Positions 1 through 32,904 of a stretch of 32,904 bases of DNA are shown here, piece after piece. The translations under genes were made by a program, and so were the position numbers. The stretch comes from Corallococcus carmarthensis (lineage in GTDB: Bacteria; Myxococcota; Myxococcia; Myxococcales; Myxococcaceae): contig NZ_RAWE01000099.1 of the NCBI RefSeq assembly GCF_003611695.1, positions 1 through 32,904 of the forward strand. Reading direction: 5' to 3'. Each line of letters begins with the position of its first letter. Position 1 is the stretch's first letter. The notes under the pieces are model-generated. The model worked only from the letters and a program-made list of their open reading frames with translations. It had not been told where the DNA came from and made no database searches.

Positions 1-887
1 AACGTGTCCGCCGCCGCGTGCACTCCCACGGCGACCAGCGCGAGCAGGCCCAGCGCGAACGCCCCCTGCACCCGCTGCACGGTGAAGCCGCGCACCTGCA
101 ACGCGCCCGCCGAAGCCGCCACGAGCCCGACGCTCCACTCCGTCCCCAGCGCCTTCACGTCGCTCACGGACACGTCCACCGCGGACAGGCCCTCGCCCTC
201 CTCCCGAGCCACCAGCACCCGGGCACCGGTCGCGTTCCCACCTGACACCTTCGACACCGTGACCCCGGACAGGTCGGCGCGAGAGAAGCCCGCCAGCTCC
301 ATGCCCACGCCCGCTCCCACGCCCGAGACGTCCCGCACCGTCACGTCCGCCCACTGAGAGCGTTGACAGACCGCACGCACGCCGAAGGCCTCGCCCACCG
401 AGGCCTCCACGGCTCCCACGGACAGGCCCGTGACCCGAGCCTCCGTCGCCAGGAGCCGGAGCCCCGTCGCCTCTTCACCCCTCGCCACCGCGACCGTGAG
501 CGAATCGATGACCACCATGCCATCCGGCGTCTCCACGCTCAGCGCCGCGCAGTCGCCCGACGCGGTGGCGCGCACCGTGACGTCCGACACCTCCACTCGC
601 GCCCCCAGGAGGATCAACCCAGCGTCCACCGCCACCACCGTCACGCCCGACACGCCGGTGACAAGTCCCGTGACTTCGAGCGAACCGCCATCGAGCCGCA
701 GCGTCACACCCGGACCGCCCGTGAGCCGCAGCGCGTGCACGGGCGTGCCGATGACGGAGTCCGTGGAGAGCACGCCCTCGCCCACGGGCAGCACCCACTC
801 CACCTCGCCCGGCGGCGTGGTCTGCAACGCGGCCTGTGCCTCCGCGAGCGAAGCCTCCAGCGGCAAGGTCAGGACACGCACGCTCAC
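1..887 (-). CDS. Beta-helix-like repeat protein of the injection cluster (3' part outside window)
   Basis: I translated this frame by hand from GTG at 887; it stays open for 295 codons to the window edge. The GTG overlaps the stop of the gp25 gene as GTGA, so the two are translationally coupled. The product has no signal peptide in its first residues and is built of short strand-turn units: DVTV, DLSGVTV, DVSV and similar Val/Ala/Gly-rich rungs recur, with Gly-Val-Gly turns (for example around 300-350 and 120-180). That rhythm is typical of right-handed parallel beta-helix proteins. Near the visible end lies a more hydrophobic Ala/Leu/Val run (about 1-60). Position directly after gp25, where baseplate and fibre genes sit in such clusters, suggests a baseplate accessory, fibre or spike-like part. 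That role is inferred from fold pattern and place; no family was recognised. Confidence 0.72.
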   Translation of the reverse strand, partial: MSVRVLTLPLEASLAEAQAALQTTPPGEVEWVLPVGEGVLSTDSVIGTPVHALRLTGGPGVTLRLDGGSLEVTGLVTGVSGVTVVAVDAGLILLGARVEVSDVTVRATASGDCAALSVETPDGMVVIDSLTVAVARGEEATGLRLLATEARVTGLSVGAVEASVGEAFGVRAVCQRSQWADVTVRDVSGVGAGVGMELAGFSRADLSGVTVSKVSGGNATGARVLVAREEGEGLSAVDVSVSDVKALGTEWSVGLVAASAGALQVRGFTVQRVQGAFALGLLALVAVGVHAAADT

Positions 888-1258
888 GGCGGCGCCTCCA
901 GGTCGCGGCGGAACAGCTCCGCGTTCTCCTCGCCCGTCGCCAGCAGCGTGTAGAGGATGTCCACGTAGAGCGTCGCGTCCTCGGCGCTCACCTTCACCGC
1001 GTCCAGGCGCACCTGGTCGCGCATGAACTCCTGCACGTTGAGGCGGATGATGTACTCAGCGGCCGCGGCGGCCTCCGGGCTCGCGGCTCCGAACACCATC
1101 CGCTGCACACCGCACCCGAAGCGCGGCCGGTTCACGCGCTCGCCGGGCAGCGTGAAGAGCAGCTGCTCCAGCTGCTGCCGGATGACCTGCGAGGGCCCCA
1201 CCGTGCGAGGCGTTCCCAGGTCTCCCAACTGGAAGGGGAAGTGCAGGCCGCGCCCCAT
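884..1258 (-). CDS. gp25/GPW-family baseplate wedge protein
   Basis: The 124-aa product has the compact size and pattern of the T4 gp25 / P2 gpW lysozyme-like family: an N-terminal FPF segment, a central VIRQQLEQLLFTLPGER helix, the family hallmark NRPRFGCG loop near residues 42-50, and a C-terminal two-strand segment. Family members sit in the baseplate wedge and help trigger sheath assembly. The ATG start at 1258 overlaps the hub gene stop as TGATG, and its own stop overlaps the next gene as GTGA. The cluster's gp25 is distinct from the TssE-type gp25 relative encoded at 19745-20131, so each injection system has its own wedge protein. The family call is strong; wedge role is from family knowledge. 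Confidence 0.9.
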   Translation of the reverse strand: MGRGLHFPFQLGDLGTPRTVGPSQVIRQQLEQLLFTLPGERVNRPRFGCGVQRMVFGAASPEAAAAAEYIIRLNVQEFMRDQVRLDAVKVSAEDATLYVDILYTLLATGEENAELFRRDLEAPP

Positions 1259-2445
1259 CACGCCACCCCGTTGAGCGCGTCGCGCGCGAGGTCCACGTCC
1301 ACCTCGTAGCGGGCCAGCGCCTCCGCCCACACCCAGCGGTGCCGCGCGCCCCGCACGTACCAGGTGCCATCCATCAACTTGCCCGCGCCCACGAGCCCCA
1401 CCGGACGCCGGGCGCGGAGGATGCGCTCGTACCGCAGCCCCTGCACCGTGCCGTTCGCCTCCGCCAGCCAGTCCGCCTCGCGGTAGTCCGACCACGCCAG
1501 GTTCTCCACCTCCGGCACGTCGTGCGGCACGTCCACGTACTGCAAGCCCACCGCCTTCGTCTGGGGCCGCTTGGGCAGCACCGCCGCCATGCGCGCCTTG
1601 AGGATGTCCGCGCGGCCCGTCGTCCCCATGCGGGGAAAGCGCGGCGCCGTCACCGTGGAGGAGCGGATCCGCCGCGTGCGCTCGTCGATGTGCTCGCCAT
1701 GCAGCTCCGTGGGCCGGTGGCTCTCCCAACGCGCCTTGAGCTCGATGACCGACGGCGTGGAGCGCGGAATGAGCGACAGGTCCGGCTGCTTCGGGCCGTC
1801 CGGACGCGGCAGGTGGAAGTGGCCCACGCACTCCGGCGCGGCGTTGGCGCCCGCGGCCACCGGCCCCTGCTTGCGCTCCACGAAGGCCTCGTAGCCGTTG
1901 CGCCGCGCGAGCCACCGGATGAGCGACGCATCCGTGCCGCGCTGGAGCACCACCGCCCGCGCCGGGTCGCGCACCGGCGCCGTGTCCTGCACGTCCACCG
2001 CGAAGCCATATTCGCCGTACAGCTGCCGCACGATGCCCGCGTCGGACAGCCCGCTGAACGACCGCGTTCGCTCCTCCAGGTGCATCAGGCACGACGCGTC
2101 CAGCCCGTACACCTCCAGCGACGAGTCCGGCACCCGCGACGGGCCGAAGTACGGCTCCACCGCGGTGATGTAGCCGTCGAACACCACGTCCTGCACGTCC
2201 GGCGCCTCGCTGTCCGGAGCGCCCAGTCCGAAGCTGATGGTGACGCGCTTGAGCAGCGCGAAGCGCCCGTCCGCCAGCGCGTCCCAGTCCCCCGAGTCCG
2301 TGGGCGCCATGTCCAGGGACAGGTGGAAGGACGACGCGTCGTCGGTGCGCTCGTCCACCTCCAGGCGCGACACCCGGCTCCGGGCGTCCGTCACGGGCTG
2401 CCCGTCAATCCAGAGCTGGAGGAACGCCGCGCGTTGCTCCGCCAT
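1258..2445 (-). CDS. Phage late-control D / gp27-type baseplate hub protein
   Basis: A 395-aa protein resembling the P2 gpD / T4 gp27 hub fold that joins the tail tube to the spike. Supporting features are the N-terminal domain opening with a strand pair and RVSRLEVDERTDDASSF, a DGYITAVEP strand, the GLDASCLMHLEERTRSFSGLSDAGIVRQ helix region near residues 120-150, and a second barrel ending WYVRGARHRW, which matches the gpD-type C-terminus. I see no OB-fold or beta-helix after it, so unlike Afp8 or VgrG this is a hub without a fused spike. It sits between the LysM gene (TGATG overlap at its start) and gp25 (TGATG at its end). A separate gpV-like spike gene would be expected beyond the left edge. 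Confidence 0.85.
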   Translation of the reverse strand: MAEQRAAFLQLWIDGQPVTDARSRVSRLEVDERTDDASSFHLSLDMAPTDSGDWDALADGRFALLKRVTISFGLGAPDSEAPDVQDVVFDGYITAVEPYFGPSRVPDSSLEVYGLDASCLMHLEERTRSFSGLSDAGIVRQLYGEYGFAVDVQDTAPVRDPARAVVLQRGTDASLIRWLARRNGYEAFVERKQGPVAAGANAAPECVGHFHLPRPDGPKQPDLSLIPRSTPSVIELKARWESHRPTELHGEHIDERTRRIRSSTVTAPRFPRMGTTGRADILKARMAAVLPKRPQTKAVGLQYVDVPHDVPEVENLAWSDYREADWLAEANGTVQGLRYERILRARRPVGLVGAGKLMDGTWYVRGARHRWVWAEALARYEVDVDLARDALNGVA

Positions 2446-2723
2446 CAGGGCTTCTCCGGAATGAGCAGCACCGTGCCCGGCTCCAGAAGCGCCTCGGGCT
2501 CGAACGTGGGGTTGGCGTCCACGATGCGCCACGCCTGGAACGGGTCGCTGAAGTAGCGCTGCGCGAGCAGATCCAGCCGGTCCCCCGCCACCACCTTGTG
2601 CAAGAGGGACGTGGGCACGCACGGCGCCACGCGAGGCACATACAGCGACACCGTGGCGCCCTCCGGGCCCAGCGGCACCGCGTACGTCGGCAGGTCCTTG
2701 TGTCGCGAGGAAGGGTCGCTCAT
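2445..2723 (-). CDS. Small LysM-type tail protein (gpX / Afp7 C-terminal-like)
   Basis: The 92-aa product carries a single LysM-like module at about residues 38-90: LLHKVVAGDRLDLLAQRYFSD, then a PFQAWRIVDANPTF helix and a closing PGTVLLIPEKP strand. Phage tail protein X and the C-terminal part of Afp7-type proteins have the same module, used in baseplate hubs rather than for binding cell wall. The ATG at 2723 is 7 bases after the stop of the CIS-tube domain gene, and the stop overlaps the hub start. In many injection clusters this module is fused to the preceding CIS-tube domain; here it is a separate gene. Family call is firm, its structural position is inferred. Confidence 0.85.
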   Translation of the reverse strand: MSDPSSRHKDLPTYAVPLGPEGATVSLYVPRVAPCVPTSLLHKVVAGDRLDLLAQRYFSDPFQAWRIVDANPTFEPEALLEPGTVLLIPEKP

Positions 2724-2730
2724 GGCCGCT

Positions 2731-3459
2731 TCAGCTCGCTCCGTTGAGCTTCACCTGGGGCGCCAGGGCCTGCGCGATGAGGGTGCTCGCATCCGCGCCC
2801 TTCACCGCCGCCAGGTCCTCCATCCGCAAGCGCTGGTCGCGCAGGTTGGCGAACGCCTGCGCCACCTTGTTGTTCGCCGCGTTCTCCCCCACCTCCAGGA
2901 TGCGCATGCGCAGGTCCACCTCCGCGCGCAGCGGGTACAGCGCCGGGTCGAACCGCTGCTCCACGATGGTCATCCCGGTGATGACCACCGGGAACGTGCG
3001 CGGCCCCAGCATCAGGAGCAGCTCCGTGGGGTTGAGCGACACCAGCTTCGTGGCGGGCTTCTTCTCCTCCTCGCCCGTCTGGTCCTTGCCCAGCGCCATG
3101 CCTTCCAGGATGGCCAGCTCCGGCAGCACGCCCTGGGTGCCCTCCCCCTTCGTGTCGCGCAAGAGCGCCTCCGTCACGTCGAAGACGAGCTTGAGGGCAA
3201 TGGTCTCGCTCTTGGCGTGCAGGCCTCCGCCGCGCTGGCCGTCGGTGAGGACCTTGGTCTGCTCGGGCGTCTTGCCGGGCTTCGTCTCCCACTGGCCCGC
3301 GCGCGTGCGCGTCACCGTCTCCGGGTTGTACTGGAAGCGCAGCGCGCGCACGGACGGCTCGGCCGTCTTGTCGTCGGCCGTCTGCGGGAGCGTCACCAGC
3401 ATGCCCTTCTGGAGCTGCTGGTCGAACGCGATGAGCGTCGGGTCCAGGTTGCGCGTCAT
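2731..3459 (-). CDS. Contractile injection system tube/hub adaptor (Afp7-type N-terminal domain)
   Basis: The 242-aa product matches the CIS_tube domain found at the N-terminus of Afp7/Pvc7-type proteins, which link the inner tube to the hub. Diagnostic pieces are VRALRFQYNPETVTRTR near residues 37-53, an LKLVFDVTE strand, a FPVVITGMTIVEQRFDPALYPLRAEVDLRMRI segment near residues 155-190, and a helical C-terminal tail. The start ATG at 3459 overlaps the preceding stop as ATGA. The LysM domain that usually follows in the same polypeptide is encoded by the next gene. The frame upstream of this ATG stays open but lies over the 70-aa gene and is not used. Confidence 0.87.
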   Translation of the reverse strand: MTRNLDPTLIAFDQQLQKGMLVTLPQTADDKTAEPSVRALRFQYNPETVTRTRAGQWETKPGKTPEQTKVLTDGQRGGGLHAKSETIALKLVFDVTEALLRDTKGEGTQGVLPELAILEGMALGKDQTGEEEKKPATKLVSLNPTELLLMLGPRTFPVVITGMTIVEQRFDPALYPLRAEVDLRMRILEVGENAANNKVAQAFANLRDQRLRMEDLAAVKGADASTLIAQALAPQVKLNGAS

Positions 3460-3668
3460 CCATTGCCCCGGGCGCCGGGCGACTCGCGCTGGGCGAGGCT
3501 CCGGGCGATGGCTTCGTTGTTCTTGTCCATCAGCGTCACCACCGTCTGGGTGAACAGCTTGATGAACTCCTTGGGGTTCTCCGGCACGCTGCGCAGCATC
3601 CACGCGAGCTCACGCTCCAGCTCGCGGCGGGTGAGTCCAACCTGTCCTTGCACCGGGGGTGGGGCCAT
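3456..3668 (-). CDS. Small 70-aa helical protein of the injection cluster
   Basis: A short gene with a good ribosome binding site (AAGGAGG, 9 bases before ATG at 3668) and a stop that overlaps the next gene as ATGA. The product is mostly predicted helix: LTRRELERELAWMLRS, then ENPKEFIKLFTQTVVTLMDKNN, then a charged tail. Small proteins of similar size occur between the gp51-like chaperone and the Afp7-type gene in related clusters, and this one is in the same slot. I do not recognise its family with confidence and no function can be assigned beyond a likely assembly or baseplate role inferred from position. Confidence 0.75.
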   Translation of the reverse strand: MAPPPVQGQVGLTRRELERELAWMLRSVPENPKEFIKLFTQTVVTLMDKNNEAIARSLAQRESPGARGNG

Positions 3669-3686
3669 GGCGTGCGTCCTCCTTCG

Positions 3687-4562
3687 TCAGCTCCAGCCAT
3701 CCACCAGCGGACGGCCTTCCAGCTCGTTGCGAAGCAGCTCCAGGTAGCGCCACCGCCGCGCCCGCGGCAGGGCCAGGATGTCCGCCTCCGACCAGTGGTA
3801 GTGGAAGGCCAGGACGTGCACCTCCGTCTCCAGCCGCGCCGCTCCACCGCGCAGCTCGCGCGCCAGCAGCGCGAACGGATCCAGCTCCAGCTCCAACCAC
3901 GCGGAGCACTTCGGACAGCGCGCCAGGAGCCCCAGGTCCGGAGCGGACGAGCCCTCCGCCAGCGTCAGCGCCACCGCGTGCCGCGAGCGCGTGGGCAGCG
4001 CCAGCCACGCGGAAGGCGACAGCGCCTGCCCGTCCACCACCACCAACCGGGACCACAGCAGCGCGGCCCGCTCCGCCCGGGTGCCCTGCGCTTCCGCGAG
4101 CAGCGCGTCGTCCTCGCCCGTCGGCTCGCGCACCTCCGCCCGCCCCTCCGGCAGCGCCACGCTGAGCACCTCCGGCGCATCCACGGGCCGCTCCGGCGAC
4201 AGCGCGGAGAGCCGCACGTCCACGTCCGCCATCGCCTCGCACCGGGGCACGGGACACCGCGCCACCAGCGTCATCCGGTCCCCGTACATCCGGGCCCGCA
4301 GGTGCAGCGCCAGGTGGTGCCGGTCTCCACGCGTGAGGCAGGCCGCCAGCTCCGCGTCCACGCGCGGGTAGTCCCCCAGCCGTCCCAGGCACGCCGCGAG
4401 CAACGTGCTCAACGCGCGCGGGCCGGGACGCTCGCCGGCCTGGGCCAGCGCCCACTCCTCGCGGCCGGTGAGCGGGCGCAGCTCGCCCTGGCGGTGACAG
4501 CGGCCGTCCTCGTCGAAGAGGCCGTGCGGCAGCAGCACCGGCGTGGAGGGTTCGAGGAGCAC
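3687..4562 (-). CDS. T4 gp26/gp51-type baseplate hub assembly chaperone
   Basis: The 291-aa product begins with the pattern LLPHGLFDEDGRCHRQGELRP followed by LTGREEWALA (about residues 10-40), which is characteristic of the T4 baseplate hub chaperone family found in phage-like injection clusters. It contains two Cys pairs, CPVPRC (near residues 102-107) and CPKC (near 216-219), which could together bind zinc. The C-terminus is helical and includes an ALPRARRWRYLELL segment. Start is GTG at 4562, one base after the tube stop; the 70-aa gene follows after 18 bases. It would help assemble the hub without being part of the finished particle. The zinc idea is inference. Confidence 0.8.
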   Translation of the reverse strand: MLLEPSTPVLLPHGLFDEDGRCHRQGELRPLTGREEWALAQAGERPGPRALSTLLAACLGRLGDYPRVDAELAACLTRGDRHHLALHLRARMYGDRMTLVARCPVPRCEAMADVDVRLSALSPERPVDAPEVLSVALPEGRAEVREPTGEDDALLAEAQGTRAERAALLWSRLVVVDGQALSPSAWLALPTRSRHAVALTLAEGSSAPDLGLLARCPKCSAWLELELDPFALLARELRGGAARLETEVHVLAFHYHWSEADILALPRARRWRYLELLRNELEGRPLVDGWS

Positions 4563-4563
4563 G

Positions 4564-5055
4564 TCAGACCACCGGCTCCAGCGTGAAGCCCTCGTGTTGG
4601 ATCTCCAGGGTCTCGATGAGGATCTCGTTCGCCTCCGCGGCGAGCTCCGACATCGCGGTGAACTTCGAGACCCACGCGTTGCGCAGCACGAACTTCTTCA
4701 CCGCGCGGTTGAAGTCCAGGTCGTAGACGAGGATCTCCACCGTGCGGCGGTAGTCCGGTTCGGCGGAGCGGAAGCCGGGCGTGGCCTCGTGGCGGATGAG
4801 CTGCGTGGCCCAGTCCCGGAACGTCGTGTCCTGGGTGAGGCCCGCCTCCAGCGTGAAGGGCTCGTAGTGCACGCGGCCCGGGGACAGCTCGTCCACGGAG
4901 GACGGGCTGTTGCCGGAGCGGAACTTCACCACCTCCACGGTGCCGGTGAGGCCGGAAATCTTCCGGCACGCGGCCACCTCGATGTTGTTGAAGAGCACGC
5001 GGAAGTTGAAGTTGCGGTACGGGTCGCGCTTCGTGGATTCGACGAATCGGGGCAT
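4564..5055 (-). CDS. gp19-type tail tube protein 2
   Basis: A 163-aa protein of the T4 gp19-like family, the ring-forming inner tube through which cargo passes. Family features include the opening RDPYRNFNFRVLFNN, the AACRKISGLTG strand-turn, a VHYEPFTLEAGL hairpin loop, RRTVEILVYD, and the closing NAWVSKF...LEIQHEGF pattern. The length is normal for the family. The start ATG at 5055 has GAGGAG about 8 bases upstream. It shares NAWVSKF and LxHEG motifs with the neighbouring 187-aa tube protein, so they are paralogues. In related systems one such protein forms the bulk of the tube and others form the first rings at the baseplate; which does which here cannot be read from sequence. Confidence 0.92.
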   Translation of the reverse strand: MPRFVESTKRDPYRNFNFRVLFNNIEVAACRKISGLTGTVEVVKFRSGNSPSSVDELSPGRVHYEPFTLEAGLTQDTTFRDWATQLIRHEATPGFRSAEPDYRRTVEILVYDLDFNRAVKKFVLRNAWVSKFTAMSELAAEANEILIETLEIQHEGFTLEPVV

Positions 5056-5079
5056 GGCGTTACTCCTCGAATGGGGACG

Positions 5080-5643
5080 TCAGGGCGTCGGGATGGTGGC
5101 CGAGGGCTTGGACAGGACAGGCCGGGGCACCGGCTCCCAGCCCTCGTGGGTGAGCTCCAGCGACAGCAGCGCCACCTCCCCCGCCATGGCGTCCAGCTTG
5201 GGCAGGGCGTGGAACTTGCTCACCCACGCGTTGTGCACGTGGAAGCTGCGGATGCGCGCCTCCATGCCTCCGGGCGTGGGCACGTCCGTGGGGTGCGCGT
5301 AGGCGTCCCACAGGTCGATGAAGAGGTCGCGCTTCACCGGCTCGCCGGGCGCCTTGCCGGTGCGCGCGAACTCCAGCACCGCGCGCGCCCAGCGCTCCAA
5401 CGTGTCGTCCAACGCCAGCCCCTGCTCCAGCAAGAGCGGCTCCCAGTTCACCTTGTGGGGCTGCGCGTAGCGGTGCAGGTTGTTGCCGCCCTCCCAGGTC
5501 TCATAGGCGCCGACGCTGACGGTCAGGCCGGACACGGTGCGCACGCCCGCCACGTACTCGCCGGCCGCGGACGTGCTCATCCGGAGCCGGAACTGGAAGG
5601 TCCGCAGCGGGTTGCGGGCGTTGGCGGGGACGGGCGTGGGCAT
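5080..5643 (-). CDS. gp19-type tail tube protein 1
   Basis: A 187-aa tube paralogue. It opens NPLRTFQFRLRM, has VRTVSGLTVSVGAYETWEGG, a LLLEQGL loop, and ends VHNAWVSKFHAL...LSLELTHEGWEPV, matching the gp19-type fold. It is longer than its neighbour because of an extra loop (about residues 100-125, with an aromatic WDAYAHP stretch) and a proline-rich tail. The ATG at 5643 overlaps the sheath stop as TGATG, so sheath and tube are translationally coupled, which would help match their amounts. Twenty-four bases separate it from tube protein 2. Confidence 0.92.
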   Translation of the reverse strand: MPTPVPANARNPLRTFQFRLRMSTSAAGEYVAGVRTVSGLTVSVGAYETWEGGNNLHRYAQPHKVNWEPLLLEQGLALDDTLERWARAVLEFARTGKAPGEPVKRDLFIDLWDAYAHPTDVPTPGGMEARIRSFHVHNAWVSKFHALPKLDAMAGEVALLSLELTHEGWEPVPRPVLSKPSATIPTP

Positions 5644-7964
5644 CAGGCCGCCAGCAGGCTCTTCTGGCTGATTTCGATGACCACGAACTCCGCGGGCTTC
5701 AGCGGCGCGAAGGCCACCTGCGCGGTGACGATGCCCGCGTCCACGTTCTCCTGCGGGTTGGTGCTCCGGTCGCAGACGACGCTGAAGGCCTCCTCGGGCG
5801 TGCTGCCCTGGAAGGCGCCCTGCCGGAACAGCCCCAGCATGAAGGACTCGATGGAGACGCGGATGCGGCCCCACAGCTCCTCGTCGTTGGGTTCGAACAC
5901 CGCCCACATCAGGCCGCGCCGCAGGGACTCCTTGAGGAAGAGCGCCGTGCGGCGCACCGGGATGTAACGCCACTCCGGATCCGGCGACAGCGTGCGCGAG
6001 CCCCACGACACCAGCCCCACGCCGGGGAACTGGCGCAGGCAGTTGAGGCTCACCGGGTTGAGCAGGTCCTGCTCCTTGTCGATGACCGGGTACTGGAGGC
6101 CCAGCGCGTCGGAGAGGGATGCCTCGATGCCGGCGGGCGCCTTCCACACGCCGCGCGTGGTGTCCGTGCGGGCGAAGAGGCCCGCCACGTGGCCGGACGG
6201 AGGCACCAGCCGCGTGGGGTTGCGGCCCACACCCACGGGGTCCGCCACGCGGATCCACGGGTAGAACATGGCCGAGTTCTTCGAGCGCGAAGGCAACCCC
6301 TCCACGAACTGCTTGGCGTCATCCGGAACGACGGCGAAGTCCTTGTCCACGCCGCCGGGGCCGTCCGCGAGGAAGAAGCAGTCCCCCCGGTTGTCGCAGT
6401 ACGCGATGCCCGCGGCGATGAACGACACCTCGTTCTTGCCCGGCAGCGCCACGATGTTGACCTCCTCGGTGTCCAGCGCGTGCAGGCCCGTGCGCGACGC
6501 CGCGTCCCCCGCGAAGTCGGACGTGTCCAGGAGGCCGGTGCCGTCGTCGCCCCCCAGCAGCCGCACGTTCGTCACCACCGCCGGACGCACGGCGGGGTTC
6601 GCGGGCGAGTCATCGGAGTAGCCCCGGGAGCGCGGCGCGAAACCCAGCTGCCGGAGCATGGTGGGCACCGTGGGCTGGAGCGTTTCGCTGATGGCCAGCT
6701 GGAGCCCGTCGAAGGTCTCCGAGCCCAGGCCCGCCGTGCCGGCGGCGGCGGTGCCGGTGAAGCCGGTGGCGGAGAGCGACAGCGTGGACGTGCCCGCCGC
6801 CGTGGCCAGGCCCGTGATGACGGTGTTGCCCTGCGAGTCCGTCACCACCGACGCGACCTTGCCCGCGAGCGCCACCGCCAGCGAGTGGTTCAGCTCCGCG
6901 GGCGTCACCGCGCCAGCGTTCGCCGCGAGGATGGGGATGGGCACCACCGTGGTCGCGCCCGGCGGGCCCACGGTGACCTTCGCGTCCTCCGGATCCAGGT
7001 CGTACGTCGCCCCCGTGGGCTTGGGGATGGTGAGCGTGGGCCCGGTGGCCACCTTCAGCGAAATCTCCGGCGAGTCCGCGCCGCTGATGACGAACGTGTT
7101 GGTGAGCCCCGCGGCGGTGACGGCCTGGGTGAGGAAGGCCTTGAGTTGGGTGGCGTCCAGCTGCGTGCGGCCGTTGGCGAACGTGGCGGCCGGCACCGCG
7201 GCCACCACCAGGGCCTGGGTGATGAGCACGTCCAGCGTCGTGCGGGGCAGGTCCGGCTGGGCCTCGTCCCAGGTGGAGAGCTGGAGCTTGCCGCCGTCAT
7301 AGAGGCTGTACTTCGTGCCGGACAGCACCGCGGCCTTGAGCTTCGGCGGCACGCCGGGGACGAGCACCGAGCCGGGCGGCTGCGCGGCCAGCCGCACCTG
7401 GAACTCATCGCGCACGCGGATGTAGCGGGAGATGTCGTTGATGCGGTCGCCGGCGTAGTCCTCGCTGGACGGATCCATGCGCACGTCCTCGAACGTCTCC
7501 AGGCGGCGCGTGGCCCCCGCCTCCGTCCAGGTGACCTCCACGCGGAACGCCTCGCCGGGGAAGTTGATGGAGTCGCCCAACTGGACGCGGAGGGAGTCGG
7601 ACCACGCCCCCGCGCCGCGTGCCAGGAGCGTGAGGGCGTTGAGGCCGCCGCCCGCGCGCGAGGCCACGGGCGCGGACTCGCCAGCCAGCGCATCGGAGGG
7701 CAGCACGCGCACGACGTAGGCGCGCCGTCCGCCGGAATCGAAGAAGGCCTCCACCGCCTGCGCGACCAGGCCCGCCTCGCCGGGCTCGTGGCCTCCGAAG
7801 GCGCGCTCGTACTCGGCGAAGCCGGTGACGAACCAGGCCAGGCCCGGGATGCCGCGCGCCGTGCGGCCGACGAACGCCGCCGTGGACGTGCCCACCCCTT
7901 CGATGGGGCGCGCACCGGCACTGATCTCTTCGACATAGACGCCCGGATGCAATCGCTCAGCCAC
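5643..7964 (-). CDS. Contractile tail sheath protein
   Basis: A sheath protein of about 773 aa that polymerises round the tube and contracts. The N-terminus MAERLHPGVYVEE with GVGTSTAAFVG is the classic sheath opening, and the C-terminal domain (roughly the last 150 residues: SPDPEWRYIPVRRTALFL, EPNDEELWGRIR, FRQGAFQGSTPEEAFSVVCD, PLKPAEFVVIEI) is the conserved sheath C-domain. It is long for a sheath; a central Ala/Thr/Val-rich insert (about residues 230-420) probably forms surface domains. Two starts are possible: ATG at 7970 abuts AGGAGG with no spacer, while GTG at 7964 lies 6 bases after it and gives the more typical N-terminus, so GTG was chosen. Seventeen bases follow the preceding stop. 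Confidence 0.95.
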   Translation of the reverse strand: MAERLHPGVYVEEISAGARPIEGVGTSTAAFVGRTARGIPGLAWFVTGFAEYERAFGGHEPGEAGLVAQAVEAFFDSGGRRAYVVRVLPSDALAGESAPVASRAGGGLNALTLLARGAGAWSDSLRVQLGDSINFPGEAFRVEVTWTEAGATRRLETFEDVRMDPSSEDYAGDRINDISRYIRVRDEFQVRLAAQPPGSVLVPGVPPKLKAAVLSGTKYSLYDGGKLQLSTWDEAQPDLPRTTLDVLITQALVVAAVPAATFANGRTQLDATQLKAFLTQAVTAAGLTNTFVISGADSPEISLKVATGPTLTIPKPTGATYDLDPEDAKVTVGPPGATTVVPIPILAANAGAVTPAELNHSLAVALAGKVASVVTDSQGNTVITGLATAAGTSTLSLSATGFTGTAAAGTAGLGSETFDGLQLAISETLQPTVPTMLRQLGFAPRSRGYSDDSPANPAVRPAVVTNVRLLGGDDGTGLLDTSDFAGDAASRTGLHALDTEEVNIVALPGKNEVSFIAAGIAYCDNRGDCFFLADGPGGVDKDFAVVPDDAKQFVEGLPSRSKNSAMFYPWIRVADPVGVGRNPTRLVPPSGHVAGLFARTDTTRGVWKAPAGIEASLSDALGLQYPVIDKEQDLLNPVSLNCLRQFPGVGLVSWGSRTLSPDPEWRYIPVRRTALFLKESLRRGLMWAVFEPNDEELWGRIRVSIESFMLGLFRQGAFQGSTPEEAFSVVCDRSTNPQENVDAGIVTAQVAFAPLKPAEFVVIEISQKSLLAA

Positions 7965-7980
7965 GTTCATCCTCCTGGTT

Positions 7981-9939
7981 TCAGATGGTCCCGCGCCTGG
8001 CGGTATCGACTTCGGTGACGGAAGTTCCCGGGTGGCCGCTGGCGCCCCGCGAGGCACCGCGCGCGATGAGGTCCACCTGCGGCTTGTCGACGAGGCGGGC
8101 CGTGGGGCGCGCGTTCGGCTCGTCCATCAGCGCGGAGACGCGGTAGTCCACGCAGCAGCGGTACAGGTGGTTCAAGAGGTCGTCGCGGCGGCGCAGCTGG
8201 GTCTGGAAGAAGAAGCACTCCTCCTGGAACACGAGCGTGCGGCCCCGCGCCCAGACGCCCTCCACGGGCTTGCTGAGCGTCACCCCGTCGCCGTCCAGCC
8301 CCAGCACCAGCGCCTGGAAGCGCTGCTTGCCCACGCGGTAGCCGTCCTCGCTCGCGCCCAGCACCACCACGTCGCCGGGCTTGAGGCGGGAGGCCGCGGT
8401 GACGGAGCGGCGCAGCGCGGGATCCAACGGCCCCACCGGCTCCGCCACCAGGTGCAGGTGGTCCACGGTGAAGTCCAGCGGCGTGCCCGTCTGCGCCCCC
8501 AGCGTGAGCACCATGTCGCTCCCGGCGACGGTGACCCCTGGCGCTGCGACAGGCGGCGCGGGCGTGGCCTCCACGTCCTGGAGCGGCTGCGGCGTCCCGT
8601 CCGCCGACAGCCACACCACACCCTCCCCCGCCTCCAACCGCGCGTGCAGCACCACGCCGGCCTCCAGCCGCTCCACGGGAAGACGCCAGCGCGTCTCCGC
8701 GACCTGCGTGCCGGCTCCCTGGGCCAGCGTCGCGGTGGCCACCACCTCGCCCATGAGCCGGGTGCCCACCTGTTCGTAGCGGACGACGAGCCGCAGCACC
8801 GGCTGCGCCTGCGCCAGCAGCACGGCCACCGGAACCGCCTGTCCGGCCACCGCGCCGGAAGCGACCCGCAGCCCCAGCGACAGCGCCAGTCCCTCCGGGG
8901 CCGGATTTTCGGCGTGGAACGGATCCGGCACGGAGGGTGTGGGATGGACGAGGACGGAGGCGGTGCCGGTGCCGGACAGGCGCAGGCCCTCTGAGGCAGG
9001 CAGGAAGGACGCGCCCGGCGTCAGGTCCACGCGTCCGCCGCGCGCGCGCTCCAGGTTCTGATCACTGGCCTCCAGGTGCACCAGGGACAGGAGCGTGGTG
9101 GGCTCACCCTGCGGCAGGAGGCGGAGCGTCGTGGCGCCGTTGGGGACGTCCTCCGCCAGGAGCGACGGGCGCAAGACCATCTGCCCGCGCGTGGGGATGG
9201 AGAGCGCCACCGTGTCCATGATGGACGCCAGGTCCACCTGCGAGCCCGCCCACAGGTCCACCTGCACGTCGATGGCCATGGCCCTGGGCGCGCGCAGCTT
9301 GCTCAGGAACACCCTCCCCTCCTGGGCGCGCTCCGGAGGCTCCAGCCCCAGGGGCCCCGCGATGCTGCCGGCGACCGGCAACACCTCCACGCTGGAGCGG
9401 AACTCCATCGAAGCAATGCCCGGGTCGGAGCTGATCGCGAGCCGGCCTCCCTCCACGTCCCAGCGCGCGGTGACGGCGGCGAGCGCCTCCAGCAGCAGGG
9501 GATCCGTGAGCGGCGCGCCCGTGGGCTCCTGGAAGAGGCCTCCGGTGAGCGCGTCCTCCAGTCGCGCATGGATGGCGGCGGCGAGCGCGGGGCCGGTGCC
9601 AGCGGAGGCGAACGAGCCTCCCGGCAGGCCCGTGAGCGTGACGGTGGCGCGGCCATCCAGGCGCAGCTTGAGCGAGCCATTGGGGGGCACGCTGTCCGCG
9701 GGCGCCCGAGGCCTGCCGATGAGGTGGCCCGGGACGCGGACGGTGGCGACGCCGGTGCGGCCGTTCTCGCGCTCGGGTTCGGGGAAGAGGCCCAACGGGC
9801 CAACGACGGAGAGGAACGGCACGCGCGACGGCCGGTAGCCCTCATCCACGTAGCCATGCGCGGCGAAGACGCGCACGTCGCCGCTGCGCAAGGCCATCCG
9901 GCCCTGCCACAGCAGTCCGCTGAGGATCTCGCGAATCAC
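7981..9939 (-). CDS. Unknown 652-aa first gene of the injection operon
   Basis: This is the promoter-proximal gene of the phage-tail-like operon, about 10-17 bases upstream of the sheath. I do not recognise its family. It is rich in Val, Leu, Ala and Gly with many predicted strands, lacks a signal peptide or membrane segment, and has a middle section (about residues 350-470) with sandwich-like alternation. All three of its obvious Cys sit near the C-terminus, in an ECFFFQTQLRRRDDLLNHLYRCC segment around residues 590-615. A TTG at 9948 directly abuts the GGAGGG ribosome site, whereas GTG at 9939 is 9 bases away, so GTG was chosen. Location suggests a structural or assembly part of the particle, such as a cap, wedge or surface protein; this is inference only. 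Confidence 0.8.
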   Translation of the reverse strand: MIREILSGLLWQGRMALRSGDVRVFAAHGYVDEGYRPSRVPFLSVVGPLGLFPEPERENGRTGVATVRVPGHLIGRPRAPADSVPPNGSLKLRLDGRATVTLTGLPGGSFASAGTGPALAAAIHARLEDALTGGLFQEPTGAPLTDPLLLEALAAVTARWDVEGGRLAISSDPGIASMEFRSSVEVLPVAGSIAGPLGLEPPERAQEGRVFLSKLRAPRAMAIDVQVDLWAGSQVDLASIMDTVALSIPTRGQMVLRPSLLAEDVPNGATTLRLLPQGEPTTLLSLVHLEASDQNLERARGGRVDLTPGASFLPASEGLRLSGTGTASVLVHPTPSVPDPFHAENPAPEGLALSLGLRVASGAVAGQAVPVAVLLAQAQPVLRLVVRYEQVGTRLMGEVVATATLAQGAGTQVAETRWRLPVERLEAGVVLHARLEAGEGVVWLSADGTPQPLQDVEATPAPPVAAPGVTVAGSDMVLTLGAQTGTPLDFTVDHLHLVAEPVGPLDPALRRSVTAASRLKPGDVVVLGASEDGYRVGKQRFQALVLGLDGDGVTLSKPVEGVWARGRTLVFQEECFFFQTQLRRRDDLLNHLYRCCVDYRVSALMDEPNARPTARLVDKPQVDLIARGASRGASGHPGTSVTEVDTARRGTI

Positions 9940-10211
9940 GCGAAACAACCCTCCAGGGCAGCTTCATGTCTGATTTCAAGCTGCTGCGTCACGGCACCCC
10001 CCGCCACCCCGCGGAACGCCTGTCCCTCGCAGGCTCCACGCGAAGGGCGGCGACAATGAACCAGGAACTCAACCGGCGTCAACACCAGACAAGCGTCAGT
10101 CTTTGACTGAACGTGTATCAATCCAGACGCAGGTGTCGCCCTACGGGGTGGGTAGGAATCAGTGGTTGTCCACCGCGCCGCAATCCATCTTCCCAGGCAG
10201 GAGAGTGGCGG
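9940..10211. promoter_or_regulatory. Divergent spacer between the injection operon and the DUF1622 gene
   Basis: About 270 bases with no convincing gene. It must hold the promoter of the minus-strand injection operon and probably one for the plus-strand DUF1622 gene. It is less GC-rich around 10060-10140. On the minus strand a TTGACG (10074-10079) could be a -35 element but no good -10 follows at 17 bases, so no promoter is called precisely. It contains a perfect inverted repeat listed separately. Confidence 0.45.
10096..10110. repeat. Perfect inverted repeat, possible operator
   Basis: TCAGTC-TTT-GACTGA is a perfect 6-base-arm inverted repeat with a 3-base centre, flanked outside by CG on both sides. 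It lies midway in the divergent spacer, about 150 bases upstream of the injection operon start and about 100 bases upstream of the DUF1622 start. It could bind a dimeric regulator or form a small hairpin in a transcript. Function is inference. Confidence 0.4.
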
Positions 10212-10586
10212 ATGCGATTCGCGGACTTCGTGGACCTGGCCGCACGCCTGTTCGAGGCCACGGGCGTGGGGGCGATGGTGGTGGGCGCCTTGGCCTCCGT
10301 GGCGTTCGTGGTCCGGGACGCACGAGGCCCGAAGCGGGCGAATGCCTACCGTCAGCTGCGCCACTACCTGGGCCGCGCCATCCTGTTGGGATTGGAGCTG
10401 CTGGTGGCGGCGGACATCATCCGCACGGTCGCGGAGGCCCCCACGATGGGACAGGTGCTCATCCTGGGCCTCATCGTCCTCATCCGGACCTTCCTCAGCT
10501 TCACGCTGGAGGTGGAGATCGACGGGCGCTGGCCCTGGCAGTCGCCCCCCCGCGACAAGGACGGGACCGGTCCCCCACGGCCGTGA
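10212..10586 (+). CDS. DUF1622 family small membrane protein
   Basis: A 124-aa membrane protein clearly of the DUF1622 family: YRQLRHYLGRAILLGLELLVAADIIRTV, then LILGLIVLIRTFLSFTLEVEIDGRWPW, are the family signature. Three membrane segments are visible at about residues 16-34, 52-70 and 79-96, followed by a short charged, proline-rich tail. The ATG at 10212 has AGGAG about 8 bases upstream, better than the in-frame upstream start at 10113, which would add a non-conserved Arg/Pro-rich stretch. The family's biochemical role is unknown. It is transcribed away from the injection operon and nothing ties it to either secretion system. Confidence 0.88.
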   Translation: MRFADFVDLAARLFEATGVGAMVVGALASVAFVVRDARGPKRANAYRQLRHYLGRAILLGLELLVAADIIRTVAEAPTMGQVLILGLIVLIRTFLSFTLEVEIDGRWPWQSPPRDKDGTGPPRP

Positions 10587-10659
10587 TTCCCCCGGAGGGG
10601 TGTCCACGAAGCGGGGCCCCGCTCCCTGGCCTGTCTGTCATTGGGTGCCAGCCAGACAG
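10563..10659. repeat. Palindrome cluster at the 3' end of the DUF1622 gene
   Basis: Within 97 bases lie GGGACCGGTCCC (10563-10574), CACGGCCGTG (10576-10585, over the stop codon), AGCGGGGCCCCGCT (10610-10623) and CTGTCTG-N15-CAGACAG (10631-10659). The first three have no loop, so they are poor hairpin terminators; the last could form a stem. They may end DUF1622 transcription or act as protein sites before the kinase gene. GC bias raises the chance of such palindromes, so functional confidence is low. Confidence 0.35.
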
Positions 10660-10805
10660 CGGCTGCGCTTCCGGGCGGGCGCGGATTGCCCTCAGGGGGC
10701 GGGGATGCACACCCTCCAGGTCAGGCCCCTTCCATGGTGGGAGGCGGCGTCACGGGGCCCTGCCTCCAAGCTCGCCGGGATGTGTCGGGGCCACAGGAGG
10801 CGCGC

Positions 10806-13124
10806 GTGGAGAGTCCCAGCGCAAGCTTCGACCCGGAGGCCACCGCGGCCCTCGCCGACGCGCATTCCCGGCTGCTCCTCGAGACGCTGGTGGCGAGCAC
10901 GCCGGTGGGGCTCGCGGTGGTGGACATGGAGCAGCGCTTCGTCCAGGTCAACGATGCGCTCGCCGCCATGAACGGCCTCCCGCGCGCGGCCCACCTGGGG
11001 CGCAAGGTGCAGGAGATCGTCCCGGAGATGTGGCCCACGCTCCGCCCCCAGTACCAGCGCATCCTGGAAGGGGGAGCCTCCCAGACGGTGGAGGTGGTAG
11101 GCGCCACGTCCAAGGAGATGGGCGTGGAGCGCCACTTCCTCGTCAGCTACTACCCGGTGCGCACGGCCCCGGGCGTGCTGCTGGGCATCGGCGTCATCGT
11201 GGTGGAGGTCACCGAGCAGCGCAGGGCCCACGAAGCGCTCCAGGCCAGCGAGCAGCGCTACCGCTCGCTGGTGGAGGCCATGGCGCAGCCGGTGTGGACC
11301 ACCAACGCCCGGGGCGAGGTGGTGGAGCCCGCGCCGCGATGGCTGGACTTCACCGGTCAGACGCACGCGGAGCACCTGGGGCTGGGCTGGCTGTCCGCCA
11401 TCCACCCCGAAGACCGCAAGCGCGTGGTGCGGGGCTGGGTGGAGTCCCTGCGCACGAAGACCTCCTACCAGGGCGAGTTCCGTCTGCGCTTCCGCGCCGG
11501 GGGATACCGGGACGTCGTGGGCCGGGCCGTTCCCGTGTTCGGGGACAAGGGCGTCATCCGGGAATGGGTGTCCACCGCGGAGGACATCACCGAGCGCAAG
11601 CAGGCGGAGGCCCGGGCCGAGAACGAGCGCGCGAAGCTGCGCGCGGTGTTGACGAGCGCCCCGGCGTCCATCGCCATCCTCTCCGGCGAGCAGCAGGTCT
11701 TCACGCTTGTGAATCCCCTCTACAAGGTGCTCTCGCGGGGCATGGACCTGCTGGGCGTCTCCGTCAAGGACTACCCCACCCCCCGGGGGCTCGAGTACTC
11801 CCGGATGATTGAAAAGGCCTACACCGGTGGAGAGCCGATCCTCGAGCAGGAGCTCGCTGTCACTTCCGACTTCAAGGGTGACGGGGTGGATTCGACGCGG
11901 CGGTTCGACGTCGTCTACCAGCCGTTGCGCGACGTGAGTGGACAGGTGGACTCCGTGCTGTCCTTCGCCATCGACGTGACGGAGCGGGTGGAGGCGCGGA
12001 AGAAGTTGGAGGAGTGGGCCGCGTCACTGAGGAACCAGCAGCAGTGGCTGGAGGCGGTGCTGGACCGGACCCCGGTGGCGCTGATCCTGGTGGAGCCCCG
12101 CTCTGGCCGGCTCACCTTCGCGAACCAGGCGGCCCGGCAGATGGCCGGCGGCGAATTCCCCGGGGGCCTGCGGGCGGAAACCTACACGGGCGTGCACCGC
12201 TTCACGGACGAAACGGGCCGGGAGCTGAGCATGGATGAGATTCCAGGCGTCCGGGCGGTGAAGGGTGCGCAGGTGCATGGGGAGCCGGTCATCTGGCACA
12301 CGCCCACCGGGCACTACTCCCTGCTGGTGGAAGCGGCCCCCCTGCCGGCCCAGCACGGGCATGCGTCAGTGGTCCTGCTGGCGCTCCAGGACGTCACGGA
12401 GCTGCGCAAGACGCAGGCCCAGTTGCAGCATGCGGTGAGCCTGCGGGACGAGTTCCTGACGGTGGCGTCGCACGAATTGAAGACGCCGCTGACGCCGTTG
12501 CAGCTCAAGCTCCAGTCCCTGATGAGGGACGCGCAGACAGCCCAGACGCTGGAGATGCTGCGGGACCGCGTGGTGCAGACAGCGGAGACCGCCTCCGGGC
12601 AGATCCGGAAGATGACCACGCTCATCAACGACCTGCTGGAGGTGACGCAGCTCACGGGCCCTGCCGCGCCGCTGCGGCTGGAGGACGTGGACCTGGCGGG
12701 CGTGGTGCGCGACGTGGCGGAGCGCTTCAAGGACCAGGCGGCGAAGGCGGGCTGTGAGCTCATTGTCGAAGCCCCCCCGGGCGTGGTGGGCCGCTGGGAC
12801 CGGCACCGGCTGGAGCAGGTGGCGAGCAGCCTGCTGTCCAACGCGTTGAAGTACGGCACGGGCCACCCGGTGACGCTCCGGGTGGAGCGGGGCCGGGGCC
12901 GGGCACGGCTGATCGTGAGGGATGAAGGCATCGGCATCGCGCCGGGGAGCCTCCAGGCCATCTTCGAGAAGTTCACCCGCGCCGTGTCGGCCCGGCATTA
13001 CGGAGGTCTGGGATTGGGCCTCTTCATCACCAGACAGATTGTCGAAGCCCACCAGGGCACCCTTCGCGCGGAGAGCCAGCCCGGACAGGGTGCGACATTC
13101 ATCGTGGAGCTGCCGGTCTCCTGA
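10806..13124 (+). CDS. Soluble multi-PAS sensor histidine kinase
   Basis: A 772-aa kinase without membrane segments or signal peptide. Four PAS-like modules follow one another: about residues 25-140 (TPVGLAVVDMEQRFVQVNDA), 148-270 (closing with the PAC-type VSTAEDITERKQAE), 275-400 (closing FAIDVTERVEA) and 410-540 (closing ALQDVTELRKT). The HisKA domain has ASHELKTPL with phospho-acceptor His556. The ATPase domain has the N box (SSLLSNALKYG, Asn679), DEGIGI (706-711), FEKFTR and GGLGLGL (733-739). All key residues look intact. GTG at 10806 was chosen because AGGAGG lies 5 bases upstream; longer in-frame starts give low-complexity sequence. There is no receiver domain and no response regulator next to it, so it is an orphan. 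A link to either injection system is positional only. Confidence 0.93.
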   Translation: MESPSASFDPEATAALADAHSRLLLETLVASTPVGLAVVDMEQRFVQVNDALAAMNGLPRAAHLGRKVQEIVPEMWPTLRPQYQRILEGGASQTVEVVGATSKEMGVERHFLVSYYPVRTAPGVLLGIGVIVVEVTEQRRAHEALQASEQRYRSLVEAMAQPVWTTNARGEVVEPAPRWLDFTGQTHAEHLGLGWLSAIHPEDRKRVVRGWVESLRTKTSYQGEFRLRFRAGGYRDVVGRAVPVFGDKGVIREWVSTAEDITERKQAEARAENERAKLRAVLTSAPASIAILSGEQQVFTLVNPLYKVLSRGMDLLGVSVKDYPTPRGLEYSRMIEKAYTGGEPILEQELAVTSDFKGDGVDSTRRFDVVYQPLRDVSGQVDSVLSFAIDVTERVEARKKLEEWAASLRNQQQWLEAVLDRTPVALILVEPRSGRLTFANQAARQMAGGEFPGGLRAETYTGVHRFTDETGRELSMDEIPGVRAVKGAQVHGEPVIWHTPTGHYSLLVEAAPLPAQHGHASVVLLALQDVTELRKTQAQLQHAVSLRDEFLTVASHELKTPLTPLQLKLQSLMRDAQTAQTLEMLRDRVVQTAETASGQIRKMTTLINDLLEVTQLTGPAAPLRLEDVDLAGVVRDVAERFKDQAAKAGCELIVEAPPGVVGRWDRHRLEQVASSLLSNALKYGTGHPVTLRVERGRGRARLIVRDEGIGIAPGSLQAIFEKFTRAVSARHYGGLGLGLFITRQIVEAHQGTLRAESQPGQGATFIVELPVS

Positions 13125-13335
13125 TACAACCAAAACCAGACATCCACCCACCTTCGAACCCAGGGGCGGCACCGGAATGCCAGGACCGGGCGGGTCGCCA
13201 ACCCCATGCATCAGGGTCGACCCGACCCATTCCCTGCTCATCCGTTCCGGAGGGCACGGCTATGTTTCGCCCCCGTGTCTGGGTATGATGTCCGCCGGGG
13301 GAGCGCGTCCCGCCAGAAGCGGCCACAGCGCCATC
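13125..13335. other. Spacer before the outer-membrane protein gene, with a small upstream ORF
   Basis: The spacer holds a 10-base palindrome GGGTCGACCC (13214-13223) and an 8-codon reading frame (13262-13288) preceded by GGAGGG 7 bases upstream. The small frame's stop overlaps ATG-ATG at 13285, which is in frame with the beta-barrel gene. No clear promoter or terminator hairpin was found. Confidence 0.35.
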
Positions 13336-14376
13336 ATGCCCATGCCCAAATTCCTGACAGCGCACGGCGCCGCCGCCGCGGTCCTGCTGAGCGCCCTGCC
13401 CGTCTGGGCCCAATCCGCCCTGCCCGGCTTCGAATTGGAGCATCTGGAAATCAATCCCGGCCGGGGCACCGCGGTGATGCGCAACGGCGAACTGCTGGTG
13501 CCCGGCGGCATGAGCCTGGGGCTCGTGGGCCAGTACCAGCAGCTTCCGCTCGTGCTCCTCAACGGCGAACGCCGCCTGGAGGCCGTGCGCAACCGCGCGT
13601 CCTCCATCCTGGCGGGCAGCTACGGGGTGCTGCCGTGGCTGGAGGTGGGCGCGCAGGTGCCCGTGGTGCTGTGGCAGCAGGGAGATGATCCCGGCCCCCT
13701 GGGCCTGACGCCGCTGGCCTCCCAGGGCCTGGGGACTCCGGAGGTGCAGGCGCGCCTGGGGCTGCTGTCCCGGCGCGACGAACACCCCGTGGACCTCTCC
13801 GTGGACCTGGGCGTGGGCCTCCCCATTGGCAGCGCGGCGGTGCTGGGCAGGGATTCGGGCCTGCGCGTGCGCGCCCTGGCCGCCATGGGCACGCAGGTGG
13901 GGTTCCTCAAGCCCACGCTGGAGGCCGGCGTGCTCCTGCGCTCGCGCAATCCGCTCTCCGCGCCGGGCGCCAGCGGACAGGCCCTGGAGATGCGCCTGGG
14001 CGCCGGGGTGACGACGGCCGGACAGGGGCTGCGCGGCGAGCTGGCGGTGAAGGCCGCCTTCGCGGCGGACATGGACCAGCCCGCGGTGGAGCTGCTCGGC
14101 GGCGGGCGCATCCCGCTGTCGGAGGGCCTGGAGCTCCACGCGCTCGCCGGGCCCGGCCTGGGACGCTCGCCGGGCACGCCCATCGCCCGCGTGCTCCTGG
14201 GCGTGACGTTCCGCCAGGAGCCTCCTCCGCGGATGGAGGTGCTCCCGGAGCCCGTGCCCCAGCTGCGGCTGGAGGAGTTCCAGACCCGGCCGGAGTACGT
14301 CCCGGATTCGCGCGTGGAGCCGGTGCCCACCCGCGAGCTGCTTCCCCCCGAACCCGCGCCGCCGTCCCCGCCATGA
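13336..14376 (+). CDS. Outer-membrane beta-barrel protein, first gene of the PAAR operon
   Basis: A 346-aa exported protein. Residues 1-25 form a signal peptide (Lys5, hydrophobic Ala/Leu core, VWA cleavage site before Gln26). From about 30 to 295 the sequence alternates as amphipathic strands ending in short turns: YGVLPWLEVGAQVPVVLW, VDLSVDLGVGLPIG, LRGELAVKAAF, which fits a beta-barrel transporter-like or OmpA-like barrel. After RVLLGVTF the last 45 residues are a Pro/Glu/Arg-rich tail with no peptidoglycan-binding OmpA domain. In-frame ATGs at 13285/13288 would extend the N-terminus by 16-17 residues ahead of the signal peptide. The stop overlaps the next start as ATGA, coupling it to the AMP-binding-like gene. 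Possible roles are outer-membrane docking or self-protection; both are inference. Confidence 0.78.
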   Translation: MPMPKFLTAHGAAAAVLLSALPVWAQSALPGFELEHLEINPGRGTAVMRNGELLVPGGMSLGLVGQYQQLPLVLLNGERRLEAVRNRASSILAGSYGVLPWLEVGAQVPVVLWQQGDDPGPLGLTPLASQGLGTPEVQARLGLLSRRDEHPVDLSVDLGVGLPIGSAAVLGRDSGLRVRALAAMGTQVGFLKPTLEAGVLLRSRNPLSAPGASGQALEMRLGAGVTTAGQGLRGELAVKAAFAADMDQPAVELLGGGRIPLSEGLELHALAGPGLGRSPGTPIARVLLGVTFRQEPPPRMEVLPEPVPQLRLEEFQTRPEYVPDSRVEPVPTRELLPPEPAPPSPP

Positions 14377-16055
14377 CCTTCGAGCCGCGCACCGTGCTCG
14401 CCGCGTTCGACGGCACCCAGCCGCCTCCGGACACCGTGCCCGGATGGCTTGCGCGAAGCTGGGAGGATCCAGACGGCTTCGCCGCCGCGCTCGTCCCCCT
14501 CCACGCTGGCAGGAGCACGCCCTTCAAGAGCCGCACCGGCCAGCACCACGACTTCTTCCACGACCTGGTGGCCCGCCACGCCACGACGGACCGCATCGCG
14601 CTGCGCACATACTCGCGCACGCAGGGCTGGCGCACGCTGAGCTACCGCCAGCTCCAGGAGCAGGCCACGCGGAGGGCCACCGCCTGGGCGGGGCTGGGCG
14701 TGAAGCCGGGCGCGAAGCTGTGTCTGCTGCTGCCCCCCGGCCCGGAGCTGATGGTGTCGCTGTGCGCGGCGCTGGGCCTGGGCGCGTGCGTGAGCCTCCT
14801 GCCCCCCGGGGCCCGCGCCTTCGTGGCACGCCGGCTGGACGCGCTCGCGCCCCAGCACATCGCCGCCGAACCGCACCAGGTGCCGCTGCTGGGCAAGCAC
14901 GCGGCGCTGCTCCTGCCGATGCAGACGCAGGTGCCGCCCGCGCTCGCGTCGTACACGTACAAGCCCTCGGAGCCGGTGGGCCTGCTGTTCTCTCCGCTGG
15001 CGGACCCCAGCGACGTGCCCGTCCCACTCACCGCCGGGGACGCCTGGCGGAGCGCGCTGGTGGATGGCCTGCTCACCTTCGGCCTGTCCCCTGGCGACCA
15101 CCTGGCCGCGCCGGGCTTCGCCACGCTCCAGCACCTGCCGGCGCTGTACTTCACCACGCTCCTGCGCGGCGCGACGTACCTGCACGTGGAGCCCGCGGAC
15201 CTGGAGGTCTCCCCCGCCCTGCTCACCGAGCACCCGCTGCGCGCCCTGGGCCTCACGCCCGCCATGCGGGACCTGGTGGCCCGTGCGCGTCTTCCGCTCA
15301 AGAACGTGGGCCTCTGGTTCAGGGACCCGCAGGCACCGTTCGACTTCCACGCCTGGCGCGACGCGCTCAGGGCCAGCGGGCTGTCCAGCGTGCCCGGCGG
15401 CAACGTGTGCGTGGACCCGGCGTGGGGGGGCGCGGTGCTGTGTTCGCACCGGCGCGTGGGGCTGGACGTGCACACGGACATCGCGCCCGCGCCCGGCCGG
15501 GCCTGGGCGCTGCGCGACTTCACCGACAGCGGGCAGGACGCGGCGGGAGACACGGGCCTCTTCACCCCGCTGCCCGACGCCGGACGGCCGCCCGCGCACG
15601 TCGTCCTGACGCGGGTGCGCGGCCAGTACCACCACTTCGGCGCGCGTGAGCCCCGGCGCGAGGGCCGGGTGTTCCTCTTCGCGGAGGCCGCCAACGTGCT
15701 GCGCGAGCCCCCCGGCCCCTCGCTGGACGCGGTGGGGCTGGCCGTGCCGGTGAGCGGCATGGCGGGCGCGTATCGCAGCGTGCTGCTCGTCTTCACCGGC
15801 GACCTGCCCCCCGGCGTGGAGGTCAGCGACGCGGACGTGCGCCGCCGCATCGAACAGGCCCTGGGCCCGGACGCGCTGCCGGACCGCATCGAGCGCTTCG
15901 CGCTCCACGCGCGGCGCCTGGAGGGGAAGCAGGACGGGCCGGTGGACGAGGAGTGGTGCCGTGCGCAGTACCTCACGGGCTCCCTGAAGCTGAAGTCGGG
16001 GGACCCCCTGTTCCAGGCGCTCACGTCACTGCGCGCCCGGGTGGAGTCACGCTGA
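14373..16055 (+). CDS. Degenerate AMP-binding (ANL-superfamily) protein in the type VI locus
   Basis: A 560-aa protein with the outline of an acyl/aryl adenylate-forming enzyme. Residues 50-145 match the N-terminal subdomain (ARHATTDRIALR, LSYRQLQEQATRRATAWAGLGVKPGAKLCLLLPPGPE, ALGLGACVSLLPP). Where the phosphate-binding TSGTTGxPK loop should be (about 204-222) the sequence reads LLFSPLADPSDVPVPLTA, with no Ser/Thr/Gly-rich loop. The later TGD motif is blurred (GDTGLFTPLPDAG, 392-404), though a Lys remains in the C-terminal position of the catalytic Lys (EGKQDG, Lys519). It therefore looks like a non-catalytic or altered member. It overlaps the barrel gene (ATGA) and the PAAR-like gene (TGATG), so all three are translationally coupled. 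An adaptor, effector or tip-loading role is possible; none is shown. Confidence 0.75.
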   Translation: MTFEPRTVLAAFDGTQPPPDTVPGWLARSWEDPDGFAAALVPLHAGRSTPFKSRTGQHHDFFHDLVARHATTDRIALRTYSRTQGWRTLSYRQLQEQATRRATAWAGLGVKPGAKLCLLLPPGPELMVSLCAALGLGACVSLLPPGARAFVARRLDALAPQHIAAEPHQVPLLGKHAALLLPMQTQVPPALASYTYKPSEPVGLLFSPLADPSDVPVPLTAGDAWRSALVDGLLTFGLSPGDHLAAPGFATLQHLPALYFTTLLRGATYLHVEPADLEVSPALLTEHPLRALGLTPAMRDLVARARLPLKNVGLWFRDPQAPFDFHAWRDALRASGLSSVPGGNVCVDPAWGGAVLCSHRRVGLDVHTDIAPAPGRAWALRDFTDSGQDAAGDTGLFTPLPDAGRPPAHVVLTRVRGQYHHFGAREPRREGRVFLFAEAANVLREPPGPSLDAVGLAVPVSGMAGAYRSVLLVFTGDLPPGVEVSDADVRRRIEQALGPDALPDRIERFALHARRLEGKQDGPVDEEWCRAQYLTGSLKLKSGDPLFQALTSLRARVESR

Positions 16056-16441
16056 TGGGAATCCAGGTCGTGTCGGGAGCCCTGCTCCAGTGCAGCTTCG
16101 GTCTGGCGCCGTCCACGCTGTCGGTGCCACCCGTGAACCAGGTGAACGCCACCGCGCCGGCGGCCACCATCATGGACAACATCCCGGGCATGAACGTGCC
16201 GCCCTTCGGCATGTGCCAGTCCCTGGCCAACCCCGCCGTGGCCGCCGCCACCGCCGCCGCCATGGGGGCCCTCACCCCCATGCCGTGCATGCCCGTGACC
16301 GTCGCGCCCTGGGCGCCGGGCTCGCCCACGGTGCTGATCAAGGGCAAGCCGGCGCTCACCGACAAGTCGATGTGCAACTGCGCCTACGGCGGCATCATCA
16401 AGATCAACGTGGCCGGCCAGATGAAGATGCAGGTGAAGTGA
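16055..16441 (+). CDS. DUF4280 PAAR-like spike tip protein
   Basis: A 128-aa protein of the DUF4280 PAAR-like family. Visible hallmarks are the opening GALLQCSFG, a P-rich strand pair, IMDNIPGMNVPPFGMCQS, MPCMPVTVAPWAPGS, and the end SMCNCAYGGIIKINVAGQ. The regularly placed Cys/Met residues could bind a metal as in PAAR tips. These proteins cap the VgrG spike and can carry or recruit effectors. The ATG at 16055 overlaps the previous stop (TGATG). No extension domain is fused, so any cargo would be bound separately, which makes the coupled upstream protein of interest. The gene ends one base before the convergent tssF stop. Confidence 0.9.
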   Translation: MGIQVVSGALLQCSFGLAPSTLSVPPVNQVNATAPAATIMDNIPGMNVPPFGMCQSLANPAVAAATAAAMGALTPMPCMPVTVAPWAPGSPTVLIKGKPALTDKSMCNCAYGGIIKINVAGQMKMQVK

Positions 16442-16442
16442 C

Positions 16443-18110
16443 TCACGGCACGGGCACGTAGCGCAGGGGCGCCTCGCGCTGGGGCAGGCGCACCTCCAGC
16501 TCCACCACGTCCTCCGCGCTCCAGACCGCGAGCAGCTCCACCAGCCGGCCGCACAGGAGATCCACCAGCGGCAGCAGCGACGCGTCCATGGGCCCGAAGC
16601 CCAGTTGGTACACGTACTTGAAGCCCGCGGCGCTGCGGGCAAAGGGCTTGGACTTCACGGACACCTCCGTGAGGGACGGCAGCAGCTCCCGGAAGTGCCG
16701 CTGCGCCCGCACGCCCAGCACCTCCAGGAGGAACATCAGGTCCTCGCGCCCCAGGAACCGCTGCGTGCGCAGCGCCAAGAGCTGCAACAGCGCCTGCTGC
16801 CCGTGCTCCACCGGGTTGTCCCCGCCGGGCGCCACCGCGCCCACCAGGCTCCAGGGCACGCCGTCCAGGAAGCGGTCCGCCAGCACGGGCCGGTAGCCCC
16901 GGGCCTCGAAGCGCGGCGGCAGCGGCTGGTGCCACAGGCCGTCCACGCCCAGCCGCACCGGCCGCAGGAACGCGTCCGGCATGTCCAGCGCCAGCCACGA
17001 CGTGCGCGCCAGGCCCTGGCCTTCGTGCTCCAGCTCGTATGTCTCCGCGCCTCCGGAGATGGCGCCAGGGCGCAGGGGGAGCATGCCCTTCGCGTCCAGC
17101 TGGTACACGCCCACGGCCGTGTTCAGCCGGAAGCCCATGGACGGGTCCGGGTGCTGCACCGCGTGCCGCTCCTTCGTGCCGTCGTGCTCCATGGGCGCCG
17201 CCATGGCGCGGTGCAGGTTCACCACCGGCACCGCGTGCGCCACGAACGAGTCCGGCCCCACCACCAGCTCCGACGGCCAGCGGCCCGCCAGGCGCAGGCT
17301 CAGGGTGAAGCCCTGCCAGTTGCGGGGCGCGGGAGGGATGCGGGCCTCCAGGAACAGCTCCTGCTGCGGGAAGTGCAGCAGCTGCCGCAGCCGTTGCAGG
17401 GGGTGTTCGGACGGCTCCGCTTCCGCCGCCACCGGCCGGGGCGCGCCGAAGCGCACCGGGCCTGAGCGCGCGTCGAAGGGCTTCACCTCGTGCTCCACCG
17501 TCCCGTCGTCGAAACACACGGTGGCGGAGCGCACGGCGCTCTTCAGCTGGAAGAACACGGCCAGCGACGCGCGGAAGTCGTTGAGGTGGTTGATGTGCAA
17601 CCGCACCTCCCCCGGCGAGTCGTTGCGCGGAAAGCCGCCCTCGAAGACGAGCCGCAAGAGCGCGCCGTCATCCCCCTGGCGCTCCAGCCGCGCCTGGGTG
17701 AGCCGCACCGGCAACAGCCGCATGGGCGAAAGCGTGCGCAGGGCGAGCGTACCGGTGGGGCCGCCACCCGGGCCCGGGTTGAGGAGGAAGGGCGTGCCCC
17801 GGGGCAACTCCGCGGCGTCCACGAAGCGCGCGTCCGGCTCCGCGCGCAGCATGGCCATGGCGGGCTCGGGATTGAGCAGGTAGGCGAAGTGCTGTTGGAA
17901 CAGCCGCAGCGTGCTCCGCTCCAGTGCCCGCTGGCCCGCCCGGCGCGTGCGCGCGGTGAACAGGGCCATGGCCTCCGTGAGCCGCCGCACGTCCGCGTCC
18001 TCGCCATCCAGCGGCGCCGACGGGTGCAGCGCCGTGTAGCCCAGCCGGAACTTCTCCAGCGCCTGGAGCTCCTCCAGGAACGACGCGTAGAGCGCCTCAT
18101 CCATCCGCAT
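16443..18110 (-). CDS. tssF: Type VI secretion baseplate subunit TssF
   Basis: A 555-aa TssF (VasA/ImpG) protein, the wedge subunit that pairs with TssG and TssK. The N-terminal FLEELQALEKFRLGYTALHP, the DADVRRLTEAMALFTARTRR segment (about 38-57), LRLFQQHFAYLLNPEPAMAML and the LPRGTPFLL strand are family features, as is the later GAVAPGGDNP...LLQLLALRTQRFLG part. Length is slightly below the common 580-630. A second in-frame ATG at 18104 would drop two residues. It is last in the operon tssA-tssG-tssE-vgrG-tssF, 3 bases after the vgrG stop, and it meets the PAAR-like gene tail to tail with a one-base gap and no visible terminator between them. Confidence 0.92.
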   Translation of the reverse strand: MRMDEALYASFLEELQALEKFRLGYTALHPSAPLDGEDADVRRLTEAMALFTARTRRAGQRALERSTLRLFQQHFAYLLNPEPAMAMLRAEPDARFVDAAELPRGTPFLLNPGPGGGPTGTLALRTLSPMRLLPVRLTQARLERQGDDGALLRLVFEGGFPRNDSPGEVRLHINHLNDFRASLAVFFQLKSAVRSATVCFDDGTVEHEVKPFDARSGPVRFGAPRPVAAEAEPSEHPLQRLRQLLHFPQQELFLEARIPPAPRNWQGFTLSLRLAGRWPSELVVGPDSFVAHAVPVVNLHRAMAAPMEHDGTKERHAVQHPDPSMGFRLNTAVGVYQLDAKGMLPLRPGAISGGAETYELEHEGQGLARTSWLALDMPDAFLRPVRLGVDGLWHQPLPPRFEARGYRPVLADRFLDGVPWSLVGAVAPGGDNPVEHGQQALLQLLALRTQRFLGREDLMFLLEVLGVRAQRHFRELLPSLTEVSVKSKPFARSAAGFKYVYQLGFGPMDASLLPLVDLLCGRLVELLAVWSAEDVVELEVRLPQREAPLRYVPVP

Positions 18111-18113
18111 GGC

Positions 18114-19748
18114 CTACTCCCCCTCCTGGACGCGCAGGTACATCCGGCCTTCGGCGACCTCGATGAGCTGGGTGTCCTTCTCCAGGGTGCGCTGGATGCG
18201 CAGCATGGGCTTCGAGTCCTGGTACAGGTGCTGGATGGACGTCTCGCTCTTGTCCGTCTTGCCCAGCAGCAGGTGGTTGCCCTGCGACTCCTTGGGGAGC
18301 CGCGCGCCGGGGCGCCATTCCAGGAAGCGATCCATGCGCGCGTGCTGGTAGCCCAGCGACACCAGCACCCGCGTCCCCTTGTCCGCGGGGAAGTAGAAGT
18401 GCCCGGGCTGCTGGTGCGGCTCATAGGGGATGCGCACCTCCTTGTTCCACAGGTGCAGCTTCACCCGGTACGACTCCACGGACGTCTCCTCGTCCTGGCG
18501 GATCTGATAGGTGCGATCCGCTTCCGCGCCCTCCTCGCTGACCACCCGTCCCTCCGCGAAGAAGGGCCAGCGCGGCGGCCGGAAGTGGGGGCGCCGGAAG
18601 GTGGGGTCCGCGGCCTCCTCCAGCGTGGCCTTCAGCGACATCCGGTAGTCGTTGGCCGTGCTGTCCGGGTCGTGCGCCGCGTCCTCCCCCACCGCGCGCG
18701 CCTCCAGTTCCAGCGTGTGGAGCCGGTACTGCTTGCCGTGCGTCGCGGCCTGCTCGCTGAAGCCGTTGCCCAGCGTGTACAGCCCGTTGAGCACCAGGGC
18801 CACGCGCGGGTAGAGCGCGAAGGTGAGCCGCACCTCGGGCCCCTCCAGGTGCTGGCGCTTCGTCTCCACCGCCTCCCGGTCCGTGAGCGTGCCCTCCAGC
18901 GGAGAGGTGACCAGGCATTCGGTGAGGACGCCCGGGATCGCGTCCGCGTTCTCCACCTTCTTGCGCGCCGTGCCGGCGTCCACGTAGCTGTTGAGCACCC
19001 ACAGCGCGTCGCGGCGCGGCTCCGGGAAGCGCAGGTCCACCTCCTCCACCTCATCCCGCGCGAGCACCAGCGCCTCGCCAGCCTCCGGCTTCGCGTCCGC
19101 GAGCGTGTACTTCCCCTCCGCGTAGTCCAGGAACACGCCCGCGTTCATGCGCGCCTGCACCCAGTGCAGGAAGTCGAGGAAGCTCGCGCCCGAGTCGTCG
19201 TCCGCGCCCAGCCCCAGCGCGTGCAGGGACTGCTTCACCTGCGCCGCCTCCCACTTGTAGGCCACGTCCAGGCCCCCGGGCGTGTTCGCCTGGATGACGG
19301 CCTGGAGCGTCTGGTGCACCCACACCCCGCTGGGGAAGTGGCGGCGCCACAGCATCGCCGCGGGGTCCACCAGGCGGATGCGGTAGCGGCGCTGCATCAC
19401 CGGAGCGTTCTGCACGTTCGCCTGCGAGAGCTCACGCACCTGACGATCCTCCACCCGTCCGATGAGCTTCAGCGGCAGGGCCTCCGCGCCCTCGCGCCCC
19501 TCCGCCTGCGCGCCGTAGCGGCGGTCAATGGTCAGCGTCGCGGTCAGGGGCTTCGTGTCGGTGAAGGGGGTGAAGAGCGTGTCCTCGTCCCCGCTCTCCT
19601 TGCAGAGCACCCACCACTCCACCTGGGCCTCGAAGCCGTAGGACCATGCCTTCACCGACAGGCGCTTGATGCTGCCCGCGGGCAGCGTGAAGGCCTTGTC
19701 CCCGGCCTTGAGCTGCAGCGACACCTTCAGCTGTTCGGTGAACCTCAT
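18114..19748 (-). CDS. vgrG: VgrG (TssI) hub with OB-fold but almost no beta-helix
   Basis: A 544-aa VgrG-like spike protein. Residues 1-390 match the gp27-type hub (RYRIRLVDPAAMLWRR, HQTLQAVIQ, DSGASFLDFLHWVQARMNAGVFLDYAEGKYTL). An OB-fold follows at about 396-490 (GRVVSEEG, YRVKLHLWN, GHFYFPADKGTRVLVSLGYQHARMDRFLEWRPG). Only about 55 residues come after it: NHLLLGKTDKSETSIQHLYQD and one strand pair QLIEVAEGRMYLRV. Standard VgrGs run on into a long three-stranded beta-helix needle, which is missing here. A separate gene at 27188-27766 encodes such a helix. The gene sits inside the core operon between tssE and tssF (ATGA overlap with tssE), so it is a core structural spike rather than an orphan effector carrier. 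Confidence 0.86.
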   Translation of the reverse strand: MRFTEQLKVSLQLKAGDKAFTLPAGSIKRLSVKAWSYGFEAQVEWWVLCKESGDEDTLFTPFTDTKPLTATLTIDRRYGAQAEGREGAEALPLKLIGRVEDRQVRELSQANVQNAPVMQRRYRIRLVDPAAMLWRRHFPSGVWVHQTLQAVIQANTPGGLDVAYKWEAAQVKQSLHALGLGADDDSGASFLDFLHWVQARMNAGVFLDYAEGKYTLADAKPEAGEALVLARDEVEEVDLRFPEPRRDALWVLNSYVDAGTARKKVENADAIPGVLTECLVTSPLEGTLTDREAVETKRQHLEGPEVRLTFALYPRVALVLNGLYTLGNGFSEQAATHGKQYRLHTLELEARAVGEDAAHDPDSTANDYRMSLKATLEEAADPTFRRPHFRPPRWPFFAEGRVVSEEGAEADRTYQIRQDEETSVESYRVKLHLWNKEVRIPYEPHQQPGHFYFPADKGTRVLVSLGYQHARMDRFLEWRPGARLPKESQGNHLLLGKTDKSETSIQHLYQDSKPMLRIQRTLEKDTQLIEVAEGRMYLRVQEGE

Positions 19749-20131
19749 GGCTCGTCCTCCCCCCGCGCCTCTTCCGGAGGCCGTTCGCGCAGGCGGCGCG
19801 AGCCCGGCTCCAACAGCAGGTCCATGGGCTCACGGGAGTCACGCAGCAGCAGGTGCACCACCAGGCCGGGCGCGCCGCTTTCCTTCGCGGGCGCCTCCTC
19901 GATGGACACCACCTCCACGCGGGGCTCATAGCGGGTGAGCGTCTCGCGGATCTCCAGGCCCAGCCCCGCCAGGCGCTCCGCGTCCGAGCGGAAGCCCGTC
20001 TCCGTGAGCCCGAAGCCCGGCAGCACGGAGGCCGCGCCACGCTTGGCCCGCAGCAGGTGGCCCAGGTTGCGGAGCACCGCTTCGCGCGGCGTCTCCACCA
20101 CCCCCAGGAACTTCCGGTGCAGAAAGCCCAC
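19745..20131 (-). CDS. tssE: Type VI secretion baseplate subunit TssE
   Basis: A 128-aa gp25-like protein of the TssE group. It shows a VVETPREAVLRNLGHLLRAKRGAASVLPGFGLTE section (about 12-45), corresponding to the conserved N-terminal helix plus loop, and a two-strand C-terminal part (RVEVVSIEE, LVVHLLLRD). Start is GTG at 20131 with a GGAAGGGG purine run upstream. Fourteen bases separate it from the tssG stop and it overlaps vgrG as ATGA. It would link baseplate wedges to the sheath base, as gp25 does in phages. Confidence 0.85.
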   Translation of the reverse strand: MGFLHRKFLGVVETPREAVLRNLGHLLRAKRGAASVLPGFGLTETGFRSDAERLAGLGLEIRETLTRYEPRVEVVSIEEAPAKESGAPGLVVHLLLRDSREPMDLLLEPGSRRLRERPPEEARGEDEP

Positions 20132-20145
20132 GGTCCCCTTCCTTC

Positions 20146-21090
20146 CTAGCGTCCGGCTGCCTTCGGCGTGCCCATGCTCATGCCCTGCCGGTCGCCTTCG
20201 GCACGCGGAGGCGCGGCCACCGGCACCGCCGTGTCGCCCAGGAAGATGAGCTGCCGCAGCGGCTTGCCCTCCGCGCCCGGCAGCCGCTCGTAGCCCAGCT
20301 GTCCCCGGGGCCCCAGGCGCGCGGTCCGCCCATGCGCTTGCACCGTCAGGACCACCTCCAGCTGCATCCGCGCGGGGACGAGCAGGGGCAGCACGTGCCG
20401 GTGGAAGCGGTGGCGCACCCGCGCGGGCCAGTCACGCCCCCGCAGGTCCGCTTCCTCGTCCGCGAACAGGTCCACCTGGAAGCCCCCGATGTCCGTCGCG
20501 TACGTGTTGCCCAGGATGCCCGTGCCATCCAGCGGCGTGGGCCCGAAGGTGGGGCGCATGCCGGAGAAGCGCGTCCGGAAGGCGCGGCGGGAACACGTCA
20601 GGCGCAGCTCCGGGAACACCTGCTGGAACAGCCACTGGAGCGTGGCCTGTGAATCCACGCCCACCATGCGCAGGTAGAAGCCCTTCGTGCGCTCCCAGTC
20701 CCCCACCAGGCTCGCGTCCCGTTCGGGGTGCAGCGCGTCCACCAGCGCCCGCAGCAGCCGGTGGTCGAAGAAGCGGATGAAGTCGAGGAACGGCTCCGGC
20801 TCCGGCAGCTGCTCGGCCACCTGGAGGAAGTAGCTGGGCAGGAGCCCCGGCGTGGCCAACAGGCCCAGGTTGAGCGTCACCACCACCCGGCGCACCGGTG
20901 AGACGTGGAACGTCACCTCCTCCACCAGCGACGCGGACGCCACCGGCTCCGGGTTGCCTTCGAAGAGCACCCGGTCCCGGCCATAGCCCTGCGTCTCCAG
21001 AAGCCGCAGCAGCGGCCCCAGGTCGAACTCCTTCGCCCGGGCGCGGATGCGCCGCTCCAGCGGGGACAGCAGCGGCGAGGCGCCGTTCAT
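20146..21090 (-). CDS. tssG: Type VI secretion baseplate subunit TssG
   Basis: A 314-aa TssG (VasB/ImpH)-like protein. Family traits include the FDLGPLLRLLETQGYGRDRVLFEG opening, SLVEEVTFHVSPVRRVVVTLNLGLLATPGLLPSYFLQ (the LGLLGPxGxLPxHY-type motif, about 60-90), FLDFIRFFDHRLLRAL, and the later GNTYATDIGGFQVDLF region with HRHVLPLLVPARMQLEVVL. The ATG at 21090 overlaps the tssA-like stop as ATGA. A long open frame upstream of this ATG covers the tssA-like gene in another frame and is not coding. TssG and TssF together form the baseplate wedge core. Confidence 0.9.
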   Translation of the reverse strand: MNGASPLLSPLERRIRARAKEFDLGPLLRLLETQGYGRDRVLFEGNPEPVASASLVEEVTFHVSPVRRVVVTLNLGLLATPGLLPSYFLQVAEQLPEPEPFLDFIRFFDHRLLRALVDALHPERDASLVGDWERTKGFYLRMVGVDSQATLQWLFQQVFPELRLTCSRRAFRTRFSGMRPTFGPTPLDGTGILGNTYATDIGGFQVDLFADEEADLRGRDWPARVRHRFHRHVLPLLVPARMQLEVVLTVQAHGRTARLGPRGQLGYERLPGAEGKPLRQLIFLGDTAVPVAAPPRAEGDRQGMSMGTPKAAGR

Positions 21091-22073
21091 GATTCGCCGG
21101 GCCCCACGAAGGCGCCCAGGTCCACCTGGTAGAACTGCGACAGCGTGCGCCACTCCATGGAGTCCTTGCGCTCCCAGTGCTCCTGGATGTCCCCCACGTG
21201 GCGGTTGAGCAGCGCGCCGAACGAGGTGAACAGCTCCGGCAGGTAGCGCCGCGGGTCGAAGTCCTCCAGCGTCCGGAGCACGTCGTCGCTCACCATCGCG
21301 GCCTTCTGGAAGTCCCCCCGCTCCACCAGGACCTCGAAGGCCTTGAGCTTGTCGCACAGCTCCAACAGGTGCGCCGACCCACGCAGCTGCAGCGGCCCCG
21401 TCGTGCGGGGGAAAGGCGAGGCGGGAGCGGCCGGTGGCGCGGCGGACTTCGCGCCCCGTCCCTTCGCGGGCGCGGCGGGCTTCGAGGGCTCCGCGGCCGG
21501 CGCGGGAGCCGCCGCGCGCTCCTGCGTCGTCTCCCGCAGCCACTGCCCCAGCCCCGCCAGGCCCTGGGCCCCGTTGCGGAACGCGGGCCCTTCCAGCGCG
21601 GCCTGCAAGGTCTGGATGCCGCGCAGCGCGTCCTTGCGCTTGCCGTCCGTGAAGCCCTTCGTCCACGCCTCCCAGCCGGCGTCCTTCTTGCCGTGGTGAT
21701 ACTTCAGCGCGCTCAGCAGCGTCTGGAACAGCCACGTCAGCGCCTTGTTGAGCAGCACCGCGGGCTTGGACTTGTCCTTCCCCTCGCCCTGCGAGACCTC
21801 CTCCGCCGCCGCGCGCGCGAGCGCGACCAGCACCTCCAGCGCGTCCGGCAGGCGCACGAGCCCGTCCTCGCGCAGCGCCGCGAAGAGGTAGTAGGCCGAC
21901 AGGCGGACCTCGTAGGCCCCCTCAGCGTCCAGGGCCTCGATGGCGTCCGCCGCCTCCGCGTAGGCCTCCCGCTGCACCAGGTCCGCCACCGTGAGGAAGC
22001 GCTGATCATGCGACTCCAGGCGCTCCAGCGGTCCGCCCTCCACGGGGCGCAGGCACAGGCTCAGGTCTCTCAT
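21087..22073 (-). CDS. tssA: TssA-like type VI secretion protein
   Basis: A 328-aa protein resembling TssA/ImpA-VasJ type proteins, which bind baseplate and sheath ends during assembly. The N-terminal half has helix pairs including AYEVRLSAYYLFAALREDGLVRLPDALEVLVAL (about 57-90), comparable to the ImpA_N pattern of a cell apparatus helix plus a GL..GL segment. A flexible Ala/Pro/Lys linker at about 190-230 leads to a C-terminal domain with DFDPRRYLPELFTSFGALLNRH and YQVDLGAFVG, as in short TssA forms. ATG at 22073 was preferred over GTG at 22088, having GGAAAG upstream. It opens the operon that ends in tssF. Which TssA class it belongs to is not certain. Confidence 0.75.
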   Translation of the reverse strand: MRDLSLCLRPVEGGPLERLESHDQRFLTVADLVQREAYAEAADAIEALDAEGAYEVRLSAYYLFAALREDGLVRLPDALEVLVALARAAAEEVSQGEGKDKSKPAVLLNKALTWLFQTLLSALKYHHGKKDAGWEAWTKGFTDGKRKDALRGIQTLQAALEGPAFRNGAQGLAGLGQWLRETTQERAAAPAPAAEPSKPAAPAKGRGAKSAAPPAAPASPFPRTTGPLQLRGSAHLLELCDKLKAFEVLVERGDFQKAAMVSDDVLRTLEDFDPRRYLPELFTSFGALLNRHVGDIQEHWERKDSMEWRTLSQFYQVDLGAFVGPGES

Positions 22074-22128
22074 GGTCTGTCTTTCCACTTCATGTTACAT
22101 GTCTTTCATTCACAAGGACAGACACCCC
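22074..22128. promoter_or_regulatory. 55-base divergent spacer with palindromes
   Basis: This short, AT-richer spacer must serve both tssA (minus) and the Hcp-like paralogue (plus). It contains a central palindrome CATGT-T-ACATG (22091-22101) and an outer perfect inverted repeat GTCTGTC (22075-22081) / GACAGAC (22117-22123), each arm just before one of the two starts. The arms double as purine-rich leaders (AAAGACAGAC and AAGGACAGAC). Overlapping promoters and a shared operator are plausible; no -35/-10 pair is clear. Confidence 0.4.
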
Positions 22129-22728
22129 ATGCCCATCGCCAAGCCCGACGTGCTCGAACTCGAATGCAATTGGCAGACCGGGTTTCAATACCGGCCCGGC
22201 TTCCGCGGCGCGCTGGGGTATCTGCTGGAATGGAATGGCTGCGGGGGGCTGAACCTGACGAAGGAGCTCACCCTGTTCTCCCCCACGGTGGGTGACTTCG
22301 GGCCCAAGGCGCAATGCATTGGCCTCATTGAACGGCTGGCCATGAATGGTGCTTCCGGCCCCCTGGACTTCAGCGTGTACGTGGGACGCGTCACGGCCGC
22401 GAACGTGCTCAACCATTTCGCCAAGCCGCTGGAGAACCTGCGCCTGAAGCTGGCGTGGGCCATCATCGACTTCGATGAAGCGGGTGACACCTGGTTCGAG
22501 GCCGCCAAGCTGAAGAGCCCCGCCACCGCCGAGGCGCTGATGGACACGGAAAAAGGCCGCCCCAAGGTCTTCCTGGACAACCAGCCCGCCACGCTGGCCG
22601 ACGACCTGGACATCCGCTTCCACCGCTTCCAGTTCCGGGTGGTGCCCGCGCCCAAGAAGAGCACCACCCTGGAGTTCGCCACCAACTCCCAGGAGCGCCG
22701 CGTCACCAAGTGGGGCTCGGACAAGTAG
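22129..22728 (+). CDS. Hcp-position paralogue, 199 aa, candidate second tube-like protein
   Basis: I do not recognise a standard family by eye, but this protein is clearly a paralogue of the 216-aa protein at 22784-23434. Shared anchors in the same order are CNWQ (13-16) against CDWQ, RP, GYLLE (30-34) against GYLLD, IGLIERL (64-70) against VGLITQL, PLDFSVYV (78-85) against PMDFTVLI, a WFE (122-124) and a closing FxFRVVP strand (167-173) against MTFQVIP. The 216-aa copy sits where hcp normally follows tssC, so both may be divergent Hcp-like proteins. AAGGA lies about 10 bases before ATG 22129; an in-frame ATG at 22099 is also possible. It is transcribed alone and shares a bidirectional terminator with its paralogue. 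Confidence 0.82.
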   Translation: MPIAKPDVLELECNWQTGFQYRPGFRGALGYLLEWNGCGGLNLTKELTLFSPTVGDFGPKAQCIGLIERLAMNGASGPLDFSVYVGRVTAANVLNHFAKPLENLRLKLAWAIIDFDEAGDTWFEAAKLKSPATAEALMDTEKGRPKVFLDNQPATLADDLDIRFHRFQFRVVPAPKKSTTLEFATNSQERRVTKWGSDK

Positions 22729-22734
22729 CCCCCA

Positions 22735-22776
22735 AAGCGGAACGGGGAAGGCGCTTTTCGCCCTCCCCGTCCGCTT
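22735..22776. terminator. Bidirectional hairpin terminator between convergent Hcp-like genes
   Basis: Left arm AAGCGGAACGGGGAAGGCG (22735-22753) pairs with right arm CGCCCTCCCCGTCCGCTT (22759-22776), with a single bulged A and one G-U-type mismatch, closing a CTTTT loop. The stem of about 18 pairs is very strong and sits exactly between two tail-to-tail genes. There is no following T-run on either strand, which is common in GC-rich bacteria. Confidence 0.75.
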
Positions 22777-22783
22777 CAACCGC

Positions 22784-23434
22784 TTACGACTGGCCGCCTT
22801 CGACGTAGCCCCAGGCGTACACGTCCTTGTCCGTCGAGTTGTGCCCGTAGTGGATGTTGCACAGGTGCGCCTTGTCCGGGATGACCTGGAAGGTCATCTG
22901 GCAGAACTTGACGTCCGTGACGCCCACGTTCTCCGGCTCACCCACGTGCAGCATCACCTCGCTGCCCTTCTGGTTCAGGCGGGCGGACATCTCGTTGGGG
23001 GGGCCATTGGCCTCGTCACCAATCGGGTAGCACTTCTCGAACCACTTGCCCGCGGTGCTGTCCCACTCGCAGATCCAGAACTTGAGCTGACGGATCTCCG
23101 TGTTGGTGATGCCGGTGAAGTCCGCCTTGTTCTCCGGCGAGATCAGCACCGTGAAGTCCATGGGGTCGAGCTTGCCGCCCTCCCACTGGAGCTGCGTGAT
23201 GAGGCCCACCGCGCGCACGGCCTTCTTCGCGCCCACGTCCTGCAACGCCACGCCGGCGTAGGCGGGATCACCGACGAACGGGGTGTAGAAGAGGCTGCTG
23301 CTCTTGGGGAAGGCGCCGTCGTCCTTGCCCATCCCCTTGATGTCCAGCAGGTAGCCCACCGGGATGTTCTTCTGGGGGCGCTGCTGGATGGTCTGCTGCC
23401 AGTCACACGAAATGCCAAGCGGTCCATCACCCAT
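22784..23434 (-). CDS. Putative divergent Hcp-like tube protein downstream of tssC
   Basis: A 216-aa protein with a strong ribosome site (GGAGG, about 9 bases before ATG 23434), 32 bases after the tssC stop in the tssB-tssC operon. That slot is where hcp (tssD) is usually found, and no other hcp candidate is in the window. It is strand-rich (VRAVGLITQLQW, PMDFTVLIS, EIRQLKFWICEW, CQMTFQVIP) and about 50 residues longer than a typical Hcp, so an Hcp-like barrel with extra loops is reasonable. I cannot see a clear Hcp signature, so the name rests on position, strand pattern and high-expression context. Seven Cys/Trp-rich positions, including C10, C122, C135, C178 and C192, are unusual for a tube protein. 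Confidence 0.8.
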   Translation of the reverse strand: MGDGPLGISCDWQQTIQQRPQKNIPVGYLLDIKGMGKDDGAFPKSSSLFYTPFVGDPAYAGVALQDVGAKKAVRAVGLITQLQWEGGKLDPMDFTVLISPENKADFTGITNTEIRQLKFWICEWDSTAGKWFEKCYPIGDEANGPPNEMSARLNQKGSEVMLHVGEPENVGVTDVKFCQMTFQVIPDKAHLCNIHYGHNSTDKDVYAWGYVEGGQS

Positions 23435-23466
23435 GGTTTCGGTCCTCCAATTTGCTGCGGGGTTTG

Positions 23467-24984
23467 TCAGCCGAGCCGCGCATCCACGCGGAGGTCCACG
23501 TTCATGCCTTCGAACTGGATGTGCGGGAGGACGGAGAGGTTGCAGTGGTACCAGCCCACCTTGCCGGGCACTTCCGCCACGGTGAGGTTGTAGGCCTTGA
23601 ACGGGTAGTAGCGCAGCGTCAGGTCATCCGGATTCACCAGCGTGGTGACGTACCGGGAGATCCACCTGTCCAGCTGCTGCTGCATGTACTGCGCGCCAGC
23701 GGTGCTGCCGATGTTCTCGCGCATGATGGCCTTCACGTAGTGCGCGATGCGGCTGATGGAGTACGTGTAGGCCAGGTTCGTCACCAGCTGCGAATTCTCC
23801 GAGTCCTTCGTGTCCTCGAACACCTTGGCCTTCTTGAGGGACTGGACGCTGAAGAAGACGGCCTCCGCGCTTCCCTTCTTGTGGATGAGCGGGATGAAGC
23901 CGCCGTTGGCCAGCTCCAGCTCGCGGAAGTCCGGGATGGACATCTCCACGGGCAGCTTCATCTCCTCCTCGCCACGCAGGTGCGTCAGGTGCACGGGCAG
24001 GCCCGCCACCAGGCCGCCGCCCTTGGGGCCGCGGATGTGCTGGCACCAGCCGGACGTCGCGAACGAACGCACCAGGTTGCGCGCGAACAGCATGGACGCG
24101 TTGCCCCAGAGGTATTCCTCCTCCTTGTCCCCCTTCACCGCCTCCGTGAAGTTCATCCCAGGGGCCGGGTAGGTCTCCGGGTTGTAGGGCGGCCGGACGA
24201 TGTAGCGCGGCAGCGTGAGGCCCACGTAGGCGGCCTCATCCGTGTCACGCAGCGCGTTCCAGGCGGAGTACTTGGGCGAGTCCAGGAGGCTGGCCACGTC
24301 GCGCAGCTGCGAGACCTCCTTCATGGTGTCGCAGCCGAAGAAGCGCGGGGACACGGACGCCACGAACGGCGCGTGGCTGGCCGCGGCGATCTTCCCCATC
24401 GTCTTGAGCCACAGCATGTCCTGCGGCGTGTTGGCGAACTCGAACAGGCCCACCATCGCGCCGTAGGGGGCGCCGCCGTACTGATCGTATTCAGCGACGT
24501 ACAGCTTCTTGAAGAACTCCGAACCGGCGACGTCCGCCGCGTTCGTCTCCAGGTCGCTGTAGGCCTCCTCCTTGGAGACATCCAGCAGGCTCAGCTCGAT
24601 GTTGGCCTTGAAGTTGGTGTTGCGCACCAGGTCGTTGAGCGCGGTCCACTGCGCCTCCACCTCCTGGAACTCCGGCGCGTGCAGCACCGCATTGAGCTGG
24701 TCCGACACCAGCGCGTCGATGGTGCCGACCAGCTCCTGCACGGTCTGCTTGTCGAAGCGGCCCTCGTCCGTGTCCATGTTGTGGACCATGGCCGCCAGGC
24801 TGGAGACAAAGCGCTCCTCGGGGGTGGCGTCGTCGGGGATGACCAGCAGGTCGGACTGGGCTGCAGGGTCGCGCACGGCGGGCACGGAGCCCAGCCGCAC
24901 GCTGTTGAGGAACAGCGGAAGGTCCAGGGGCACGTCGGCCACGGCGGTCGCCGCGGTGGTGGGAGACGCAGGAGGAGTGGGCAT
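23467..24984 (-). CDS. tssC: Type VI secretion sheath large subunit TssC
   Basis: A 505-aa TssC (VipB) protein, normal length for the family. Diagnostic stretches are LVGTIDALVSDQLNAVLHAPEFQEVEAQWTALNDLV (about 86-121), the EYDQYGGAPYGAMVGLFEF segment, LRDTDEAAYVGLTLPRYIVRPPY, YLWGNASMLFARNLVRSF, SWC-type GWCQHIRGPKGGGLV, and the C-terminal ISRIAHYVKAIMRENIGS...LDRWISRYVT. With TssB it forms the contractile sheath. It lies 53 bases after tssB. A GAGG is found about 9-12 bases before the ATG at 24984. All conserved parts look intact. Confidence 0.97.
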   Translation of the reverse strand: MPTPPASPTTAATAVADVPLDLPLFLNSVRLGSVPAVRDPAAQSDLLVIPDDATPEERFVSSLAAMVHNMDTDEGRFDKQTVQELVGTIDALVSDQLNAVLHAPEFQEVEAQWTALNDLVRNTNFKANIELSLLDVSKEEAYSDLETNAADVAGSEFFKKLYVAEYDQYGGAPYGAMVGLFEFANTPQDMLWLKTMGKIAAASHAPFVASVSPRFFGCDTMKEVSQLRDVASLLDSPKYSAWNALRDTDEAAYVGLTLPRYIVRPPYNPETYPAPGMNFTEAVKGDKEEEYLWGNASMLFARNLVRSFATSGWCQHIRGPKGGGLVAGLPVHLTHLRGEEEMKLPVEMSIPDFRELELANGGFIPLIHKKGSAEAVFFSVQSLKKAKVFEDTKDSENSQLVTNLAYTYSISRIAHYVKAIMRENIGSTAGAQYMQQQLDRWISRYVTTLVNPDDLTLRYYPFKAYNLTVAEVPGKVGWYHCNLSVLPHIQFEGMNVDLRVDARLG

Positions 24985-25037
24985 GAAAGGAGGCCTCGTT
25001 CAGGAAGAAGGTCGTGGGGAAGGGCTTGCGCCCGGCA

Positions 25038-25598
25038 TCACGTCGTCGGCGGCTGGGGGTTCGTCGCGGCCAGCTTCGGCAGGCTCAGCGACTTGAACGC
25101 GGCCAGCTCCGTCTTCAGCTTCTGGACGGCCTCGGGGTTCTGCGCGAGCTGGCGCACCAGCTGGCGGAACTCCTTGCGGTTGTCCAGGTTGCCCTGCAGC
25201 TCCAGCAGCAGCTTGCGCAGCGTGAGCAGCGCGTTGATCTTCGGCACCTGGCGGGACACCTCCACCGGGCTGAAGGACTTCATCGAGTCCAGCTTGAGGT
25301 TCACCTGCAGCGGCGCGGGCGCCGAACCATCCACCGGGTCCTTCTTGTCCACGCGGTTGGGCACGCTGAAGTTCAGCGTCATGCCCATGTTCTGGATGAC
25401 CTGGTTCAGGTTCTTTCCATCCAGGTTGCGGATCTCCCGCTGATCCAGGTCCTTCTTGCGATCGTTGGACGTCCCCCGGGAGAAGTCCCCCATCACCAGC
25501 AGCCGGAACGGAAGCGCCTTGTCCGCCCGGGTGCCATTCACCTGCGTGCGATAGGTCAGCGTGATGCGTGATCTGGGAATTTCATCGGTGATGGCCAT
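25038..25598 (-). CDS. tssB: Type VI secretion sheath small subunit TssB
   Basis: A 186-aa TssB (VipA) protein. It has the family opening IPRSRITLTYRTQVNGTRADKALPFRLLVMGDFSRG (about 8-42), RKKDLDQREIRNLDGKNLNQVIQNMGM, FSPVEVSRQVPKINALLTLRKLLLELQGNLDNRKEFRQLV, all typical. ATG at 25598 follows a GGGGG purine run about 6-10 bases upstream; the open frame beyond it runs into the AT-richer spacer and is not used. As first gene of tssB-tssC-Hcp-like it would drive high, coordinated sheath and tube expression. Confidence 0.96.
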   Translation of the reverse strand: MAITDEIPRSRITLTYRTQVNGTRADKALPFRLLVMGDFSRGTSNDRKKDLDQREIRNLDGKNLNQVIQNMGMTLNFSVPNRVDKKDPVDGSAPAPLQVNLKLDSMKSFSPVEVSRQVPKINALLTLRKLLLELQGNLDNRKEFRQLVRQLAQNPEAVQKLKTELAAFKSLSLPKLAATNPQPPTT

Positions 25599-25906
25599 GA
25601 GTGCCCCCAAAAACGGAACCGCCGTTTGTGAAGGAATTGATAAACCATACGAATACACAAAAGCAATACACCCCCGTCGCATGACCCGCCACGATGGGCG
25701 CGAAACAACCCGGGGTGACAGGAAAGACCCAACCCGTGGCATTCCATGCCTTCCAGGGCGAGAAACCAGACACGGTGGATCATCCGGGCTGACTTGACGT
25801 CACAGGCTTCAGGCCGGTAGCTTTTTCTAAACATTGTCACCCAGCCCAAGCAAGCCTTTGCCTCGGGCGGTCCCTGTGACAAAAACCCTCTCTCGTCTCC
25901 CCTGCC
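25599..25906. promoter_or_regulatory. 308-base divergent control region between tssB and tssK
   Basis: A gene-free, distinctly AT-richer stretch that must hold promoters for both type VI operons. Three copies of GTGACA/TGTCAC occur: 25715-25720, 25835-25840 and 25876-25881. The last two form part of a perfect 7-base inverted pair TTGTCAC (25834-25840) / GTGACAA (25876-25882), 42 bases apart. TGACGTCA, a perfect palindrome, lies at 25795-25802, and TTTGTG/CACAAA is an inverted pair at 25625-25630 and 25656-25661. A TTGACG (25794-25799) could be a -35 for tssK but the -10 is poor. Promoters are inferred, not defined. Confidence 0.6.
25611..25627 (-). promoter_or_regulatory. Short hairpin in the tssB leader
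   Basis: On the tssB transcript AAACGG-CGGTT-CCGTTT forms a perfect 6-pair stem with a 5-base loop, followed by TT and then the GGGGG ribosome-site run, ending about 13 bases before the tssB ATG. It could affect mRNA stability or translation, or act as a weak attenuator because a T-run follows. Confidence 0.4.
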
Positions 25907-27160
25907 ATGAACCCAGACACACTCGCGCGAGTCCTGTGGCAGGAAGGGCAGACCCTGCTGCCCGAACACTTCCGGGCCCAGGAGGAATCCCTCTCCACGG
26001 AGGCCCGGCGCTACGCGGGGTTCGTGGGCCTGCCGGTGGTGGGCGTGAGCTCACTGCGTTTCAACGACGTGTTACTCGCCAAGGGCTCGGTGGCGCTGGA
26101 GGACCTGACCGCGGTGCTGCCCGGCGGCCACCTGGTGGAGGTGCCGGGCAACGCGGAGGTGACGCCGCTGTCGCTCGAGGAGACGGGCCGCACGCGGGTG
26201 ACGGTGTATCTGCACCTGCTGGCGGTGCTGGAGCCCCGCGAGGATGTATCACCCGCCGGCGAGGAATCCTCCGCCGTGGTGCGCGCGGGACGGCGGCTGT
26301 GCCTGTCGCTGGAGCCGGTGGTGGACGACACGGTGAGCAGCCTGTCGCTGGCCGTCTTCACCCGGAACGCGGACGGGCCCTGGCGGCTGTCCGCCACGCA
26401 CCTGCCGCCGCTGTTGAGCGTGGGCCCCCACCCGTTCCTGGAACCCCTGTTCGAGCAGCTGGACAGCCTGCTCCAGCAGGCGCAGGGGCAGCTGCGCACG
26501 TCGCTGCGCGAGGGCCTGGTGCGAGGCGACCGGCTGGCCAGCGCGCGGCGGGCGCTGTGCGAGGTGCGCAGCCTCCAGGTGCTGCGACAGGACATGCGCC
26601 ACGGCCTGCAACCGCCGCCGTACCCGCTGATGCAGGCGCTGCGGCGGCTGTATTTCGAAACATGCTGCTACCTGGAGGCGGAGCCGGACGACGACCTGCC
26701 CGCGTACGAGCACGAAGCGCCGGGCCCGGGGCTGACGCGGTGGATGGAGCTGCTCACGCGCGGGTTCCGCCCTCAGGCCAGTCCCATGTCGTACCGGGCC
26801 TTCGACTTCCAGGACGGCCACTTCAAGCTCACGCCGCTGCCCCGGGAGACGCCTCCTCCGGACGACTTCTACCTGCTGGTGCGCCGTCACGAGCGCGACC
26901 GGCCCCGCTCCATGGAGGGCGTGAAGCTGGCCAGCCCCCTGCGGCTGCCGGCGGTGCGGCGCCAGGCCTTGAAGGGCGTGCCGTACCGGCACGTGGCGTA
27001 CCCGTCGTTCCCCCACGCCTTCGACGCGGACATCGACTGGTACCAGCTGACACCCCAGAGCGAGGAATGGCAATCCGCGACGCGCGAGGACGGGCTCACG
27101 TTCTTCGCCACGCCGGCGCTCGAAGGAGCGCAGGTGCTCCTCTACTGGCGCAGGGCCTGA
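25907..27160 (+). CDS. tssK: Type VI secretion baseplate subunit TssK
   Basis: A 417-aa TssK (VasE/ImpJ) protein, which connects the baseplate wedges to the TssL-TssM membrane complex. The N-terminal VLWQEGQTLLPEHFRAQEESLSTEARRYAGF (8-38) is the TssK signature (WxEGxxLxPQHFQ-type). It also shows ALRRLYFETCCYLEA (about 244-258) and the C-terminal domain ending LPAVRRQALKGVPYRHVAYPSFPHAFDADIDWYQLTPQSEEW. Length is near the usual 440. ATG at 25907 has only a pyrimidine-rich leader, so translation may start without a normal ribosome site. It is first in the operon with the needle, tssL, tssM and tssJ genes. Confidence 0.93.
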   Translation: MNPDTLARVLWQEGQTLLPEHFRAQEESLSTEARRYAGFVGLPVVGVSSLRFNDVLLAKGSVALEDLTAVLPGGHLVEVPGNAEVTPLSLEETGRTRVTVYLHLLAVLEPREDVSPAGEESSAVVRAGRRLCLSLEPVVDDTVSSLSLAVFTRNADGPWRLSATHLPPLLSVGPHPFLEPLFEQLDSLLQQAQGQLRTSLREGLVRGDRLASARRALCEVRSLQVLRQDMRHGLQPPPYPLMQALRRLYFETCCYLEAEPDDDLPAYEHEAPGPGLTRWMELLTRGFRPQASPMSYRAFDFQDGHFKLTPLPRETPPPDDFYLLVRRHERDRPRSMEGVKLASPLRLPAVRRQALKGVPYRHVAYPSFPHAFDADIDWYQLTPQSEEWQSATREDGLTFFATPALEGAQVLLYWRRA

Positions 27161-27187
27161 CGGCGGACCGACGGGGGAACGGCGCGC

Positions 27188-27766
27188 ATGCCCAAGCTCA
27201 TCTGCATCATCGACATGGACAAGGAGAAGGGCCTCATCCTCACCACCGAGGACAAGGACGGGAAGATCCTCCAGACGGTGAAGATGGACGGCGAGGCCAT
27301 CACCCTGGAGGTGAAGGGTGACAGCGCCACCAGCACCATCGTGCAGAAGCAGGACAGCGTCACGGTGACCTGCAAGTCCTTCGTGCTGAAGGCGGAGACC
27401 ATCGAGGTCACGTCCACGAAGGCGTCGTCGTGGAAGAGCGACGACACGTTCGCGCTGGAGAGCGCCAAGGCCTTCACGGTCACGACGAAGGACGAACTGA
27501 CGCAGAAGGCGGCGAAGGACGCGACCTTGTCCTCGGACAAGGCCGTGACGCTGAAGGCGGCGAAGAAGTTCAGCGTGGAGGGTGACGACATCCAGGTGGA
27601 GGCCAAGAGCGGCGCGGTGGCGCTGAAGGCGCCGTCCATCAAGGCGGAGGGACAGAAGGACGTCGCGGTGGAGGGTGCACAGGTGAAGGTGACCGCGAAG
27701 GCGCAGCTGGCGCTCAAGGCGGACGGCGTGGCGGAACTCAAGGGCGGCATGGTGAACGTGGGCTGA
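27188..27766 (+). CDS. Stand-alone beta-helix needle protein (VgrG C-terminal-like)
   Basis: A 192-aa protein that resembles only the gp5C-type beta-helix of VgrG spikes. After a short start (KLICIIDMDKEKGLILTTEDKDGK) it runs as repeated two-strand units of hydrophobic alternation: ITLEVKGDS, VTVTCKSFVLKAETIEV, FTVTTKDELTQKA, AVTLKAAKKFSVEG, VALKAPSIKAEG, and closes with LALKADGVAELKGGMVNVG, which is how VgrG needles typically end. No hub or OB-fold is present. It lies between tssK and tssL, 27 bases after tssK, 10 bases before tssL. The locus VgrG (18114-19748) lacks this part, so the two products probably assemble into one spike. The fold call is from pattern; pairing with VgrG is inference. 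Confidence 0.83.
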   Translation: MPKLICIIDMDKEKGLILTTEDKDGKILQTVKMDGEAITLEVKGDSATSTIVQKQDSVTVTCKSFVLKAETIEVTSTKASSWKSDDTFALESAKAFTVTTKDELTQKAAKDATLSSDKAVTLKAAKKFSVEGDDIQVEAKSGAVALKAPSIKAEGQKDVAVEGAQVKVTAKAQLALKADGVAELKGGMVNVG

Positions 27767-27776
27767 GGGGGGCGCG

Positions 27777-28409
27777 ATGAAGCTCGAGCACTGGCAGGTC
27801 GTCTTCACGCAGTACCGGCAGGCCCAGTCCGTCCTGGACGGGTGGCTGCCGCAAACGGCGCCCGGCACGGCCGCGGGGCTCCTGGGCCGCGAGGGCCTGC
27901 GCAGGCTCCACGACGAGCTCCTGGAGGTCGTGGAGCGGCTGCGCGCGGGCCTGGGCGCCCACGCCCGCGACGAGGAGGTGCAGGACGCGCTGCGGCCCTT
28001 CACGTACCTGGTGGACGAGCGCGTCCTCTTGCGGCTCGCGGACGCGGAGCAGCCGCTGTGGCCGCTGTTGCAGTACCGCCTCTTCGGAGAGGACGGCGGC
28101 GGCGAGGCCTTCTACACGCTGGCGGATCAACGGCTGGACGAGCCGGGTTCGCCCCCGTTGCTCTTCGAGATGCTCCACTTCTGCATCACGGCGGGCTTCG
28201 GAGGCCGCTACCTGGGCCACACGGCGAAGCTGCGCGAGTACCAGGAGCGGCTGTCGGCGCGCATCGTCACGCCCCCGCCTCCGCCCGCCCCCGCGGCGTC
28301 CGGCGAGTCCACCGGGCCGCTGCTCTACGCCTTTCCCGCCCGCTACTACGCGGCCAGCGCCGCGAGCGTGCTGGGTCTACAGGGGCTGCTCTGGTGGGTG
28401 ACCCGGTGA
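27777..28409 (+). CDS. tssL: Type VI secretion membrane protein TssL (DotU/IcmH type)
   Basis: A 210-aa TssL. The cytoplasmic DotU domain shows PFTYLVDERVLLRL (about 73-86), WPLLQYRLFGEDGGGEAFYTL, and LLFEMLHFCITAGFGGRYLG (about 126-146), the strongest family motif. After a Pro-rich linker (165-175) one membrane segment, YYAASAASVLGLQGLLWWV, ends the protein three residues later, so it is a tail-anchored inner-membrane protein with essentially no periplasmic part and no peptidoglycan-binding extension. GAGGGGGG precedes ATG 27777. It joins TssM and TssJ in the trans-envelope complex. The stop overlaps the next start as GTGA. Confidence 0.92.
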   Translation: MKLEHWQVVFTQYRQAQSVLDGWLPQTAPGTAAGLLGREGLRRLHDELLEVVERLRAGLGAHARDEEVQDALRPFTYLVDERVLLRLADAEQPLWPLLQYRLFGEDGGGEAFYTLADQRLDEPGSPPLLFEMLHFCITAGFGGRYLGHTAKLREYQERLSARIVTPPPPPAPAASGESTGPLLYAFPARYYAASAASVLGLQGLLWWVTR

Positions 28410-28732
28410 AGCCACAAGCCGCCCCACGGGCTCCGGCCGCCGCCGCGCCCGCACCCGCCATCGACGCGGCGCCCGCCCTGCTCCAGGAGGTGCGCAAGAC
28501 CATCGCCGCGCGCCTGGGGGTCGGGCGCCATGGACTGGAGCCGATGCTGGACGAGCTGGGCCAGACGCTGGCCCGCCTGATGCCGGGGCCGGGTGACGCG
28601 AGGTTGTCGCCGGAGGAGCAGCAGAAGGCCCGCGCGTCGTTCGCGGGCACGGTGGACACACTGGAGGACGTCCTGGAGGCCCTGCATCGCTCGGGCCGGG
28701 CTGGGAACGTCCTGGGCTGGGGGGATCGCTGA
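28406..28732 (+). CDS. Unknown 108-aa protein between tssL and tssM
   Basis: A small coupled gene: GTG at 28406 overlaps the tssL stop (GTGA) and the stop lies 3 bases before tssM. An in-frame GTG at 28394 could add four residues. The product has an Ala/Pro-rich N-terminal tail (1-25), then helices: LLQEVRKTIAARLG, GLEPMLDELGQTLARLMPG, PEEQQKARASFAGTVDTLEDVLEALH. It is soluble, with no signal peptide. I do not recognise the family. Its position inside the membrane-complex operon suggests a cytoplasmic accessory for TssL/TssM or baseplate contact; this is inference. Confidence 0.78.
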   Translation: MKPQAAPRAPAAAAPAPAIDAAPALLQEVRKTIAARLGVGRHGLEPMLDELGQTLARLMPGPGDARLSPEEQQKARASFAGTVDTLEDVLEALHRSGRAGNVLGWGDR

Positions 28733-28735
28733 GCC

Positions 28736-31700
28736 ATGGATGTCATCAAGAAGCTGATCGCGTTCATCCCACCGAAGTGGAAGCCCTACGCACTGCTCCT
28801 CGTGGCGCTGCTGGCCATTGGCATCCCGCTGTTCCTCGTGTGGCGCGCGAAGCGCAAGAGCGCGCCGGCCGGAGGGGCCGCCGCGCCGGAGCCCCTGGCG
28901 AAGAACCGGCTGCGCAAGGTGCGCGAGAAGTTCCTGGCCGGGCTGCCGCTGCGCCACCGCGTGGCGGTACGGGACCTGCCAGGTGTGGTGGTGCTGGGGC
29001 CGGCGGGCGCGGGCAAGTCGCGGCTCATCGAGCTGGACCTGGACTGGAAGCGGCAGGCGCGGCAGTTCCTGCCCAGCCTCCTCTCGGACACGCTGCTCCA
29101 GGTGTACCTGGGCGCGGACGTCGTCGCCCAGGAGGTGTCCCCGCAGCTGCTGGAGGATGAGACCCCCCAGGCGCGCGAGGCCCTGCGCCGGCTGTGGAAG
29201 GACAGCTTTGGAGGCGGTCAGCAGGCGCTGGCGGTGCTGGTGCTGGACGCGCGCTGGCTGCAGGACACGCCCCCGGACGAGGTGCGCCGGGCGGCGCAGC
29301 TGTTGCGCGGCAAGCTCAACCTGCTCGCGGAGGTGCGCGGCGGCGCGCTGGAGACGCGCGTGTGCCTCACCCACCTGGACGAGCGCGAGGGCTACGCGGA
29401 CTTCGCGCGGCTGCTCCGCGCGTACCACGTGCCCCTGCGCTTCCCGCTGCCCGAGCCCGGCCAGGAGGGAAAGCTGTCCACGCTGCTCAAGACGCAGGAG
29501 CAGTACCTGGCGCTGGGCCTGACGGCGCTGCCGGTGGAGGCCTTCGAGCGGCTGGAGCGCTTCTATTCGGAAGGGCACGCCCCCTTCGAGTCGCTCGCGC
29601 GCTTCGTGGCGGCGCTGATGGAGGGCCAGACGCTGGCGTACGCGCCCAGGCTGGCCACGGTGTCGCTGTCGTCCGCGGACGCGGAGGCGCGCGACCCGGA
29701 CGTGCTGTCGGTGTCGGCGGAGGCCAGCACCGCGAAGATGGTGCGCGAGCGCTACCTGCACACGCACCTGCGCCGGGCGGTGCTCCTGGGGCTTGCGTGC
29801 GCGCTGCCGCTGCTGGCCGCGTACGGGCACTTCGCGTGGCGGCTGGGGCAGGCACGCACGCGCGTGCAGCGCTTCGAGGACATGGTGCAGCGCATGCGCG
29901 ACCAGGGCCAGGAGGTGTCCGGGGCCGCGGTGCAGGATCCGGTGATGGCCGCGGGCCAGTCCCTGGACTCGCTGTGGCGGGCCATGGGCACCTGGCCGCT
30001 GTTGCGCTACAGCTTCAGCGACGCGCGCGAGGACCTGCGTCAGCGCCTGGCGCGAGGCATCCGCGAGGCCCACATCCGGCCCGCGCTGGAGAAGTGCCAC
30101 CGCCAGCCGGAGACGTGCCGGCCGGAGCAGGTCGTCTACCTGCTGGCCGCGCTGCACGGCTCGCGGGACGAGGCGCTGGGGCAGCTGGTGCTGTCCAGCC
30201 TGAAGACCCGTCCCACCTGGAGCTTCATCCCGGAGGCCAGCAACGCCACGCCCGCGGCGGAGGGCGCGTCGCTGGACGCGGGCCGTTCGTGGGTGGCGGC
30301 GGTGGGGCTCAGCGAGTCGCTGGTGGCGGACTACGTGCTGATGAGCGACCCGCCGTGGAAGGCGCCGGACACGCCGGAAGCCGACTGGGCCCGCTGGCCC
30401 TTCCCGGAGCCGCTCACGCTGGAGGCGCAGCTGGCCCCGTGGCAGGCGCACCTGCGGCGGTTGCAGGACCTGGTGCAGAACCGGGCCGTGGAGCCGCACG
30501 ACCTGGAGCGGCTGGACGCGGACCTGGAGGCGATGCAGGACGAGCGCCGCCGGCTCCAGTCCCTGCTGGACGACAGCTCGCGCTTCAACAGCCTGCCGCG
30601 CGCGCTGGAGCTGCTGGCCGCCTCCGAGGCGCGCGTGGACACCAGCCGCTTCCGGGGCATCCCCTCCACGCTCAAGACGGTGGCGTGGATGAGCGACCAC
30701 CGCGAGGTGCTGACGGCCGTGCTGCGCATGGAGGAAGAGGCCTACCTGGGCGTGAAGGCGGTGCAGAAGATGAGCGTGGCGGAGCTGCTGGTGCGCGACG
30801 GCCTGTGGCTGCCGGGCAGCGGTCCCGCGGTGCTCCAGGTGCCGGTGCTCCAGAGCACCTTCGAGTTCCGCCCCAAGGACGGCTCGCGGCTCTTGCACCA
30901 GGCGCTGCTGCGCTACCACGAGAAGACGGGGCGCCTGCCCTTTGGAGCGGTGGCGGGCGAGGAGGCGGTGGCGGCGAAAGGAAGCGCCAGCCTCGCGGCG
31001 GACCGGCTGGAGTTCGACACGCGGCTTCGCCCGCTGGTGGACGAGTTCACCACGCGCATCAAGGGCTCGGGGCTGCCGGTGGAGGAGGTATCGCAGCGCC
31101 AGGAGCACGTGCGCCGCAAGGTGAACCAGTTCGCGTTCCAGTACCGCAACCGCCTGTTCCAGCGCGTGTCCGGCTACCGCTTCCAGGCGGTGATTCCCGC
31201 GCTCTTGCCGGAGGAGCTGTCGCGCCTCACGCAGCCGTCCTCGGAGCTGGTGGACATGCTGCGCGACGTGGCCCAGGGCGTGGCGCTGGAGCCGTTGGAC
31301 GGGCCCTTCTACGAAGCGCTGCGCAACGCGGTGGCGCCCTTCAAGCCCATCGCCACGGTGATGAAGCCGGACGAGAGCGGCAACTACACGGCGCTCAACC
31401 CCTACCGCGCGCTGGTGGCCCAGCTGTCGGACGAACTGAACGCGGTGCCCCGCACGGGCGTGGTGCCCGCGGAGGCGACGGCGTCGCTCAACGGAGGGCT
31501 GGCCACGGGCGGAGCCCAGCCGGCCAGCGGGGCCGCGAAGCTGCCGGAGCTGCTCACGCCGCTGGGGAGGCTGGCCTTCGCGATGATGCTGGAGGACGAC
31601 ACGTCCTACCTGCGCAAGGTGGACGCGTGGCTGGATCAGCAGGGGCTCATCGGAGAGCTGCGCCAGCCCTTCCGCCAGCCGTTCCTCGCGGTGCGCGAGC

Positions 31701-32437
31701 TGGGGCAGCGGGAGATTGAGCGGACCCTGGAGCGGCAGTGGGAGGACGCCTCCGGGCGGTTCCTGCGTCCGCTGCTGGGGCGCTACCCGTTCACGCCGGA
31801 CGCGTCGCAGGAGGTGGATCCGGGAGACCTGGAGGTCCTGCGCCGGCAGGACGGCGCGTTCTGGGAATTCGTGACGCGGGTGCTGGCGCCGGTGTGCGAG
31901 GAGCGAGGCTCGGAGTGGGTGCCGCGAGGCGCGCTCCAGTCGCGGCTCGCGTTGCCTCAGGGGATGTTGCCCACGTTGGGGAGGCTGTCACGGCTGGCCC
32001 GCATGCTGTGGGACACGGAGGGGCGTCCCCGGCCGCTGATGTTGCAGGTGATGCCGCTGCCGCTGCCGAAGGCGCCCACGCAGGGCAGCTTCGTGACGCT
32101 GGGCTCGCTCAAGTGCGGCAAGACGACGTTCCTCGCGTACAACCAGAGTCCGTCGTGGCAGGAGTTCCCGCTGGCGTGGTGGGACCAGCAGACGGCGTCG
32201 CTGATGCTGGAGGTGCGAGCGCCCGCGGACCAGTCGGTGCAGTACGCGTCACTGGAGAAGTCACGTTCGGCGTGGAGCTGCTTCCGGCTGCTGGAGTCCT
32301 CGCAGTCCACGGAGGACCCGCAGCACCGCCGCTGGTCGTTGAAAGCGCGAGGAGCCGCATCCACGAACGGGGTGATGGACCTGCGCTTCGGGCTCAAGGG
32401 TGAGCCCTGGATTCCGTTCCGCGAGGTGCCGCGATGA
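28736..32437 (+). CDS. tssM: Type VI secretion membrane protein TssM (IcmF type)
   Basis: A 1233-aa TssM. A membrane segment at about 17-36 is followed by a cytoplasmic NTPase-like domain with an intact Walker A, GPAGAGKS (88-95), and a second membrane segment at about 346-364 (RRAVLLGLACALPLLAAYGHFAW). The remaining 860 residues are the periplasmic part, with helical repeats and a C-terminal beta domain near 1100-1233 (FLAYNQSPSWQEFPLAWW resembles the family's end domain). Family members usually have two membrane segments before the NTPase domain; only one is visible here. ATG 28736 follows the 108-aa gene by 3 bases and its stop overlaps tssJ as ATGA. It bridges TssL and the TssJ lipoprotein. 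Confidence 0.94.
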   Translation: MDVIKKLIAFIPPKWKPYALLLVALLAIGIPLFLVWRAKRKSAPAGGAAAPEPLAKNRLRKVREKFLAGLPLRHRVAVRDLPGVVVLGPAGAGKSRLIELDLDWKRQARQFLPSLLSDTLLQVYLGADVVAQEVSPQLLEDETPQAREALRRLWKDSFGGGQQALAVLVLDARWLQDTPPDEVRRAAQLLRGKLNLLAEVRGGALETRVCLTHLDEREGYADFARLLRAYHVPLRFPLPEPGQEGKLSTLLKTQEQYLALGLTALPVEAFERLERFYSEGHAPFESLARFVAALMEGQTLAYAPRLATVSLSSADAEARDPDVLSVSAEASTAKMVRERYLHTHLRRAVLLGLACALPLLAAYGHFAWRLGQARTRVQRFEDMVQRMRDQGQEVSGAAVQDPVMAAGQSLDSLWRAMGTWPLLRYSFSDAREDLRQRLARGIREAHIRPALEKCHRQPETCRPEQVVYLLAALHGSRDEALGQLVLSSLKTRPTWSFIPEASNATPAAEGASLDAGRSWVAAVGLSESLVADYVLMSDPPWKAPDTPEADWARWPFPEPLTLEAQLAPWQAHLRRLQDLVQNRAVEPHDLERLDADLEAMQDERRRLQSLLDDSSRFNSLPRALELLAASEARVDTSRFRGIPSTLKTVAWMSDHREVLTAVLRMEEEAYLGVKAVQKMSVAELLVRDGLWLPGSGPAVLQVPVLQSTFEFRPKDGSRLLHQALLRYHEKTGRLPFGAVAGEEAVAAKGSASLAADRLEFDTRLRPLVDEFTTRIKGSGLPVEEVSQRQEHVRRKVNQFAFQYRNRLFQRVSGYRFQAVIPALLPEELSRLTQPSSELVDMLRDVAQGVALEPLDGPFYEALRNAVAPFKPIATVMKPDESGNYTALNPYRALVAQLSDELNAVPRTGVVPAEATASLNGGLATGGAQPASGAAKLPELLTPLGRLAFAMMLEDDTSYLRKVDAWLDQQGLIGELRQPFRQPFLAVRELGQREIERTLERQWEDASGRFLRPLLGRYPFTPDASQEVDPGDLEVLRRQDGAFWEFVTRVLAPVCEERGSEWVPRGALQSRLALPQGMLPTLGRLSRLARMLWDTEGRPRPLMLQVMPLPLPKAPTQGSFVTLGSLKCGKTTFLAYNQSPSWQEFPLAWWDQQTASLMLEVRAPADQSVQYASLEKSRSAWSCFRLLESSQSTEDPQHRRWSLKARGAASTNGVMDLRFGLKGEPWIPFREVPR

Positions 32438-32904
32438 AACCGTGGGCAAGCTGCATCCCGTTGGCGTTGTGTCTGCTGTCCGCCTGTCAGCCGAGCACGC
32501 TGCACCTGAGCGTGAAGGCGCCATCGGGGACGAACCAGGGCCGGCCGCTGTACATGCTGGTGCGCAAGGTGGATCCGAAGCAGTTCGCCGTGGAGTCCTA
32601 CGGCGAGGTGTCCGCGCGCATCTTCCAGCCGGACGCGGACGTGCTGATGTCGGCGCTCATCTATCCGGGCACGTTGCAGCGCCTGAAGGTGCCGCTGCCG
32701 GACGACGACGCGCCGGTGGCGGTGTCGTTCCTCTTCACCGCGCCGGACGGCACCTGGCAGCAGTTCGTCAACACGCCCACGCCAGGCTCGCTGGACATCG
32801 AGCTGCTCGAAGGGCGCATCCGCACGGGCACCCAGCCCGCGGCGCCAAACGACCCCAAGGGCGACGACGCGGCGAAGCCGCCCGAGCCGCCCGCCGCCCC
32901 GAAG
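32434..32904 (+). CDS. tssJ: Type VI secretion outer-membrane lipoprotein TssJ (3' end outside window)
   Basis: The frame is open from ATG 32434 (ATGA overlap with tssM) to the window edge, 157 codons. Residues 1-18 form a lipoprotein signal with lipobox LLSAC, Cys18 and Gln at +2, consistent with outer-membrane sorting. The mature part has the TssJ sandwich pattern: LHLSVKAPSG, RPLYMLVRKVDPKQFAVESYGEV (the loop contacting TssM), ALIYPGTLQRLKVPLP, VAVSFLFTAPDGTWQQF. A Pro/Lys/Asp-rich tail starts about residue 130 and continues past the edge, longer than in many TssJ proteins. Confidence 0.9.
   Translation, partial: MKPWASCIPLALCLLSACQPSTLHLSVKAPSGTNQGRPLYMLVRKVDPKQFAVESYGEVSARIFQPDADVLMSALIYPGTLQRLKVPLPDDDAPVAVSFLFTAPDGTWQQFVNTPTPGSLDIELLEGRIRTGTQPAAPNDPKGDDAAKPPEPPAAPK

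What the first reader, a model, noticed from the sequence alone, without database searches (positions are those of the whole stretch)
22129..23434. Two paralogous proteins of about 200 residues in the Hcp position, no standard Hcp
The gene following tssC encodes a 216-aa protein without an obvious Hcp signature, and the adjacent convergent gene encodes a 199-aa relative sharing CxWQ, RP, GYLL(E/D), (I/V)GLI, P(L/M)DF, WFE and a C-terminal F.V.P strand in the same order. They may be divergent tube subunits, or a tube subunit plus a variant carrying cargo. The Cys-rich nature is unusual.
Basis: partly seen in the sequence, partly recalled or inferred. Interest (0 to 1): 0.72.

Follow-up and report, generated by a model that had tools for sequence, protein, structure and literature searches.

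The report
Paired needle-tube proteins in a myxobacterium
A soil-dwelling predatory bacterium carries a protein-injecting nanomachine resembling the one known from Francisella, with two related proteins of the kind that builds the injection tube where one would be expected.

Summary
Confirmed. Between tssC and an iglI-like gene lie protein A (216 aa, 22784-23434, -) and protein B (199 aa, 22129-22728, +), convergent paralogues (25% identity; profile-profile probability 99.8%). Neither matches an Hcp or IglC sequence profile, but the predicted folds are tube folds. B's best solved-structure match is Francisella IglC (Z 14.4 over 182 residues; best ordinary Hcp 9.3); A's list is headed by Hcp entries (best Z 9.2). 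The locus is Francisella-like in other parts: IglI, DUF4280 PAAR-like tip, spike-only VgrG, a weakly PdpA-like hub, and no ClpV over cut-off in the genome. The window's genome has no canonical Hcp match but holds a second IglI-type T6SS with one tube gene (S). In 195 genomes of the phylum, 67 of 71 IglI places over cut-off have A/B or S within 12 kb; the other four are gene fragments. Of 13 IglI loci with A/B, 12 hold both; the 13th is cut by a contig end. So these are diverged tube proteins of a Francisella-like T6SS. Inferred from position and codon use, about even odds: A is the bulk subunit and B a minor one, such as an initiator/adaptor. No ring, secretion or stoichiometry was tested.

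The parts
22784..23434 (-). Protein A, 216 aa: Hcp/IglC-like predicted fold, in the hcp position; proposed bulk tube subunit
   Evidence: GGAGG upstream of the start read
22129..22728 (+). Protein B, 199 aa: IglC-like predicted fold, paralogue of A; proposed minor tube subunit (initiator/adaptor)
22729..22785 (.). Strong hairpin between the convergent A and B genes, possibly a shared terminator (no classical T-run)
   Evidence: -30.5 kcal/mol, z -5.27; not picked up by the terminator scan
21087..22073 (-). IglI-family protein (start as called)
   Evidence: NF041244 E 3e-71, 240.7 bits, cut-off 100
23467..24984 (-). TssC/VipB large sheath subunit
   Evidence: above cut-off
25038..25598 (-). TssB/VipA small sheath subunit (start as called; the ORF runs to 25742)
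   Evidence: above cut-off
25907..27160 (+). TssK baseplate protein
   Evidence: above cut-off
27188..27766 (+). Short VgrG, spike part only (192 aa)
   Evidence: weak, below cut-offs; profile matches the C-terminal part of VgrG-type chains, best E 1.4e-4
27777..28409 (+). TssL/DotU, divergent
   Evidence: above Pfam cut-off; below NCBIfam cut-off
28736..32437 (+). TssM/IcmF, divergent
   Evidence: IcmF_helical above cut-off, IcmF_C below; below cut-off
20146..21090 (-). TssG-like baseplate protein
   Evidence: a chain named TssG (E 7e-4) and a 'putative type VI secretion protein' (E 5e-4), about 45 residues each
19745..20131 (-). TssE/gp25-like
   Evidence: above cut-off, below cut-off
18114..19748 (-). 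Candidate hub (the part missing from the short VgrG), weakly PdpA-like
   Evidence: best of 177635 PDB sequences is PdpA, E 0.0098, 88 residues
16443..18110 (-). TssF-like
   Evidence: above cut-off, below cut-off
16055..16441 (+). DUF4280 PAAR-like tip protein (the domain of IglG)
   Evidence: above cut-off; (IglG model) below cut-off

Best explanation
A and B are diverged inner-tube proteins of a Francisella-like (IglI-type) type VI secretion system in a Corallococcus-type myxobacterium. They have the Hcp/IglC fold by prediction and take the place of Hcp. Shown by computation: homology of A, B and S, a tube-type predicted fold, and co-occurrence with IglI-type T6SS loci. Inferred, about even odds: A is the bulk subunit that polymerises inside the TssBC sheath, and B, on its own strand in most loci and with weaker codon bias, is a minor tube-like subunit, most plausibly an initiator/adaptor between the hub-spike (PdpA-like protein plus short VgrG) and the A tube, comparable with Afp1/Afp5 or T4 gp19/gp54 (recalled). 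The confidence is for the tube-protein reading, not for this division of labour.
For: Fold: B's top PDB match is F. tularensis pathogenicity island protein C (IglC), Foldseek E 6.9e-5, probability 1.00, TM 0.64, the only match at E<=0.001; Z 14.4 over 182 residues. A's first 14 VIA rows (Z 9.2-6.9) are 9 entries titled as Hcp or holding Hcp, 3 other T6SS entries, one uncharacterised Burkholderia protein and one GspE entry (the last two Hcp-type by recall); phage and eCIS tubes follow. Position: A lies behind tssC; S takes the same place in the sister system. Co-occurrence: 67 of 71 IglI places over cut-off have A/B (13) or S (54) within 12 kb; the 4 others are partial matches whose complementary parts lie next to S in the same genomes; of 79 A/B/S places only G066 has no IglI near (typed). 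Of the 13 A/B loci 12 hold both genes; in G001 the contig ends inside B. dN/dS 0.11-0.54 for A and B in five comparisons with Corallococcus-type loci. Roles: codon index A 0.805, TssC 0.822, S 0.821, B 0.667; A above B in 10 of 10 pairs.
Against: No ring, tube or secretion data; only monomers were modelled. A's model is mediocre (pLDDT 63) and Foldseek alone gave it no match at E<=0.001. No sequence match to Hcp or IglC profiles. A evolves faster than B across genera (27-32% against 42-47% identity; S 53-74% and TssC 73-77%), not what a bulk tube subunit would suggest. System 2 has one tube gene, and in Francisella IglC alone is listed as tube (PMC5924787, passages), so an adaptor is not generally needed. 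The codon index is rough: its ribosomal-cluster reference itself averages 0.746, the bulk sheath protein TssB scores only 0.754, and the pairs are related species.
Confidence: 0.8

Rival explanations
1. Mixed tube: A and B co-assemble as hetero-rings or alternating rings, both as bulk subunits. (A rival to the division of labour, not to the tube reading.)
For: Both present in 12 of the 13 A/B loci, the 13th being cut by a contig end; in Archangium both lie in tandem on the same strand behind tssC.
Against: Codon index differs in one direction (A above B in 10 of 10); B is on the strand opposite to A in 10 of 12 uncut loci and about 10 kb from A in G187, which does not favour fixed stoichiometry.
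Confidence: 0.2
2. One is the tube and the other a specialised, secreted tube-like protein that carries or is cargo (A the fast-evolving cargo form and B the conserved tube, or the reverse). (Also a rival to the division of labour only.)
For: A is the least conserved of the 16 locus proteins compared across genera, as expected of something exposed to targets. Orphan S-like genes exist outside IglI loci, including a lipoprotein-like form.
Against: Neither carries an obvious extra domain; both are close to the length of the fold. A sits in the tube-gene position shared with S.
Confidence: 0.25
3. They are not tube proteins; a canonical or other hcp elsewhere supplies the tube.
For: Canonical Hcp matches exist in 5 of 9 pair-bearing genomes of the 59-genome set; S could in principle serve both systems where both are present (11 genomes).
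Against: No PF05638 match in 4 of the 9, including the single-contig G005; predicted folds; linkage; G131 and G187 have the pair and no S (PF05638 was not searched in these two).
Confidence: 0.06

Closest known systems
IglC of the Francisella T6SS (T6SSii); PDB 2qwu, Pfam PF11550
   Same: Predicted fold of B over nearly its full length (Z 14.4, 182 residues); tube gene behind the two sheath genes; company of IglI, DUF4280 PAAR-like protein and short VgrG.
   Different: No match to PF11550 at A or B (the only hit in the genome, E 0.5, is elsewhere); 12% identity in the structural alignment; two paralogues instead of one; a myxobacterium.
Canonical Hcp/TssD (PF05638)
   Same: Tube fold by prediction, position in the locus, likely role.
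   Different: No PF05638 match; about 200 aa against a 129-position profile; for B a lower structural score than IglC (9.3 against 14.4).
Paired tube proteins of extracellular contractile injection systems (Afp1/Afp5, CIS1/CIS5)
   Same: Two paralogous tube-fold proteins per machine, one abundant and one adaptor (roles recalled); this window's own eCIS-type cluster has a gp19-type tube at 4564-5055 and a second one at 5080-5643 with a below-cut-off CIS5 match.
   Different: A and B match no gp19 or CIS5 family; a T6SS with TssL/TssM.

Membership tests
Hcp / TssD (PF05638) | sequence profile match | tested here: not met
   no match for A or B and none in the genome at E<=0.001
Hcp / TssD (PF05638) | Hcp tube fold | tested here: met
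   A best Z 9.2 over 138 residues, B 9.3 over 137, both with an Hcp1 chain; predicted models only
Hcp / TssD (PF05638) | hexameric ring stacking into a tube, T6SS-dependent secretion | not testable with these tools
   only monomers could be modelled
IglC (PF11550) | sequence profile match | tested here: not met
   only hit in the genome is at another place, E 0.5, below cut-off
IglC (PF11550) | IglC fold (B) | tested here: met
   Z 14.4, 182 residues, rmsd 3.4; predicted model
IglC (PF11550) | IglC fold (A) | tested here: inconclusive
   not among the rows listed; A's model is weaker
Francisella-type T6SS (T6SSii) | IglI-family protein | tested here: met
   NF041244, 240.7 bits against cut-off 100
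Francisella-type T6SS (T6SSii) | truncated, spike-only VgrG with a separate PdpA-like hub | tested here: inconclusive
   192-aa VgrG-like protein; PdpA similarity of 18114-19748 weak, E 0.0098
Francisella-type T6SS (T6SSii) | DUF4280 PAAR-like tip | tested here: met
   PF14107 E 1e-34, above cut-off; the IglG model NF041248 itself is below its cut-off
Francisella-type T6SS (T6SSii) | no ClpV | tested here: met
   best of 8 hits 845.6 bits, under cut-off 884.95 (taken as ClpB-type, inference)
Francisella-type T6SS (T6SSii) | sheath phylogeny grouping with Francisella IglA/IglB | not tested
   no Francisella sequences were fetched

The most novel reading that the evidence does not exclude
A T6SS whose tube is built from two dedicated paralogues, a bulk subunit and an initiator/adaptor, like the multi-protein tubes of phages and eCIS; this would make it a mechanistic intermediate between phage tails and one-protein T6SS tubes, in a Francisella-like machine carried by predatory myxobacteria.
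Probability: 0.4. Interest if true: 0.75.

Novelty: new variant of a known kind. Interest (0 to 1): 0.62.

Why it matters
The passages read put the Francisella T6SS 'in a class by itself' (PMC9600919) or make it the representative of T6SSii (PMC5924787; PMC5813230). Here several of its hallmarks occur together in another phylum: IglI over cut-off in 53 of 195 genomes. The named members are myxobacteria, which are soil bacteria not known as pathogens (general knowledge), so mechanism and evolution could be studied in safe organisms. The paired version makes a clean question testable: can a T6SS tube be a two-protein polymer?

Tried and rejected
Rejected: a metal-binding or Cys-motif idea (one Cys invariant in the A/B rows first aligned, absent from S). 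Phage origin: no relative in viral contigs (pattern matches but none confirmed) or, for B, in phage records; no PHROG better than E 0.4 for A, B or S. Sequence route to solved structures: A alone, the A/B profile and the S profile found nothing credible. 14373-16055 was considered as hub; 18114-19748 fits PdpA better, though weakly. IglC (2qwu) is not among the rows listed for A, which shows nothing either way. Tree (midpoint root, bootstrap not settled): B 97/97; S together with the G066 protein 100/99, S alone 86/92; A as one clade only 54/8, with long branches, so a single duplication is consistent but not shown. dS: B is highest in 3 of 6 comparisons; A is below B in 5 of 6, the reverse in L040. 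Rows dropped: one search used 54 of 62 rows (8 were A/B places) and 25 of 43 rows (the other 18 were S or G066). One search scored at most 15 candidates per genome and undercounts S (it missed S in the window's own genome). In some searches some genes are cut at locus ends, which lowers a few identities. Plasmid search with B found nothing. Papers: the listings (20 of 71 shown; 20 of 246; 20 of 21; 5 of 5; 25 of 50; 3 of 3; 15 of 39) showed no title or abstract start on IglC-like proteins or IglI-type T6SS in myxobacteria; most of these papers were not opened, and subscription papers are missing.

Full report
What is there. The window's assembly is unnamed, 10.8 Mb. Named loci with the closest relatives are mostly Corallococcus (4 of 6; the others a Myxococcaceae MAG and Archangium lansinium), so the host is taken as a Corallococcus-type myxobacterium and its phylum as Myxococcota. 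A T6SS locus runs from about 13.3 kb to the right end of the window. On the minus strand lie tssB, tssC, protein A, an iglI-family gene, a tssG-like gene, tssE, a candidate hub and tssF; on the plus strand tssK, a short vgrG, tssL and tssM. Protein B lies on the plus strand between A and iglI, and a DUF4280 gene on the plus strand at 16055-16441. A strong hairpin separates the convergent A and B genes, though a consensus terminator scan did not pick it up.

Are A and B related, and is it more than a chance resemblance? Yes. BLASTP gives E 4e-16 and the two ortholog profiles match at 99.8% probability over 185 columns. In the 59 genomes the pair is found in 8, and a ninth, G001, holds B at a contig end. 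In the 195 genomes the pair is found uncut in 12: seven of the window's genus, four others of the same family and one of a distant family, G187, where B lies about 10 kb from A near tssM.

What fold? Fourteen sequences (7 A, 7 B) served as alignment. B models well (pLDDT 83, pTM 0.83) and A moderately (63, 0.71); both are beta-rich with one helix of four or more residues. B's only Foldseek match at E<=0.001 in the PDB is the F. tularensis pathogenicity island protein C, that is IglC, and VIA-align gives Z 14.4 over 182 residues against 9.3 for the best ordinary Hcp. A's first 14 VIA rows, Z 9.2-6.9, are 9 entries titled as Hcp or holding Hcp, 3 other T6SS entries, one uncharacterised Burkholderia protein and one GspE entry (both Hcp-type by recall only); phage and eCIS tubes follow. 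Foldseek alone gave A no match at E<=0.001. The tool's own note puts the typical best Z of models without a clear match at 7-8, so for A the consistency of the list counts more than the Z value; for B the Z stands well clear.

A third relative, S. The A/B profile also finds a single ~193-aa protein in other loci. S matches A (98.1%) and B (97.4%) by profile comparison. In the loci read it lies between tssC and tssK in a sister system with IglI, DUF4280, short VgrG, hub, TssF, TssG, TssL and TssM relatives of those in the window. The window's own genome holds this second system on contig C98. S is found in 52 of the 195 genomes, counting the orphan in G066 and setting aside A/B places.

Co-occurrence. 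Of 71 IglI places over cut-off, 13 have A/B and 54 have S within 12 kb; the remaining 4 match only part of the IglI profile, and the same genomes hold the complementary part next to S. Of 79 A/B/S places only one, G066, has no IglI nearby; that one has a lipoprotein-like start. In these genomes IglI-type T6SS loci and this tube family go together. Canonical Hcp does not follow the pair: PF05638 has no match in 4 of the 9 pair-bearing genomes of the 59-genome set (G000, G001, G005, G010; G005 is a single contig), matches in the other 5 on another contig or megabases away, and matches in 9 of the 50 genomes without the pair.

Is the machine Francisella-like? IglI: met, 240.7 bits against a cut-off of 100. 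DUF4280 PAAR-like tip: met, E 1e-34, the domain reported for IglG (PMC5014421, passages; PMC5349215, whole text), though the IglG model itself stays below its cut-off. Short VgrG: 192 aa, its profile matching the C-terminal part of VgrG-type chains. Hub: a profile of 18114-19748 has PdpA as best of 177635 PDB sequences, but only E 0.0098 over 88 residues, so this is a lead. ClpV: nothing over cut-off in the genome; Francisella is reported to lack ClpV (PMC5813230, passages). TssE, TssF, TssL and TssM stay below their NCBIfam cut-offs, while TssB, TssC and TssK are above. Membership of A or B in IglC's Pfam family was tested and not met. I therefore call the machine Francisella-like and do not file A or B as IglC.

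Which does what? A is in the operon position of the tube gene and S is in the same place. A's codon index (0.805) is near TssC (0.822) and S (0.821), while B's is 0.667; A exceeds B in 10 of 10 pairs; but TssB, also a bulk part, has only 0.754. A's synonymous divergence is below B's in 5 of 6 comparisons. A has a GGAGG close to its start, B an AAGGA about 10 bases away (read). Against: A is the less conserved of the two across genera, 27-32% against 42-47%, with TssC at 73-77% and S at 53-74% in its own system. I infer A as bulk subunit and B as minor subunit, perhaps the first ring(s) on the hub, in the manner of Afp5 or gp54 (recalled); about even odds. Mixed tubes and a cargo-type variant remain open.

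Novelty. The passages read put the Francisella T6SS 'in a class by itself' (PMC9600919) or make it the representative of T6SSii (PMC5924787; PMC5813230). The listings of seven searches (several capped) showed no title or abstract start on IglC-like or IglI-type systems in myxobacteria. Passages of PMC5801462 describe the M. xanthus T6SS with an Hcp, and an M. xanthus sheath entry is among the rows. NCBI's IglI family model already reaches these genomes, so single genes may be named in databases. I rate the whole as a new variant of a known kind.

Noticed in passing
window 3-9939 (-): A separate phage-tail-like (eCIS-type) cluster: contractile sheath 5643-7895, gp19-type tube 4564-5055 and a second tube-type protein 5080-5643 with a below-cut-off CIS5 match. 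In one search it is also beside the T6SS in G001, G002, G006 and (in part) G012, only a fragment in G005, and not in the stretch read of G010.
   Followed up: partly
L086 (contig C98 of the same genome): A second Francisella-like T6SS with one tube gene, S, in the same genome.
   Followed up: yes
window 13336-14376 (+): Secreted-looking protein with a weak match to the outer membrane exchange protein TraB (E 2e-4, 19.5 bits against cut-off 700); a relative lies beside the T6SS genes in all 11 further paired-type genomes read (G001 included), in 1 of the 4 S-type loci read there, and was not found in G187.
   Followed up: no
window 14373-16055 (+): 560-aa protein with a partial AMP-binding (acyl-CoA ligase) match, present in both T6SS subtypes, often next to the DUF4280 gene; effector or spike adaptor is possible.
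   Followed up: no
L054 / L073 (genome G066): Stand-alone S-like protein with a lipoprotein-type start and no other relative of the window's proteins found on its 18.9 kb contig.
   Followed up: partly
L149, L150 (Piscirickettsia salmonis plasmids): S-like proteins (29-32% identity in the 20 of 41 records listed), annotated hypothetical; no T6SS genes are annotated around the two read. Kinship of this fish bacterium with Francisella is recalled.
   Followed up: partly
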